The translations under genes were made by a program, and so were the position numbers. 64,000 bases of DNA from an uncultured bacterium. GTDB taxonomy: Bacteria; Vulcanimicrobiota; Vulcanimicrobiia; Vulcanimicrobiales; Vulcanimicrobiaceae. Below, piece after piece: positions 1 to 64,000 of this stretch (position 1 is the stretch's first letter; each line of letters begins with the position of its first letter). The stretch lies in the NCBI GenBank assembly GCA_903829325.1, contig CAIKPM010000062.1, positions 1 to 64,000 of the forward strand. Direction: 5' to 3'. The notes below the pieces were generated by a model. That model was not told the origin of the DNA and searched no databases. It saw nothing but the letters and a program-made list of their open reading frames with translations.

Positions 1-73
1 ATTTACCACCGTGAATGACCTGCCCGGCGGCATCGGCTTTGAACTCTTGAGAGAATGATCGCCTCGATGGCAT
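1..73 (-). CDS. IS3-family transposase OrfA, N-terminal fragment cut by the window edge
   Basis: Reading leftward from ATG at 71-73, the first 24 codons give a protein starting MPSRRSFSQEFKADAAGQV. The R-x-F-S-x-E-F-K-A-D/E-A signature is the usual start of IS3-type OrfA helix-turn-helix proteins, which bind the IS ends. The rest of orfA and the expected frameshifted orfB lie outside the window. It cannot be told whether the element is intact. Confidence 0.65.
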   Translation of the reverse strand, partial: MPSRRSFSQEFKADAAGQVIHGGK

Positions 74-140
74 GTTGCACCTCGCTGCCTGGATACTTCG
101 CCAGGCTTAACTTGGTGTCACGCTAACCGGGGCCATCTCA
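1..140 (-). mobile_element. End of an IS3-like insertion sequence (runs off the left edge)
   Basis: The minus strand begins at 140 with TGAGATGGCCCCGGTTAGCG, which has the TGA start and C/G-rich run typical of IS3-family left ends. About 65 nt further in is a transposase start codon (71-73). Only this terminus is inside the window, so the second inverted repeat and the target duplication cannot be seen. Assignment to IS3 rests on the terminal motif and the OrfA-like N-terminus; the exact outer boundary could be a few bases off. Confidence 0.65.
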
Positions 141-204
141 GAACGCATAAAAAAACAAAGCATTCTCTGAGAAGACGACTTATATCCCAAAGGGAACGAT
201 GCCG

Positions 205-1827
205 TCATAAATCAACGTCCATCATGTCATCGAACGGCGAATACGCATTCGGATGGAAGTTATGCAAGCGACTCGTCGCCACGTAGATATCGTCATTCAT
301 TTCTAAGATAATCGTCGGGACATCGCTCACCAGCAGCCGTTGGACTTGCGCTAGGAGCGGTTTGCGTTGCGAGTTATCGTAGGTAGCAGACATCCGTTGA
401 TACAATGCATCAACCTTGGGGTTACAATAGTGCAGATAATTTTGCCCCTTGGGCGGGACGGCTTGGCAGCCGTATAGCGTCGAGAGATCGCCCATCACAT
501 CGCCCTGCCAAGCGAATTCACTCACGTCGTACCGTCCGCTGGCCAGAATGCCGCCATGCTCAACAGTGTCAAAGAACGTGCTCGGCGGATATGCTTGGAC
601 ATGAAGCTCGACACCTAACAGCCCCCACATTCGACGGATTTCATCGATGAACGTCTGTGAATCAGGATTGGCCGCACCCACGGCAACATCAAAGCTCAAC
701 CGTCGGCCAGCTCGAACCCGAATTCCATCACTGCCCCGCACCCAATGACCTTGATCGAGGAGCGCGTTAGCCGCCTGGGGCTTGTAGGCAACAAACGGGA
801 TGCTGGCATCGTAGCCGATTGACCCAGGCGCGGCGTAGCCATCTTGCAAGCTACCGGTATTGTGACGCACCACTTCGCGCAGTCGCACCCGATCCAAGCC
901 CAAGCGCAAGGCGGCTCGCACTTTGACGTCATCGAGTGGAGCATGAGCGACATTAAAATCAACGTGCGAAAAATACGAACCAGGGATAATTTGAGTGACA
1001 CTATTGGGCAAAGCTCGCGCTCGAGGATAAAAGCCAGGACGAACAAGCGGCCAGAGATCAGCTGCACCACTTTGCATCTGCGCTAAAGCCGTAGCTTCGT
1101 CAGGAACCGTATGAAACTCAATACGCGTAATCGGCGGTCGGCCACGAAAATAAAATGGATTAGACTCCATCCAGACGCCTTCGCCACGTTGCCAACGCAT
1201 ATACCGAAATGGTCCAATTCCTACCGGCAAGCTATTATATGCAGCCTTATTAATATCGTGTAAGCGCCAGAGCAGATGGCGGGGCAAAATACACGGATTT
1301 GCTCCAGCACTACCAAAAAATGTCGGCAAAAATGTAGCGTAAGGTTTTTGCAGATGAAAGATGATAGTGTAAGCGCCGCGAGTTTCTACCCGATCAATCA
1401 AATCCCAACCGTCACGGCCTAATTCATTATTAGCTGGATTTTTGATCACCCGAACCGTAAAGGCGACGTCATCTGCATTAAACCCAACCCCATCTGACCA
1501 ACGCACGCCCTGCCGCAAATGCCAGGTAATCGTCCGGCCATCGGCACTGATCCCGCCGTTGTCTTGCGAGGGGATCTCCGTCAGCAATTCCGGATACGGT
1601 CGCCCCCGATGATCATAACGCACAAAATACGCCATGGTGAGCTCTGAGACCATACTCAAAGAAGTCGCAGCGTAAAGATGGGGATTGAGCGTGACAAAAT
1701 CTTGCGGGCTCACAATCCGTAAGACATGTGAACGCACCGATGGGCTCCCGGTTTGCGCGCAAGCCGCAAAGCCCGCCAAAACAGCGACGATCAGAAAGAC
1801 GCGCAAACGCTTCGATGCCCGCTTCAT
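205..1827 (-). CDS. Peptide/nickel-type ABC transporter substrate-binding lipoprotein (SBP_bac_5 family)
   Basis: A 540-residue extracytoplasmic solute-binding protein of the OppA/DppA type. A basic N-terminus, a hydrophobic stretch and a cysteine at residue 23 (GFAAC) form a lipoprotein signal, so it should be anchored in a membrane facing the periplasm. Family hallmarks follow: a DDVAFTVRVIKN segment, VGIGPFRYMRW in the hinge region, and a C-terminal NFHPNAYSPFDDMMDVDL tail. It lies 5 nt after a paralogue of similar length with a matching tail, as the last gene of a four-gene operon. No permease or ATPase genes accompany it, so the transporter partner must be elsewhere. The substrate is unknown; oligopeptides are the family default only. 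Confidence 0.85.
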   Translation of the reverse strand: MKRASKRLRVFLIVAVLAGFAACAQTGSPSVRSHVLRIVSPQDFVTLNPHLYAATSLSMVSELTMAYFVRYDHRGRPYPELLTEIPSQDNGGISADGRTITWHLRQGVRWSDGVGFNADDVAFTVRVIKNPANNELGRDGWDLIDRVETRGAYTIIFHLQKPYATFLPTFFGSAGANPCILPRHLLWRLHDINKAAYNSLPVGIGPFRYMRWQRGEGVWMESNPFYFRGRPPITRIEFHTVPDEATALAQMQSGAADLWPLVRPGFYPRARALPNSVTQIIPGSYFSHVDFNVAHAPLDDVKVRAALRLGLDRVRLREVVRHNTGSLQDGYAAPGSIGYDASIPFVAYKPQAANALLDQGHWVRGSDGIRVRAGRRLSFDVAVGAANPDSQTFIDEIRRMWGLLGVELHVQAYPPSTFFDTVEHGGILASGRYDVSEFAWQGDVMGDLSTLYGCQAVPPKGQNYLHYCNPKVDALYQRMSATYDNSQRKPLLAQVQRLLVSDVPTIILEMNDDIYVATSRLHNFHPNAYSPFDDMMDVDL

Positions 1828-1832
1828 CGACT

Positions 1833-3518
1833 CTAAATGTCGACGTTCATCATGTCATCAAACGATGACGCCGCACTAGGATGAAAGTGCTTCAGGTCTG
1901 CATTTGCGACCCAAATATTTTCACGAATCAGCAAAGGATACAAAGGCACGTCATGAATGAGCGCATGCAAGATACCGCCTTTGAGTTGTTTTTGTACAAT
2001 CGGATTGTACGAACGGTCAAAAGCGTGCATCAGGCGATCAGTCTTCTCGTTGCAATAATGCGTGTTATTTTGACCATAGGGCGGGAAGGCATCGCAGCCT
2101 AAAATAGACCGCATACTATCGAAAGGATCAAGCTGCCACGAAAACATTGTGACGTCGTATCGGCCACTAAAAATGATGCCGTTTTCTTTATAGGGCGCAA
2201 AAAGCAGTTTCGTATCGTAGTGTTTGACATCAATCGCTACGCCAATATCTTGCCACCACCCACGCAGTAATTCAACGGTTGCATCACTGTCTACTTCGGG
2301 CGAGCCTAAGGCAAAATCTAGGCGGAGTTGCCGACCATTTTTTTGCCGAATTCCATCCGGGCCAGGCAGCCAACCAGCTGAGTCAAGCAAAGCCGCTGCT
2401 TTTTCTCGGTTATACGGCAAGAGCGAAATCATCGCTGGAGCATTAGGGTACGTTGGTGAAAGCACGCTCTCTTGTAAGATCCCAATACCATGTGCAATCT
2501 TATCACGCAACATGCGACGGTCAGTAGCATAACGCAAGGCTTGGCGAACGCGTACATCGGCTAAGATTGGATGGGCGAGATTGAAATCAATGTGCGAGAA
2601 CGTGTAACTAGGCTCCATCTGCACAACAAAACCGGGCAGGCGCCGGAAGCGGTCAATAAAATACGCCGGTGCTTGCAGCCAAAGGTCGATATCGCCGGTT
2701 TGCACAGCTTGTAAAGTGGTATTACGGCTGGGAATAATCCGAAAATCAATCCGTGCGAGCTTCGGCATGCCGCGCCAATACAAGGCATTCGGCATCAATA
2801 CAATGTCATCAGCGCGCTTCCAGGCAGCAACCTTAAAGGGACCAATTCCAACCGGCAGTGCGTTGTATGACACGTCGTTTAATTCAACCGACTTGCCAAG
2901 CAGGTGCTTCGGGAGAATACACGGACCACCGCTGCTAAAAAATGTCGGTTCAAATTGCGCATACGGCTGAGTCAGCGTCAAGGTCACGATATCAGGTCGG
3001 CTGCTCGTGATCGTGCGAATGTAGCGCCAACCGGTTCGATCGGTTACGTTATTACGATTATTGAGATATTGCTTAAACGAAAAAACCACATCAGCGGCTG
3101 AAAAAGGCTCGCCGTCAGCCCAACGCACCCCGTGGCGCAGATGAAACGTAATCACGCGCCCGTTGCCGCTCACGCCGCCATTGGCACGTGTCGGGAAAAA
3201 CGTTGCGAGTTCAGGCACTGGACGATTTTTTTGATCGTAGCGGAAAAGATACGCCATCGTTAATTGCGCGATATCGCTAACCGCAGCGGTCGAAGAAAAC
3301 CACGGATTGAGCGTCGTGACATCTTCATCCATCGCAACACGTAAAACATGCGGCTGAGTAAAGGCGTTAGTCCGACCGCTCAGGCTTAATGCCCCTTCTT
3401 TTGTACATGCATTCAGGGTGAAAGGCAGCAATGCAGCCAGCAGCAGCAATTTCCAAGAGCCGGTACCCTTAGCGCATCGCAGCAAGATCAAGCCCTTCCT
3501 TCGCACAGAATGCTTCAT
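1833..3518 (-). CDS. Second peptide-type ABC substrate-binding lipoprotein, paralogue of the next gene
   Basis: A 561-residue SBP_bac_5 protein. I chose the ATG at 3516-3518 because it leaves a credible lipoprotein signal (KLLLLAALLPFTLNAC, Cys38). The reading frame stays open 19 codons further upstream, but that extension only adds charged residues. The chosen start lies 50 nt inside the upstream gene, so the two genes overlap. No strong ribosome site is visible, so start confidence is moderate. Shared landmarks with the downstream paralogue are SAADVVFSFKQYLNNRNN, VGIGPFKVAAW and the C-terminal KHFHPSAASSFDDMMNVDI, which suggests tandem duplication. No transporter core components are adjacent. 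Confidence 0.82.
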   Translation of the reverse strand: MKHSVRRKGLILLRCAKGTGSWKLLLLAALLPFTLNACTKEGALSLSGRTNAFTQPHVLRVAMDEDVTTLNPWFSSTAAVSDIAQLTMAYLFRYDQKNRPVPELATFFPTRANGGVSGNGRVITFHLRHGVRWADGEPFSAADVVFSFKQYLNNRNNVTDRTGWRYIRTITSSRPDIVTLTLTQPYAQFEPTFFSSGGPCILPKHLLGKSVELNDVSYNALPVGIGPFKVAAWKRADDIVLMPNALYWRGMPKLARIDFRIIPSRNTTLQAVQTGDIDLWLQAPAYFIDRFRRLPGFVVQMEPSYTFSHIDFNLAHPILADVRVRQALRYATDRRMLRDKIAHGIGILQESVLSPTYPNAPAMISLLPYNREKAAALLDSAGWLPGPDGIRQKNGRQLRLDFALGSPEVDSDATVELLRGWWQDIGVAIDVKHYDTKLLFAPYKENGIIFSGRYDVTMFSWQLDPFDSMRSILGCDAFPPYGQNNTHYCNEKTDRLMHAFDRSYNPIVQKQLKGGILHALIHDVPLYPLLIRENIWVANADLKHFHPSAASSFDDMMNVDI

Positions 3519-4605
3519 AGGCAAAAGGGGAAATTTCCGATGGTTTGATTTCGCTCCGTCCACCCCAGAACACATTGGTATAGCTCACGGGAATGCCCGC
3601 CTCGCGTAAATGCTCATCGATCGCCGCTTTGTGGGCGAGCACAACATCTTTTTCGCGACCATGCGCCACGCCCATAATATTCACATCGTGAAACTCGGGG
3701 CCGCCTTCGCGCCAATACGCATGCGTCATAATATGATGCCGGCCAACTTCTTGCCCCGCCTCAATCTCGCGCCCCGGCGGCACCGCCCAATGAAACAGCG
3801 CGTTGTAGCGAGTCACGCTCTCGTTGCCCGCGGTTGCTTTGACATGCTCAAGAAAAGTGGAAAAGCGCCCAATCACGCCGCGTGTGGCCAATTGCTCGGC
3901 AGTTGCACAAAAATCCGCCAACGAGACTCCAGCCTCAGCCGCGCGCCCATCCCAAAGATTCGCAACTAATTCTTCGGGTGCAAACTCACGCTTAAGCGCA
4001 GTCAACACCTGCCACTCATGCCGACTCAACTCAACAATAACCGTATCACGAGCTTCGGCCGGAACGTCAGCGCGACTACCGATCGGCATATTTCTACGAC
4101 GAATATGACCAACCCCAAGCACGAACAAGCGCTGGGCGGGCATCACTCGAAAATGCTCAGCCCCGACCCGTTCGCGCAAAAATTCAGCGTGTTTCATTAT
4201 CGAGTAGCCCTGCGGAACCTTGAGGGTCGTCCACAGACGATACCTCGAACCGCGACTCGCGGTATCAGTCGTGCGCAAAACAACATGACCCGAAAACGGA
4301 TCTTGCTGATACATATACTCAAACGCAGCGTTGAGTCGTTCCGGCGAAACCTGCCAAGCGACCAAAGCACCTTGGGCCAAATTTGTGGCCATCAGCGTCT
4401 GACGGACCCGGCGAATCGTCCCGGCGCGCAACATCGCGATGATCCGCTCACGTACGAGCTCAACCTCGACTCCGCTCTGAGCGGAAATCGCACCCCATGG
4501 ATCCTTTTGAAAACTCTGGAGCTGATCTTCGGAAACCGCTAAAATCGCAGCATTCACCGGGTCATCAACATTGACGGGAATTGATAGCGGTGCTTGGGCC
4601 GACAT
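3469..4605 (-). CDS. Fused two-domain siroheme-decarboxylase-like (AhbA-AhbB / Lrp-AsnC fold) protein
   Basis: A 378-residue protein with two successive Lrp/AsnC-type units. Unit 1 (about 20-160) ends its winged helix with GTIRRVRQTLMATNLAQGAL and has a GHVVLRT...YRLWTTLKVPQ segment. Unit 2 (about 205-345) repeats this as GVIGRFSTFLEH and IMTHAYWREG...HDVNIMGVAHG. In AhbA and AhbB, the subunits of siroheme decarboxylase in the alternative haem pathway, the same places read SHNYLR...YNIWFTL and SHCYxRP...YNLFTMIHG, so this looks like both subunits fused. A plain Lrp-type regulator is the alternative. Its ATG overlaps the stop of the upstream TolC gene (TAATG), implying translational coupling. 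Function from sequence alone is moderately sure; the haem role is inference. Confidence 0.68.
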   Translation of the reverse strand: MSAQAPLSIPVNVDDPVNAAILAVSEDQLQSFQKDPWGAISAQSGVEVELVRERIIAMLRAGTIRRVRQTLMATNLAQGALVAWQVSPERLNAAFEYMYQQDPFSGHVVLRTTDTASRGSRYRLWTTLKVPQGYSIMKHAEFLRERVGAEHFRVMPAQRLFVLGVGHIRRRNMPIGSRADVPAEARDTVIVELSRHEWQVLTALKREFAPEELVANLWDGRAAEAGVSLADFCATAEQLATRGVIGRFSTFLEHVKATAGNESVTRYNALFHWAVPPGREIEAGQEVGRHHIMTHAYWREGGPEFHDVNIMGVAHGREKDVVLAHKAAIDEHLREAGIPVSYTNVFWGGRSEIKPSEISPFAYEAFCAKEGLDLAAMR

Positions 4606-6113
4606 TAGAGTGTGTTCTCCCCAACTGCATACAGAAACGCTTGCTCGGCCTGACGCAGGGCATACACCGTTGTAACTTGGCTCGTCAAAGCTTGGGTTAA
4701 GCTCACCTGAGCATTGAGCAACTGCGGCAAGGTCGTGACTCCGGCGCGATATTGTGCTTGGGTTGCTTTGAGCACGGTCTGAGATTCATCGAGCGCCACT
4801 TGCGACTCGGACACCGCTTCGCGCGCTGAAATCAACTGAGCAAGCGTTTGTCGCACGTTGAGCTGCACTCCGAGCAATGTGGTCTGATAGTTCGCCTGTG
4901 CGAGATCCAGATTCGCCCGAGCTTGCGCCGTTCTCGCTGGGGTCTGGCCTTGATCGAATAAGGGGAAACTGAGCGTTGCCCCGAGCGACGTCGTACCCGT
5001 ATAATTGCCGCCACCGAGCGTGGTAGAAGCGTAACCTTGGCTCGCACTCCCGCTTAAGGTTGGGAAGAGCCCCAACTTCGCCTGACGCACATCCGCCCGC
5101 GCGGCATCGATATTCGCCTGGCTTGCGGCTAGGTCGGGGCGCAGATTCTGGGCGCGCAACATCGCAGTCTGATACGGGGGTATCGCGATCGTGTGCAATC
5201 CAGAGGTACGAAACACCGGCGTATCGTCTTTGGGTCGTACATTGGCATTCGCATCGACCCCCAGCGTATTCGCGAACGCAGCCTGGGCAGCAACTTCGTT
5301 GCCCTGAGCTTGGACGACCGCAACCCGAGCCTGGGCTACGGGCACTTCGGCGGTCACAACATCAACATACGCAGCAGTCCCAGCCCGGTATTGCGCGAGG
5401 ACTAGAGCGTACTGGACTTGGTTCTCACGTACCAGCTCTGCATCGACTTGCGTGGTGCGCTCGGCCTGGAGCGTCGCATAATATGCGCTCGCAACGTTGT
5501 AGGCGAGGGTCTGCAAGGTACGTTGGTAGGTATACACCGCAGCGGTTTCGGTTGCCTTAGCCGCTCGAATCCCTGCGGCGGTGCGGCCACCGTCAAAAAT
5601 AAGCTGATTTAAACTCAGCGAGCCACTGTTGAACTGTTGATTCGTCACACTCGACGATGTGCTCTGAAAGCTGTTTTGGTAACCGTTTTGAACGTTGCGG
5701 TTACTATACCACTCATGCGTGCTGCCGAGCGAACCCGCTAACGCGGGCAGCAGCCCCGCACGCGCGAGCCGAACTTCTGCGGCCGCAACGCCGACGTCTG
5801 CCCGCGCTGCGGCAAGGCTCGGCGAGAGCGCAACCGCCAGATCGACCGCCGCTTTCAGGGTGATGATGTGGGGCACACCAGCAATCTTCACCCCATTGCG
5901 CACCCCTGGAACCGGCGTGCCATACGCCGGATAGGGCAAGGTGGTGGGTTGATCGGCCGGTGCCAAACTTGGCACCGCCTCAGGCGACACAAGCGGACCC
6001 TGCATCTGAGCAGGCAGCGGCGGGGTTTGTGCCCCTGCGACTGCTAAGATAGCTTCAAGCGCGAGTGAAAACACTACGGTTGAAACTGCGAAAACCTCAC
6101 TGCGACGCCCCAT
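4605..6113 (-). CDS. TolC-family outer-membrane efflux channel protein
   Basis: A 502-residue outer membrane efflux protein (OEP family). A Sec signal peptide ends near GAQTPPL. After a proline-rich linker come the two long alpha-helical OEP repeats, rich in Ala, Gln and Leu: about residues 85-280 (AVDLAVALSPSLAAARADVGVAAAEVRLARA) and 300-495 (MLRAQNLRPDLAASQANIDAARADVRQAKLGLFP). Such proteins trimerise into the outer-membrane and periplasmic conduit for tripartite exporters or type I secretion. No membrane-fusion protein or pump is next to it. It is the first gene of the minus-strand operon and is coupled by a TAATG overlap to the siroheme-decarboxylase-like gene. AAGGAG lies about 12 nt before the ATG. 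Confidence 0.9.
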   Translation of the reverse strand: MGRRSEVFAVSTVVFSLALEAILAVAGAQTPPLPAQMQGPLVSPEAVPSLAPADQPTTLPYPAYGTPVPGVRNGVKIAGVPHIITLKAAVDLAVALSPSLAAARADVGVAAAEVRLARAGLLPALAGSLGSTHEWYSNRNVQNGYQNSFQSTSSSVTNQQFNSGSLSLNQLIFDGGRTAAGIRAAKATETAAVYTYQRTLQTLAYNVASAYYATLQAERTTQVDAELVRENQVQYALVLAQYRAGTAAYVDVVTAEVPVAQARVAVVQAQGNEVAAQAAFANTLGVDANANVRPKDDTPVFRTSGLHTIAIPPYQTAMLRAQNLRPDLAASQANIDAARADVRQAKLGLFPTLSGSASQGYASTTLGGGNYTGTTSLGATLSFPLFDQGQTPARTAQARANLDLAQANYQTTLLGVQLNVRQTLAQLISAREAVSESQVALDESQTVLKATQAQYRAGVTTLPQLLNAQVSLTQALTSQVTTVYALRQAEQAFLYAVGENTL

Positions 6114-6263
6114 GATCGGTATTTGCTCCTTGCCAGTTCATCGAAAAAACGCCGGCTTGCTGATGCTGCCGATAAGCTTTACGCTCCAACACGCCGATGC
6201 AGACTATGCAGTGCTTTTGCTATAGGGCGGAACCCTTCATTGCCACGGAGTATTTCTTACATT

Positions 6264-6659
6264 ATGCCGGTTAAATTAGAGATTGGACGGGTCTATCGCA
6301 GTCAGGCCCGAGTTGAAGAATGGATGACCGCCCAAAAAGCGGGGAATAAGGGCGTCGATGTCTTGTCGACCCCGAATCTCGTTCAGCTCATCGAAGAGGC
6401 CGCTTTGCAGTGCCTCCTGCCGACCCTCAACGACGAACAGATTAGCCTCGGAACTTATTTTGAAATCAATCACATTGCACCCAGCCCCGTCGGCCTGATA
6501 ATTCGGGTTGAGGTTGAGGTTGTCGCCATCGGCGGTCGCCGCATCACCTTCGCGGTTGCCGCTTTCGATGAACGTGAAAAAATCGCCGACGGTACCCACG
6601 AGCGCTATATTACCGAACGCGCCAAATTCAAAGAGAGACTCGAAGAAAAGCTTTCTTAG
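6264..6659 (+). CDS. Hotdog-fold thioesterase, fluoroacetyl-CoA thioesterase (FlK)-like
   Basis: 131 residues, a typical length for single hotdog-fold thioesterases. The ATG at 6264 was preferred over an upstream in-frame ATG because family similarity starts at MPVKLEIGR and CGGAG sits upstream at 6245-6249. A VLSTPNLVQLIEEAAL segment supplies the Thr and Glu, and INHIAPSPVG the His, that form the catalytic Thr/Glu/His set in FlK-like enzymes. Its probable job is hydrolysis of a small acyl-CoA in the cytoplasm; the acyl group is unknown. The gene stands alone, divergent from the tolC operon and convergent with flhB. An exact GCCGATAA lies upstream (6168-6175) but has no partner -35. Confidence 0.75.
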   Translation: MPVKLEIGRVYRSQARVEEWMTAQKAGNKGVDVLSTPNLVQLIEEAALQCLLPTLNDEQISLGTYFEINHIAPSPVGLIIRVEVEVVAIGGRRITFAVAAFDEREKIADGTHERYITERAKFKERLEEKLS

Positions 6660-6678
6660 CCGCTTTCGAAGGGCTCAT

Positions 6679-7824
6679 TCACAAGCCATGAGCGCGTCGT
6701 TGGGCCAGCAGATCACTCGCGTCGAGGCGAGCAAGCGTTGCACGAGCTTCGCGTTCGTATTGCTTGCTTGGACGCGCACGCAGCGCGAAGACGAAGGCGA
6801 TAATCTTCGCAACGGCAGAATACAACTCAGGCGGAATCGGCGTATCAAGCGGGACATCGCGATACAGAGCACGTGCCAACGGTGGATTTTCGATAACCGG
6901 AATCTCGTGTTTACGACCGACGTCACGGATGCGTTTTGCCATTAAATCAGCCCCCTTTGCCACCACGACGGGAGCCGCCATTTCTTCGTCATCCCATTTC
7001 AGCGCGACCGCAAAGTGGGTTGGATTGGTCACGATCACCGTTGCCGTTGGCACCGCCGTCATCATCCGGCGACGAGCGATTTCGCGCTGACGCTTTTTGA
7101 AGACATTCTTGGCTTCGGCGTTGCCTTCTTGTTGGCGCGTTTCGTCTTTGACTTCGGCTTTGGTCATCTTTAAGGAGTCAGATAAACGATGCCGCTCCCA
7201 CAAGAAATCAACAAAACCTAAGACCAGCAAAAAACATCCGAAACGCAAGGAAACTCCAAACAAGAGATCATCCACAAACGTGATGATTGCGTGCGGGGCT
7301 TCTTCCGATAATGAATAGATATGATTGATATTATTATGTATCGCTTGATACATCAAGAAGCAAAGCAAGCTCATCTTGAACAACTGTTTGGCGAGATTGA
7401 CCAAACTCTGAGGTGAAAAAAGGCGCTTTATTCCTGAAATCGGGTTTAAGCGGCCAAAGTTTGGGATTAAAGGGTGCAGCGTAAAAACGATACCGACCTG
7501 AAACACATTGATCAGGATACTCACCGTGATGGTCACTCCAAAGAGCAACGCCATCGGCAGAATCGCGGCACGGGCAGTGGCACCAATCGAGCTCGAGGCA
7601 GACGCAATCGTCGGTTCCGGCAGAAAACTGGTATGGTCGATCGCCGCGTGCATCATCCGTAAGGCCGCCAATAAGCCTGGAATCAGCATCATATGCAACA
7701 TGATCACGATGGTTAAAAAAATGACCGCTCCGGAGAAATCATGGCTTTTCGCAACCTGACCACGTTTGCGCGCCTCAGAACGGCGCTTGGGAGTGGCTTT
7801 TTCGGTTTGTTCCGGCCTCGCCAT
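6679..7824 (-). CDS. flhB: Flagellar export switch protein FlhB
   Basis: A 381-residue inner-membrane component of the flagellar type III export gate, which switches secretion from hook to filament substrates. The N-terminus (EQTEKATPKRRSEARKRGQVAKS) is the family signature, followed by four membrane segments (about 32-220). The cytoplasmic domain carries the self-cleavage motif NPTH at residues 267-270. It is the last gene of the long minus-strand flagellar operon, 6 nt after fliR. The usual followers flhA, flhF and flhG are not here; the next gene is a convergent thioesterase. Confidence 0.97.
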   Translation of the reverse strand: MARPEQTEKATPKRRSEARKRGQVAKSHDFSGAVIFLTIVIMLHMMLIPGLLAALRMMHAAIDHTSFLPEPTIASASSSIGATARAAILPMALLFGVTITVSILINVFQVGIVFTLHPLIPNFGRLNPISGIKRLFSPQSLVNLAKQLFKMSLLCFLMYQAIHNNINHIYSLSEEAPHAIITFVDDLLFGVSLRFGCFLLVLGFVDFLWERHRLSDSLKMTKAEVKDETRQQEGNAEAKNVFKKRQREIARRRMMTAVPTATVIVTNPTHFAVALKWDDEEMAAPVVVAKGADLMAKRIRDVGRKHEIPVIENPPLARALYRDVPLDTPIPPELYSAVAKIIAFVFALRARPSKQYEREARATLARLDASDLLAQRRAHGL

Positions 7825-7830
7825 AACAGC

Positions 7831-8619
7831 TTACCGCACAACCATCGTGCGCAGCGCTGCGTCGAACTGAACCGGGAGTTGGCGAAAGAGTTGCGGGACC
7901 ACAAAACCAAAGATCGGTAGCGAAAAGGCAAACATCACCAAGCCAATGCCTAACTGTGCAGGCAACGCCACGATGAAGACATTGACTTGAGGCGCGACCC
8001 GCGCTAAAAAGCCCATCGCAACGTTAGTCACGAGCAGCGCGACAGCAATCGGTGCCGCAATCTTAAAAATCAACATCAAGGTTGTGGAAAAAAAGAGCAT
8101 AACGTCGTGCATCAAGGCTGGATTGAGCGCAGCGTAAGGTAGGGGCAAGACCCGGAATGAGTCGGCCATCCCCCGCAACATCAAGAGATGCGCATCGGTC
8201 GCTAAAAAAAGCAACGACGCCAACATCAATTGCAGCTGACCCAAAATGCTGACATTGGTCCCATTGAGTGGGTTAATCACGTTGGTAATCGCAAAACCAA
8301 CTTGCGTATCAATAATTTCACCAGTAAATTGAATGCCCGCAAAAACGAGACTTCCTAAGAAACCCAGGAGTAAACCAACCCCAATCTGAGCGAGGATCGC
8401 AACCACAAACAAAGGCACGGCCACTATCGGATCAAGATTGGGCAGCGCACTTGCGATAAAATACGCCAGAAACGCGCTTAAGCCTAATCGAACTTGGGGT
8501 GGCAATTGGTGACCAGAAAAAACGGGCAGCACCACCAGCATCGAGATACAGCGCGCAAACACCAGCAGGAAGCGGATAAACGCTCCCCCGCCCCAAGTCG
8601 CCATATCATGGATCGTCAT
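7831..8619 (-). CDS. fliR: Flagellar export gate protein FliR
   Basis: A 262-residue polytopic inner-membrane protein of the FliPQR export channel. Several hydrophobic helices and the family segments RFLLVFARCISMLVVLPVFS near the N-terminus and GEIIDTQVGFAITNVINP in the centre identify it. The start codon overlaps the fliQ stop (ATGA), indicating coupled translation of stoichiometric subunits. The length is normal for the family. Confidence 0.95.
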   Translation of the reverse strand: MTIHDMATWGGGAFIRFLLVFARCISMLVVLPVFSGHQLPPQVRLGLSAFLAYFIASALPNLDPIVAVPLFVVAILAQIGVGLLLGFLGSLVFAGIQFTGEIIDTQVGFAITNVINPLNGTNVSILGQLQLMLASLLFLATDAHLLMLRGMADSFRVLPLPYAALNPALMHDVMLFFSTTLMLIFKIAAPIAVALLVTNVAMGFLARVAPQVNVFIVALPAQLGIGLVMFAFSLPIFGFVVPQLFRQLPVQFDAALRTMVVR

Positions 8620-8885
8620 TGGGTGAACGCCGACAAGTTCAGAAAGACTCGGCTAGTAAACGACGTGAGCATGGCCAGCATAAACGGGCCAAAGACTAAG
8701 AGCGAAAACCCGATGACCACGATCTTGGGAATGAACGAAAGCGTCGCTTCTTGGATCGAGGTAATCGCCTGAAAAATCGAGACGAGTAGACCAACAACAA
8801 GCCCCAGAATGAGGGCTGGAGCACTCGTGACAATCGCCGTAAAGACGGCTTGACGCCCAAGATCGATCGCCATGGACTCGGTCAT
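8616..8885 (-). CDS. fliQ: Flagellar export gate protein FliQ
   Basis: 89 residues from the ATG at 8883-8885 (MTESMAIDLGRQAVFTAI), the standard FliQ length with two transmembrane helices and a polar loop (QEATLSFIPKIV). The frame is open 13 codons further upstream inside fliP, but this ATG overlaps the fliP TGA (ATGA) and matches the family start, so it was chosen. FliQ packs around the FliP/FliR pore in the membrane. It is coupled at both ends, to fliP before and fliR after. Confidence 0.95.
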   Translation of the reverse strand: MTESMAIDLGRQAVFTAIVTSAPALILGLVVGLLVSIFQAITSIQEATLSFIPKIVVIGFSLLVFGPFMLAMLTSFTSRVFLNLSAFTQ

Positions 8886-9598
8886 TTGAAGCTCGCAAAC
8901 AACGCACTCACCGTCAAATTCCATCCATCAACGAGAATGAATACGAGGATTTTCAAAGGGAGCGAAATTGTTGTCGGAGGGATCATCATCATACCCATTG
9001 AGAGCAAGATACTCGCAACAACCATATCGATCACAATAAATGGTACATAGATCGCAAACCCAATCTCGAAAGCTGTCTTCAACTCCGAAATCACAAAGGC
9101 CGGAATCAAAAGATACGTCGGGACAGCGTCGGGCTTGGCTGGTAGGTGCTCTTTTGAAAGGCTATAGAACAAGGCTATATCTTTTTGCCGTGTCTGACGC
9201 AACATAAAATGGCGTAGCGGTACGCTCGCACGGTCGAGCGCTTCCGCTTGACTGATCTGTTGCTTCATGTATGGCACGAACGCATGCGTATTGGCATCGT
9301 CGATCACCGGTTTCATCACGAAAAAGGTGAGGAGTAAGGCCAAACCAGTCAAGACCTGGGTCGGTGGAACCGTTGGAGTACCGACCGCGGTACGCAAAAA
9401 CGAAAAGACGATGATGATCCGTGTAAACGAGGTCAACAAGATCAGCATGGTTGGCGCCAAGGTTAAAACCGTTAACAACACCAGAATCTGCAGACTTTGC
9501 GCCACATCCTGAGGTTTGCTCGCACTCCCAATACCGAATTCGATCTTCGGAATCGCTACCGTCGGTATAATCGTACTGACGGTCATCGCTAGGCTCAT
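8882..9598 (-). CDS. fliP: Flagellar export gate protein FliP
   Basis: A 238-residue core of the export channel. The signature LLTSFTRIIIVFSFLRTAVGTP...PPTQVLTGLALLLTFFVM is present, as are the C-terminal helices with IPAFVISELKTAFEIGFAIY and GMMMIPPTTISLPLKIL. The N-terminus is short and hydrophobic, so a cleaved signal peptide is possible but not clear. The start overlaps the fliO stop and the stop overlaps the fliQ start, as expected for the gate subunits. Confidence 0.96.
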   Translation of the reverse strand: MSLAMTVSTIIPTVAIPKIEFGIGSASKPQDVAQSLQILVLLTVLTLAPTMLILLTSFTRIIIVFSFLRTAVGTPTVPPTQVLTGLALLLTFFVMKPVIDDANTHAFVPYMKQQISQAEALDRASVPLRHFMLRQTRQKDIALFYSLSKEHLPAKPDAVPTYLLIPAFVISELKTAFEIGFAIYVPFIVIDMVVASILLSMGMMMIPPTTISLPLKILVFILVDGWNLTVSALFASFK

Positions 9599-9951
9599 CC
9601 TGAATTACCTCGTATTCGTTTGAAAATGGCATTCACCGAAGCACGCTGATCTTCGAGCAAACGTCGTTGCTGTTCGACGTATGTATCGAGCGGCTCGTGA
9701 TCCAACTCAGCAATCATCGTCAGGCCACTCGCACCGCCACCAATAGCAAAGTAACGAGTTCCAATGCGTACCACATGCATCATCGCTTGTTGTGAAAGAT
9801 ATGTTGTTTCAATGACGGTCACCAAACGTTGGTCAATGCCTTGGACCACGCGCTTGCGACCAAGCTGACGAGCCATCCACCACAGCCCAAAAAGCAACAA
9901 ACCGACCACGCTCAACGCATAGAGCGAGCGAGAAATAATACCAATATCCAT
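9595..9951 (-). CDS. fliO: Flagellar biosynthesis protein FliO
   Basis: 118 residues with one N-terminal transmembrane helix (SRSLYALSVVGLLLFGLWWMARQL) and a small cytoplasmic domain with the FliO-type segment TTYLSQQAMMHVVRIGTRYFAIGGGASGLTMIAELD. FliO helps assemble the FliP ring. Sequence conservation in this family is low; the call is carried by the domain pattern and by the position between fliN and fliP. Confidence 0.85.
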   Translation of the reverse strand: MDIGIISRSLYALSVVGLLLFGLWWMARQLGRKRVVQGIDQRLVTVIETTYLSQQAMMHVVRIGTRYFAIGGGASGLTMIAELDHEPLDTYVEQQRRLLEDQRASVNAIFKRIRGNSG

Positions 9952-9966
9952 GAGAACTTCTTCCGT

Positions 9967-10911
9967 CTAGCGGCTCTGGTTACTCCCAGGATTGAGTTCA
10001 CTGATCTTCACCGCGAAGCGTTCATCGACGACAACCACTTCACCACGGGCAATCAGCACATTGTTCACGTACAGATCAATCGGCTCGGTTGAGAGTCGAT
10101 CGAGTTCAAAAACGGAACCCGACTGCATGCTGACGATATCACGCAAAGGTAAAACCGCACCACCTAACAAGGCCCGCACTTGCATCGGGACATCGTGCAC
10201 CAAATCTAATGAGCCACTATTTTTCAAGTGTTCCAGATTTGGAGTCATCTGGCTGAACGCAACCGCCTGAGGTGTAACTTTTGGCTGTGCCCGCGTGGGG
10301 CGCGCCGGAGCGGCTTCGGGCGACGACTGCGCATTTGCTGCATGCGTGTCAGGCGAATCATGCTCTGAATCAACCGTTTCGGATGCTTCGGGAGCGCTTG
10401 ATTCGATCAATCCAACGCTAGCAGCGGCGATCGTGTCGAAGTCAATCGCCATGGGGATCTGCAATTCGCCTTCGACTTCGACGACCGAACTATACGAATA
10501 CAACGGTGGCTCAGACAACATCTTCGCATCGTCGCAAATCACGGCGGTAATACCGTTTGAGCTATGCCCCAGGCGAGTGGCGAGTTCTTCGGCCATCGTG
10601 GCAGCAATCTGGGACGCTATCTCACCGATCATCGAGCTACCGACATCAGCGGTTGCTCCACCACCCATCATGATCCCAACCATTTGGGTCAACGTGTCTG
10701 AATCGAACCGCACGAAAAACCGTAGCGGTCCCGCTGGAACATCCGCAACCGTTACGACCCAGCCGACATCTAAGCGCAAGGGCTCATCAGACGTGGCGTA
10801 CGTTGTTTCCCCCGCCGCTACCGTTTTGCCAAGCAGGTGGGAGACAACGGTGGCCGCCGAAGCAAACATTGCTTCTGCCATCACTGCTTGTGTACTTGCG
10901 TTCGTAGTCAC
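9967..10911 (-). CDS. fliN: FliN/FliY-type flagellar switch protein with an N-terminal CheC-like domain
   Basis: 314 residues, much longer than a plain FliN (about 130) and close to FliY. Residues 1-160 look like a CheC/FliY-type domain (LRFFVRFDSDTLTQMVGIMMGG...SSMIGEIASQIAATMAEEL). A Ser/Ala/Pro/Glu-rich linker (about 165-220) leads to a C-terminal SpoA/FliN domain (about 235-310: DVPMQVRALLGGAVLPLRDI, AVKISEL). In active CheC/FliY phosphatases the helix reads S-x3-E-x2-N. Here the asparagine position is serine (EIAS), so CheY-P phosphatase activity is doubtful. The product would form the lower C-ring with FliM. It overlaps fliM by 4 nt. Confidence 0.88.
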   Translation of the reverse strand: MTTNASTQAVMAEAMFASAATVVSHLLGKTVAAGETTYATSDEPLRLDVGWVVTVADVPAGPLRFFVRFDSDTLTQMVGIMMGGGATADVGSSMIGEIASQIAATMAEELATRLGHSSNGITAVICDDAKMLSEPPLYSYSSVVEVEGELQIPMAIDFDTIAAASVGLIESSAPEASETVDSEHDSPDTHAANAQSSPEAAPARPTRAQPKVTPQAVAFSQMTPNLEHLKNSGSLDLVHDVPMQVRALLGGAVLPLRDIVSMQSGSVFELDRLSTEPIDLYVNNVLIARGEVVVVDERFAVKISELNPGSNQSR

Positions 10912-11891
10912 AACATTTCCTCAACGACGTCCGCGACCTGAACGGCCAATTTGTCGCGGTGTACGCCGGGGTAGACATGAAATTTTTCGCAGCCGTTGAC
11001 GTACATCGTGAGTGGCTTGCTAGCCTCCGTATCGAAGATCAAGACATTGCCTTCTTGCAAGGTCACCAGATCGCGCAGGGAGACGTTGGTGCGGCCCAAT
11101 TCGATTTGTACGTTGACATCAGCTTTTTCGACGCTTGTCGCCAAAGCAGCTTTGTCATCTTCCGTGAGGGTGTAACCAGAGATTACGCTAGGTGATAACT
11201 GAAAATCAGAGAGTTGATTCCCAATACTCTGTACTACGGCATAAGGGATACAAAAATCAAGTGTCCCAACCGCATCATTGATACGAAATTCGCAAGATAT
11301 AACCGCAACCATATGTTCAAGCGGCATAATACGCGGGATAAACTGAGGATTTGAGTCAATCGCCTCGATTTTGAACGACATCGTCAACAGATAGTTCCAA
11401 GCCTCACGATATGTATTCAGGAGACGCGTTAAGAACCGCGTCGCGAGTGTACGCTCGATATCCGTCATATCGCGAATTTTCTTCGGTAGCCATCCGGGTC
11501 CACCCAAGAGTCGATCGATAATCGAAAACATCAGCGCAGTCTCTGCCTTTAACATCCCACTGCCTGGCAAAGGGTCCATCGAAAATATCGCGAGGACATT
11601 ATTGGTATCAGCACTTGCAATGAAATCGCTGAAAGCGACTTGCTCTAAATGGGTGATCGTAGCCTCAACCCGCGTCCGCAGATAGAGCGAGAGCGCATTA
11701 TTGAGCAGGCGGGTAAAATTGTCGTGGAGCATACGCAACGTTTGCAGCTGCGACCCACTGAATTTCTCGCTCCGCTTCTGATAGCGAAAGTCAAAATCTT
11801 TGATCTTCCGCTTCGATAATGCCGCGCTTTCTTCAGGATCATGCAGGGAATTGACAAGCGCATCAATTTCTTCTTGCGACAGCACAGACAT
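10908..11891 (-). CDS. fliM: Flagellar motor switch protein FliM
   Basis: A 327-residue C-ring protein. It starts with the CheY-P binding motif SQEEIDALVNSL. The middle domain contains NNVLAIFSMDPLPGSGML and LGGPGWLPKKIRDMTDIE (CheC-like fold). The C-terminal SpoA domain (ADVNVQIELGRTNVSLRDLVTLQEGNV) pairs with FliN. The length is normal. It lies 36 nt after motB with no FliL gene between them, and its stop overlaps the fliN start. Confidence 0.96.
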   Translation of the reverse strand: MSVLSQEEIDALVNSLHDPEESAALSKRKIKDFDFRYQKRSEKFSGSQLQTLRMLHDNFTRLLNNALSLYLRTRVEATITHLEQVAFSDFIASADTNNVLAIFSMDPLPGSGMLKAETALMFSIIDRLLGGPGWLPKKIRDMTDIERTLATRFLTRLLNTYREAWNYLLTMSFKIEAIDSNPQFIPRIMPLEHMVAVISCEFRINDAVGTLDFCIPYAVVQSIGNQLSDFQLSPSVISGYTLTEDDKAALATSVEKADVNVQIELGRTNVSLRDLVTLQEGNVLIFDTEASKPLTMYVNGCEKFHVYPGVHRDKLAVQVADVVEEML

Positions 11892-11927
11892 CTTTGTACG
11901 ACTCTTCTCTTCCTCAAAACGACGGTG

Positions 11928-12842
11928 TTAGGGACGGGTGTTCATGATGACGATATCCACCCGGCGGTTGAGTTGACGATGAATCGGGGTATCGTTTCCA
12001 ACCGCTGGCTTGAATTGTCCATGGCCAACTGCCGAAAAGCGACGCCCGTCGAGATGTTCATGTTCTACCAAGAACCGTGTTACTACGACCGCACGCGCTG
12101 ACGATAGTTCCCAATTACTAGGGTATTCGGCAGTTTCGATCGGAACATTATCAGTATTGCCTTCAATTCTTATATCATTTGTGATGTTGCCCAAAAAAGC
12201 CGAGATTCGGTGCAGTAACTGGAGCGTCTCGGGCCTGAGTTCCGCACTGCCACTGTTGTAGTTCGCACTATCACTCAACAAGCTAATCACCAGACCCCGC
12301 CCCTCGAGGTGGACATGCACCTTCTGCTGCATCTGCGTGGCCTTGACGACTGCCTTGATCTTCGCTTCCAGCGCTTTGGTAAGCGGAGCAGGCGTTGTGG
12401 CCGGAGCCGGAGCGGCTGTCGGAACAGTTGTCGGAACAGGTGAGCTCGGCTGGCTGGGTTGGCTCGGAGGATTCAGGGCTTTGGTATTCTCGGTCGAGGT
12501 TGAATATTTTAGGTTCGCGGTGTTTGGAGTCGCCGCTTGCCCCGTAATATTCGAAGCACCGGCCGACCCACTACTAGGCACATTGATCGCGTTCGTCCCG
12601 CCAAAGCCTCCCGACATCGCCCTGGCCAACTGGGCATACTTCACTTTATTTGGCGTGGAGATCGCGAAGAGGATAATAAACAGAGCTAGCAGCAGCGTAA
12701 TCATGTCGGCATAGGTCAGCAGCCAGCGCTCAGAGCTGCCCTCTTCTGCGTGTCCGTGCTTCTTTTTTTTCAGCCGTGATTCATGAACATGCACGACAGT
12801 CTTGCCGGCCGCTGCCGCACGACCGCCATGCGATGGGGGCAT
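11928..12842 (-). CDS. motB: Flagellar stator protein MotB (OmpA-like peptidoglycan-binding)
   Basis: 304 residues. A basic cytoplasmic N-terminus (SRLKKKKHGH) precedes the single transmembrane helix RWLLTYADMITLLLALFIIL, where Asp46 is the expected proton-binding residue. A long Ser/Thr/Pro/Ala-rich linker (about 90-165) is followed by an OmpA/MotB domain (about 185-300) with IEGNTDNVPI and SSARAVVVTRFL. It anchors the stator to peptidoglycan and works with MotA, encoded 2 nt upstream. Confidence 0.95.
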   Translation of the reverse strand: MPPSHGGRAAAAGKTVVHVHESRLKKKKHGHAEEGSSERWLLTYADMITLLLALFIILFAISTPNKVKYAQLARAMSGGFGGTNAINVPSSGSAGASNITGQAATPNTANLKYSTSTENTKALNPPSQPSQPSSPVPTTVPTAAPAPATTPAPLTKALEAKIKAVVKATQMQQKVHVHLEGRGLVISLLSDSANYNSGSAELRPETLQLLHRISAFLGNITNDIRIEGNTDNVPIETAEYPSNWELSSARAVVVTRFLVEHEHLDGRRFSAVGHGQFKPAVGNDTPIHRQLNRRVDIVIMNTRP

Positions 12843-12844
12843 CC

Positions 12845-13693
12845 TTAGGCCCCCACAGCTTCAACGGTTGCGGTTCCATTGCCGGCAGTCGCAGCTTCAA
12901 TAGCAGGCTCATCCGCTTTGATCGCCTTGGGATCCAGATAGGCGTAGAGTTTTTCTTCCAAGAGCCGAGGATTATCCCCAGCCTGAACAGCGAGGATGCC
13001 CTCGATCTCGATCTCGCGCATAAGCATCATGTGCGCATTACGTTGCTTGAGCCGATTCGCAAATGGCAGCCAAACGACATTGGCCAGCAAGACACCGAAG
13101 AAGGTTGCGATAAACGCAGAAGCGGTCGCATCACCGAGTTTACCAGCGACGTCACCGCTTTGACTAAAATCGCCCAGCTTGCTCAACATCGCAATCAGGC
13201 CGAGAACGGTTCCAATAATACCCATGGTAGGCGAGAAACCACCCATGGTAGTAAAGAGCAGCTCTTCTTTTTGAGCGCGCTCACCGACAAAACTCACTTC
13301 TGTCTCTAAAATCTTCCGAATCACGTCGGTATCGCGACCATCGATGACTAACTGAATGCCTTTGCGCAAAAAGGGATCATCGATCGTATTCGCCTCGGCT
13401 TCAAGAGCGAGTAAGCCTTCACGCCGTGCCTTTTCTGCAAATGTTACCAAAGTTTTAATGAGCACATGGGGGTCTTCTTTTTTCGAAACAAAGACATGCA
13501 CAATGCCTTCACGCGACGCTTTCAAAAAGATGTCCAACGGAAAGGAAAGGGCCGTTGCCCCCAATGTTCCTCCAATAATAAGAATGATAGCGCCCAAATC
13601 CAAAAACATCGCGCCATTAACACCCATCAGCACTGCCGATGCGATCACGACACCAATACTCAGGACTATTGCACCTATCGCGCCAATATCCAC
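12845..13693 (-). CDS. motA: Flagellar stator protein MotA
   Basis: A 282-residue inner-membrane ion-channel subunit of the stator. The start is the GTG at 13691-13693 (MDIGAIGAIVLSIGVVI), preceded by AAGGGA. Four membrane segments lie near 5-25, 30-50, 150-170 and 185-205; the large cytoplasmic loop (about 60-145) carries the acidic and basic residues that touch FliG. The conserved FTTMGGFSPTMGIIGTVLGLI segment is present. The gene is separated from flbD by a 77-nt gap that holds a strong hairpin and a mini-ORF whose stop lies 9 nt before this GTG. Confidence 0.95.
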   Translation of the reverse strand: MDIGAIGAIVLSIGVVIASAVLMGVNGAMFLDLGAIILIIGGTLGATALSFPLDIFLKASREGIVHVFVSKKEDPHVLIKTLVTFAEKARREGLLALEAEANTIDDPFLRKGIQLVIDGRDTDVIRKILETEVSFVGERAQKEELLFTTMGGFSPTMGIIGTVLGLIAMLSKLGDFSQSGDVAGKLGDATASAFIATFFGVLLANVVWLPFANRLKQRNAHMMLMREIEIEGILAVQAGDNPRLLEEKLYAYLDPKAIKADEPAIEAATAGNGTATVEAVGA

Positions 13694-13702
13694 ACTAATC
13701 CC

Positions 13703-13735
13703 TTACTTTCCGTTGCCGCCCAGGCATGGTAACAT
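13703..13735 (-). CDS. Possible 10-codon leader peptide in front of motA
   Basis: ATG at 13733-13735 reads MLPCLGGNGK and stops with TAA at 13703-13705. A textbook Shine-Dalgarno AAGGAG (13742-13747) sits 6 nt before the ATG, better than the site of motA itself. The mini-ORF is in the same frame as motA and ends 9 nt before the motA GTG. It may be a coupled leader peptide, or the remnant of a longer MotA start closed by a stop codon. No homology can be claimed for 10 residues. Confidence 0.35.
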   Translation of the reverse strand: MLPCLGGNGK

Positions 13736-13755
13736 CTTTCTCTCCTTGTTATCGG

Positions 13756-13786
13756 TTCATCAGGCTCTGATTATGAGCCTGATGAA
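13756..13786 (-). promoter_or_regulatory. Perfect 12-bp hairpin spanning the end of flbD
   Basis: TTCATCAGGCTC (13756-13767) and GAGCCTGATGAA (13775-13786) are exact reverse complements separated by 7 nt. The flbD stop codon (TAA, 13771-13773) sits in the loop. On the transcribed strand it is followed by ACCGATAACAAGG and not by a T-run, so it is not a standard intrinsic terminator. It could be an RNA stability, processing or attenuation element between the flgE-flbD and motAB parts of the operon. Confidence 0.7.
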
Positions 13787-13971
13787 ACTTCTGCGAACAG
13801 CGAACGCCGAAAATCGACAACCGCTTGTTGGACATCCGCAACCGATTCACGGACGATAAATTTATTTCCCGAGGTAAGGGTGATCATCGTATCCGGAATT
13901 GGTTCGACAAATTCGATCAAATCCGAATTAACAACGACCATCTTGCCATCAAGCCGATGCAAAGTAATCAT
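13771..13971 (-). CDS. flbD: Flagellar protein FlbD family (small, swarming-linked)
   Basis: 66 residues matching the short FlbD family, found between flgE and motA in Firmicutes and many other phyla. The start MITLHRLDGKMVVVNSDLIEFVEPIPDT and the segment TLTSGNKFIVRES are the hallmark (I-x-L-T-x-L/H-D/N-G, N-x-D-L-I-E, D-T-x-I-T-L-x-x-G-x-x). A role in swarming or motor function is reported for the family but the mechanism is unclear. This is not the sigma-54 activator of the same name from Caulobacter. Confidence 0.88.
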   Translation of the reverse strand: MITLHRLDGKMVVVNSDLIEFVEPIPDTMITLTSGNKFIVRESVADVQQAVVDFRRSLFAEVSSGS

Positions 13972-13983
13972 TCATTCATCATC

Positions 13984-15468
13984 TTATTGAATCAACTGAT
14001 CAATCGCTTGCAAGTCTTGATTGCCAATCGTAATAGATTTGCTATTAGCAATGTAAGCATTTTGCGCCACAATCAACTTCGAAAATTCGGTTGCGATCGA
14101 CACATTCGATTGTTCTAATGAATCTGAACTAATCGTCCCAAATGGCCCGGAGCCTGCAGTCCCGATTTGCGCAAGCCCTGTATTGACAGACGACGTATAC
14201 ATGTTAGCCTGACCAGCGACTAAGCCCTGAGGATTTTCAAACGTCGCTAATGCAACCTGACCGAGCGTTTTCTGCAACCCATTACTGAAAGAACCGGTAA
14301 TCTTGCCGTCTTTACCAATCTGAACGCTCGATAACTCGCCCTGGGGGAAGCCGTTTTGACTTAACGTGGTCACCGCCTCACCAGCTCCGGAAAGCGAGGT
14401 TAAGTTGGAAAAACCAATCCCAATCGCTCCAGTTTTCGCCGTTGAACCAGTGCTCCCATTAGCGGTTGGAGCAGTCGCATTATTGTTGCTCCCCCAAGAA
14501 GTGACATCCAGGACATCGCCAGCGGCAGTTGAGGGAGTGGCGCCAAGCGTGTGAACGGTGGAGCCAGCGACGGAATCAGCGGAGGTATTGATAAATTGTC
14601 CATTCGCGTCGAAATACACGTACCCGACCGTAGCCGATGAGCCAGTCGTTGTTCCGTTCGACACTTGGGTGCCATCCGCAAACGACGCGCTCACCTGCCA
14701 TTCGGTCGCAGCCTGAATCGCCGTACCCGAAGCATTCTTTACGCTTGGCAACGAAGTATTAACAACAGGACTATACGTCAGCGTGAGTTGGTGAGCTCCA
14801 CCCAAAGAATCATACACGGTGGTCGTGGTAACTTGTGGGGTTGACACGCCGCCATTGGCCGCTGTTACCCATTGACTTTGATCAAGATTTCCCGATGCGA
14901 GCATATCGAACACGCTGTCACTCGCGGACGGTCCTGTCTTGGCGCCAAAGCCTGTGCCAATCGCCTGGGAAACTTGCCCTACTGGGACATTTAAGCTCGT
15001 CAAAGCACCGTTGGGAGTAATCGCACCAGCGGGAGACGCCTGGTACCCCTGCACCACCATTCCCGTCGCAGCATTCACCAAATAACCATCTTGATTAATC
15101 GAAAAATTTCCATCACGGGTGTACTGCGGAGTTCCATCTGAACCCAGCGTGTTCATGACGAAGTAACCAGTGCCATCGATCGCCAAATTCGTCGAAATAC
15201 CAGTGGTTTGAAAAGCACCCTGCGTTTGATCGGTAGACATGGAGCCGACTTTGACGCCGTTACCTTCTTGAATGGGATCACTGCCACCATTCGTACTGGT
15301 TGGCGATGTCGCCGCATGCAGAGGATCATAAAATGCTGACTGTACCAGCATCGTTTGCGCTTTGAACGCTGTTGTGCCCACGTTGGCTACATCGTTGCTG
15401 ATAACGGCGATCTCTGATTGATAGACCGACAACGCCCCAGCCGCAATACTTAGCATATCGCCGCCCAT
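13984..15468 (-). CDS. flgE: Flagellar hook protein FlgE
   Basis: 494 residues from the ATG at 15466-15468, chosen because AAAGGA sits 6 nt upstream and the protein then begins MGGDMLSIAAGALSVYQSEIAVISNDVANVGTTAFKAQ, the normal rod/hook N-terminus. The frame is open 16 codons further. The N-terminal heptad region, the FlgE D1/D2 core with Gly/Ser/Thr-rich segments (about 150-400) and the C-terminal coil (EQSNVSIATEFSKLIVAQNAYIANSKSI) are all present. It builds the universal joint outside the cell. A GCCGATAT box lies about 145 nt upstream. Confidence 0.94.
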   Translation of the reverse strand: MGGDMLSIAAGALSVYQSEIAVISNDVANVGTTAFKAQTMLVQSAFYDPLHAATSPTSTNGGSDPIQEGNGVKVGSMSTDQTQGAFQTTGISTNLAIDGTGYFVMNTLGSDGTPQYTRDGNFSINQDGYLVNAATGMVVQGYQASPAGAITPNGALTSLNVPVGQVSQAIGTGFGAKTGPSASDSVFDMLASGNLDQSQWVTAANGGVSTPQVTTTTVYDSLGGAHQLTLTYSPVVNTSLPSVKNASGTAIQAATEWQVSASFADGTQVSNGTTTGSSATVGYVYFDANGQFINTSADSVAGSTVHTLGATPSTAAGDVLDVTSWGSNNNATAPTANGSTGSTAKTGAIGIGFSNLTSLSGAGEAVTTLSQNGFPQGELSSVQIGKDGKITGSFSNGLQKTLGQVALATFENPQGLVAGQANMYTSSVNTGLAQIGTAGSGPFGTISSDSLEQSNVSIATEFSKLIVAQNAYIANSKSITIGNQDLQAIDQLIQ

Positions 15469-15613
15469 AGAAATCCTTTCACCCGAAGCTAGCGATCCAC
15501 CATGCGCGTCGTTCATTCAGCACCGGTGCAAGAACTTCCGAGATGAGCAGATTGCCCATACCAAGATCCATTCTCAACGAAATACCAACGTATCCCGTGT
15601 ATCGCTATGCCTT

Positions 15614-15621
15614 ATATCGGC
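15614..15621 (-). promoter_or_regulatory. Sigma-28-like -10 box (GCCGATAT) upstream of flgE, weak -35
   Basis: The minus strand reads GCCGATAT, identical to the sigma-D/sigma-28 -10 consensus, in the 231-nt gap between the TIGR02530 gene and flgE. At the proper distance (15 nt) there is only TTGA instead of TAAA. It could be a weak internal promoter for flgE and downstream genes. The rest of the gap shows no gene. Confidence 0.35.
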
Positions 15622-15699
15622 AATAAAATTGGAGAATCAAGAGAAAATGATGGGTGCCTCGAAAAATATATCAGCACGTACACCCTAAAAAATTGAGCG

Positions 15700-16134
15700 T
15701 TAGACGATGGCTGCAGAGTCAATATTCGTAAAAATATGTTCGCGCATCGAAGCTTCGTCCATCGCCGTGATCACTACACGGTTTTTGACGCTGACCAACA
15801 AACCAGTTTGCTGTCCTTGAGCAGATTTGACCAACAAGACCGCCTCACGACCGCCTTTGCTCGCAATATTTTGCACCGCATTCGTGATGCGACCCAACTC
15901 TTCGGGCGTAAATTGAATGCCGCGCGATTGTAAACGCGCTTGGGCATGCGCAGAAAACGCCAACGGAACCGTTGTGACGGCTGCCGCTGCGGACTGATCT
16001 TGGGTTTGACGCAGGATATCACGAAAACCAGCACCGGCGCGCGACGGCGTAATGACATTGGCCACATCACGCACGGGTAACGTCGCAGAAATATCTTCGC
16101 GACTGTCAAGTCTCGGTGTCGGCGCAGAATCCAT
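15700..16134 (-). CDS. Flagellar operon protein of the TIGR02530 family
   Basis: 144 residues. The C-terminal half (about 50-140: FSAHAQARLQSRGIQFTPEE, LLVSVKNRVVITAMD) is the TIGR02530 pattern, a small conserved protein encoded between flgD and flgE in Firmicutes, Thermotogae and related lineages. Its biochemical role is unknown; a helper for hook assembly is inferred only from gene order. The N-terminal 45 residues are low complexity. It starts 3 nt after the flgD stop. Confidence 0.8.
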   Translation of the reverse strand: MDSAPTPRLDSREDISATLPVRDVANVITPSRAGAGFRDILRQTQDQSAAAAVTTVPLAFSAHAQARLQSRGIQFTPEELGRITNAVQNIASKGGREAVLLVKSAQGQQTGLLVSVKNRVVITAMDEASMREHIFTNIDSAAIV

Positions 16135-16137
16135 CTT

Positions 16138-16614
16138 TTACCCCGAAATAGAAACGATCTGCGACCCGCTAAACTTTGCGGGCGCACCCGTTGTTTGATC
16201 AGTAATGGGATTGCCGCTGCTATCCTTCAGCGTAAACGCTGGAATTCCATTCGTGACGGTTACTCCGGATACGACGCCGGTCACATTGCTGCTGTTACCC
16301 GTCGTTGCTGTAGAGCCGGCAACGGTTACCGTTTTCCCGATCATTGAAGCGGATTGCACCACGCCGAAGTTTTGCTGGAAGGTCGAAAACGATGACTGCA
16401 AATTCGTCGACGCTTGCAATTGAGAAAATTGCGCCAATTCAGCAACCGATTGCGTATCATCGATTGGATTGAGTGGATCCTGATTTTGCAACTGGGTCGT
16501 CAACAAATTGAGAAATGCATCAGGCCCGAGACTCGATAAACCAGCTGACGAACTACTAGTCCCACTAGCGGAGGCTGCACTCGTGGCAGAAGATGCGGTC
16601 GAAGATACGCTCAT
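16138..16614 (-). CDS. flgD: Flagellar hook assembly (cap) protein FlgD
   Basis: 158 residues, short but within the range for FlgD. A Ser/Ala-rich N-terminus precedes the diagnostic [36 protein letters not shown] (about 33-68). The remainder ([32 protein letters not shown]) is the Tudor-like part. The FlgD Ig-like domain seen in longer members appears to be missing. It caps the growing hook and lies between fliK and the TIGR02530 gene. Confidence 0.93.
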
Positions 16615-16629
16615 AGAAGCCTGCTTTCC

Positions 16630-18174
16630 TTAAACAAGTTGATTGAGTAACTGCATATTGACGCTGCCTAACAGCGACGGTCCACTCGTGGGTTCAGAAA
16701 GCGCCTGCTCTGGAGTGGCGCTTATACCGAGACCAGCGTTCGCAGCCAACACCTCCTGGCGTTGGGCCTGGCGGCGATCGGCTTCTTGTCCTAATCCCTG
16801 GCCACTCAAATCAACCGTCAGGCTACCGAGCTTGAGACCAGCTTGGGCAAACACAGTGCTTAGTTGGTTCTGTTGATCGAGCAGCAACGAACGCACGGCA
16901 CCCGATTGAGTCACGACATTCGCGCTAACGGTGTTGTCGTTGACCGTAATTTTCACCGATAAGGCCCCTAAATGCGGGGGATTCAAGGAAATTTTCACGG
17001 TGGGATTATCAGTGAAATTTTTTATTGAGAGTCCCGTGACGACCTGGTCCATAACATCATCAACATTCATGGGGCTCTGAGCCGAAGCGACACTCGCTGC
17101 AAAACTCGTTTGGCCAGTATTTTGGCTCGCACTACCGACCAAGCCGAGCGCGCTCTGGGCGAGACTCGTATCCGCACTTTCAGGTGCGGCCACCGCCGAT
17201 ATGGGGCTCACAGCGCCGCCTACGCTCGCAACACTCGAGCTACTCGCGAATGCTTCTTCAAGACTTGCGCTCAAAGACGCTAAACTGGTTTCGAGTTGGT
17301 TACTCAAACTTGCGGCCGTTCGCGCAACATCAACATTAGCCGCACGCAAAAGCGCGCGTTCTAAGGCCGTTCCCTGACCAGCCGCGATACTGCCTAAATC
17401 GGTGCTCACGTGTAATCCAGACGATGCTGGCGTCGATGGCGATTCTGACGAAGCTCCTAAAGAAGCTTGGCCCAAAGTCTGGGGCTGGCTCGTAGCTGAC
17501 TCAGGAGCGCTCGCCGCTGCGCCCGACGGTGGCGCTGGTGCAACCGTCGCGGCTGTACTCGCCGCAGGTGCATTTGAGCTATGCGTTGCCGCAGCACTCG
17601 CACTCTGTGCTTGTAAAGCCGCCAACGCAGTGCTAAAAGCATCGCTCCCAGTTGAGGAATTCGGCGTTGGCACGGTGGTGGTCGGAGTATTTTGAGCGGC
17701 ACTCAGCAAGGCCGTTGCATTCACTAAAGGGACCATCGGGCTTGATGGCTGTTGGAGAGCACTGAGGAGCGTCTTTATTTTTTTCAGGAGGTCTTTCGCC
17801 GTCGTGGCGGGATCCTGACCATCGTGCTCACCCTGGCGGAGATAATTTGCAACCGCCTTCACTTGCACACTGGAACTCGAGGCATGCGTTCCACCCGCGA
17901 TTTGGAGTAACTGACCGGCGATCGTTGTGGTTAGTTGATCAATCGAAACGCCACTGTGCAATAATTGCGTCAACTGCTGCAAAAGCGTTCCGCTCGCACT
18001 TGTACTAGCGCTTGCGCTCGATGCGGCATTTTCCGTAGAGTTGCTCGCAACCGAAGCTTGGGTCAAGAGCGACAAGAATCCGTCAGCGCTCTGCCCATCA
18101 AGAGCGGCGCCTGACTGCGACGTAGCTGAAGTGCTATTGGTCTGCACTCCTGTCCCTAATGCATGTATTGCCAT
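16630..18174 (-). CDS. fliK: Flagellar hook-length control protein FliK
   Basis: 514 residues, dominated by a Ser/Ala/Thr/Pro-rich ruler region (about 1-380). A conserved C-terminal Flg_hook domain (about 385-480: FTDNPTVKISLNPPHLGALSVKITV...VRSLLLDQQNQLSTVFAQAGLKL) contacts FlhB to switch export specificity. AGGAGG (18181-18186) precedes the ATG. A sigma-28-type promoter sits immediately upstream at 18194-18221, so fliK and later genes may have their own start. A second FliK-type protein is encoded at 28818-30209. Confidence 0.9.
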   Translation of the reverse strand: MAIHALGTGVQTNSTSATSQSGAALDGQSADGFLSLLTQASVASNSTENAASSASASTSASGTLLQQLTQLLHSGVSIDQLTTTIAGQLLQIAGGTHASSSSVQVKAVANYLRQGEHDGQDPATTAKDLLKKIKTLLSALQQPSSPMVPLVNATALLSAAQNTPTTTVPTPNSSTGSDAFSTALAALQAQSASAAATHSSNAPAASTAATVAPAPPSGAAASAPESATSQPQTLGQASLGASSESPSTPASSGLHVSTDLGSIAAGQGTALERALLRAANVDVARTAASLSNQLETSLASLSASLEEAFASSSSVASVGGAVSPISAVAAPESADTSLAQSALGLVGSASQNTGQTSFAASVASAQSPMNVDDVMDQVVTGLSIKNFTDNPTVKISLNPPHLGALSVKITVNDNTVSANVVTQSGAVRSLLLDQQNQLSTVFAQAGLKLGSLTVDLSGQGLGQEADRRQAQRQEVLAANAGLGISATPEQALSEPTSGPSLLGSVNMQLLNQLV

Positions 18175-18193
18175 ACTCGGCCTCCTGCACTAG

Positions 18194-18221
18194 CTATCGG
18201 CCAAACAATACCAAATCTTTA
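18194..18221 (-). promoter_or_regulatory. Sigma-28-type promoter upstream of fliK
   Basis: The minus strand reads TAAAGATT, 12 nt, GCCGATAG, i.e. TAAA-N16-GCCGATAG. This has exactly the same geometry as the sites before fliF and cheR and fits sigma-28/sigma-D (TAAA, 14-16 nt, GCCGATAT/A). The TAA stop of the upstream ylxF-like gene (18219-18221) forms part of the -35. The predicted start falls right before the fliK ribosome site, giving a very short leader. Confidence 0.72.
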
Positions 18222-18833
18222 CAAGATTGGCTTCGCGTAGGAAAGATGCACCGCTTGCAGTTTCACGTTATAATCAGCAGGTAGCGCATTCATGATCTCG
18301 GCAACTTGATCGGGCTTCATTGCGAGAAAAATACGCGCCGTTTCACTCGGATCAAGTTTTTGGGCAACCGCGGCTGCGTTCTCAGCTTCCATCGAAGCCC
18401 AATATGCTGCAGTCTGGCTCTCATCTGGTGAAGGCGTCATTTGCACTAAAGGAGCGTCGCTGCCACCAACCACTCCGCTGAGCGCAACAGCCGCCGGCGT
18501 TGCAGTGGGTGCCGCCGCCACGACAGGCACGACACGTTGCGCAGGCTTCTTGGCAATACGCGCATTGACCAGACCATTCTTGGTATGGGCTGCGGTACTC
18601 GGAACTTGCAAAGCCAAAAGCTCTTTTTTGAGAGCAATAATTTCTTGATTGCGATCGTTGAGCTTTTTGGTCAAATCAGCCACAGCTAATGGGGAGCACC
18701 ACTGTTCAGCCAACTGCCACATCGGTTTAAGGGGGCCTGAGAAAATCAATTTCTGCGTGACGGGGATACACATCAACACATAAACAATGCCCAGCACAGC
18801 AGCAAACTTTGCCACATTTTTCACGAATGCCAT
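18219..18833 (-). CDS. YlxF/MgtE_N-like flagellar cluster protein
   Basis: 204 residues. An N-terminal transmembrane segment (FAAVLGIVYVLMCIPV) is followed by a short coiled coil (LTKKLNDRNQEIIALKKELLALQ). An Ala/Pro/Val-rich linker leads to a C-terminal MgtE_N-like bundle (about 140-200: AAYWASMEAENAAAVAQKLDPSETARIFLAMKPDQVAEIMNALPA). Proteins of this build sit between fliJ and fliK in many flagellar operons (YlxF in Bacillus) and are thought to be export or motor accessory proteins, possibly MotE-like FliF chaperones. Its start overlaps the end of fliJ by 13 nt. Confidence 0.78.
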   Translation of the reverse strand: MAFVKNVAKFAAVLGIVYVLMCIPVTQKLIFSGPLKPMWQLAEQWCSPLAVADLTKKLNDRNQEIIALKKELLALQVPSTAAHTKNGLVNARIAKKPAQRVVPVVAAAPTATPAAVALSGVVGGSDAPLVQMTPSPDESQTAAYWASMEAENAAAVAQKLDPSETARIFLAMKPDQVAEIMNALPADYNVKLQAVHLSYAKPIL

Positions 18834-19294
18834 GATGTCTCTTTCTTCACAGAATGAAAATCGCCGTGCATACGCCGACTATTCGCTTCATCTAAATCGG
18901 CGTGCTCGCGGCGCAAGGTTTCGGCCGTGTGTTCGGCTACACCGCGCTCTTTGAGCGTCTCAAGCATACGACGATGCTTGCTAGCTTGTAGTAATTCAGC
19001 ATGAGCCGCAGCGTGTTCTAAGCTCATGGTCAATATGTTCATCTTGCGCGTTTGAATCGAGCGTGCAAGAAAATCAATCCGTAGATAAAAACGCCGTAAT
19101 TCGTCATGGTCTAAGTTCTGATGCGATTGGCACAAGGTATCACTCACCTGCGCGCATTCAAGTTCGATTGCCGCTAAAGCAATTTCTTCCGCCGTTAAAC
19201 GGCGCTGAACTGCGGCAAAGCGCTGCTGAGCCTCGCTCTCCAGCCGTTCACGATGCTCTAATAAGCGAGCCAGGCGAAATGTATAGCGTTTCAT
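18821..19294 (-). CDS. fliJ: Flagellar export protein FliJ
   Basis: 157 residues predicted as a long antiparallel coiled coil, beginning MKRYTFRLARLLEHRERLESEAQQRFA, the usual FliJ start (F-x-L-x-x-L-L-x-x-R). FliJ is the central stalk of the FliI ATPase ring and escorts chaperones. Sequence identity in the family is low; the fold and the position directly after fliI (4-nt overlap) make the call firm. Confidence 0.88.
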   Translation of the reverse strand: MKRYTFRLARLLEHRERLESEAQQRFAAVQRRLTAEEIALAAIELECAQVSDTLCQSHQNLDHDELRRFYLRIDFLARSIQTRKMNILTMSLEHAAAHAELLQASKHRRMLETLKERGVAEHTAETLRREHADLDEANSRRMHGDFHSVKKETSWHS

Positions 19295-20604
19295 GCAGCG
19301 AGATCCGCAAGCATCGATAAGGTCTCATCAAAACTCGCTTGCTCATTGACATCTTGCCGTAAGAAGGCTCGGATATACTCGATTTTCGAGATCGCTTTAT
19401 CAACCTTCGGATTACTGCCCGCTACATACGCACCAATATTGACCAGATCTTCCACTTCACGATATGACGCCAGCATGTCTCGGACAGCCGCAGCGTACAG
19501 GCGATGTTGTTCGGTGGTCACATCCGGCATTGAACGGCTGACGCTCTGTAAGATATCGATTGCAGGGTAGTGATTCGCGCTCGCCAAGGCACGCGAAAGC
19601 ACGATATGACCATCTAAAATAGAGCGAACCGAATCGGCAACCGGCTCGTTCATATCATCACCATCGACGAGAACCGCATAGAGCGCCGTAATGGTCCCAC
19701 GGGTTGAGGTACCAGCCCGTTCGAGTAGCTTTGGTAACAGCGCGAAAACCGAAGGCGTATAGCCACGGGTTGTCGTTGGTTCGCCAATCGCTAGACCAAC
19801 CTCGCGTTGAGCCATCGCAAAACGTGTCACGCTATCCATCATCAACATGACATCTAAGCCTTGATCCCGGAAATATTCCGCAATCGTGGTTGCAACGAAG
19901 GCAGCCTTAATCCGCACTAACGCTGGCTGATCACTCGTAGCAACAATTACGACACTACGGCGCAGGCCTTCTTCACCCAAATCACGTTCGATGAAATCAA
20001 GGACTTCTTTGCCGCGCTCACCGACCAGGGCAATCACATTGACATCTGCCGACGTATTGCGAGCGATCATCCCCAACACGGTCGACTTCCCGACGCCACT
20101 GCCGGCAAAAATACCAACCCGCTGCCCCTTGCCGCACGTTAAGAGTCCATCGATCGCGCGAATACCCATCGTCAACGGAATATGAATACGTGAACGCCGC
20201 AACGGATCGGGTGGGTTTGCCGTAATGAGGGCATGACGATCGATGGTCAGGGGGGGGCCGTCATCAATCGGTCGGCCCAAGCCATCCAAAATGCGCCCGA
20301 GCAATCCCCGTGAAAGGGGCACATCCAAGGGTTTTCCTAAACTTTGCACCTCTGAGCCCGCACCGATGCCGGCTAAATTGCCAAGCGGCATCATGAGTAC
20401 CTTATTGTCGCGAAACCCAACCACTTCGGCGAGAACGGGCTCAGCTGAACGCTTATAACGAATTGCACACGTCTCGCCGACCGCCATCGCGGGTCCGAGA
20501 CTCTCGATCACCACACCAATAACCTGACGAACCTTGCCATATTGCGGCATAAGATCGACTTCGCGCAACCGCCCTAAGACGGGATCCGCGGAAAACGTCA
20601 ACAT
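19291..20604 (-). CDS. fliI: Flagellum-specific ATPase FliI
   Basis: 437 residues, normal length. Walker A GSGVGKST at 168-175, Walker B-type LDVMLMMDSVTRFAMAQREV, and the FliI/SctN motif GEPTTTRGYTPSVFALLPKLLERAG. It is a cytoplasmic hexameric ATPase that drives unfolding and delivery of export substrates with FliH and FliJ. It overlaps fliH upstream by 7 nt and fliJ downstream by 4 nt. Confidence 0.97.
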   Translation of the reverse strand: MLTFSADPVLGRLREVDLMPQYGKVRQVIGVVIESLGPAMAVGETCAIRYKRSAEPVLAEVVGFRDNKVLMMPLGNLAGIGAGSEVQSLGKPLDVPLSRGLLGRILDGLGRPIDDGPPLTIDRHALITANPPDPLRRSRIHIPLTMGIRAIDGLLTCGKGQRVGIFAGSGVGKSTVLGMIARNTSADVNVIALVGERGKEVLDFIERDLGEEGLRRSVVIVATSDQPALVRIKAAFVATTIAEYFRDQGLDVMLMMDSVTRFAMAQREVGLAIGEPTTTRGYTPSVFALLPKLLERAGTSTRGTITALYAVLVDGDDMNEPVADSVRSILDGHIVLSRALASANHYPAIDILQSVSRSMPDVTTEQHRLYAAAVRDMLASYREVEDLVNIGAYVAGSNPKVDKAISKIEYIRAFLRQDVNEQASFDETLSMLADLAA

Positions 20605-21374
20605 ACGGGTGATTCATCCGTTTCATCAAGGCCCAGCACGCGCTGAGCTTCTTCGAGTTGGGTTGCAATGCGAGCATCGATCATGCCACTTTCGGTTTCG
20701 AAAATGACTCCACCATGATCAACCCGCGCATCGGCAATCACACGAACTTCTCGAATATCACCCAAGGCCAACATATCTTCGCGGTGGGCCCGCATGCGAT
20801 CAAGGTCTTGCGCATTCACTCGAATCGTCACACGATCACGCTCAACCAAACGCTTGATCGCTGCGCGCGCAACACAAACCACAACTTCTGGGTCATGCGC
20901 AATCTGCTCGTGCACAATGCGCTCTGCCAAGGCATAACTCAAACGAATAATTTCTTTTTCTGCAGCCTCAATCACCTGATGCCGTTGAGCCAAAGCTGAT
21001 GCGACAATACTCTGCATCGTCTCACGCGCCGAACGCAGTTCATCTTCAATCAACGCCAACGCTTCGGCCCGACCGACCGCGGCGCCATCGGTGCGGGCCC
21101 GCTGCTCTAATTCCTCGACCGCATCGTGCGCTTTGACCAGCAACTGTTGTGCTCGCCGATGCGCAGAATCAATAATGGCGTAAGCATCACTGCTCGCTTG
21201 ATCAACCAAACGGCTCGACTCGGTAACGATCATGTCGAGATCAGGTGTCAGCTCCAGTGCACCATGTTGCGCGGGCAAAGCCACGGGCTCTTCCAAGAGA
21301 TTCAGGCGCACTCTGGGTGCCGAGAGCTGATAGGTTTTGAGCGGCTCTTCCGTCGTTTGGACGACTCTGCCCAT
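20598..21374 (-). CDS. fliH: Flagellar assembly protein FliH
   Basis: A 258-residue regulator of FliI. A long helical, charged region (about 45-140) contains the repeated small-residue pattern expected of FliH. The C-terminal domain (about 140-250: ALAERIVHEQIAHDPEVVVCVARAAIKRLVERDRVTIRVNAQDLDRMRAH...GGVIFETESGMIDARIATQLEE) is the conserved FliH/YscL/V-ATPase E-like part. It links the ATPase to the C-ring. It begins 2 nt after the fliG stop. Confidence 0.93.
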   Translation of the reverse strand: MGRVVQTTEEPLKTYQLSAPRVRLNLLEEPVALPAQHGALELTPDLDMIVTESSRLVDQASSDAYAIIDSAHRRAQQLLVKAHDAVEELEQRARTDGAAVGRAEALALIEDELRSARETMQSIVASALAQRHQVIEAAEKEIIRLSYALAERIVHEQIAHDPEVVVCVARAAIKRLVERDRVTIRVNAQDLDRMRAHREDMLALGDIREVRVIADARVDHGGVIFETESGMIDARIATQLEEAQRVLGLDETDESPVC

Positions 21375-21376
21375 TC

Positions 21377-22459
21377 TTACACCAACTGCTCATCGAGAGA
21401 ACCGCGGGTGATTTGAATTTCACCGCTGTCTTCTAGTGCACGAACAACATCAACAATCGCGCTTTGCGCTTTACCAACATCACGCATGCGGACTTTGCCC
21501 AAGACTTCGATATCATCGCGCAGATTTTCAGATGCGCGTTGGGACATATTTTTATAAATCTTGCTGAGCAGCTCTTCATTGGCGGTTTTGAGTGCCAACG
21601 CCAGGTCTTTGCTGTTGACTTCTTTGAGAATCCGTTGAATCGCACGATCTTCCAAGCTGGCGATATCTTCGAAGACAAAGAGCAGATTTTTCACTTCTTG
21701 AGCCAGATCAGGATCACGCACTGAGAGACCTTCAAGAATATTCTTCTCGGTTTCTCGGTCAACGTAACCCATGAGCGTGGCCAAGGTCTGGACGCCGCCT
21801 TCTTTCGAATGATCGGAGTGAGAAATCAATAATCTTCTCCCTAGTAATTCATCAAGCTGTTCGAGCACATCCGGTGCTGTCTGCTGGAGAAGGGCAATAC
21901 GCATCGCAACATCCGCCTGCACATCAGGCGAGAACGAAGACAGCACTTGACCAGCCGGCTCGGGATCCATATAGACCAAAATGAGCGCAACCGTCTGAGG
22001 GTTTTCATTTTGAACGAACGTGATCAGCTGTGCTGGTTCGATGCGTTTGACAACGGCTAACGGTAAGCCACTCCCCAAACTCGCAAAGAGCCGCGCCGTC
22101 ATCGACTCAGCTTCGTTGCTGCCTAAGGAACGCTCGAGAATCTCTTTTGCGTACTCGATACCGCCTTCGCGAACATATTTCAGTGCAACGGCACGTTGGT
22201 ATGCCTCTGCGATAACCGCATCACGCTTGGCAATCGAAACCGTTTTAATGCGGGCAATCTCAACAACAATTTTTTCAGCTTCATCGTCACGGAGAAACTT
22301 AAAGATATTCGCCGAAACGTCAAGACCAAGCGTAACGAGCAAAACCGCTGCGCGTTCTTCACCGCTCATTGTCGCCAACATCGCCTTATGACTATTGTCA
22401 GGTGCGACCAGGTGACTTCTCTCGTGCTTCGGTTCTTCTGCGTGTGTTGATTCGCTCAT
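21377..22459 (-). CDS. fliG: Flagellar motor switch protein FliG
   Basis: A 360-residue rotor protein that joins FliF to FliM/FliN. There is an extra charged N-terminus of about 25 residues, then SGEERAAVLLVTLGLDVSANIFKFLRDDEAEKI (FliG_N), the middle domain with ENPQTVALILVYMDPEPAGQVLSSF (EHPQ-type FliM site), and the C-terminal domain with LFVFEDIASLEDRAIQRILKEVNSKDLALALK, which carries the torque helix. It lies 6 nt after fliF. Confidence 0.97.
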   Translation of the reverse strand: MSESTHAEEPKHERSHLVAPDNSHKAMLATMSGEERAAVLLVTLGLDVSANIFKFLRDDEAEKIVVEIARIKTVSIAKRDAVIAEAYQRAVALKYVREGGIEYAKEILERSLGSNEAESMTARLFASLGSGLPLAVVKRIEPAQLITFVQNENPQTVALILVYMDPEPAGQVLSSFSPDVQADVAMRIALLQQTAPDVLEQLDELLGRRLLISHSDHSKEGGVQTLATLMGYVDRETEKNILEGLSVRDPDLAQEVKNLLFVFEDIASLEDRAIQRILKEVNSKDLALALKTANEELLSKIYKNMSQRASENLRDDIEVLGKVRMRDVGKAQSAIVDVVRALEDSGEIQITRGSLDEQLV

Positions 22460-22465
22460 GGTATA

Positions 22466-24130
22466 TTACTCCGCAATCCAAATCTTTAGTAGCTTGGCGA
22501 TATTATCCGGACTTTCTTGAGCAACACTCGCCACATACTCAATCATCTGCTCACGGGTGATCTCATCCGAAGTCAGGACCGGACCACCTAGCGCGGCGCC
22601 GTCATCCATATACGCATCACCCTGCAAGGCGGGAACCTCGCTCGCATTCAAGCCTGGATCAAAGGAACCGAAGTCACCATCAACCTCGTTATCGAGGCCC
22701 AAGTGCGGATTACGACGCCGCATCGAAACCACGACGATCCCAACCAGCGTCAAGCCAACAATCACGGCAACCGCAATCACTGCCCATATTGGGAGCCCAA
22801 AGACACGGGTGGTTGCGGTACTCGAAGTGTCAACAAGTACTGCAGGATTAAACGGAATCGCTTCGACCGAAACCTGATCACCATTCGCTAAATTCAATCC
22901 AGCAGCCGCAATCACGATATTTCGGATTTGGGTAACATTCGCGGCGTTGAGGACATACGGCTTCGCGCTTTTTCCGTCAGCACTGACAGGCGGAACACCG
23001 GTATTCATCAAGACCGCAACGCTGGTATGATTGACTTTACCAGGAACGTTTACATGTTCGCGATGGACAACACTAATTTCATTATTACGCGTTAGTTTGC
23101 TGCGTGTATAATTACCGCTACCATTTTGTGAACCTTGATACGAACCAATGTTACTCGTCGTACCAGGAACACCAGCTGCAGCTTTACCACCACTGCCGCT
23201 ATATTTTTCTTTTTCTGTTTGCTCAGACCGAGTAACGGGATCTTTCGAATACTCGTCACTCTTGACCGTCTCAGAATCAAAATTCATGTCGGTTGCCACA
23301 CGCACCGCAACATGTTTCGGCCCTAAGGTTGAATCTAAAAGCGATTGGATGTTGGCCTGCAGGTTGGTTTCATAGCGCTGTTTGGCAATCAGTTGATCCT
23401 GAGTTAATTTCAAGGCTGACTCAGCGCTATCTTCACCACTCGAGCCACCTTCAGGTATCAGCATGATGCCATCTTGATTGACAATCGTCACTTGATCTGG
23501 CTTGAGGCCTTCCACCGCGCCAGCAACTAATTGCACGATCCCGCGCACTTCTAGCGGCGTTAAGCTCTCGCCGGGTTTGGTCGTCACGGCGATCGATGCC
23601 GTAACGGGCGCTTGGGTTTCGGTATATAAGCTTTGATCGGGTGAAGCAATATGCACCCGAGCAGCTTCAACTGGGTTTAAGCCGGCGATCGTTCTCTGGA
23701 GTTCGCCTTCAATCGCGCGGGTTTTATCGAGTTTTTCTTCAAAGTCGGTCATCCCAAAGTTCATGCGATCAAAAAGTTCGTAGCCAGTCCCACTGCCACG
23801 CACAATACCAGCACCAGCCAGCGAAATACGTTCTTCAGAAACCATATCGGATGGCACACGGATCGTCGTTCCACCGTCATTGAGCGTATAGGCAACTTTA
23901 TCGTCTTTAAGTTTTTGGGTAATAGACGAGGCCTCTTGCGCTGACAGATTCGAAAAAAGCGTGCTGTAATCAGCACTTTTCACGAGCGAGATCATCCCCC
24001 AAATTGCAACAGTCATGGCTAATGCGGCAGCGATCCCACCGATAACCATCTTTGTCTGACGCTGTTGACTGGCCCATAAGGCCATGAACCGGGCGGAAAT
24101 CTCCGACCATTGTCCGATGATGCGATCCAA
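22466..24130 (-). CDS. fliF: Flagellar MS-ring protein FliF
   Basis: 554 residues from a TTG at 24128-24130, chosen because AAGGGG (24138-24143) lies 7 nt upstream and the protein then starts DRIIGQWSEISARFMALWASQQ; an ATG 23 codons upstream has a poor context. Transmembrane helix 1 is at about 30-50 and helix 2 near 460-482 (IWAVIAVAVIVGLTLVGIVV). Between them are the YscJ/FliF ring-building domains (DYSTLFSNLSAQEASSITQKL, MNFGMTDFEEK). The FliG-binding tail at the C-terminus contains REQMIEYVASVAQESPDNIAKLLKIW. It is the first gene of the cluster, preceded by a sigma-28-type promoter. Confidence 0.95.
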   Translation of the reverse strand: MDRIIGQWSEISARFMALWASQQRQTKMVIGGIAAALAMTVAIWGMISLVKSADYSTLFSNLSAQEASSITQKLKDDKVAYTLNDGGTTIRVPSDMVSEERISLAGAGIVRGSGTGYELFDRMNFGMTDFEEKLDKTRAIEGELQRTIAGLNPVEAARVHIASPDQSLYTETQAPVTASIAVTTKPGESLTPLEVRGIVQLVAGAVEGLKPDQVTIVNQDGIMLIPEGGSSGEDSAESALKLTQDQLIAKQRYETNLQANIQSLLDSTLGPKHVAVRVATDMNFDSETVKSDEYSKDPVTRSEQTEKEKYSGSGGKAAAGVPGTTSNIGSYQGSQNGSGNYTRSKLTRNNEISVVHREHVNVPGKVNHTSVAVLMNTGVPPVSADGKSAKPYVLNAANVTQIRNIVIAAAGLNLANGDQVSVEAIPFNPAVLVDTSSTATTRVFGLPIWAVIAVAVIVGLTLVGIVVVSMRRRNPHLGLDNEVDGDFGSFDPGLNASEVPALQGDAYMDDGAALGGPVLTSDEITREQMIEYVASVAQESPDNIAKLLKIWIAE

Positions 24131-24237
24131 AATCAAACCCCTTGAACGAGCCGTGTGGAACAATTTCCACCTAGGCTTATCGCATGCCGACCATGGCAAC
24201 GCACCCGAACATCCTTGCTCGACGCTCCTATCTTCGG

Positions 24238-24265
24238 CTATCGGCGCTCAGAGGGTGAAGCTTTA
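24238..24265 (-). promoter_or_regulatory. Sigma-28-type promoter upstream of fliF
   Basis: The minus strand reads TAAAGCTT, 12 nt, GCCGATAG. The -10 differs from the sigma-28 consensus only at the last base, and TAAA-N16 is inside the range known for sigma-D. The TAA stop codon of the cysteine dioxygenase gene (24263-24265) is the start of the -35. It would drive the whole fliF-flhB cluster. The leader to the TTG start would be about 100 nt. Confidence 0.75.
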
Positions 24266-24877
24266 GCTGCTTACTAAAGAATCTCGCAAAATAGGGGTGG
24301 CTTCTTCAGCGATATCAATATAATATTCGCGGTTTACCTGGCTAAAAGAACACCCGTAGATATGAATCGAGATACTAATCTCTTCGGATGCGACTGAAAT
24401 ACGATGGATATCACCCGTATCTGGGGTACTCCACACGACCTCGCCCGCACCAAGCAGCGTATCTTCGCAACGCTTGAAGACCCGGCCAGGATTGACCGCG
24501 AGAAACTGCTCCGCTCGCAGCGTGCCAGTCATGTTCCCCAGCACAGCCCAAGCATGATGATCGTGGATGCGCGATTTGTGCCCCGGCTTCCACGTAAACA
24601 CCCCAATCGAAAAAGCAGCATCGGGCGCTTGATACAAGCATTCACGGCGATACCCAACCTGAGCGGGAACAACAAGCTCAGCGGGGATCCAAGCCGGATC
24701 GGCTACCAGGTGCGCCAAGGGACCCTGCAGTTGTTCGCAGAGCTCAACGTCATCACTCACTCCAGCGCGCACGCGCTGGTCTACATCGTAGACAAAACCG
24801 GCAAACGACTCGCCCAGGAGCGGGTCAACACTCGGCAGGGCACGAGAGAAAGAGTGAGGCGTACGAACGAGGCTCAT
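24263..24877 (-). CDS. Cysteine dioxygenase type I family protein
   Basis: 204 residues from the ATG at 24875-24877. Cupin fold with the CDO pattern WKPGHKSRIHDHHAWAVLGNMTGTLRAEQF (iron-binding H-x-H, then W/G) and a later HRISVASEEISISIHIYG giving the third histidine region. CDO oxidises cysteine to cysteine sulfinate with Fe(II) and O2 in the cytoplasm. The N-terminal AWIPAELVVPAQVGYRRECLY matches the usual LVVP-x-x-x-x-YxR of bacterial CDOs. Its stop codon is embedded in the -35 box of the fliF promoter. The link with flagella is positional only. Confidence 0.82.
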   Translation of the reverse strand: MSLVRTPHSFSRALPSVDPLLGESFAGFVYDVDQRVRAGVSDDVELCEQLQGPLAHLVADPAWIPAELVVPAQVGYRRECLYQAPDAAFSIGVFTWKPGHKSRIHDHHAWAVLGNMTGTLRAEQFLAVNPGRVFKRCEDTLLGAGEVVWSTPDTGDIHRISVASEEISISIHIYGCSFSQVNREYYIDIAEEATPILRDSLVSS

Positions 24878-24987
24878 GATTACCAAGAACTTTCTTGCCG
24901 GGCGATCACTCCACCAAGAGTGAGCACCCTCTTCTATTGAAATCGGTATAAAAGCGCCAGAATCAACGTATAAAGAACAAATTTGTC

Positions 24988-25009
24988 AGAAAGAATGACC
25001 TCTTCATTC
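24988..25009 (-). terminator. Weak intrinsic terminator-like hairpin after purA
   Basis: On the minus strand GAATGA, loop AGAGG, TCATTC is followed directly by TTTCT. The 6-bp stem (25004-25009 with 24993-24998) is short and A/T-containing and the T-run is interrupted, so this is only a weak terminator. It lies 26 nt past the purA stop and well before the cysteine dioxygenase start. Confidence 0.4.
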
Positions 25010-25034
25010 GCCACAACAGCGCAACGCTCATGCT

Positions 25035-26288
25035 CTAACGAGCAGCGGCGCTGCGTTCAGGTCCAACGGAAACTTCCTCAATCGGGACACCAAGCCGCTG
25101 CTCTAGCATGGCGATGTAATTTCGCGCAGCAAGCGGCAAATCGGCAATCCGCCGAATGTGACCTACCTCTTCCGACCAGCCGGGAAACCATTCGATCACG
25201 GGCTCTAAACGAGGGTTGTTCATTTCCGCACAGCCAACCGAGCGCCCATCGAGACGGTAATCGACGACCACGCCAATCTCGGCAAAACCTGAGAGCACAT
25301 CGAGCTTGGTGAGCACGAGGGAAGTCAAGCCGTTCACCGCGACAGCATATCGAGCGGCGACCAAATCGAACCAACCACAACGACGCGGGCGCCCCGTCGT
25401 TACCCCGACCTCGCGCCCTTGGCTGCGCAAGCGCTCGCCGATCGCGTCGTGCAGTTCGGACGGGAAGGGTCCGCTGCCGACGCGAGTGCAATACGCCTTC
25501 GCAATCCCGATCACACGGCCGATCGCGCGCGGACCAAGCCCTAGGCCTGTGCAAGCTCCTCCGGCAATCGTCGCTGAACTCGTCACGTATGGGTAACTGC
25601 CGTACACAACGTCTAACATCGTGCCCTGCGCGCCTTCGATAAGCACACGCTTGCCAGCTTGCAGCGCACCGTGCAAATACGCGATGCCATCGACAATCAA
25701 AGGCTGGAGTCGCGCTGCCAGGAGTCGCGTTTCTTCGATCATCGCGTCGAGGTTCGGCGCAGGCACTTCATCGGTCCAGAACGGTTGATAGCGCTGCATA
25801 TTCCTACGCAGATGCTCGAGTGCCGTCTCGACATCGCGTAATTGCCCAAAGGTAATCCCCACCCGTGCGACTCGATCACCGTAGGCGGGGCCGATCCCAC
25901 GACCGGTTGTGCCCAGGCTGTCTTTGCCGCGGGCAGCTTCACTCAGACGATCCAACGCTCCATGATAAGGAAAGACGATCTGTGCACGATCTGAAATACG
26001 CACCCGGCGCGTATCGAGGCCTAAGCTCTCGAGCTGATCCAATTCTTTGACTAAGCCCGCTAAGCCGACAACAGTTCCACCACCGATAAACAGCTCGGTG
26101 GTCTCGACTAAAGCGCCGGAGGGGACGATATGAAGTGCTAACTTTTGCTCACCAACGACAATCGAATGCCCAGCGTTATCACCACCGCCAAAACGTGCAA
26201 CAATATCATAATCCGCAGCGTAGGCGTCGACCACTCGGCCTTTGCCTTCATCGCCCCATTGGATGCCTAAAATCAAATCTGCTTGCAT
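25035..26288 (-). CDS. purA: Adenylosuccinate synthetase PurA
   Basis: 417 residues, full length. It converts IMP, aspartate and GTP to adenylosuccinate in AMP synthesis. Visible motifs are ILGIQWGDEGKGRVVD (catalytic Asp and P-loop-like), GGGDNAGHSIVV (catalytic His), GTTGRGIGPAYGDRV, EGAQGTMLD, and VTTGRPRRCGWFDLVA near the C-terminus. It lies 2 nt after the GH125 gene, so it is probably co-transcribed with ftsY and the mannosidase. It is followed by a weak hairpin. Confidence 0.97.
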   Translation of the reverse strand: MQADLILGIQWGDEGKGRVVDAYAADYDIVARFGGGDNAGHSIVVGEQKLALHIVPSGALVETTELFIGGGTVVGLAGLVKELDQLESLGLDTRRVRISDRAQIVFPYHGALDRLSEAARGKDSLGTTGRGIGPAYGDRVARVGITFGQLRDVETALEHLRRNMQRYQPFWTDEVPAPNLDAMIEETRLLAARLQPLIVDGIAYLHGALQAGKRVLIEGAQGTMLDVVYGSYPYVTSSATIAGGACTGLGLGPRAIGRVIGIAKAYCTRVGSGPFPSELHDAIGERLRSQGREVGVTTGRPRRCGWFDLVAARYAVAVNGLTSLVLTKLDVLSGFAEIGVVVDYRLDGRSVGCAEMNNPRLEPVIEWFPGWSEEVGHIRRIADLPLAARNYIAMLEQRLGVPIEEVSVGPERSAAAR

Positions 26289-26290
26289 GC

Positions 26291-27601
26291 TTACTCCCCT
26301 CGAAATTCCAAATCACTGGTAGTGCCAACCGGTAACGCTGGGTGACCATCTACCACGGTCATCACATATTCACTGAACAGCGCATTCGGCCAACCAAAAT
26401 CAAGACGGCTAAAGCGATGCGGATCACTCGGATCGAATGATTCATGGAGCAGATGATCGCCCGGATCGCTGCCTAACAATTCGCGCAGCACCGTTTGACG
26501 CTCGTCGTCAGCTGTACTCGTGAAGCCTTGCATCAATAACGCCAAAGGCCACACCCAACCATCATTGGTATGAGCGCTGCCAATTCCACTCGCCACACTG
26601 CCCATATAATAATACGGATTATCTCGCGAAAGCAAAAAGCGCCGCGTATTGCGATAGACCGTATTTGTGCTCTTCGTATAGCCAAGATAAGGTGCAGACA
26701 ACAAACTCGGAATATTCGCGTCATCCATGAGGTTGGCGTTGCCTAAACCGTCGACTTCGTACGCATACACGTAGCCATAATTCGGCGTGAAAATAATACC
26801 AAATGTCTGAATGCCGTTCTGGACTTCCTCACGCAAGCTCCGTGCTCGTTGCGCCCGAATTAAATCGTGGTAACCATCGCGTTCGATTGCTTCCAAATCG
26901 CCCAAAGCGACAACAGCCATCATTTCGGAGGGAATCAAGTAATTATACTGACACGCATCATCCGAGGGACGAAACCCGGTCCAAATCATTCCGGTATAGC
27001 CGACTGGCCGCCCGTGTGCCCCTTCGGCGAGCTCGGGGTGCACGTACGATGAATTGCGTGGATGATCTTGTTCGCGCTCCATCGTCTCAAGCGCGCGATC
27101 GAGGCCCTTCGCCAAATCCGGCGTGAAGATCGAGGCATCGCCCGTGACCGTCCAATACGACCAAGCCAACGTCATCGGATAGGCAAGTGAATCAAGCTCA
27201 AACTTGCGTTCCCAGACGCGATAATCCAAGGTAAACGCATTCGCGTACGGATCGATCTCCAAATACTTTGCTTCTCGGGCGATAATGCCACGCAAGAGCG
27301 CGGCAACCGCCATGTCCTGTTTCGCGAAGAAAAGATACGGCCGTACCTGGGCGCTCGCATCGCGTAGCCACTCGGCGGGAATATCACCCGTTTTCACATA
27401 CGCGGTGCCATCAGCCGCGAACGTCGCTTGGCGGCTCGTGTTGAGCAACGCAGCCCGAAACATCGAAGCAAGATGGCTGTTTGCCTGCTGGTAGCCAGCC
27501 GCCGCATGAGCAACCGCCGAAAGTTCTAAGGCCCAGCCACTGACCATCGTGACACGAAGTGCCAGAATCACGAACAGCAAAACGGCAAAAAACGCACGCA
27601 T
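26291..27601 (-). CDS. Exported GH125-family exo-alpha-1,6-mannosidase-like protein
   Basis: 436 residues from the ATG at 27599-27601, which opens a hydrophobic export signal (MRAFFAVLLFVILALRVTM). The frame continues 31 codons upstream into ftsY but without family similarity. The GH125 (DUF1237) pattern is clear: AYVKTGDIPAEWLRDASAQVRPYL with the conserved Asp, SYWTVTGD, GMIWTGFRPSDDACQYNYLIPSEMMAVVALG, NLMDDANIPSLLSAPYLGY, and NDGWVWPLALLMQG. Known members are metal-independent exo-alpha-1,6-mannosidases. Export implies action on an envelope or external mannan-type glycan. It lies between ftsY and purA. Substrate specificity is inferred. Confidence 0.85.
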   Translation of the reverse strand: MRAFFAVLLFVILALRVTMVSGWALELSAVAHAAAGYQQANSHLASMFRAALLNTSRQATFAADGTAYVKTGDIPAEWLRDASAQVRPYLFFAKQDMAVAALLRGIIAREAKYLEIDPYANAFTLDYRVWERKFELDSLAYPMTLAWSYWTVTGDASIFTPDLAKGLDRALETMEREQDHPRNSSYVHPELAEGAHGRPVGYTGMIWTGFRPSDDACQYNYLIPSEMMAVVALGDLEAIERDGYHDLIRAQRARSLREEVQNGIQTFGIIFTPNYGYVYAYEVDGLGNANLMDDANIPSLLSAPYLGYTKSTNTVYRNTRRFLLSRDNPYYYMGSVASGIGSAHTNDGWVWPLALLMQGFTSTADDERQTVLRELLGSDPGDHLLHESFDPSDPHRFSRLDFGWPNALFSEYVMTVVDGHPALPVGTTSDLEFRGE

Positions 27602-27650
27602 ACCCAGGCGCCGTTTTGGATCACCCAGAGTGAATCCTCGGCGAGGCTCC

Positions 27651-28562
27651 TTACTCCTGGGCAAACAATGCCTCGAGAAACGCCTGAGGCGCAAAGGGCT
27701 CCAAGGCCTCGATACTCTCGCCTAGCCCCACATAGCGAATAGGGACTTCAACCGTGTCAACGACCCCGACAACGACTCCCCCCTTCGCGGTAGAGTCAAG
27801 CTTGGTCAGAATCAAACCCGTTAGAGCCGTCGCCTCGTGAAAAAGTCGAGCCTGGGAAATCGCGTTCTGGCCGGTGGTCGCATCGAGAACAAGGTACGTT
27901 TCATCTGGAGGGCGGCCAAGCTCACGCTCGATAACCCGGCGCATCTTCTTGAGCTCTTCCATCAGATTACGCTTATTCTGCAAGCGGCCGGCGGTATCGA
28001 TCAGCACCACATCCATCGCCCGAGCCTTGCCGGCAACAACGCCATCGAAAACGACCGACGCCGGGTCAGCCCCCTCACGCCCGCGAACGAACTCCGCTCC
28101 GCTACGCTGGGCCCAGATCGCGAGCTGCTCGGCGGCGGCAGCGCGAAAGGTGTCAGCTGCAACCAATAGTACCCTCTTGCCTTCGCCACGCAGCCGTTGT
28201 GCCAGTTTGCCGATCGAGGTTGTCTTGCCGCTGCCGTTGACCCCAACCACCAACACCACCTCAGGCGCGCTACGAGGTGCCCGTGGTTCTTCTGGGACGA
28301 GCAAAAAGGCCGCCACGTCGCGCCGGAAGCGAGCCATGAGCTGATCGGTCGTGGTCCAGAGCTCTTGGGTCGCGACAATCCGCAAATTAGCGAGAATCTT
28401 CTCGGTCGTCGCTACGCCAAAATCCGCACGGAGCAAAATCTCTTCAAACTCGTACCAAAAGGCCTCATCTAAAGGCCGTTTGCTTTGTCCAAAAGCAAAG
28501 AGGGGCGCAAACGCTTCTCGCGCTTTCCCCAAACGGTCACGCAGCCTGGTAAAGAATCCCAC
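27651..28562 (-). CDS. ftsY: Signal recognition particle receptor FtsY
   Basis: 303 residues, a compact FtsY without a long acidic A-domain. The N domain (LDEAFWYEFEEILLRADFGVATTEKIL) is followed by the G domain with GVNGSGKTTSIGKLAQRL, LLVAADTFRAAAAEQL, LIDTAGRLQNKRNLMEEL, DATTGQNAISQA and TKLDSTAKGG. The DTFRAAAAEQL and DATTGQNA motifs separate it from FlhF. It delivers SRP-ribosome complexes to the membrane. It lies downstream of the small FlhB-C gene by 58 nt. Confidence 0.96.
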   Translation of the reverse strand: MGFFTRLRDRLGKAREAFAPLFAFGQSKRPLDEAFWYEFEEILLRADFGVATTEKILANLRIVATQELWTTTDQLMARFRRDVAAFLLVPEEPRAPRSAPEVVLVVGVNGSGKTTSIGKLAQRLRGEGKRVLLVAADTFRAAAAEQLAIWAQRSGAEFVRGREGADPASVVFDGVVAGKARAMDVVLIDTAGRLQNKRNLMEELKKMRRVIERELGRPPDETYLVLDATTGQNAISQARLFHEATALTGLILTKLDSTAKGGVVVGVVDTVEVPIRYVGLGESIEALEPFAPQAFLEALFAQE

Positions 28563-28620
28563 AGCTGGCCTCTTTACGCTCCCCTAGCGCGCTTTCACTG
28601 CTCCCGCGATGGATAGCAGC

Positions 28621-28815
28621 CTATTCAGGCGCCAAGGGAAGCAGCCCATCAACCCGATGCACAAAAGCCAGAACCGCGGCAATCAACGAGTAGAGCTCAG
28701 GGGGAACCGCTTCGGTTGAATCCAAGCGCGCAAGTGCGGTGATGACACCGGCATCTTCGGGCAAAGGGATCCGAAACTTCGCAGCAAGGTCCATAACGCG
28801 TTCTGGTGAGAGCAT
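28621..28815 (-). CDS. Small FlhB C-terminal-domain homologue (YlqH/FlhX-like), no NPTH motif
   Basis: 64 residues that align only with the end of the FlhB cytoplasmic domain: MDLAAKFRIPLPEDAGVITALARLDSTEAVPPELYSLIAAVLAFVHRVD compares with FlhB 'HEIPVIENPPLARALY...IPPELYSAVAKIIAFVFAL' encoded at 6679-7824. YlqH/FlhX proteins usually keep the NPTH cleavage site; here the first half including NPTH is absent. It follows the second FliK-like gene by 2 nt, the same pairing as ylqG-ylqH of Bacillus. It may stand in for, or modulate, the FlhB switch domain. Confidence 0.8.
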   Translation of the reverse strand: MLSPERVMDLAAKFRIPLPEDAGVITALARLDSTEAVPPELYSLIAAVLAFVHRVDGLLPLAPE

Positions 28816-28817
28816 CG

Positions 28818-30209
28818 TTACGCCGTCGTATCCACGTGGACGTTCATTTTTTTCACAAACGAACCACGCAAAGTAGGCACATACGTACTGCGGGAACTCA
28901 AGACTTCTTTCCGCGTCATCTTCATCGCGACATCAGATGAGAGCGAGACCAGACGATACTTTTGTTGCTGGATCACGTCAGCCAGCTCATCGAGATGCTC
29001 CCGCAAGTGTTCCGCAGCGACGGTGGTCGCCGACTCAAACGCTACGCTCACCGCTCCGCCAATCGCATCCAGACAAACTTTGATCGTGCCCAGGCGCTTG
29101 GTCTCAATGTTCAGGGAAATCCGAAAATTGGCGACATCGAGCGGACGCCGTTTTTCACCGTCAGGCGCCTCACGTTGCACCGTAATATGGGCTGGCAAGG
29201 AACCTTTGCCCACGGCAACTGGGATAACAAAAGATAAGGCGCCCGGGATCACCCGGGCCGCATTGAGCGAAGTCAACTGAGCAGCGGTCAACACTTCCAA
29301 CGCTTCGGTCAACACATTGACGAGTGTTTCATCATCGACCAACGCCAGCAACGCAAAAATTTGTGTTTTGAGATCGTGCGACAGAGCAGTCGCACGCTCA
29401 GTCGCACGGGCAGTCAGAAGCAATCGCTCCGAACCTTGCGCTTCACTGCGCTGGGCTAATGCTTCTAATAAAGCCAGCAATTTCGACTCAGGACCCAGCG
29501 CAACCTGATCAACAAAGGCTGACAGCTGAGCCGCAGCTTCTTCTTCCTGTGGTGCAAAACTGGAGAGAAAACTCGCCAGCGTCAAAAGCGTTGGCGCCAA
29601 CGCTTCTTCCGGCAGAGTAGCGAGGACGCTTTCAAGACGCAGCAACACCGCGGCAAGTCTTGACGAATCGTTGGCATCAGGCAAAGCAGCCGCTACCGTA
29701 AGCGGAGTTGCGGGCACAGCTAAGCGCTCCAAAGCAGCTTGTGCGGCTAATAACTCTTCCGAAGTTGCATTGGCTAACGCGGCACTGCGTTTGAGGCTGG
29801 CGGGATCAAGCTCCACCGGAGCAACCGAAGGCACATCTCCACGCAGGGAAAAATGCACCGGCGGCTCTTGCTGCTCATTGCTGCTGCGCTGCTCTGCGGC
29901 ACTTCCAAAAAATCGGGTGGCCGCAGCATCAACAAAACGCAGGACGCTCTGCGCCACCGAAGCCGGAGTTTGCGCAGGCGGTGGAGCATCGGCAACGGTC
30001 ACACTCTGCACGCGTAGCGTAATACTGCTACCAACCTCAACCGGCTGTGGCAGTTCGACGCTGACCGTACGGCCGCCAAGATCAACCACGCTCTGTCCGT
30101 CACTACCAGACGAGACAACGCGCCCAGTCACGACCTGCCCAGGCACATACTGCGCTCGATCAGGTGCATCAGCGGCAATTGCTAAACGAACAGAAGCGGG
30201 GCCATTCAT
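28818..30209 (-). CDS. Second FliK-like protein (YlqG-type, Flg_hook C-terminal domain)
   Basis: 463 residues. The N-terminal part (about 20-70: GQVVTGRVVSSGSDGQSVVDLGGRTVSVELPQPV) resembles a small beta domain common in this group. The middle is Ala/Leu/Glu-rich and helical. The C-terminal domain (about 350-430: DVANFRISLNIETKRLGTIKVCL...SVAFESATTVAAEHLREHLDELADVIQQQKYRL) has the FliK Flg_hook pattern. It lies between fliA and the FlhB-C homologue, with gaps of 4 and 2 nt. Whether it measures hooks or serves another export event is unknown. Confidence 0.72.
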   Translation of the reverse strand: MNGPASVRLAIAADAPDRAQYVPGQVVTGRVVSSGSDGQSVVDLGGRTVSVELPQPVEVGSSITLRVQSVTVADAPPPAQTPASVAQSVLRFVDAAATRFFGSAAEQRSSNEQQEPPVHFSLRGDVPSVAPVELDPASLKRSAALANATSEELLAAQAALERLAVPATPLTVAAALPDANDSSRLAAVLLRLESVLATLPEEALAPTLLTLASFLSSFAPQEEEAAAQLSAFVDQVALGPESKLLALLEALAQRSEAQGSERLLLTARATERATALSHDLKTQIFALLALVDDETLVNVLTEALEVLTAAQLTSLNAARVIPGALSFVIPVAVGKGSLPAHITVQREAPDGEKRRPLDVANFRISLNIETKRLGTIKVCLDAIGGAVSVAFESATTVAAEHLREHLDELADVIQQQKYRLVSLSSDVAMKMTRKEVLSSRSTYVPTLRGSFVKKMNVHVDTTA

Positions 30210-30213
30210 GGTC

Positions 30214-31062
30214 TCATCCTGAACTAATCGTATTCATGCGCGCGCCTAAGGGAGGAGCATTCTTACGAACGTATTTCTGCTTAATGGTGGGATCGCCGTC
30301 GCGATAACCAAGATCACCGCGCAAGACGCGCAATTTCTGACGCAAATGAATCACGGCTTGTGCATGAATCTGCGAAACGCGCGATTCAGAAACGTTTAAA
30401 ACAAGCTTAATTTCTTTGAGCGTCAGCCCTTCGAAATAATAGAGTGAAATCACGGTCCGTTCTTGAACGGACAATTGATCAACCGCCATACCGAGCGTAT
30501 TGGTAACTTCATGCGATTCAACCGCATCGGCGACACTACCATCGCCATCGCGTAGCGTCTCGATCAAAGAGACTTCGTAACCTTTCTCATTCGGCAAATG
30601 ATCTTCGAGTGAGAGTAAGGCTGTGCCACGAATTTTTTGCATCAATGAGTCGAGTTCTTTGACGCTCACACTCATGCGATCGGCAATTTCTTCATTGGTT
30701 GCCGGACGCCCTAAAGAGCTTTCGATGTCCTGAATCGTGCGATCTAACTCACGAGCACGTTGGCGAATCGCCCGCGGCACCCAATCCAACGCCCGCAATG
30801 CATCGAGAATAGCTCCATTAATACGGGTAATCGCGTACGTTTCAAATTTCACACCGCGCGAATCATCATATTTTTCGATCGCATCAATGAGGCCAAGGAT
30901 GCCATCATTAATTAGATCATTCAATTCGACGTTGGGGGGTAAATTCACCGATACACGCCCAGCAACATATTTCACCAAATGGAGATACTTATGGACGATC
31001 TCCTCGCGATTCAACTCCTGACCGGCGATGATATATCGTTGCTGTTCTCGAGCTACCTTCAC
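30214..31062 (-). CDS. fliA: RNA polymerase sigma factor FliA (sigma-28 / WhiG family)
   Basis: 282 residues from a GTG at 31060-31062 with GAGG 7 nt upstream. Region 2: EIVHKYLHLVKYVAGRVSVNLPPNVELNDLINDGILGLIDAIEKYD...VKFETYAITRINGAILDALRALDWVPRAIRQ, where WVPR is typical of FliA/WhiG. Region 3 has LGRPATNEEIADRMSVSVKELD. Region 4 has LSVQERTVISLYYFEGLTLKEIKLVLNVSESRVSQIHAQA. It should read the sigma-28-type promoters at fliF, fliK and cheR. No FlgM anti-sigma gene is in the window. It is preceded by a GC-rich structured gap. Confidence 0.95.
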   Translation of the reverse strand: MKVAREQQRYIIAGQELNREEIVHKYLHLVKYVAGRVSVNLPPNVELNDLINDGILGLIDAIEKYDDSRGVKFETYAITRINGAILDALRALDWVPRAIRQRARELDRTIQDIESSLGRPATNEEIADRMSVSVKELDSLMQKIRGTALLSLEDHLPNEKGYEVSLIETLRDGDGSVADAVESHEVTNTLGMAVDQLSVQERTVISLYYFEGLTLKEIKLVLNVSESRVSQIHAQAVIHLRQKLRVLRGDLGYRDGDPTIKQKYVRKNAPPLGARMNTISSG

Positions 31063-31235
31063 GCATGGGCCTCATTTTCGGAAGCGGGTGGTGCCTAGGG
31101 ACACAGGTTCCCCAGGGCCAGCAGACCTCCCCGCTTGCCGGCTTGGCCAGTCACAGTCGGTCCTGCTTGTAAGGACTTTCGGACCAAGTGATACTTTTCT
31201 TAACCTATTCTGCTAAATACTTTTGCGTAGGACCG
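31063..31235 (-). other. GC-rich structured leader between cheB and fliA; no gene recognised
   Basis: The 173-nt gap has an A/T-rich right half followed, toward fliA, by a GC-rich left half with several inverted repeats. GGTCC (31159-31163) pairs with GGACC (31180-31184), with GTCCT/AGGAC-type pairing nested inside; GGGA/TCCC flank CACAGGT (31098-31112); GGCCA (31116) pairs with TGGCC (31144). No core motif of the riboswitch classes I know was found. It may be a structured 5' leader of fliA or a small RNA. Confidence 0.35.
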
Positions 31236-32321
31236 CTATGAGCGCAAAGCAGACTTCCGACACACCTCAGTTAACGCCGCTGCCATATCGTCAAGCGCAA
31301 CAACTCGATCAACCAAGCCGGCTTCCGCGGCCGCCCGGGGCATACCATACACGGTTGAGCTAGCCGCATCCTGACCAAGGACAAAGCCGCCGCGCCGCTT
31401 GAGCTCGGCCAAACCTTCGGAGCCATCGGAGCCCATCCCAGTCATAATTACCGCCAACCCCGTCCGGCCGTATATTTCCGCTAACGAATGAAAAAGCAAA
31501 TCAGCACTAGGGCTGTAGAGCACATTCACGCCATCAGCATCCAAGCGAGCGACGACACCTGCCGAACTGCGTCGCAAGCGAAATTGCTTACCAGCGACTC
31601 CAATCATGATCCGCCCCGGCTGCACCAGCATGCCTTCTTCAGCCTCAACGACCTCGAGCGCACAATGGCTATTTAAGCGCTCGGCCAACGGTTTGGTAAA
31701 ACCAGCCGGCATATGTTGAACAACTAAAATCGGCACATTGATTGAGGCTGGTAATTGACTGAACACATGCGCAAGCGCCGCAGGTCCACCAGTGGAGATC
31801 CCAATCGCGACACACTCAACCGCCCCCGGTCGCGAGCGCGGATTCGGCAAGAGCGCTCCAGCTGCAGGCGCGGTATGAGCGGGAACCGCGCGTACCGCTA
31901 GACGCGGCGCACCTAAACTGGGAATCCCCCGGGTCAATGCGCGAATTTTCTCGACAATCTCGCCCGAAATCGTGCCGATTTCAGCCATCCCGCCAGCTGG
32001 CTTTGCGACGAAATCTGCCGCTCCATACTCGAGCGCACGCAGCGTCACATCTGCACCTCGGGCAGTCAGTGAACTCAACATCAAAATGGGAACATGGCGA
32101 CGCGCCATAATCGCCCGCACCGCTTCCAAGCCACCCATGCCTGGCATTTCGACATCCATCGTAATCAGATCAGGGTGAACCACATCAAGCTGCTCGAGCG
32201 CAGCTTCACCGCTCGCGTACGCCCCGCAAATCACTAAATCGCCGGCAGACAAACAAATACGTTCGAGCGCTTTACGCATAAAAAACGAATCGTCGACGAT
32301 CATGATTTTTTTCAAGGCCAT
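31236..32321 (-). CDS. cheB: Chemotaxis protein-glutamate methylesterase/deamidase CheB
   Basis: 361 residues. The receiver domain (1-125) has DD at 10-11, the phospho-acceptor Asp56 (LITMDVEMPGMGG) and Lys108. The C-terminal esterase domain has the triad Ser176 (GISTGGP), His203 (VVQHMPAGFTKPLAERL) and Asp299 (MTGMGSDGSEGL). It removes methyl groups from chemoreceptors. It follows cheR by 12 nt. No cheA, cheW or receptor gene is in the window. Confidence 0.97.
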   Translation of the reverse strand: MALKKIMIVDDSFFMRKALERICLSAGDLVICGAYASGEAALEQLDVVHPDLITMDVEMPGMGGLEAVRAIMARRHVPILMLSSLTARGADVTLRALEYGAADFVAKPAGGMAEIGTISGEIVEKIRALTRGIPSLGAPRLAVRAVPAHTAPAAGALLPNPRSRPGAVECVAIGISTGGPAALAHVFSQLPASINVPILVVQHMPAGFTKPLAERLNSHCALEVVEAEEGMLVQPGRIMIGVAGKQFRLRRSSAGVVARLDADGVNVLYSPSADLLFHSLAEIYGRTGLAVIMTGMGSDGSEGLAELKRRGGFVLGQDAASSTVYGMPRAAAEAGLVDRVVALDDMAAALTEVCRKSALRS

Positions 32322-32333
32322 AGCGGTACTCTC

Positions 32334-33173
32334 CTAAACCTGCGCTGTTGCCATGGCAGGATTTTGTTTGCGGCGATACAGCATTGAGCCAAAAAATATA
32401 CGCACATCAAAAAATGTATATAAACTTGCGGTAGCATCAGCATGCCCCAAACATAAATAGCCACCCGGCACGAGCATACTGGTCAGCCCCTCAATCACGC
32501 GCTGCTGAGTCTCGGCATCGAAATAAATCATCACGTTACGACAGAAAATAATATCGTAGGGAGCAGCTGTTTTCATCGACCCGGGATCGAGTAAATTGGC
32601 ATGAAAAAACTGCACCAAACGACGAACGCTGGGATCTAACACATGCACATCGCCTTGCACCTGAAAGAAGCGTTGCATAATGTCAGGTGCCACGCCACGG
32701 AAGGCAAGGGGACGATACAGTCCGGCGCGTGCTGCCTCTAGCGCGCGGTCTGATACATCTGCTCCATAAATGTTGATACGCGTTCCGACTGGCTGATTAT
32801 TCATCAATAAATTCATCGCAATCGAATACGGCTCTTCTCCTGATGATGAAGGGACAGAGAGAATTTTCACAGCCGTGCGCCGGTTCGTATCAGCGAGTAA
32901 TTCGCTCACAACTTGTCCGCAGACCACCGACAGCTGGCCTTGCTCACGAAAAAAATATGTTTCGTTGTTCGTGACAACGTTCGCTAATTCATGAAGTTCG
33001 CGAGCCCGAAATGGCGCCTGGGCCAAGAGCGTCAGGTACTCTTTAATCGTCGCACAGTGGGTTGCGGCCAAGCGTGAAGCAGCCTTTCGCTCTAATTGAT
33101 CTAAGTGCTCGGAAAAATCAAGGCCCAACTCCCGCCGAACCAACGCACTAAGAACCAGAAGATCTTCCGCCAT
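32334..33173 (-). CDS. cheR: Chemotaxis protein methyltransferase CheR
   Basis: 279 residues. The N-terminal helical domain (RRELGLDFSEHLDQLERKAASRL) precedes the SAM-binding domain with NVVTNNETYFFRE, LSVPSSSGEEPYSIAM, DVSDRALEAARAGLY and IIFCRNVMIYFD. It methylates receptor glutamates in opposition to CheB. The usual first Cys/Ser of the GEEPYS motif is VPSSSGEEPYS here, still normal. A sigma-28-type promoter lies 65 nt upstream, so cheR-cheB, and probably fliA, form a unit. Confidence 0.96.
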   Translation of the reverse strand: MAEDLLVLSALVRRELGLDFSEHLDQLERKAASRLAATHCATIKEYLTLLAQAPFRARELHELANVVTNNETYFFREQGQLSVVCGQVVSELLADTNRRTAVKILSVPSSSGEEPYSIAMNLLMNNQPVGTRINIYGADVSDRALEAARAGLYRPLAFRGVAPDIMQRFFQVQGDVHVLDPSVRRLVQFFHANLLDPGSMKTAAPYDIIFCRNVMIYFDAETQQRVIEGLTSMLVPGGYLCLGHADATASLYTFFDVRIFFGSMLYRRKQNPAMATAQV

Positions 33174-33237
33174 GAACCGCGCTCCATGCTCCAGCAGGCT
33201 GCTAGGAGGCGCAATACCACGATCCCCCTCAATCTCA

Positions 33238-33265
33238 GTATCGGCTTAAAGCGGGTGATCCCTTA
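33238..33265 (-). promoter_or_regulatory. Sigma-28-type promoter upstream of cheR
   Basis: The minus strand reads TAAGGGAT, 12 nt, GCCGATAC: TAAG-N16-GCCGATAC, with the same geometry as the fliF and fliK sites. The TAA is the ribD stop codon (33263-33265). The leader to the cheR ATG would be about 60 nt. It would place the chemotaxis adaptation genes under FliA and also give FliA autoregulation, if the transcript reads through. Confidence 0.65.
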
Positions 33266-34375
33266 GCCAGGCGTATGAGCGAGGTCGATCGTCAGACGCA
33301 CATCATTCCCCAAGCGTATCACTTGCTCAAACGAAAAAGCCGGGAATTCATGCTCCCAGGTCCCTGCCAGCGCGGAGGGAGCATTTGCGTGCGCCCATAG
33401 CTTTGGGGCGACCAACCATTCAATCCGATCGACCAATCGGGCCGCGAGCAAAGCAGACGCGAGCGTCGGGCCACCTTCACAGCAGATACTCGCAATCTCA
33501 CGCTCGTAGAGCGCCGCCAAACCACCCCGAAGATCGACCCGCTTGGCCTGGCGATCACCGATCACAACAATCTCGGCCTGCTCGGCCAAGCTTTCATACG
33601 CTGAGGCAAAAGCTCCAGGGACCAGCAAGAGGCTGGGAGCGTGTGCAAGCGGGGTAAGCACATGCGCCTGCGGGGCAGGTGGGGACTGACCGCAACAGAC
33701 GACTCGCCAACACGGACGCCGCCTCGTCCGCAGAGGGCGACTCGTCAAGCGGGGATTATCGGTGGCGAGTGTTTGCGCACCCACCATGATGGCATCGTGT
33801 TCGCTTCGCAAATCGTGAACAAAGCGCTGAGCGGATGGCCCGCTTAACCAAAAAGAACCAGAGCGCGGACCAATTCGGCCATCAAGCGAAGCCGCAAGCT
33901 TCAAGGTCACGTACGGGCGTCGCTCGCGCACCGCAACCGTGAAACAACGAATCAGCTCACCTGCCCATGGATCATCAATTACCTCAGCGAGGATACCGGC
34001 CGCATGCAAGCGAGCGACGCCCCCGCCCGCCGTCCGCGGATTGGGATCCCAAGCTCCTATCACCACCCGGGCAATCCCGGCTGCAACGAGTGCCTCGCTG
34101 CAAGGAGGCGTACGACCATGGTGGTTGCACGGCTCGAGGCTCACGTACAGTGTGGCTCCAGCGAAGAGCGAGGCATACCCAGCTTGCTCGGCGGCACGCA
34201 GTGCCTCGACTTCTGCATGCGCCTCACCGCGGCAGTGATGCCAGCCCTCGCCAATCAGGTGGCCCGTTGCGCTTACCAAGACTGCGCCTACTGGTGGATT
34301 CGGGGAAACGTTGCCGATTCCACGAGCTGCCAGCTCACACGCACGACGTAGATAAACCTGATCTACCGCAAGCAT
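33263..34375 (-). CDS. ribD: Bifunctional riboflavin biosynthesis deaminase/reductase RibD
   Basis: 370 residues from the ATG at 34373-34375, which matches the normal start (MLAVDQVYLRRACELAARGIGNVSPNPPVGAVLV). The deaminase zinc site is His53 (HAE), Cys83 and Cys92 (PCNHHGRTPPC). The C-terminal RibD_C reductase domain (about 150-365) has VTLKLAASLDGRI, GAQTLATDNPRLT and ICCEGGPTLASALLAARLVD. It performs the second and third steps of riboflavin synthesis. The other rib genes are not here. Its stop codon forms part of the cheR promoter. Confidence 0.95.
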   Translation of the reverse strand: MLAVDQVYLRRACELAARGIGNVSPNPPVGAVLVSATGHLIGEGWHHCRGEAHAEVEALRAAEQAGYASLFAGATLYVSLEPCNHHGRTPPCSEALVAAGIARVVIGAWDPNPRTAGGGVARLHAAGILAEVIDDPWAGELIRCFTVAVRERRPYVTLKLAASLDGRIGPRSGSFWLSGPSAQRFVHDLRSEHDAIMVGAQTLATDNPRLTSRPLRTRRRPCWRVVCCGQSPPAPQAHVLTPLAHAPSLLLVPGAFASAYESLAEQAEIVVIGDRQAKRVDLRGGLAALYEREIASICCEGGPTLASALLAARLVDRIEWLVAPKLWAHANAPSALAGTWEHEFPAFSFEQVIRLGNDVRLTIDLAHTPG

Positions 34376-34395
34376 CGGATAACTCCACACGATCA

Positions 34396-35031
34396 TTATA
34401 AGGTGCGCGCGAGGGCAAGCGCACCGTCGACGCGTGCCCCGGCAGTGCGCAAAACCATTGCCGCTTCCCGCAGCGTTGCTCCTGTCGTCACCACATCATC
34501 TACCAAGACCACCGAAAGCCCCGCGAGCGCAGCATTCGAATGCAAGTACAATCTCCTCGTTCCCGCCAGGCGTTCGCGACGCTTAAGTTGATGCTGCATC
34601 CGTTGCGAACGAGTCCCGAGCATCACCCGCGAACACTGCCCCAACTCTCGAGCCAGGATCCGTGCGACATACGCTGCTCCATCTACCCCACGCAAGCGCA
34701 CACGCACCCTCGCAGTGGGGATGGGCACGAGGCATGCCTCACCCAGCCAGGGGAGATCATGCACCCGCTCAGCCAGATAGCACGCCAGAGCACGAGCGAC
34801 GTCGCGCTGCCCTTGTTTGATGGCAAGTATCGCAACACGCAAATTGCCACCGTAGATCCCTAAACAGCGCAGGGCTAGCTCACTTGTGGCAAGTCGTTCA
34901 TCCTGTCGTTCGTGGACAAATGGGGCACATTCCAGGCACAGCGCGCTGCCTGGAATACCGCAGACACAGCATCGAGGCGGGAAAAAACAATCCCGTACAA
35001 CGTCAAGCACATCCATACGAGCCATTCCCAC
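34396..35031 (-). CDS. ComF family phosphoribosyltransferase-like protein
   Basis: 211 residues. The N-terminal zinc-finger-like CCVCGIPGSALCLEC (about 20-35) and the C-terminal PRPP-binding VVLVDDVVTTGATLREAAMVLRTAGA (about 172-197) define ComF/GntX proteins. RSQRMQHQLKRRERL corresponds to the R-x-x-Q-x-x-L-x-x-x-x-R segment. ComF assists DNA uptake during natural transformation in several bacteria. It is the first gene of the minus-strand run and is divergent from an oxidoreductase gene. Confidence 0.9.
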   Translation of the reverse strand: MGMARMDVLDVVRDCFFPPRCCVCGIPGSALCLECAPFVHERQDERLATSELALRCLGIYGGNLRVAILAIKQGQRDVARALACYLAERVHDLPWLGEACLVPIPTARVRVRLRGVDGAAYVARILARELGQCSRVMLGTRSQRMQHQLKRRERLAGTRRLYLHSNAALAGLSVVLVDDVVTTGATLREAAMVLRTAGARVDGALALARTL

Positions 35032-35092
35032 TCGGTGGCGTGCGCGACAAGAGGCACAGGCCTGATCATTCGCTCTCCGTAAATCAGCGCGA

Positions 35093-36127
35093 ATGAGTAG
35101 ATCACCGCTACGGGTAGGGATTCTTGGCGCCAGCTTTGGCGGCGCTGTTCACGCACCCGCTTTTGCTGCCCACGAAGACTTTCAGGTCGTTGCGATCGCG
35201 TCACCCAACAACGCGGCTGAAGTAGCTCGCCTGCGCAATATTCCTGCGGCATATTCCAGTCTCGAAGCAATGCTCGCTGAAGCAAAACTCGATGTGCTCT
35301 CGATTGCAGCACCGCCCTTCGCCCACTACCAGGCGGCGCTTGCCGCGCTTAAGCGCGGGCTCCACCTGGTTTGCGAAAAGCCGTTCACGCTGACCGTCGC
35401 AGAAGCCGAAGAGCTTGTCTCAACAGCCAAAACGACTGGGACCGCATGCATCATCGCTCACGAATTTCGTTTCTTGCCCACCCGAATCGCCCTACACGAG
35501 CTGATCACCAATCACCACCTCGGCGCCCTCCGTGAGATCGAGCTCGTGCAACAAGGTGGTTTTCTCTGCAGTGAAAGCCAGCGGCCGCGTGGTTGGTGGT
35601 TTTCCCGTGAACATGGGGGAGGCATCGCGGGTGCGTGGCTCTCGCACCTCATTGACGCCGCCACGTGGCTCGCAGGACGTCCCCCGCTTACGAGCAGCGG
35701 CCTCATGCGCACAGCAGTGCCCGGACGGTACGACACTCAGGGCAGCTTCACCAGCGATGTCGCAGATGGCGCCTTCGCCCTACTCGATTATGGCGACGGA
35801 CTCATTGCTCGACTCTGTGCCGATGGGACGCTCCAGGTTGAAGCATCGACCGTGGCGGTCCACGGTTCGCTTCGAACTGCAATTGCCAGTGGAACCTCCA
35901 TCCATGCGCAGCAACTCTTTACCATCGACGCCGAAGAGCACGCCGAACTCGAGGTACGCCCCATCGCCCGACCAGTTCTCGCGAGTATTCACGAAAGCGT
36001 CCCGGCCTTCACGGCAATGCTCGATGCCTTCAGCGCAGCGATCGAGGGACAGCCGCATCACGCAGCAAGCTTCGAAGATGGACTGGTGACGCAACGGGTG
36101 TTGGCCAGCATTGGGTACGGAAGCTAG
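35093..36127 (+). CDS. Gfo/Idh/MocA-family NAD(P)-dependent oxidoreductase
   Basis: 344 residues. The Rossmann domain starts at once (RVGILGASFGGAVHAPAFAAHEDFQVVAIAS), with the family motif CEKPFTLTVAEAEELV near residue 100 containing the catalytic Lys. The C-terminal alpha/beta domain (about 125-340) contains REHGGGIAGAWLSHLIDAATWLAG, the substrate-side segment with the H-x-x-D of the family. The substrate is unknown; sugars or sugar nucleotides are typical. The start lacks a clear ribosome site. Confidence 0.88.
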   Translation: MSRSPLRVGILGASFGGAVHAPAFAAHEDFQVVAIASPNNAAEVARLRNIPAAYSSLEAMLAEAKLDVLSIAAPPFAHYQAALAALKRGLHLVCEKPFTLTVAEAEELVSTAKTTGTACIIAHEFRFLPTRIALHELITNHHLGALREIELVQQGGFLCSESQRPRGWWFSREHGGGIAGAWLSHLIDAATWLAGRPPLTSSGLMRTAVPGRYDTQGSFTSDVADGAFALLDYGDGLIARLCADGTLQVEASTVAVHGSLRTAIASGTSIHAQQLFTIDAEEHAELEVRPIARPVLASIHESVPAFTAMLDAFSAAIEGQPHHAASFEDGLVTQRVLASIGYGS

Positions 36128-36198
36128 CACAGCGGCATCCGCTTGACGCAAGGCTGACACCAATAACATTTGGCAGAAACCTTACCGATGGATAGCAG

Positions 36199-37665
36199 AT
36201 GGAACATCTGCGTAAAAGTCAGGAGATACTGCCTAGGATCATCATTGCAGTATACTTTTGCATTGCCTTGCTACGGCTCATTGCCCCGACACCCGAAGCG
36301 GTCGAGCGATTGTGGCTAGAGTGGCTAGGTAACCATATTCTGCAATTCGGCATTCCACATCAGCTCGGACCCGAAGCGTTACTCAGTGCTGGCTCACGCT
36401 GGGTACCACAAGAGTGGCTCTTTGCACTCATACTCGCTTGGTGTGCACAGTATAAGCTCGATCTCTTGCCAATTATCATTATGGCCTGCCTGACAACCGT
36501 GCCCCTCATTGTGACCTATGTTCGGATGCGAAATATGCACGCAGACCAAAGCGGCATTATTTTTGCGCTACTTTGGTTAGGCACGGTCATCAATGCAAAT
36601 CATATCGAAATGAGAGCTTCCGCTGCCGCCTTAGCAGCGATATCCTTAGCATTTGCAGCAATATCTTGTAATGACCGACGCCAGTTCTTCCTTCCTATTA
36701 TCGTGCTTCTGCTCGTCAATATTCATGCAAGTTCGCTTTATATTGCAGTTTTGCCGAGTGTTGCACTTATTAGTAATCTGATCGTACATCGTTCGTTCCG
36801 AATAACAGAACAACGCTTACTAATAGTAAGCATCGCTTGCTTCTTAGCGTCGCTCACATCACCATTCGGTTTTTCACTTTATGAGTATGCATGTTCATTG
36901 GGAGCAGGTTCCATTCACCATTACATTTCAGAATGGACACCATCGTTACGCGATCTTGCACGAACTGATGTTTTTCTCTTGGAAGCAGTCTTGAGCGCAG
37001 GGCTATTATGGGCGTGGAAACACAAAACCCTCTTGACTCCAAGCGATGTGTGCACTGTCCTTACCTCAGCAGCAATGATGCTCTACGCACAGCGCTTTAT
37101 ACCGCTATTTTTCATTGCTACTCTTCCGTTCGCATTAAAGAATGGGATGAGAATCGAGCTCCTCCCGATGCGCATTCTCGAAAAGTCGCGCGTTCTTAAT
37201 ATTATCGTTTTAATCAGTGTTGCTCCATGGATATTTGAGGCAATGCACAACACAATCCGGTATCAGCATACGACCATTGCGAATCGCCCAGGTTTATTTT
37301 TTGCTTCCAGTTGGTTTGAAGCAGCGCGAATAGGCGTACCAAGCAAGGAGCGCGTGTATTGCACTCAGTTTGCAGAGTGCAATGCGTTTCTCTGGTTAGG
37401 AGCAAGCACCATCCTCGATGGACGATGTGACCCATTTCCAACATCAATCTGGCTCAAAACGATTACAATTAACAACGGAAGCAGTGGTTGGGAAAAAACG
37501 CTCAATGAATTGCATGTCAACGTACTCGTCATAGAAAAAGACCACAAGAAACTCGATAAGGATATTCGAAATATTCCGCAATGGAAAAAAATAGGCGAAA
37601 CGTCGACGGATGATATCTTCTTATTTAGGGAGCCTCAAGGCTTGCGCGATAACCCTAGCGATTAA
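36199..37665 (+). CDS. Polytopic membrane protein, glycosyltransferase-C-like
   Basis: 488 residues with about ten hydrophobic segments between residues 12 and 350 and a soluble C-terminal domain. A family pattern recurring in putative GT-C proteins is visible: GNHILQFGIPHQLG...GSRWVPQEWLFALIL in the first loop, INANHIEMR, and in the tail ILDGRCDPFP...LHVNVLVIEK...WKKIGE. Such proteins probably use a lipid-linked sugar, but no activity is proven. The DNA looks more A/T-rich than the preceding genes, like the neighbouring Tad locus. Its 3' end overlaps the convergent secretin gene by 11 nt. A role in pilus or surface glycosylation is a guess from position. Confidence 0.6.
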   Translation: MEHLRKSQEILPRIIIAVYFCIALLRLIAPTPEAVERLWLEWLGNHILQFGIPHQLGPEALLSAGSRWVPQEWLFALILAWCAQYKLDLLPIIIMACLTTVPLIVTYVRMRNMHADQSGIIFALLWLGTVINANHIEMRASAAALAAISLAFAAISCNDRRQFFLPIIVLLLVNIHASSLYIAVLPSVALISNLIVHRSFRITEQRLLIVSIACFLASLTSPFGFSLYEYACSLGAGSIHHYISEWTPSLRDLARTDVFLLEAVLSAGLLWAWKHKTLLTPSDVCTVLTSAAMMLYAQRFIPLFFIATLPFALKNGMRIELLPMRILEKSRVLNIIVLISVAPWIFEAMHNTIRYQHTTIANRPGLFFASSWFEAARIGVPSKERVYCTQFAECNAFLWLGASTILDGRCDPFPTSIWLKTITINNGSSGWEKTLNELHVNVLVIEKDHKKLDKDIRNIPQWKKIGETSTDDIFLFREPQGLRDNPSD

Positions 37666-39085
37666 TGATTGTTGGAGTGAGCACGAAAACGACATTGGTC
37701 TTGCTCATTTGGTAATTCGTCGAGCTAAACAGCTTGCCAAGAATAGGCAAATTCCCTAAAATCGGCCATTTTGCGATCGTTCGCGATTCAACACGGCGAA
37801 GCATTCCACCCAAAACTACGCTTTCTCCGGGGCGCGTGACCGCGGTTGTCGACAATTTACTCGTGGTAACACCAGGAATCGAGAAACCGTTTTCGACAGC
37901 CGCATTCGCCTGATCTAATTCGGAGACTTCTGGCGCAATAACCGCTTGAATGGACCCATTTGGCAGGATCGTTGGCGTCACTTTGAGTTGGACACCATAA
38001 TCCTTCCATCCCACACTCACCGAGTTACTTCCGCTACTAAAAACGTATGGAACTTCCCCACCGACTAAAAAGTCAGCTTCAGTTCCTGGTACGGTTGAGA
38101 GATCGGGTGAGGCAAGCGTCCGAGCGTGCCCCTCGGTAATTAATGCTTGTAGGGTGGGAGCAAATAAATAGGTTCTGAAGAGCCCTGTCCCGATAGTCGC
38201 GCCCTTGCCCGGGATCGCAGGCGCCGCACCCTCTATCAAGGGGAATAATGGCGTGCCCAAGCTATATGAATCGTCTTGAGGATTAAGCAACGCAGACTGT
38301 AAGTAGTTGCCCAGATCGCGCTGACCAGATTCATCAACTTCTAGCACATTGATTTTAATATCAATTACAGCGCTGGTCGCGGTTTCGATTCTATCAACGA
38401 CCTTGCCGTCCGCACTGAGAAATGGGCCAGCCAGACCCTTGACATGTCCCAACACGCGTTCAGCAGTAGCACGATCAGCGACAAAGCCGCTCACGACAAC
38501 GTTTCCTTTTCCATCTGGATCAACCCGAATACTACTCGCTCCAGGCATCTGATGAATTTCTTGGAGTAACGCACCTAAGGGATGTAACACCGTCACAACA
38601 TTGAGGATTGAGGCTTTTTCCTTCCCTCCACTCCCTTCAGCGAATTGACTGAGGATGCTACACAGGCGCGCATACTCTTCGTTGGTATTGACTTGACCGT
38701 GAACGACAACCATATGCCCATGGGCACTAACGGAAACGCCAGGCAGATCCACACTCTCACGAACCAAGCTCGCAAAGTTATCGACTTCTTGCTGAGTCAC
38801 TTCAATATTATACGAAATTCTTCCGTATTTATTCCAGATAAAAATAGTGGTGTGTCCTGGCGCCTTACCATTCACTACGATCTGCTGCGTACCGATAGGC
38901 AACACTCCAGCAATATTACCATCACCGATAGCTATGCGCCGCAATCCCGGTTCAGGAAGAATAATCGAGTGACCTGATTGCAAAGTCAAGGGACGTAACG
39001 ATTCGTCCTGGGCAAGTGCATCTAGTTCACAAAACACCATGCATATCGCAGAAATAGGAACTATTATTAATGAAGATACTTTCAT
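37655..39085 (-). CDS. cpaC: Tad pilus outer-membrane secretin (RcpA/CpaC)
   Basis: 476 residues from the ATG at 39083-39085, which opens a Sec signal (MKVSSLIIVPISAICMVF...ALAQ); GGAAGG lies 11 nt upstream. The N-terminal pilus-formation domain (RRIAIGDGNIAGVLPIGTQQIVVNGK) is followed by a BON-type domain (VVVSGFVADRATAERVLGHV). The C-terminal secretin domain (about 225-476) has VIDIKINVLEVDESGQRDLG, TLASPDLSTVPGTEADFLVGGEVPY, QLKVTPTILPNG and GESVVLGGMLRR. It forms the outer-membrane pore for Flp pili. Unusually it is divergent from the rest of the Tad operon. Confidence 0.93.
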   Translation of the reverse strand: MKVSSLIIVPISAICMVFCELDALAQDESLRPLTLQSGHSIILPEPGLRRIAIGDGNIAGVLPIGTQQIVVNGKAPGHTTIFIWNKYGRISYNIEVTQQEVDNFASLVRESVDLPGVSVSAHGHMVVVHGQVNTNEEYARLCSILSQFAEGSGGKEKASILNVVTVLHPLGALLQEIHQMPGASSIRVDPDGKGNVVVSGFVADRATAERVLGHVKGLAGPFLSADGKVVDRIETATSAVIDIKINVLEVDESGQRDLGNYLQSALLNPQDDSYSLGTPLFPLIEGAAPAIPGKGATIGTGLFRTYLFAPTLQALITEGHARTLASPDLSTVPGTEADFLVGGEVPYVFSSGSNSVSVGWKDYGVQLKVTPTILPNGSIQAVIAPEVSELDQANAAVENGFSIPGVTTSKLSTTAVTRPGESVVLGGMLRRVESRTIAKWPILGNLPILGKLFSSTNYQMSKTNVVFVLTPTIINR

Positions 39086-39137
39086 AATATGGTATGCCTT
39101 CCAAATGAGAATCGAATAACCTATCACGCACGATTAT

Positions 39138-39166
39138 GACACATTCTGGACACATTAATGCATTAA
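39138..39166. promoter_or_regulatory. Operator-like direct repeat plus palindrome upstream of the secretin gene
   Basis: GACACATT occurs at 39138-39145 and again at 39149-39156, exactly 11 bp apart, one helical turn. The second copy runs into the perfect palindrome TTAATGCATTAA (39155-39166). A minus-strand CATAAT (39133-39138) directly downstream could be the -10. Tandem half-sites with an 11-bp period are the binding geometry of OmpR/PhoB-type regulators. No regulator is identified. Confidence 0.45.
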
Positions 39167-39356
39167 CACAATTCATTTTTTATGTAAAGCTCTTCAGGGA
39201 GAATTGAACGAGCACAAGTTTACTCAAGCATTACGTTTATAGGTAGAAAACTCATAACCATCCCCAAGCGAAACGTCGATACTAGCATAAAGAAACAGAT
39301 GTATCGAGCAACGGATAGCGCACGCTAGCCGTTAACACATTCCCTACTTGCGGTCA

Positions 39357-39386
39357 ATTCACTTCGTTGAGCCTAGTCGAGTGAAT
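39357..39386. repeat. 7-bp inverted repeat with a 16-nt spacer upstream of flp
   Basis: ATTCACT (39357-39363) and AGTGAAT (39380-39386) are exact reverse complements. The spacer contains TTGAGC. The pair may be a repressor or activator site for flp, or chance in A/T-rich DNA. Confidence 0.35.
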
Positions 39387-39452
39387 GAAGAGCATGGTAA
39401 AGTGAGTTCGTGGACAATCGGGTCCCAGATACGTTTGAATCGCTAGGATGCC

Positions 39453-39476
39453 GTCAACTCGACTAACTGAGTTGAC
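39453..39476 (+). promoter_or_regulatory. Perfect 8-bp hairpin in the flp 5' leader
   Basis: GTCAACTC (39453-39460), 8-nt loop, GAGTTGAC (39469-39476). It ends 6 nt before the AAGGAG ribosome site of flp. A stem just 5' of the ribosome site fits a stabilising leader hairpin for an abundant pilin mRNA; a DNA operator is the alternative. Confidence 0.55.
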
Positions 39477-39494
39477 ATGACTAAGGAGTAGTAT

Positions 39495-39668
39495 ATGTTA
39501 AAGAACTTTTTCGCAATGCTCAAAGACGACAGCGGAGCAACACTCGTTGAATACACCCTGATCGTTGCGATCGTAGGCATTGGTTCGATCGCTGCGCTTA
39601 AGTCCTTAGGTAGCAATACACAAACCGCACTTAACGGCATGGCTACATCAGTCGGAACCCAACTTTAG
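39495..39668 (+). CDS. flp: Flp-type major prepilin (type IVc / Tad pilus)
   Basis: 57 residues. A short charged leader (MLKNFFAMLKDDSG) is followed by the Flp motif: cleavage after Gly14, then A-T-L-V-E-Y with Glu19-Tyr20, and a hydrophobic helix TLIVAIVGIGSIAALKSL. The tail is short and polar (GSNTQTALNGMATSVGTQL). It is the pilus subunit processed by the prepilin peptidase encoded at 40227-40769. AAGGAG lies 6 nt before the ATG. It is the first gene of the plus-strand Tad operon. Confidence 0.95.
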   Translation: MLKNFFAMLKDDSGATLVEYTLIVAIVGIGSIAALKSLGSNTQTALNGMATSVGTQL

Positions 39669-39756
39669 GCTTAACGTAATGTGGCTTGCGTTCACGGCCA
39701 TGGGTCGGCTTCTGAACGCAAGTCACTCTCTCGATCGTACATCCAAGGGGAAGCAC

Positions 39757-40191
39757 ATGACACGGTATCGCATGCCCATCATTGTCTTTATGATTCTACT
39801 ATGCAGTAGCGCGCTGCCAGCCCTAGCAAAAAAAGCGCCTCAACAAGAAGCCCTTACTGCGGTTGCGGCGGCCAGCAATGGTCACGATAGCGTTCAGATT
39901 AGTGGCACCGCACCAGCCGGTGCCACAATTTGGTTGCATGTCACCGGTTGGATATCAAGTGATCTGCCTGAAATACCACTAGGTACAAATGATGGTTACG
40001 AGCATGTAACAGCAGATCTTTCAGGACATTATGCAACAAGCGTTTCACTCGCGACCGATAACTGGGAAGGAAGCATTGTGCAAATCGATGCAAGCGTTCC
40101 AGACCAGCATCTGCATGCTTCGACCATCTTCCACATTGGAAAAACCAGTCCCAATATTCATAGCCGAAATGATATCGTTTCAGACCATTAA
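39757..40191 (+). CDS. Small secreted protein of unknown function in the Tad operon
   Basis: 144 residues from the ATG at 39757, with AAGGGGAAGCAC directly before it; an upstream in-frame ATG lacks this. A Sec signal peptide (MTRYRMPIIVFMILLCSSALPALA) is followed by an about 115-residue beta-rich domain (VQISGTAPAGATIWLHVTGWIS, ADLSGHYATSVSLATDNWEGSIVQIDASV) reminiscent of Ig-like or carboxypeptidase-regulatory folds. I do not recognise a family. The location between flp and tadV suggests a periplasmic or surface accessory of the pilus. Confidence 0.75.
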   Translation: MTRYRMPIIVFMILLCSSALPALAKKAPQQEALTAVAAASNGHDSVQISGTAPAGATIWLHVTGWISSDLPEIPLGTNDGYEHVTADLSGHYATSVSLATDNWEGSIVQIDASVPDQHLHASTIFHIGKTSPNIHSRNDIVSDH

Positions 40192-40226
40192 TCACTAGCC
40201 CGAGGAGCAGCAAGGGAAGGAGCATC

Positions 40227-40769
40227 ATGTCAGCACTATTCGAGCACAATTTTTTATATGGTGTTATACTTTGCGCCTGCCTACTGGCTGTGGCGAGCGA
40301 TATACGGACAAGAAAAATACCGAATATCATCCCCGGCGCTGTATTCTTGGTAGCCGTTATTACAAGTTGCCTCCACGGCCTGGGTTCCTTTTTCGCCATG
40401 TTCGCCCCAGCACTCGGAGTCCTAGGGCTGGGTTCTTTGGCTTTTTCCCGGCAATGGATAGGAGGAGGGGATGTCAAACTACTGGCGGCATGTGCGGCCC
40501 TCTTACCATTTAATGAAAGCATTTATTTTCTTCTCTTTACGTGTGTTGCAGGCGGAATGTCCTCCATTGCAATGCTCACCTATCAAGGGAAGCTGCGTGA
40601 TACCCTAGTCAGCACCTTCACCATTATCCATGGATTAACAACTGAGCCGACCCTACCGATCGTTCCTCAAACCAAAACGTATTTTCCTTACGCAGTTTCT
40701 ATTGCGTTGGGTGCAATAATACTTACAATCATACATAGCTTCTCACCAGATATGTTGAGGTTGTCCTAA
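40227..40769 (+). CDS. tadV: Tad prepilin peptidase (TadV/CpaA)
   Basis: A 180-residue polytopic aspartyl protease of the A24 family. The two catalytic aspartates are in ASDIRTRKIPN (Asp25) and GGGDVKLLAA (Asp82, the GxGD motif). It cleaves the Flp leader at the inner membrane. A strong GGAAGGAG ribosome site precedes the ATG. The C-terminus is slightly longer than in minimal CpaA. It is followed 1 nt later by cpaB. Confidence 0.92.
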   Translation: MSALFEHNFLYGVILCACLLAVASDIRTRKIPNIIPGAVFLVAVITSCLHGLGSFFAMFAPALGVLGLGSLAFSRQWIGGGDVKLLAACAALLPFNESIYFLLFTCVAGGMSSIAMLTYQGKLRDTLVSTFTIIHGLTTEPTLPIVPQTKTYFPYAVSIALGAIILTIIHSFSPDMLRLS

Positions 40770-40770
40770 G

Positions 40771-41624
40771 ATGAAATCGCAGAAAATTATTTTCATTATT
40801 GCGTTGACTGTGGCAGCAGTCACAATCCTTTTAACGTACAATTATTTGACGGCCATTAACAAGCCCCAAGTAACAGTTGCGACACGGAACATAGTGATCG
40901 CTGCTCAGGATATAGCAGCGCGGACCACGATCACGCCGGCTATGTTGACTACGGTCGAGCGTCCTGCTGATAGCATTGATATTGATGCATTCACCAACCC
41001 GAGCAAAGTCAGCGGCTTCCTCGCACTAACCAGCATTCCGAAAGGAGCGGTCATTACCGCATCGCGTATCGGCAAGCCAGATAATGCTCCGTTACCAGTC
41101 CGCCTAAAAAAAGGAACGCGCGCGCTAACCATTCCCATCGATCCGGTGAGTGGCGTCGCGGGATTCATTGAACCTGGTGACTATGTAGATTTGATTGCGG
41201 TTATGAATCGTGGCGATGATGCAGGGAAAGTCAAAACGTTTATGCACGATGTGCTCGTCATTGCCATCGGGAATACCATGGAGCAAGCGAGTGACCCGCA
41301 AGCGTCTCAGGCACAAGCCGCGACCACCGCCACACTAGCCGTCACACCCAAACAGGCAGAGGTTATCACCTTGGCCTATTCCGCCTCGCAAATTCGCTTG
41401 ACCTTACGCCCACCAGGTGATCGAGACAACCACAAGGATGATGGATTTAGCCTTCCCACCACCCCACCCCAACCAATACAACCGATGGTGGCAGCCCCAG
41501 CAGTTGAGCAGCATATTGCCCCGGCAACACCGGCTCCGACGCCGGCCGCGCCGCGCAAGCCAGTTGCCCATGACTTGATGGTTACCGTGATTGATGGCGA
41601 CCACGTGGTCGGGAGCGACAAATA

Positions 41625-41625
<1 letters not shown>
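40771..41625 (+). CDS. cpaB: Tad pilus assembly protein RcpC/CpaB
   Basis: 284 residues. An N-terminal membrane anchor (IIFIIALTVAAVTILLTYNYL) precedes an SAF-type domain (about 40-95: VVIAAQDIAARTTITPAMLTTVERPADSID...FLALTSIPKGAVITASRI) and the RcpC domain (ALTIPIDPVSGVAGFIEPGDYVDLIAVM...VTPKQAEVITLAYSASQIRLTLRPPGD). The C-terminal tail is rich in Pro and Ala. It sits in the periplasm and links the secretin to the inner-membrane platform. Its TAG overlaps the GTG start of the next gene. Confidence 0.92.
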
Positions 41626-43730
<2,105 letters not shown>

Positions 43731-43736
43731 TCTTGC

Positions 43737-44609
43737 ATGAATGAGCTAATACTTAGAATAACTCCGATTTTGGTTTGCCTTATTGTCGGCATAGGTATCG
43801 GTTTGTTTGCCTATTTCGGCAACGCTCATGCGGTCAATTACAGCCAAAAGTACATTGCGCGATTCAGTGACAGGCTTGATCGGGCAAATATCAAAATTCG
43901 CACCGAAGAAGTAGCGATTGGATTGGTCATTGCATCCGTTATTGCTTGGGGTGGATGCATGTATCTCTTACGAAGCAATCTCATTATCGCATTATTCTCA
44001 TTCATACCTTGTTCTCTTTGTATTTTCGCTTCATTTGGTGTTTGGGTTAATATACGAATCAAAAAAAGGCTGGCACAATTTGAAGTACAACTTGAGCTAG
44101 TATTACGCATGATGTCAGGGGCGATTCGATCTGGCTTAGGGTTGCGGCAAGCCATGATCATGGTGACAGAGGAGATGCCGGACCCGGCAAGGCACGAATT
44201 CAATCTTGTGCTTTTACAAACAAATATTGGCATGGGGATAAATGATGCACTGGAGCGACTTGCAATTCGCATGCCTGGCCATGAAATTACCATGATGACA
44301 AAATCGATCGCAATCCAGACACAAACGGGAGGAAACCTAGGAAAAACGCTTGATCATCTCGCTACGACAATAAAAGAGCGACGCAAACTATATAGAAAAG
44401 TCAAAGCAATTACATCCGAGGCTACGGGAAGTGCCTATGTAATTGGAGCACTCCCAATCGCGGTAGGTGGAGTCGTCATGGCAATTCAACCCACGGTCCG
44501 CGATACGTTGATCCAAACACCTGGTGGACACAACGTGTTGGCGATTGCGCTCATTTTGGAAGGATTAGGAATTTTCTCACTTTGGAAACTTCTACAATTT
44601 AAAGTGTGA
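43737..44609 (+). CDS. tadB: Tad inner-membrane platform protein TadB
   Basis: 290 residues with membrane helices near 8-25, 60-110 and 235-290 and one T2SSF domain (about 120-245: FEVQLELVLRMMSGAIRSGLGLRQAMIMVTEEM...QTQTGGNLGKTLDHLATTIKERRKLYRKVKAITSEA). It forms the platform with TadC on which TadA acts. It follows the fusion gene by 6 nt and precedes tadC by 4 nt. Confidence 0.92.
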   Translation: MNELILRITPILVCLIVGIGIGLFAYFGNAHAVNYSQKYIARFSDRLDRANIKIRTEEVAIGLVIASVIAWGGCMYLLRSNLIIALFSFIPCSLCIFASFGVWVNIRIKKRLAQFEVQLELVLRMMSGAIRSGLGLRQAMIMVTEEMPDPARHEFNLVLLQTNIGMGINDALERLAIRMPGHEITMMTKSIAIQTQTGGNLGKTLDHLATTIKERRKLYRKVKAITSEATGSAYVIGALPIAVGGVVMAIQPTVRDTLIQTPGGHNVLAIALILEGLGIFSLWKLLQFKV

Positions 44610-44613
44610 TCGC

Positions 44614-45456
44614 ATGTCAACACATATACTTCTTGCTGTAATCTGTATCTTGGTTGGTTCGCTCGTAGGGTTTGTCATCTACATGATGCTTCCCAAGCAA
44701 AACGAGCTACATAACCGTGTAGCTCAACTTTCTGCGACGACCAGCACAGCACAAAGCATTATGGTTTTTGAAAGAATATTCGATCACGGTAGCAAAAACA
44801 AGCTAGAAAAACAACTACAAGAAGCCGGATGGTACGATCGCACCCCAGCTTTTATTGGCATGGTCCATATAAGCTGCCTTGTAGTCAGTGTTCTTCTCGC
44901 GCTGTTCTGCTCATTAATCCTGCAGACCAATATCTTCGTTGCATTAGCCTTGCCTATTGTAGGATATGTCGCACCGCGTAAAGCATTGAAGGATGCGATC
45001 GCAAAGAGAAAAAGTGAAATCGCCTGCGAGCTTCCTGACTTTCTTGATGTAGTCTCGTCTAGCGTTACAGCTGGCGTTGCGCTTAATGGAGCGCTACTTA
45101 CGGCGGTTGATATGTGCAGCGGCCCCTTAGGAGATGAGTTCCGCGCAACGTTAGGAGATATCCGCATGGGCCGCTCACGCTATGAAGCCATGACTGCGAT
45201 GGCGGAACGAGTGAATCAGCCCGATCTCTCGCAAATGATCACCGCGATCACCCAATCTGAAAAAGTCGGCGGAAACATCAGTGCATTATTAGCCGATTTA
45301 GGCCAGGATGCGCGAGAAGCTCGCCTCATGCGGGCTGAAGCAAGGGCGGGTACACTCCCCACGAAAATGACGATACCGATGGCCGTTTTTCTCTTACCGG
45401 CCCTCTTTGTTATTATGCTCGGTCCCATTGTCGTCAATCTTAAATCAGATTTTTAG
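44614..45456 (+). CDS. tadC: Tad inner-membrane platform protein TadC
   Basis: 280 residues with the TadC layout: an N-terminal helix (LLAVICILVGSLVGFVIYMML), a helix pair near 85-125, then a T2SSF domain (CELPDFLDVVSSSVTAGVALNGALLTAVD...MTAMAERVNQPDLSQMITAITQSEKVGGNISALLADLGQDAREARLMRAEARAGTLPTKMTIPMAVFLLPALFVIMLGP). The ARAGTLPTKM-x-x-P ending is diagnostic. No TadD-G pseudopilin or TPR genes follow, so the locus is a minimal one. Confidence 0.93.
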   Translation: MSTHILLAVICILVGSLVGFVIYMMLPKQNELHNRVAQLSATTSTAQSIMVFERIFDHGSKNKLEKQLQEAGWYDRTPAFIGMVHISCLVVSVLLALFCSLILQTNIFVALALPIVGYVAPRKALKDAIAKRKSEIACELPDFLDVVSSSVTAGVALNGALLTAVDMCSGPLGDEFRATLGDIRMGRSRYEAMTAMAERVNQPDLSQMITAITQSEKVGGNISALLADLGQDAREARLMRAEARAGTLPTKMTIPMAVFLLPALFVIMLGPIVVNLKSDF

Positions 45457-45465
45457 GCATTATCC

Positions 45466-45813
45466 ATGAGTCAACGTTTATGCAATGTCACGACCGGAAC
45501 CATCCTTGCATCCAACGTTATTGAGGCGAGAACGTTTTGGCAGCGCACCGTTGGATTTCTTGGACGTGAGCACATCGCAAGTGACGATGGCCTGTGGATT
45601 AGTGACTGTTCGAGTATCCACACCATTGGCATGCGCACCGCTATAGATATTTTTTTCCTCGATCGCCAAGGTTATGTACTCCGCATCGCCCACTCGGTCG
45701 CGCCCAATATCGCTCACTTGAGCTGCCCGCTAGCCACGACCGTCGTCGAAACGGGCACCGCTGTCCACCTTGGCCACGATGTTTTAATTGGCGATAAACT
45801 CGCCCTCACGTAA
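45466..45813 (+). CDS. DUF192 family protein
   Basis: 115 residues matching DUF192: ARTFWQRTVGFLGRE, GLWISDCSSIHTIGMRTAIDIFFLDRQGYVLRIAHSVAPN and VVETGTAVHLGHDVLIGDKL. No signal peptide is seen, unlike many members. The function is unknown in the family. It follows tadC by 9 nt, as DUF192 genes do in other Tad loci, so a link to Tad is plausible. Its last 30 nt overlap the end of the convergent regulator gene. Confidence 0.85.
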   Translation: MSQRLCNVTTGTILASNVIEARTFWQRTVGFLGREHIASDDGLWISDCSSIHTIGMRTAIDIFFLDRQGYVLRIAHSVAPNIAHLSCPLATTVVETGTAVHLGHDVLIGDKLALT

Positions 45814-47214
45814 GGCCGCACTACGTTCGCGTGCAAATGCCAGCATTTCACGATACGCCTGACGCTGTGGGACGAACCACATCTCTTCTGGTTCTCCCGC
45901 GAATAAATCGGCCCGGTATAAGCGAATCGCAGCCGTATAATGCGCGATTGCATCACCTCGACTGCCCTGTTCTTCTGCAGCACTAGCGGCGTTGATATGC
46001 GCTTTGAAACGGCGCACGTCCACCAAGGCCAGATCAAGATTTACGCGTAGTCCCTGGGCCTCACTCACAAAAAGTTGTTCAACGACATTCTGCTCAAATG
46101 CCGTAGCCAATGCTTTACGGATATTGCTACAAGCTGTACGTAAGCTCTGAGATGCCAAATGCCGATCTGCTTCGGGCCAAAATGCGGCGATCACTTCGGC
46201 CTTACTCGCTCGACCCTCCGGGCGAATTGCGAGATATCGAAACAGTTGTTGGTCGCGACGCCGCATCCACACAACTTCACGCTCGCCAGAGCGAACGATA
46301 AAACGCCCAAATAAACGAATCTGCAAAGGCGTTTGAGGTAAGATCGGTGCAACTGGGAGGCTCCCCAAGAGCGCACCGACCAGCTGGTAGGGACGCACCA
46401 CTCCGCCGATTCGCTGCACAAAAGCACCGCAGGCTTCTAAACGACGGCCCTCCTGGTCGCTGAGCGGCTTACCCTGGAGCAGCGATTGAAAGAGCTCTTG
46501 CTCTTCACTGCCGAGACGCTGGAGTTCACCGTCGATATATTCACAGAATGATTGTCCGGATTGTAAGAGCCATTTTTCGTGCGCATCGACCAAGCTCTTA
46601 TCACCTTCGACGGCAGAGCGTAAGACCGCGGTCACCGCAATCGCCCAGCCATCACAACCCTCGCATATTGCCGCAAGCTGCTCTTCATGCATAGGCAAAC
46701 CAAAGTTTTGAGCGATCTTCTCCGTTTCTTCGATGCTCAGGCGTAGGAGTTGTGGTGGACTACACTTTGCCAACCCGGCAATCTCCAAACGCTGTAACGG
46801 TAAACCCGTCCGCGTGCCCGCAGCGAGGACGCTGACCTGCGCTGGCAGATCCGAAATCAAGCGAACAAGCAGCTGCTCTTCAGCTTCACTGAGGCGCTCA
46901 ATGCCATCGAAGACAATTTCCGTTGGGGCACGTGATCTCAAGGCGGACAACACGGCACGATATGAATATTCTCCATCGTTACACAAACTCGCAAGCATAG
47001 TTTCAAGCAAGCGATCCGGATGTTGATGTTCCAAATGGAAATAGAGTAACGGAGAGCTACGCGTACGAGCATACTCAACCAGCGCGGTGGTCTTACCCGC
47101 ACCAGCAGGCGCGAGACAAACCCGTAAAGGTAAGTCAACGTACCGTGTTACCCATGTAAGCAAAGCTTCGCGGACGATTGTCCCCGAAGCCAGACGCGGC
47201 AAAGAAAACGGCAC
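45784..47214 (-). CDS. ATPase-SARP type transcriptional regulator (NTPase plus winged helix plus BTAD)
   Basis: 476 residues. The N-terminal third is a STAND/AAA-type NTPase (P-loop APAGAGKTT at 35-43; TEIVFDGIERLSEAEEQLLVRL as a Walker B-like segment), like MalT-type regulators. Residues about 300-375 form an OmpR-like winged helix of SARP type (LQIRLFGRFIVRSGEREVVWMRRRDQQLFRYLAIRPEGRASKAEVIAAFWPE...LRTACSNIRKAL). The C-terminus is a BTAD helical domain (LALVDVRRFKAHINAA...LYRADLFAGEPEEMWFVPQRQAYREML). It starts at the base after the stop of the upstream membrane protein gene. Target genes are unknown; the Tad locus is adjacent. Confidence 0.85.
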   Translation of the reverse strand: MPFSLPRLASGTIVREALLTWVTRYVDLPLRVCLAPAGAGKTTALVEYARTRSSPLLYFHLEHQHPDRLLETMLASLCNDGEYSYRAVLSALRSRAPTEIVFDGIERLSEAEEQLLVRLISDLPAQVSVLAAGTRTGLPLQRLEIAGLAKCSPPQLLRLSIEETEKIAQNFGLPMHEEQLAAICEGCDGWAIAVTAVLRSAVEGDKSLVDAHEKWLLQSGQSFCEYIDGELQRLGSEEQELFQSLLQGKPLSDQEGRRLEACGAFVQRIGGVVRPYQLVGALLGSLPVAPILPQTPLQIRLFGRFIVRSGEREVVWMRRRDQQLFRYLAIRPEGRASKAEVIAAFWPEADRHLASQSLRTACSNIRKALATAFEQNVVEQLFVSEAQGLRVNLDLALVDVRRFKAHINAASAAEEQGSRGDAIAHYTAAIRLYRADLFAGEPEEMWFVPQRQAYREMLAFARERSAALREGEFIAN

Positions 47215-48582
47215 TTACCGACTCGCAGTTTTGTCGATCCGAATAGGCACAACAACTGTTTCTTGGCCATTTCGATCGGCGAAACTGATGACAAGGGTGT
47301 AGCTACCAGCTTGTGCATCATGTGGGATATGCAAGGTTGCTTGATCCCCATCGACGTTAAAGCTTTCAATCACCAGCCCGTGGGGGTCTTGGAAAGCCAG
47401 ATGGAGATCAGCCACCGCTTTGGTGACCCGCAAGGGGATGACCATTCCGGGCCTAAGCGTCTGGGCAATAATCTGCAAAGGCGCACCACGTAAGGCACGA
47501 AACGCGACAGGCGCGGGAGTCGCTGGAACAATCGTTACCCCCACCACCGAATCGGCGGAAGTATCATCTTTCTCGACATGCAAGGCCACACGCATAACCT
47601 GTGGATGAGGAACGGTTGGTGCCATAAATTGAGCGACACCCCCGGGCGCCAGCGGTGTGGCTGCCCACACCGTATCCTGGGCGTCGAGCAAACGAAGCAA
47701 GCCACTTTTCGCAAGATATCCATACCGCACGGTAATACGATTTCCGGCAACAACCGTTGAATGGTCAAGCCCCAATGCCGTAATCGCTGCGGGATGAATC
47801 ACACGCATAAATAAGTGCGGTGACGGCGTCGCCATTGCTTTGACATAGACGGTCCGCTCGTCAGCCCCTAAAAGCGTATGTTTCGAAAGCGCCAGCGCGT
47901 AAGACCGGGTCGTTGCGACCGCAGGCAGATGCAGAGGCAAGCTCCCCGTTTGTTCGTGCAATATGCCTGACGCGAGCGTTGCCCCATCGGGCGCGGTCAC
48001 TTGATATTGCACATCACCTAGGCCGCGCACTTCGTACCCAATCGTCACCGCGCTTCCGCCTAAGGCCGCGCTCGGTGCAGAAACAGCCACGATCCGCGGC
48101 TGCGCTAGCCCGCTGAGAGCGAGCACGATGCTACTAAACCCAGCAAACACCAGCAACGCTGCCCGGCGAATCAGGACGCGATAATCTCGTCCAGGCGGAA
48201 TCGTGTCAGACGATAGATCGATGCCATCACCATGCATTTCTATCGTAATCCGTTCGTAATTGCCGAGAAATGGAAGTGGCAAATCGAACGTCACCGCAAC
48301 GCCTGAAAACGGCAAGACCGCAACAGAAGCACAAGCCACCGGGCTACCGTCGCGGCCAGCTCTCACAGCATACGCATGGCAATTCAGCACCGACGTTGAC
48401 TCATTCGCAATACGCAATTCGTAACGCGCTAGCCGCTTTCGTTCGTCGTAAAACACCAGCTCAATGTCACTCGCCACACTGCCGGACGGCAGGACAACTG
48501 CATTGCGCGTGCCGCGCTCGTAGGTGAACACCTCAAGCGGGAGTATATGGGATACTTTCGCTGGCACAATTGCAGTCGACAT
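47215..48582 (-). CDS. Single-pass membrane protein with beta-sandwich repeats, unknown function
   Basis: 455 residues from the ATG at 48580-48582, preceded by AGAGGGAG. The frame is open 50 codons further, over the neighbouring MFS gene, and was not used. A soluble N-terminal beta-rich domain (about 1-130) precedes a single transmembrane helix (AALLVFAGFSSIVLALSGLA, about 138-157). Three Ig-like segments follow (about 165-255, 275-355, 365-450), the last ending SYTLVISFADRNGQETVVVPIRID. Topology would put the N-domain in the cytoplasm and the repeats outside. It is directly followed by the SARP regulator, suggesting a sensor-regulator pair. No family was recognised. Confidence 0.7.
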   Translation of the reverse strand: MSTAIVPAKVSHILPLEVFTYERGTRNAVVLPSGSVASDIELVFYDERKRLARYELRIANESTSVLNCHAYAVRAGRDGSPVACASVAVLPFSGVAVTFDLPLPFLGNYERITIEMHGDGIDLSSDTIPPGRDYRVLIRRAALLVFAGFSSIVLALSGLAQPRIVAVSAPSAALGGSAVTIGYEVRGLGDVQYQVTAPDGATLASGILHEQTGSLPLHLPAVATTRSYALALSKHTLLGADERTVYVKAMATPSPHLFMRVIHPAAITALGLDHSTVVAGNRITVRYGYLAKSGLLRLLDAQDTVWAATPLAPGGVAQFMAPTVPHPQVMRVALHVEKDDTSADSVVGVTIVPATPAPVAFRALRGAPLQIIAQTLRPGMVIPLRVTKAVADLHLAFQDPHGLVIESFNVDGDQATLHIPHDAQAGSYTLVISFADRNGQETVVVPIRIDKTASR

Positions 48583-48664
48583 CTCCCTCTTACTATCGGC
48601 ATCGCCTGCAAAAATTCTCGCTCTTCTCCAGGAATATGCGCCCGCAATACGAGAGACAAGGCCA

Positions 48665-49807
48665 GTGCCACGTGCTCTGATTCCTCTGCTCGCCGTGACC
48701 TTTGTCGATGTGCTGGGCTTTTCGATTATCATCCCTCTGCTGCCATTTTATGCTCAGCACTATGGGGCGTCAGCACCCGTGGTCGGCTGGCTTATTGCAA
48801 CCGTGGCGCTCTGTAGCCTCATTTCTTCGCCGATCCTCGGTGCACTGAGCGACCGACTGGGACGACGCAATATTCTGCTCATCACCCAAGTCACCACCAC
48901 AGCCGCGTATTTGCTGCTCGGCCTCGCAAACTCGCTGCCTCTCCTGTTTTGCTCACGGGTTGTCGAAGGTTTTGCTGGAGGCGGCTTGGGCATCACCCAA
49001 GCCTATATCAGCGACGTCACCACACCCGAGCAACGTGCCCGTGCTTATGCATTACTGGGCGCGACTTTTGGCATCAGCTTCATTCTGGGTCCAGCACTCG
49101 GGGGAGCCTTAGTGCGCTTTGGCTACCCGGTTCCATTTTATACCGCAGCGTTTGTTTCGCTGATCACCATCGGCCTGACGCTCTGGCTGCTGCCCGAATC
49201 GCATACCCCGCCCAGCCACCATCCGCCGCTGCGCGACACGCTACGCGCGCTCTTGGTGCCGCAAATGCGCCGTCTACTCCTCATCCAACTGTGCTTTTCA
49301 CTCTCGTTTACCATGTGGGTATCGGTGCTCGCCCTATTCTTGCAAAAAAATCTTGGCTTTGGTCCGAGCCAAACCAGCTTGTTTTATGCCAGCTCCGGCG
49401 TGATTGGCGTGATCATGCAAACCCTGATTATCGGCCACCTCGTTGACCGCTTGCGTGAACGGCAAGTCTTGCTCATGGGGCTAATCTGCCTCACCGTTGC
49501 CTACGGAGCCGTCTTCAGCTACCATCAGTTTTGGCCGCTTATCTGCTTAAGCGCACTCTGGTCGATCGGCTCCTCGCTCACGCGCCCAATGCTCAATGCG
49601 CTGATTTCTCAAGCCGCTGATCCCCAACAACGGGGAGCCCTCATGGGCGGAGCCGACGCAATCAATAACTTCTCGTTCGTTCTGGGCCCACTACTCGCGA
49701 CGTGGATTTTCGCGCAGAATGACCAATGGGTGGGCGTCTTACCGGCTGGACTCGCGTTGCTTGGAGTATGGTTCACAGCTCGGCTAAGACTCGAGCCAGC
49801 ATCATGA
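48665..49807 (+). CDS. Major facilitator superfamily exporter, TetA-like (DHA1)
   Basis: 380 residues from the GTG at 48665 (VPRALIPLLAVTFVDVLGFSIIIPLLPFYAQHYGAS), the usual start of the family. An upstream in-frame ATG would overlap the divergent gene. Twelve membrane helices are expected; motif A is GALSDRLGRRNILL and motif C-like GPALGGALVRFG. It is similar in layout to tetracycline-type drug:H+ antiporters, but the substrate cannot be deduced. It overlaps recQ by ATGA, implying coupled translation. Confidence 0.88.
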   Translation: MPRALIPLLAVTFVDVLGFSIIIPLLPFYAQHYGASAPVVGWLIATVALCSLISSPILGALSDRLGRRNILLITQVTTTAAYLLLGLANSLPLLFCSRVVEGFAGGGLGITQAYISDVTTPEQRARAYALLGATFGISFILGPALGGALVRFGYPVPFYTAAFVSLITIGLTLWLLPESHTPPSHHPPLRDTLRALLVPQMRRLLLIQLCFSLSFTMWVSVLALFLQKNLGFGPSQTSLFYASSGVIGVIMQTLIIGHLVDRLRERQVLLMGLICLTVAYGAVFSYHQFWPLICLSALWSIGSSLTRPMLNALISQAADPQQRGALMGGADAINNFSFVLGPLLATWIFAQNDQWVGVLPAGLALLGVWFTARLRLEPAS

Positions 49808-51639
49808 TCAATACGATCTGTGAAGACACCCTGAGAAGCAGTCTCAAACGCTACTTTGGCTTCGAAGACTTTCGCCCGTTCCAGCGCGAGATTATCGACG
49901 CGCTCCTCAATCATGAAGATGTCCTCGCACTCTTACCAACCGGCGGAGGCAAATCACTCTGCTACCAATTGCCTGCGCTGGTCAGCGATGGCATTACCAT
50001 TGTCGTCTCGCCCTTGATCGCCTTGATGAAAGATCAGGTCGACGCCCTCAAGGCAGCGGGCATTCCTGGCACCTATGTCAATTCAACACTCTCACCGCAA
50101 GAAATACATGCTCGTCTGCAGCAAATCGAAGCAGGTCTGATCAAACTCGTGTACATTGCGCCTGAGCGTTTGTTGACGAGCCATGGTCTCGAGCGGATTG
50201 CACAGTGGCCGATCGCCCGCTTTGCAATTGATGAAGCCCACTGCATCAGCGAATGGGGGCATGATTTCCGGCCAGAGTATCGCCGACTGGCCGAATTGCG
50301 TAAACGTTTTCCGACCATTCCCATCGTCGCGATGACCGCAACCGCGACAACGCGCGTGCGCGAAGAGATCGCCCAACATCTGCATCTGCGTAACCCGCGC
50401 GCATTTGTGGCTGGCTTTAATCGCCCGAATCTTACGTATACCGTCATTCCTAAAGACAAGCCGAATGAACAAGTCTTGCGGTATATTCGCGAACGTGGAG
50501 ATGAGAGCGGCATTGTATATTGCGCCAGCCGCAAAGCCACGGAAGCAGTCGCCGAATATTTACGCGCAGGCAATATTCCCGCAGCTGCCTATCATGCTGG
50601 CATGGAGAATAGCGAACGTTCTGCTACACAAGATGCGTTTTTACGTGACCGCATCCGCGTTATCTGCGCCACCACCGCCTTCGGCATGGGCGTGAATAAA
50701 CCCAATGTCCGCTATGTCGTCCACTACGACTTACCAAAGAGTATTGAAGGGTATTATCAAGAGACTGGCCGTGCCGGCCGTGATGGACTCCCGAGCAGCT
50801 GCCTATTGCTCTTCAGCAGAGGAGACTTCGCCAAACAAGCTCGTCTCCTCGAAGAAAAGCCGGCGGGACACGAGCGTAATCACGCATTCGACGCGCTTTC
50901 TCGCATGGTCGCTTATGCGGAGAGCGTTACATGCCGGCGCAAAGATTTGCTGGCCTATTTTGGTGATAACCTCGAACAAACGTCTTGTCAGGCGTGTGAT
51001 AATTGCCTAGAACCACGCGAACGCTTTGAGGCGACGACCATCGCCCAAAAGTTTCTCTCGTGTGTCTATCGCATCCGACAATCGAGTGGTTTTGCGGTAG
51101 GCCTCAAGCATATTGTTGATGTGCTCACTGGCAAAACAACCGAAAAAATCAGTCGCCTCGGCCATGACCAACTCTCAACCTTTGGCATCGGCAACGAACA
51201 CAATAGTAAAGGCTGGGAGCACATCGGTCGTGAGTTGACCGCGCGAGGGTTTCTGGCAAGCTCTCACGACGGCTTCCCAGTGCTTTCGCTCACCGATCTC
51301 GGGCGCCGCTGCCTCACAACCAAAGAAGCCATTTTCTTAACGCGTCCGCCGGCGGCGAAAGCGCCCAAACGCGCCGAACTGCAGCTAAACGATCTCAATA
51401 GTGAGTATAATCAAGCACTTTTTGATACTTTACGCATCCTGCGCCGCCGGCTCGCCGAAGAGCGAGATGTCCCGGCGTATGTGGTCTTTTCCGACGTGAC
51501 CTTACGGCAGATGGCGCGGGAGACGCCGACAACCGTCGAAGCATTCCGCGCAATCAGTGGAGTCGGTGAAAAAAAAGCGGCTGAATACGCCGATGCATTC
51601 ACCCAAGCGATCACGGCATTTCTAGCCGCAGGCGAGTGA
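49804..51639 (+). CDS. recQ: ATP-dependent DNA helicase RecQ
   Basis: 611 residues from the ATG at 49804, which overlaps the MFS stop. Motif 0/I FGFEDFRPFQREIIDALL...LLPTGGGKSLCYQLPAL (Lys50), DEAH in FAIDEAHCISEWGHDFRPEYRRL, motif VI QETGRAGRDGLPSSC, the RecQ zinc site CRRKDLLAYFGDNLEQTSCQACDNC, a winged-helix domain and a C-terminal HRDC domain (LFDTLRILRRRLAEERDVPAYVVFSDVTLRQMA). It unwinds DNA 3' to 5' in recombination repair. Full length. Confidence 0.96.
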   Translation: MINTICEDTLRSSLKRYFGFEDFRPFQREIIDALLNHEDVLALLPTGGGKSLCYQLPALVSDGITIVVSPLIALMKDQVDALKAAGIPGTYVNSTLSPQEIHARLQQIEAGLIKLVYIAPERLLTSHGLERIAQWPIARFAIDEAHCISEWGHDFRPEYRRLAELRKRFPTIPIVAMTATATTRVREEIAQHLHLRNPRAFVAGFNRPNLTYTVIPKDKPNEQVLRYIRERGDESGIVYCASRKATEAVAEYLRAGNIPAAAYHAGMENSERSATQDAFLRDRIRVICATTAFGMGVNKPNVRYVVHYDLPKSIEGYYQETGRAGRDGLPSSCLLLFSRGDFAKQARLLEEKPAGHERNHAFDALSRMVAYAESVTCRRKDLLAYFGDNLEQTSCQACDNCLEPRERFEATTIAQKFLSCVYRIRQSSGFAVGLKHIVDVLTGKTTEKISRLGHDQLSTFGIGNEHNSKGWEHIGRELTARGFLASSHDGFPVLSLTDLGRRCLTTKEAIFLTRPPAAKAPKRAELQLNDLNSEYNQALFDTLRILRRRLAEERDVPAYVVFSDVTLRQMARETPTTVEAFRAISGVGEKKAAEYADAFTQAITAFLAAGE

Positions 51640-51646
51640 GCTGATT

Positions 51647-52564
51647 TCAAAACTTGTAGCTATGTAGGCCACTAATCCAAATATTCACGCCGAGATAACA
51701 GAAAATGATACTCGCAAACCCTAGCAGGCTTAACCAGGCTGAACGAATGCCACGCCAAGCATGACGCGTATGCAGATGCGCGTACGCGGCATAAATAATC
51801 CATGATAATAGCGCTGCAGTCTCTTTCGGATCCCACTGCCAATACGCGCCCCAGGCTTCCTTTGCCCACCAAGCTCCGGTAATAATGCCCACCGTCAACA
51901 AGGGCAAGCCCACCGTGATGACCCGATACGTCATGATATCTAAGCTTGGTAGTGAGGGCAGAGTATTGAGCCAGAGCGCAATCTGGTGGCCGGTTTCAGC
52001 TGCGCGCTCGATGTTTGGTGTACCCCCGCTCAAGCGCTGCGCAAGCAAAGCTTCGCTGACATCGTTCTGCGCGGTTCGTTGTAAGGAACGCTCAAAGCCA
52101 GCTTTGAGCAAATAGATCGCGGACAACGTCGCTGCGATCAGAAACGCCGCGTACGCAGAAACGACCAATGGGACGTGAATCTTGATCCAATACGATTGAA
52201 GGGCCGGCACCGCAGGCATCGACCCTTCATTCCACGTCGACGCATAAGCCAAAAACCCAGCCGCCAACCATTGCACAAAGCCACCGAGAAACCACAAGCG
52301 ATAACGGAAAGCAAAAACGAGAAAAAGCGTAACAGACATCACGCTAAAGAGCGATAACGAACCGTATAAATTCGTTAAGGGCCAAATATGAGTTGTGAGA
52401 TAGCGCACCGTCAGATCAGCATATTGCGCTAGGCATCCGATAATAGCCGCAGCCACACCACAACGCAACGTCCATTTCGTCGGTTGCAAGAAATAGATCG
52501 TGAGCATAAGAGCGCCCAGTAAATATGCACTAAGGGTAGTAAAAAAGAGATCTTGATCGAGCAT
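51647..52564 (-). CDS. ccsA: Cytochrome c biogenesis protein CcsA/ResC (haem handling)
   Basis: A 305-residue polytopic membrane protein. The tryptophan-rich haem motif WWAKEAWGAYWQWDPKETAALLSWIIYAAYAH (about 228-259) and conserved histidines in flanking helices define the CcsA/CcmC/ResC family. With ResB it moves haem across the membrane and attaches it to apocytochromes c (System II). It starts 4 nt after resB and ends convergent with recQ. Confidence 0.94.
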   Translation of the reverse strand: MLDQDLFFTTLSAYLLGALMLTIYFLQPTKWTLRCGVAAAIIGCLAQYADLTVRYLTTHIWPLTNLYGSLSLFSVMSVTLFLVFAFRYRLWFLGGFVQWLAAGFLAYASTWNEGSMPAVPALQSYWIKIHVPLVVSAYAAFLIAATLSAIYLLKAGFERSLQRTAQNDVSEALLAQRLSGGTPNIERAAETGHQIALWLNTLPSLPSLDIMTYRVITVGLPLLTVGIITGAWWAKEAWGAYWQWDPKETAALLSWIIYAAYAHLHTRHAWRGIRSAWLSLLGFASIIFCYLGVNIWISGLHSYKF

Positions 52565-52568
52565 TATT

Positions 52569-53915
52569 TCACGTCACTATCGGAAGCTCCGCATCGCGGA
52601 GCGCTTGTACTAAGGCAGTAAATTGCTCTTCAAAGATAAGGTAGCCTTTTACCGTGGATGCAGCCAGCGATAGCGACCAGCTCGTACCGGCACCATCAAT
52701 CCGGGCATATAGCCGCGCTGGCAAGAAACCAAACGAAATGCACAAGCCTGCCAAAAGCACGAAAGCACCCACACCAACCAATGGGATACCTGGATCAAAA
52801 CGATATTGATACCCCGTGTATAAACGCGTTTGGAGTGGCCGAAGGACAAAGCCGCCCCCGACATCCGCGTCACGACCAAATGGAACGAGGACATCACCCA
52901 GCTTGGTCGCCCCGTCGTAAACCGTCAGGATGACTCCAGGGTTATTCGGCCTTGGATCGAGAGTCGGCAAGCCGTCCGATCCAATTGTTCCAACGAATCG
53001 AGCGTATTGAATGGTGCGAGTTGTACCCGGCAGCACGAACGACGCGCCCTCTTGTACGGGTGCGGCCGCCAGCTTTGCCAAGACATGGCGCTCCTGAGTC
53101 ACACGAAACTGGGTCGCAACGCCATAGGCCGCTTGATAGACCGCTACACCGTCGAGGTCGAGAGGATGATTGACCCGCAACGTGGCGCTCCGCAAGACAC
53201 CGTCGTGCGCACGTACGTGCAACCGTGACACATAATCAATCGGCTGATAAACGATTCCGCCTTTGGTGACAATCGGCTCAATCTGGTAAAGAAAAGAATC
53301 GAGGTGCAAGGTCGCGCCCGTTTGCGGGATCGTCACCGTACTGCCCACCATCGTGGTGAGTTCACCGCTATAGCCGCGCGCCCAATACACGCATGTGCCT
53401 GCTGCAATCAGCACAAAACCAACATGGGCGACTAACACTCCACGCCGTGCCCAATTCGCCTTATCGGCAAACGTCCACTCGACCGCATCCAGGGTGCGTA
53501 AGCGAATACTCCAGCCACGACTACGCAAAAATTCCTGTAAGCGCTCACGTAAGACCGCTTCTTCTCCGTGCCACGCGATGCGGGCATTTAATGCCATTTT
53601 TTCAATCTGAACAGCACGCAACGGGGGCAAGCGCGCGGGAATAACTCGCCGAAACGTGCACACCGCAAGCGACACAAGAATAGCCGCGATCACACCAAGA
53701 TACGCATTGCTATGATATATCGTATCCGCATGAAGGCGCAAAATACAGCGGGCCAATGTCGCCGGATACGTTGAAAAATAATACGCTGGTTCGCGCCCCT
53801 GATCGATAATGACACCGATAAACGTCAGGACACCCCAAAACGCGAAAAGCGAGACCGCGAACAATACGTCAGAAAAAAGTCGAAGAAATTTTTCTCGCCA
53901 AACGAGCACGTTCAT
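52569..53915 (-). CDS. resB: Cytochrome c biogenesis protein ResB/Ccs1
   Basis: 448 residues. Membrane helices near 15-38, 70-90, 160-180 and 380-402; the large extracytoplasmic loop (about 185-375) has the ResB pattern YQIEPIVTKGGIVYQPIDYVSRLHV...VNHPLDLDGVAVYQAAYG and RYDFDPGIPLVGVGAF-like RFDPGIPLVGVGAFVLLAGL. The partner CcsA follows at once. The start overlaps the tatC stop (ATGA). Confidence 0.92.
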   Translation of the reverse strand: MNVLVWREKFLRLFSDVLFAVSLFAFWGVLTFIGVIIDQGREPAYYFSTYPATLARCILRLHADTIYHSNAYLGVIAAILVSLAVCTFRRVIPARLPPLRAVQIEKMALNARIAWHGEEAVLRERLQEFLRSRGWSIRLRTLDAVEWTFADKANWARRGVLVAHVGFVLIAAGTCVYWARGYSGELTTMVGSTVTIPQTGATLHLDSFLYQIEPIVTKGGIVYQPIDYVSRLHVRAHDGVLRSATLRVNHPLDLDGVAVYQAAYGVATQFRVTQERHVLAKLAAAPVQEGASFVLPGTTRTIQYARFVGTIGSDGLPTLDPRPNNPGVILTVYDGATKLGDVLVPFGRDADVGGGFVLRPLQTRLYTGYQYRFDPGIPLVGVGAFVLLAGLCISFGFLPARLYARIDGAGTSWSLSLAASTVKGYLIFEEQFTALVQALRDAELPIVT

Positions 53916-54670
53916 TCCGTTTTGGTTCCCTCTTTACTCCAAGTTTTGCTCAGAACAGCAATAACGGCGATGCTCAATTCATACAGCACATACATGGGCA
54001 CAGCGAGCATTAACATCGTGAGCGGGGAACCGTCGGGTGCGGCAATGCCACCCACAATCAACATACCCATGAGTGCATAACGACGCGCTCGCCGTAACCC
54101 CTCAACCTGAACCAAGCCAACCCGCGCACAAGCAAGCAGCACCACGGGCGTTTGAAAAATAACAGCAAACGCAAAAAACAATATTAAAATCAGGTTGAGT
54201 GTAGGACCTATACCAAAAGTCGCCTCAGCAATTGCGCTCGTCATGTTCAATAACGCGCTCACGACCCGCGGTAAAATCAAGGCATGGCAAAACCAAATTC
54301 CGACCACAGCTAACAAGAACGTCGGAACCAAGTACGCATAAACCCGACGCCGTGTCTTTGGGTGTATTGCCGGTACGGCAAACATCCAGATCTGGTACAG
54401 AATAACCGGAAAGCTGAGGACGATGCCACCGAAAAGCGCGAAACGAAATTCCGCACCAATCACATCGGTCGGACCGAACGCATGTAATGTTATCCCGGGA
54501 AAATACCAGGCGACCAAGGTATGGATAATCCACGGCGCTGGCCCAAACAGACCAAGTGCGCAGATGCCAACAGTAACCACGCATACCAACAACCGCTGAC
54601 GCAACTCGCGCAAGTGCTCAACTAACGTCATCTCGCCGGTATCCCAAACGATCTCGGCCAGTCGAGACAT
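53912..54670 (-). CDS. tatC: Sec-independent translocase subunit TatC
   Basis: 252 residues with six membrane helices. The family start MTLVEHLRELRQRLLVCVV (E-H-L-x-E-L-R), FRFALFGGIVLSFPVILYQIWMFAVPAI and the C-terminal RRARRYALMGMLIVGGIAAPDGSPLTMLMLAVPMYVLYELSI are present. It is the twin-arginine receptor. The start codon overlaps the tatA stop (TAATG). Confidence 0.96.
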   Translation of the reverse strand: MSRLAEIVWDTGEMTLVEHLRELRQRLLVCVVTVGICALGLFGPAPWIIHTLVAWYFPGITLHAFGPTDVIGAEFRFALFGGIVLSFPVILYQIWMFAVPAIHPKTRRRVYAYLVPTFLLAVVGIWFCHALILPRVVSALLNMTSAIAEATFGIGPTLNLILILFFAFAVIFQTPVVLLACARVGLVQVEGLRRARRYALMGMLIVGGIAAPDGSPLTMLMLAVPMYVLYELSIAVIAVLSKTWSKEGTKTE

Positions 54671-54846
54671 TATTTTTCTGGCTGTCCTGGGTCAACCGGT
54701 GGCTTCTCGGGTGCCGCTTCTTCTTGCCCCCGCAAAAATTCTTTTTTCGCCAAGCCAGCGCTACGCGCCAGTTTCGGCAACTTATCGGCTCCGAAGAGCA
54801 GAACTGCTACTCCGACAATCGCCGCAACTTCCATCGTTCCGAGCAT
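54670..54846 (-). CDS. tatA: Sec-independent translocase subunit TatA/TatB family
   Basis: 58 residues: MLGTMEVAAIVGVAVLLFGADKLPKLARSAG followed by an amphipathic, then acidic/proline-rich tail (EEAAPEKPPVDPGQPEK). The hydrophobic helix, F-G-x-x-K-L-P hinge and amphipathic helix are the TatA hallmark. It oligomerises to form the twin-arginine pore with TatC, encoded with a 1-nt TAATG overlap. It lies 6 nt after the polyprenyl synthase gene. Confidence 0.93.
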   Translation of the reverse strand: MLGTMEVAAIVGVAVLLFGADKLPKLARSAGLAKKEFLRGQEEAAPEKPPVDPGQPEK

Positions 54847-54852
54847 ACAAGA

Positions 54853-55797
54853 CTACCTTTCCAAACTTTCAACTAAATCGATAAACGGTTGACGCTGGGC
54901 CGGATCCAACGGCTGCAAGGCCTCCACAGCTTCACCTAATGTGGCCCGCACCAGGGCACGACTCTCGGCAAGCGCAGATCCATCCAAGACATTTTTGATT
55001 GCCTGCTCGCGAGCACTCGCATCCCCAGCATAATAAGCCAGCAGCGCTTCTTTGGTTGCAATCTCAGGATCTGACAGAGCATAGATCACAGGCAACGTCA
55101 CTTTGTGTTCCCAGATATCGTGACCGACTGGCTTGCCAAGCTCGGTTTGATTCCCAACAAAATCGAGTAAATCATCATACATCTGAAATGCCATGCCAAA
55201 CAGTTCAGCAAAACGCGTCAACGCAGCAATCTCTTCTGGATTTCCCCCACCCATGATGGCACCACATCGAGCTGCCGCAACAAAAAGCGATGCGGTTTTC
55301 TTGGTAATAATCTCGCGATAACCCATTATATCTAGGGTGATATTATCCAGCGAGCGTAACTGCAGCACTTCCCCGTCACAAATATCCGCTAAGGTGGCAG
55401 AGAGAATATGCGGGATCGGTGCAGGATAGGCCGATGTGACATTTTTAAAAATCCAAGCAAAGAGATAATCACCCGCAAGGACACTGATGCGATTACCAAA
55501 ATCGACGGCAGTTGCATTGACGCCACGGCGTTGATCGGCCTGGTCCACAACGTCGTCGTGAATCAATGTTGCCACATGAATAAGCTCAATATAGGCAGCG
55601 AGCTCCAGATGAGCTTCAACATCAGCACCAACCGCCTGAGCGGCCAATAACGTCAATCTTGGCCGCAAACGCTTGCCACCAGCTGCAAGCATGCGACGAA
55701 TTGCTTCAGTGATCAATGCATTATCTGTCGCAAACGAGGCACGAAAAAAATCGTCGATCCTCGTGCGTAAATCTACCTGATTGGGCGCAGTGCTCAT
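54853..55797 (-). CDS. Polyprenyl diphosphate synthase (quinone side chain)
   Basis: 314 residues of the trans-isoprenyl synthase family. First aspartate-rich motif DDVVD at 81-85 within LIHDDVVDQADQRRG; second motif DDLLD within FQMYDDLLDFVGNQ. GGKRLRPRL near residue 41 binds diphosphate. With menG directly upstream (ATGA overlap), it most likely makes the side chain of menaquinone (heptaprenyl- or octaprenyl-type). Product length cannot be told by eye. Confidence 0.92.
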   Translation of the reverse strand: MSTAPNQVDLRTRIDDFFRASFATDNALITEAIRRMLAAGGKRLRPRLTLLAAQAVGADVEAHLELAAYIELIHVATLIHDDVVDQADQRRGVNATAVDFGNRISVLAGDYLFAWIFKNVTSAYPAPIPHILSATLADICDGEVLQLRSLDNITLDIMGYREIITKKTASLFVAAARCGAIMGGGNPEEIAALTRFAELFGMAFQMYDDLLDFVGNQTELGKPVGHDIWEHKVTLPVIYALSDPEIATKEALLAYYAGDASAREQAIKNVLDGSALAESRALVRATLGEAVEALQPLDPAQRQPFIDLVESLER

Positions 55798-56492
55798 GGT
55801 GCCGCGCCAACGTGTAAGGCGATAGCCCCGCCGGCTAATGCGATCGAGCGCACCTCAATAAAGCCTGCAGCGCGAAAACGGTCAGCCAACTCGTGGGTCG
55901 GGGGAAAATTGGTCAGTGAACTCGGCAAATATCGATAAGCAGCCTTTGCCCCTCCAAACAGCCCACCAAGCAAAGGAACCAATCCATAAAAATACGCCCG
56001 GAACATCGCGCGAAAGAATGGATTTGGCGCCTGAGAAACATCCAAGTTGACAAAACGCCGACCCGGGTGCAACACGCGTTTTACTTCACGCAAGCAACCG
56101 TCTAAATCAACAACATTGCGCATTGAAAAGCCCATAATCGCACCATCGAAGGAATCGTCGGGGTAAGGCAAGGCTAACACATCGCCCTCGACAAAGCTGA
56201 TCTGCTGGGCATTCGCGATCGCCAAAGCACGCCGTCGAGCGCCCTCGAGCATGGGCGTACAAAAATCCAACCCAACAATCTGCGTGGTTGGATCCCGTTT
56301 CAAGAGTTGAAAGCTGACGTCACCGGTACCGCAACATAAATCGATCACCGACGACTTTGGCCCCAAAGCCAATTCACGGACAGCGCGCCTGCGCCACTGT
56401 TCATCGATGCCAGCCGTGAGCAAACGATTGACAAAATCATAACGTGGTGCGACCGATGCGAACATCTCTCGCACATAAAGTGCTTTATCCAT
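55794..56492 (-). CDS. menG: Demethylmenaquinone methyltransferase MenG/UbiE
   Basis: 232 residues. VREMFASVAPRYDFVNRLLTAGIDEQWRRRAV is the UbiE/MenG start. The SAM motif VIDLCCGTGDVSFQLL and the second signature RVLHPGRRFVNLDVSQ follow. It performs the last methylation of menaquinone; ubiquinone is less likely given System II cytochrome maturation nearby, but not excluded. It heads the minus-strand operon menG-polyprenyl synthase-tatA-tatC-resB-ccsA. Confidence 0.92.
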   Translation of the reverse strand: MDKALYVREMFASVAPRYDFVNRLLTAGIDEQWRRRAVRELALGPKSSVIDLCCGTGDVSFQLLKRDPTTQIVGLDFCTPMLEGARRRALAIANAQQISFVEGDVLALPYPDDSFDGAIMGFSMRNVVDLDGCLREVKRVLHPGRRFVNLDVSQAPNPFFRAMFRAYFYGLVPLLGGLFGGAKAAYRYLPSSLTNFPPTHELADRFRAAGFIEVRSIALAGGAIALHVGAAP

Positions 56493-56573
56493 AGCGTACC
56501 ATAGCCACTTCGCTCTTCAGAGGAACGAGTACTTCACCTCAAGATTGAAAGCACTCTCGGCGATACTCTCTCT

Positions 56574-57767
56574 ATGCAGGAGCAAAACCCTAACCACCCA
56601 CGCCCTCTCCTTGGCGCTGAAGCGTTCTCAGGCTCGGGCGACCCACGCCGCTTCATCGTCAATCTGATCGGCATACTGGGCTTCGTCGCGATAGTACTCG
56701 CTAGCCATTCACAGCACTACTCAGATTTTTCGGTATTCTTTACCGCAGGCAACCTCGTAGGCAGCCGTGTGATCGAACACCTAGCCACCGTGAGAGCCTG
56801 GCAGATGAACCACCACCTCCTCCATGGAGCGTTTGTGTACCCGTTCGGTTTCGCATGGCTCTATGCGGGGTGCAAGCTCCTACCCATTCGCCTGGCAGAT
56901 GTCATCATGATCGCGGTGAACATCGTGCTAGCAGCACTCCTTTCACAACTCCTAGCACGCCGCTTTCAGCTCCAACCCGCTCTTGCGCTCTTGCTCACGT
57001 TTGCCTGGACGCCAGTCATTATCACCATCATCTACGGCCAGACGAGCATCCTTGCACTGCTCGTGGTCCTCGCGGCATGGCATGCGCTCAGACACAACAA
57101 TGATTTTTTGGCAGGGGTAGCCATCGGCTTCCTCTTCTATAAGCCTACCTATGCGTTGCCATTTTTTGCCTGGAGTTGCGTGAATCAACGCTGGAAAATC
57201 AGCTTGGGCGCGGTGCTCTGGCTTCCAATCTGGTACCTCTTAGGGATCAGCGCAACCGCAGGGGACATACGCTGGCCGCTCGCTTGGATACAAAATCTCG
57301 CGGGATATCATGCCAGCGATACCCACTATAACCAGGCGGCTTTCGTAGGCCTACCCGGCATTCTCGAACATATGGGTTTACCGCTTTTTGTCGTGCTGCC
57401 GTTGGTCACAACGCTGTTCACCATCCTTATAGTGCGCACGCGGGCGCAGCCAATCGAGCAGACCTTCATGCTTACGAGCGCATTGATTCCCGCGCTCACG
57501 CCACACGCGTTAGGCTATGACGCGACGCTCACCCTGCCAGCGTTGCTGACTGCATGCCTGAGCACTCGCACCTTGCCGCCACGCTCATTTTTCCTCGCCT
57601 ACGCAATCGGACTCGGGTGGATTTTTTCGAACGTTATCGGCTTTGATATGCTGTCTATTCCGATCTTTTTTACTCCCTTTGCACTCATGCGACCACAAGG
57701 AAGTCTCCCAGCAAGCAGTGTCGAACGGGCGATCTCAAAGGGAGGACTCCATGCCGAACATCTTTGA
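56574..57767 (+). CDS. Glycosyltransferase family 87 (DUF2029)-like membrane protein
   Basis: 397 residues with about ten hydrophobic helices. The pattern SDFSVFFTAGNLV...HHLLHGAFVYPFGFAWLYAGCKLLP and FYKPTYALPFFAWSCVNQRW...GYHASDTHYNQAAFVG fits the GT87/DUF2029 group, where known members transfer mannose from polyprenyl-phosphate mannose. The N-terminal 25 residues are polar. Its end overlaps the next gene by 17 nt, suggesting a joint function. The donor and acceptor here are unknown. Confidence 0.72.
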   Translation: MQEQNPNHPRPLLGAEAFSGSGDPRRFIVNLIGILGFVAIVLASHSQHYSDFSVFFTAGNLVGSRVIEHLATVRAWQMNHHLLHGAFVYPFGFAWLYAGCKLLPIRLADVIMIAVNIVLAALLSQLLARRFQLQPALALLLTFAWTPVIITIIYGQTSILALLVVLAAWHALRHNNDFLAGVAIGFLFYKPTYALPFFAWSCVNQRWKISLGAVLWLPIWYLLGISATAGDIRWPLAWIQNLAGYHASDTHYNQAAFVGLPGILEHMGLPLFVVLPLVTTLFTILIVRTRAQPIEQTFMLTSALIPALTPHALGYDATLTLPALLTACLSTRTLPPRSFFLAYAIGLGWIFSNVIGFDMLSIPIFFTPFALMRPQGSLPASSVERAISKGGLHAEHL

Positions 57768-58617
57768 ACAATCGCTCCTCAACGAAACCGAACGTCGCAA
57801 CGCGATGTTTGCTGGTGACATTTTTCGCGAGCATCCCACACGAGCATGGAGCGCGCTCGCTGACTTTGCCCGAGCACGCATCGCCCAGCATTTTGGCAAC
57901 CTCGACCCGCGCCGGGCGCAGCATGAACTCAGCGTCGAATCCTTTGTACAGCTGGTTGCCGGACTCAAAACCGATTTCACCAACCATCCAGAAACAAAAC
58001 AACTGGTACGCGCAGTGCTCACCGAGACTGGACACGACGTCCCGTCGACCGTCTTCGACGTACCACGTCTGCGCGTTGTGACTTCGGATGGCTATCTCAG
58101 TGCTGGCGTTGGTTACGCGTATAAAACTCACCGCGACACCTGGTACGCAGCACCAAGCTGCCAAGTGAATTGGTGGGCTTCTCTGTATGATCTTGAACCA
58201 AGCCAATCTTTGACGTTCTACCCAGCATTTTTCACACGTCCGTGTGCAAATACCTCAGCCGAATTTGATTACGATGATTGGCAACGCAACGGCCGTACGT
58301 CCGCCGTCCGCCAAATCAGCAAAGACACCCGGCAACATCCTCTCCCGCTCGTAGACCTACCCGAAGCAGAAGCGATTCGTCTTGTCATGCCTGCCGACCA
58401 CTACGTGCAATTTTCTGCCGCACAACTCCATCGCACCACGCCTAACAGCTCAGGATTGACCCGCTTCTCTATTGATTTCCGCACCATCAATCTTCAAGAC
58501 TACGAACTGCAGCGCGGGGCACCTAATGCAGATAATGCTTCTCGCGGCTCAACGATCAGCGATTTTTTACGGGCAACCGACTTCTCACCACTGATGCCGC
58601 AGCTTTCATCGGTATAA
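57751..58617 (+). CDS. 2-oxoglutarate/Fe(II)-dependent oxygenase-like protein
   Basis: 288 residues from the ATG at 57751, with GGAGG 6 nt upstream (57740-57744); the open frame reaches farther back but lacks a site. The iron facial triad is visible: His127-x-Asp129 in YKTHRDTWY and His227 in AAQLHRTTPN, followed by Arg238 in LTRFSIDFR, the usual 2-oxoglutarate anchor. It probably hydroxylates a small molecule or sugar in the cytoplasm. It lies between a glycosyltransferase and a TylF-type methyltransferase, pointing to tailoring of a glycan or natural product. Confidence 0.78.
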   Translation: MPNIFEQSLLNETERRNAMFAGDIFREHPTRAWSALADFARARIAQHFGNLDPRRAQHELSVESFVQLVAGLKTDFTNHPETKQLVRAVLTETGHDVPSTVFDVPRLRVVTSDGYLSAGVGYAYKTHRDTWYAAPSCQVNWWASLYDLEPSQSLTFYPAFFTRPCANTSAEFDYDDWQRNGRTSAVRQISKDTRQHPLPLVDLPEAEAIRLVMPADHYVQFSAAQLHRTTPNSSGLTRFSIDFRTINLQDYELQRGAPNADNASRGSTISDFLRATDFSPLMPQLSSV

Positions 58618-58620
58618 CGA

Positions 58621-59406
58621 GTGGAATTCGATCCGGCCGCCAGCACCCATGATCCGCGTACACAAAGCTCTTTTGATGTAGAACATCGGATCAAACGCAA
58701 TCAGCAATACGCTCAAAGCCCCGGTTCTTGGATGCTGAAACTCGAGAGTTTCGCCAAATATGTTCCCCGACAAAGCCTGGCGAGATTTCTCGCCAGGTAT
58801 GAAATGTTCAAATTGATCGAAAATGTTCAGGGGTCGATCGTTGAATGCGGAGTGCAATATGGCGGCGGCCTGATGTCCTTTGCCAATATCAGTACGATTT
58901 GTGAGCCGTATAATTTTCAACGGCGCATCATTGGCTTTGACACCTTTACAGGCTTCCCTGAAGTCAGCGAGACCGACCTCGCTGGGGACCCACAACGCAA
59001 ATCAGAGCATCTAAAAGTTGGCGGGTTCGCCGCTCCCGAGGCGCGTGAGGATCTAGACAAATGGATTGAGCTCTACGATGAAAACCGTTACCTCAATCAT
59101 TTCCCCAAAGTCGAGCTAGTCGTCGGCGACTTTCTGCAAACCTGTGGACCATTCATAGCCGAAAACGCTCACCTCGTTGTCAGCTGCCTCTACTTGGACT
59201 TTGACCTCTACGCACCGACAAAACTCGCTCTAGAAACATTTCTACCGCGTATCCCACGCGGCGGCTTGATCGTCTTCGACGAGCTCAATGAGGCTGTTTT
59301 TCCGGGCGAAACCGTTGCCGCGCTTGAGCTCGACCTGATCCGCACATTAAAAATCCGTCGTTTTCCCTTTGAGCCCCGTATGGCATACGCGATCGTCGGC
59401 GAGTAA
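58621..59406 (+). CDS. TylF/MycF-family SAM-dependent O-methyltransferase
   Basis: 261 residues from a GTG at 58621, 3 nt after the oxygenase stop. The SAM region is VQGSIVECGVQYGGGLMSFA; the second half carries IIGFDTFTGFPEVSETD, the metal-binding YLDFDLYAPTKLALETFLPRIPRGGLIVFDEL and the C-terminal LKIRRFPFEPRMAYAI. TylF and MycF methylate sugar hydroxyls on macrolides with Mg2+. Here the likely target is a sugar hydroxyl, perhaps one created or exposed by the neighbouring enzymes. Confidence 0.85.
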   Translation: MEFDPAASTHDPRTQSSFDVEHRIKRNQQYAQSPGSWMLKLESFAKYVPRQSLARFLARYEMFKLIENVQGSIVECGVQYGGGLMSFANISTICEPYNFQRRIIGFDTFTGFPEVSETDLAGDPQRKSEHLKVGGFAAPEAREDLDKWIELYDENRYLNHFPKVELVVGDFLQTCGPFIAENAHLVVSCLYLDFDLYAPTKLALETFLPRIPRGGLIVFDELNEAVFPGETVAALELDLIRTLKIRRFPFEPRMAYAIVGE

Positions 59407-60295
59407 GCAAAAATATCGAACTGCCCTTGCTGGCTGTCCTCACGAGCGTGATCAGCCTGTATGGGTGTCACGCTTTCATCGTATCAAGCATTTACCGCAG
59501 CACTGAGCACTGCTCACTCGGTTCGGCTCACCGCGTATACGTTGGGAAGCGGCGAGACAGAGCGTGCTCTGATTGCGGCCGCAGCTCATGGGGCAGAGGT
59601 TCGTGTCTCCTTACCCCAACAGGTTTACGACGATCCTAGCGGCGGTATCGCCAAGCATAACGCGAACGAAATTGCCATCCTAAACAGCCACGGCATACAA
59701 GCACAATTAATCGATAACACCGCGATGCATCTCAAAGCGGCGGTCATCGATGGCAGCGCTTTTTATGATGATAGGAACTGGTGTAATGGGGACGATCTTA
59801 TCGTCGATTCTACCAATCCCCAAGACATCGTCGCGACCACAAACGCTCTTGCTGGCGGACCTGCCTCAGTCAGCACCGATGAGATCGCCCTTACCAAAGG
59901 AGCTGCGATCGCCCAAGAAGCGCAACTTCTGACAACGCTTACCGGGCCAATCATGCTCGAGACCGAAAATCTCAGCACCTCATACCTCACCACTCTCCTA
60001 CGTGAACTCGCCGCTCACACTCCCATGCGCATTCTCGTCAAAACGAACGCCCAGCAACCCACACCGCGACTGGCAAAGCTTCTTGCTGCGCTGCAAGCGA
60101 ACGGCGCAGTGATCCACACAACCAACGAAAACGATAAATTCTGCTTAGTCGGCGATCAAGCGTGGATTGGATCCGCCAATGCGTCGGGCGGCGATCCAAA
60201 CATGAGCGATTGGGGTGCCCGCATCACCGACCCTGGCAGTATCGCTCAGATCAGAAGTCGCTTCGAAAAAGCCTGGATTCATAGTCGCCCAACGG

Positions 60296-63076
<2,781 letters not shown>

Positions 63077-63140
63077 AGCAAGACCGTGTTTACGGCTTCT
63101 GGCTCAACTGAGCCTCTTCGCAATTCTTTGGAGGCTAGCA

Positions 63141-63902
63141 ATGCTTGATGTCGCCGCGGTGCGCGCGCTGCTGGGCGGGACCCGCTTTCACGACGTTCAC
63201 CTCGTAGCACAAACAAGCAGTACAAATGATGACGTGTTACCCCTCCTTGCCCGCGCAGATCCCACCCCGCACACGATTGTCGCTGAACATCAAACTCAAG
63301 GCCGAGGACGCAAAAACCGCCACTGGCTTTCGGAACCAGGGAAAAGCCTACTCTGGACGACGACGCTCCCCCCCGTCCCAGTCACGTCGCTCTGGGCGAT
63401 TCCCTTCTGGGTCGCGCTGCGTGTCGCTGAAGGCATCACCGAAGCAACAAGTATTGCCGTCGCGCTCCAATGGCCTAATGATATTTTACTCGACGGACGT
63501 AAACTCGCTGGCATTCTCTGCGTCTCGCGCGTTCATGACGCCGAGGCCGTCGTCGGCTGCGGGGTTGGACTGAATTTTAGCCGCCCAGAAAAAAACTTCG
63601 ATCTAGAACAACCAGCCGCATTCCTCTATGATTACGCGCAGACGACCCGCGAACAAGTTCTCGCGTGTATCTTGCACAGTTTCCATCAAGAATTTGAAAT
63701 GCTCTTTACGCCTACAGATGTGGCGCGTGCATGGGAACAGCGCGCCCGGCTAGCGGGCACGACGTATCGCATTCTCCTCGACGGCACATCACAGCCGTTT
63801 ACTGCGACCGCCAAAAGCCTCGACCCGCAAGGAAGCCTCGTTGTGTATGAGGGCGATCAGGAACGCACGATCCATCTTGGCGACGCGCGGATCATCCGCT
63901 AA
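63141..63902 (+). CDS. birA: Biotin-[acetyl-CoA-carboxylase] ligase BirA, catalytic form without DNA-binding domain
   Basis: 253 residues, too short for the N-terminal helix-turn-helix of bifunctional BirA, so a ligase only. Biotinyl-AMP loop GRGRKNRHW at 54-62, QWPNDILLDGRKLAGIL at 110-126 with catalytic Lys121, and a small C-terminal SH3-like domain (RILLDGTSQPFTATAKSLDPQGSLVVY). The first Lys of the common KWPND motif is Gln110. GGAGG lies 6 nt before the ATG. Confidence 0.94.
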   Translation: MLDVAAVRALLGGTRFHDVHLVAQTSSTNDDVLPLLARADPTPHTIVAEHQTQGRGRKNRHWLSEPGKSLLWTTTLPPVPVTSLWAIPFWVALRVAEGITEATSIAVALQWPNDILLDGRKLAGILCVSRVHDAEAVVGCGVGLNFSRPEKNFDLEQPAAFLYDYAQTTREQVLACILHSFHQEFEMLFTPTDVARAWEQRARLAGTTYRILLDGTSQPFTATAKSLDPQGSLVVYEGDQERTIHLGDARIIR

Positions 63903-63914
63903 GGGAACGCTGAG

Positions 63915-64000
63915 CTAAGACGATTGCTGACGGGCCCGATTACGGCGTTCGCAGGACTCACAAAGATGAGAATCATGCGCATCGATGTCAAAAACGGTCG
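63915..64000 (-). CDS. C-terminal end of an unidentified protein, cut by the window edge
   Basis: The minus strand holds an open frame entering from the right edge and ending with TAG at 63915-63917. The 27 visible residues end HLCESCERRNRARQQSS. The C-x-x-C pair and basic tail suggest half of a zinc site or a C-terminal zinc ribbon. It is convergent with birA. Too little is visible for an assignment, and a non-coding open frame of this length is possible. Confidence 0.4.
   Translation of the reverse strand, partial: TVFDIDAHDSHLCESCERRNRARQQSS

Follow-up and report, generated by a model that had tools for sequence, protein, structure and literature searches.

Conserved sigma-28-type promoter and structured RNA leader with a predicted CsrA-like hairpin upstream of fliF in Eremiobacteria

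In the textbook scheme of flagellar regulation, the basal body is built first under one regulator, and the filament follows under sigma-28. The sigma-28 consensus of Escherichia coli and Bacillus subtilis reads TAAA-N15-GCCGATA. Among catalogued RNA elements, the TwoAYGGAY motif of Rfam consists of two hairpins with ANGGA-like loops. In B. subtilis, the fla/che operon has a promoter, PD3, which is accessory to its sigma-A promoter and without influence on expression (PMC4793158). The flaA leader of Campylobacter jejuni contains two hexaloop hairpins with GGA cores 21 nt apart, close to the 18-nt optimum for one CsrA dimer (PMC4894983), and the loops recognised by RsmE are of the type A(N)GGAX with a closing C-G pair (PMC4005645).

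The locus described here lies in a window of 64,000 nt from contig C62 of a metagenome-assembled genome (MAG) of the class Eremiobacteria (1.89 Mb, 96% complete). An alignment with relatives ([AGT]TGGATCG) gives the TTG at 24130-24128 as the probable start codon of fliF, and the gene is followed by a long run of flagellar genes reaching to flhB (Table 1). A cysteine dioxygenase (CDO)-like gene stands between purA and fliF in this genome, whereas the frame directly upstream of fliF in relatives is about 405-450 aa long and ends elsewhere relative to the -35 box. The minus strand carries the sequence TAAAGCTTCACCCTCTGAGCGCCGATAG at 24265-24238, with the layout TAAAGCTT-N12-GCCGATAG. Its boxes correspond to a sigma-28-type promoter with a -35 TAAA (24265-24262), a spacer of 16 nt and a -10 GCCGATAG (24245-24238). 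The cognate sigma factor, FliA, is encoded in the same genome.

Table 1. Coordinates of the fliF promoter, the fliF leader and associated genes and sites in the window.
Feature	Position	Strand	Evidence or remark
fliF (MS ring)	22466..24130	-	PF01514, PF08345; first gene of the fliF-to-flhB run
Downstream run: fliG, fliH, fliI, fliJ, MgtE_N-domain protein, fliK, flgD, TIGR02530, flgE	within 6679..22459	-	Pfam/NCBIfam
Downstream run, continued: motA, motB, fliM, fliN/Y, fliO, fliP, fliQ, fliR, flhB	within 6679..22459	-	Pfam/NCBIfam
Sigma-28-type promoter, fliF	24238..24265	-	Exact match; position kept in relatives
TAA stop of the CDO-like gene, coinciding with the fliF -35 box	24263..24265	-	ORF 24263-24886
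Conserved fliF leader element (covariance model R1)	24180..24226	-	R1 match, 44.6 bits; this sequence belongs to the R1 training set
Hairpin 1, GCGUCGAGC-AAGGAU-GUUCGGGUGC	24201..24225 (hexaloop 24216-24211)	-	Stem covariation
Hairpin 2, UGCC-AUGGUC-GGCA	24185..24198	-	Invariant GCCANGGYNGGC
Internal sigma-28-type site before fliK	18194..18221	-	Exact match
Sigma-28-type site before cheR-cheB-fliA	33238..33265	-	Match with TAAG
fliA (sigma-28)	30214..31062	-	TIGR02479, 252.6 bits, above cut-off

A chance match of so short a pattern would be in keeping with its genome-wide frequency. The bare TAAA pattern is not enriched in this genome (8 matches against 9 for a reversed control), and the case for a promoter therefore rests on position and not on counting. 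A first-pass annotation of this DNA, made from the sequence alone, had named equal density before unrelated genes as the finding that would speak against a promoter; this applies in part to the bare pattern, but not to its conserved position. Within the window, TAA-N17-GCCGATA occurs exactly at three sites and with up to one mismatch at nine, where 2.85 are expected and none of 100 shuffles reaches nine. When spacings of 8-21 nt were scanned in the window, TAA[AG] and GCCGATA were found together three times at N16 and never at 8-15 or 17-21. Of the four TAAA-N16-GCCGATA sites in the whole genome, three stand before genes for flagella or chemotaxis, namely fliF, fliK and a cheY-like gene on contig C56, where the site falls between flhA and the cheY-like gene. 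On the minus strand of contig C18 (10853-10878; L002 1501-1526), TAAAGTTT-N11-GCCGATAG, the genome's most canonical sigma-28 promoter, stands ahead of a gene whose 291-aa product has no Pfam match.

A search of 117 genomes of the class gave FliF relatives in 48, and 47 fliF upstream regions were compared. A perfect TAAA-N15/16-[AGT]CCGATA is present in 27 of the 47 regions (0.01 expected from Markov-resampled sequence), and 31 contain it with no more than one mismatch (0.13 expected by the same resampling). These elements are located 70-160 nt upstream of fliF, and matches at this position are weak or missing in the lineages g24, g26 and g11. Such position-specific conservation, together with the confinement of the window matches to N16, makes a chance origin of the fliF site scarcely conceivable, and the comparative sequence data can be taken as having already refuted it. 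The sigma-28-type promoter proposed by the first-pass annotation is strongly supported, because its position is conserved in most flagellated members of the class and because it is present here despite a different upstream gene. One locus (L014, genome G010) is the only one of the 47 without both the sigma-28 site and the leader described below; CsrA and FliW are kept in that genome.

The fliF site had also been grouped with the sites before fliK and cheR on the basis of a common 28-nt geometry and of a -35 box starting with the TAA stop of the preceding gene. For this genome the description is accurate, with exact coordinates, one geometry and the stop codon at the -35 box in all three cases (24265-24263 at fliF). 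Neither property extends to the class. Relatives use both N15 and N16, which rules out a fixed 28-nt geometry, and among the 31 fliF sites with up to one mismatch only that of this genome overlaps a stop codon, so that a functional overlap as a general feature was rejected. At fliK, several relatives retain the -10 box and N16 in the corresponding position, with the -35 box being degenerate. The cheR site is not conserved in relatives and was discarded as a conserved promoter; fliA is located downstream of cheR and cheB, and this site, if active, could thus feed back on fliA. The earlier reading as a whole is therefore partly supported: the promoter is borne out, a special role of the stop codon, a fixed geometry and a conserved cheR site find no support, and both the leader and the spacer longer by one base had been missed.

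A flattened flagellar hierarchy, with early genes under sigma-28, had been suggested from the fliF site, and this view gains support from the promoters of relatives. The same element precedes flgB in G006 and flgF in G020 (both genes named from their sequences, not by family search), and flagellin in two relatives has TAAA-N15-GCCGATA 70-75 nt upstream. Thus, judging from these sequences, sigma-28 appears to serve both early and late flagellar genes in the class. FlgM (PF04316) was detected in 5 of 27 genomes, among them the g26 lineage, which has no good sigma-28 site at fliF. Since this family is short and its detection patchy, the absence of FlgM was set aside as proof of a missing checkpoint.

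It is possible, if rather doubtful, that the fliF site acts as an auxiliary booster, with most fliF mRNA coming from an unrecognised sigma-70 promoter or from purA/CDO read-through. Such an arrangement has a precedent in PD3, a minor sigma-D promoter in front of the fla/che operon in B. subtilis (PMC4793158). It would also suit the lineages which keep the leader without a recognisable sigma-28 site at fliF, and it would avoid the need of a pure sigma-28 circuit for FliA before fliF. However, the sigma-28 site is near-perfect in most members and represents the sole recognisable conserved element upstream of the leader, which speaks against a merely auxiliary site.

Between the -10 box and the fliF start, 46 of the 47 fliF loci share an element of about 47 nt with two hairpins. 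The stem of hairpin 1 shows compensatory changes in all eight pairs (36 sequences), and 90% of its cells pair. The covariation score of the whole structure is 0.382 against 0.214 for shuffled alignments (0 of 500), and it falls to 0.16 or less when the partners are slid by 1-3 columns. The hexaloop of hairpin 1 contains GGA in all 46 leaders, and together with its closing C-G pair it reads CANGGANG in 41 of them, including this genome. Hairpin 2 has the consensus GCC-ANGGYN-GGC (GCCANGGYNGGC) with consensus positions identical in 46 of 46 leaders, so that no covariation is available in its core, and its loop carries GGY, never GGA. The GG cores of the two hairpins are separated by 21-26 nt (mode 23), the distance from the beginning of hairpin 2 to the fliF start is 31-70 nt, and neither hairpin overlaps the Shine-Dalgarno sequence. 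The minimum-energy fold lacks hairpin 2 in some genomes (L016, L112, L117).

No genome has more than one strong match to the covariance model, and all such matches precede fliF; in this genome the fliF match is the single one. As the matched loci are largely in the training set, the informative part of this search is the absence of other strong copies elsewhere in the genomes. No Rfam family corresponds to the leader, either in the window at the gathering threshold or in 13 fliF loci, including this one, at E values up to 5; the few low-scoring matches in these loci belong to other families and are all below their gathering scores. The leader is a previously uncatalogued, clearly covarying structured RNA.

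By its predicted structure, the leader looks like a docking site for CsrA. Hairpin 1 presents ANGGA in an apical hexaloop closed by C-G, and apical hexaloops of the form CANGGANG are sites of high affinity for CsrA/RsmE. The hexaloop of hairpin 2 would be within reach of the same dimer, but has GGY in place of the GGA that forms the core of CsrA sites. The fliF leader has no site that overlaps the Shine-Dalgarno sequence, a layout typical of repressed CsrA targets although not universal. The flagellin leaders of relatives contain ANGGA sites (L119, ~9040-9120; L120, ~9862-9942), one of which overlaps the Shine-Dalgarno sequence (A[CU]GGAGGA) in the classic CsrA/FliW layout. We consider it unlikely that the hairpins of the fliF leader serve a partner other than CsrA, such as another RNA-binding protein or a riboswitch ligand, with the GGA likeness being incidental or half the story. 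The invariant stem and loop of hairpin 2 with its GGY would fit such a partner, as would the retention of the leader in a MAG where no csrA was found, whereas the CANGGANG hexaloop and closing pair of hairpin 1 on a freely variable stem are as in CsrA sites, and no Rfam riboswitch matches the leader.

Of 41 relatives, 32 encode CsrA, among them some that gave no full-length FliF match, and 15 encode FliW, which tracks the presence of the fliF operon. In the relatives G006 and G020, fliW and csrA are located between flgL-like and flagellin genes, just before flagellin. None of csrA, fliW, flagellin and flgI was found in the MAG studied here. Since these four genes adjoin in relatives, one missing or lost locus explains all four absences, and the CsrA step may not operate in this genome, unless the csrA locus is merely missing from the MAG.

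Outside the class, fliF loci from the rest of the phylum showed no leader and no good sigma-28 site upstream. As read from the sequence, the stretch before fliF there resembles the last part of a preceding flagellar gene, for example fliE or flgC. In G006, fliE belongs to a separate rod-gene cluster. Based on these comparisons, the promoter-leader arrangement looks like a class-level innovation made when fliF gained its own transcription unit.

Other FliF-like genes are present in this genome and its relatives. A second, divergent flagellar-type export gene set (L056 921-8307; contig C18, ~19.9-27.3 kb) encodes a rod-like protein, a FliF-like protein (PF01514), a FliH-like protein, a FliI-type ATPase, a transglycosylase-like protein and a hook/rod-like protein, the names other than FliF being read from the sequence. 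The third YscJ/FliF-domain gene of the genome is found on contig C62 (80575-80898; L052 16575-16898) in a 492-aa frame. Nearly all relatives searched have FliF-like proteins of about 430-630 aa, and many of these relatives lack the main fliF operon, which suggests that a secretion system independent of flagellin may be common across the class.

The reading that we favour, and regard as fairly probable as a whole, is a functional FliA promoter for the fliF-to-flhB run coupled to a two-hairpin leader controlled by CsrA and FliW. The sequence supports the promoter by its match and conservation, and the leader by hairpin covariation, loop identity and the co-occurrence of CsrA and FliW in relatives; from these we infer FliA dependence, the start site, CsrA binding, the direction of its effect and the link to FliW. 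FliA polymerase would transcribe the basal-body, export, motor and hook genes of the run from a start about 7 nt after the -10 box, near 24231, producing a fliF mRNA leader of about 100 nt which would fold into the two small hairpins. Their hexaloops, CANGGANG and CANGGYNG, 21-26 nt apart, would be bridged by one CsrA dimer bound strongly at hairpin 1 and more weakly at hairpin 2, and once bound, CsrA would make the fliF mRNA less well translated or less stable. Export of flagellin would free FliW, which would then remove CsrA and relieve the mRNA. The main doubts about the CsrA mechanism concern the GGY of hairpin 2, the distance to the Shine-Dalgarno sequence and the csrA gene missing here.

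A wider model is conceivable, although we place it somewhat short of probable: the early/late order would be collapsed in the class, with rod, MS ring, export gate, motor and filament all under sigma-28, and CsrA/FliW would also gate the MS-ring mRNA, by way of a leader RNA that is specific to it and has not been described before, providing late-to-early feedback. If so, stalled flagellin export would stop new basal bodies from being started, and this feedback would date from the time when fliF became a transcription unit of its own. This almost uncultivated class seems to place basal body and filament alike under sigma-28 and to have a CsrA-type RNA switch on the first structural gene, so that in Eremiobacterota the base of the motor may be subject to both of the controls usually associated with the filament. 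This bears on how the order of flagellar assembly is enforced and on the range of CsrA/FliW targets outside flagellin, and since the leader is a new covarying RNA absent from Rfam, the idea can easily be tested in vitro. Titles and abstracts of the open-licence literature (CsrA/FliW and fliF, sigma-28 and fliF, Eremiobacterota flagella) contained no description of this promoter-leader pair.

The fliF leader resembles the TwoAYGGAY motif in having two hairpins with ANGGA-like loops, but it has one GGA loop only and a fixed fliF context, and the TwoAYGGAY covariance model gave no match in the window (gathering threshold) or in 13 fliF loci (E up to 5). With the C. jejuni flaA leader (PMC4894983), it shares two adjacent hexaloop hairpins with an ANGG core at a comparable spacing (21 nt there, 21-26 nt here), as well as compensatory changes and the presence of FliW and CsrA genes in relatives. 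In contrast to that leader, it precedes fliF and not flagellin, its second loop is GGY, and the Shine-Dalgarno sequence is left uncovered. The promoter contains both boxes of known sigma-28 (FliA/SigD) flagellar promoters, the -35 TAAA and the -10 GCCGATAA; FliA is encoded nearby, and the flagellin promoters of relatives are textbook TAAA-N15-GCCGATA. It differs from these promoters in driving an MS-ring/export operon, in a spacer which is N16 as well as N15 in the class (here exceeding the E. coli/B. subtilis consensus by one base) and in the first base of the -10 box, which is A, G or T in Eremiobacteria fliF sites. It resembles PD3 of B. subtilis as a promoter of the sigma-28 class that precedes an early basal-body operon, but unlike the accessory PD3 it is conserved across its class and coupled to an RNA leader.
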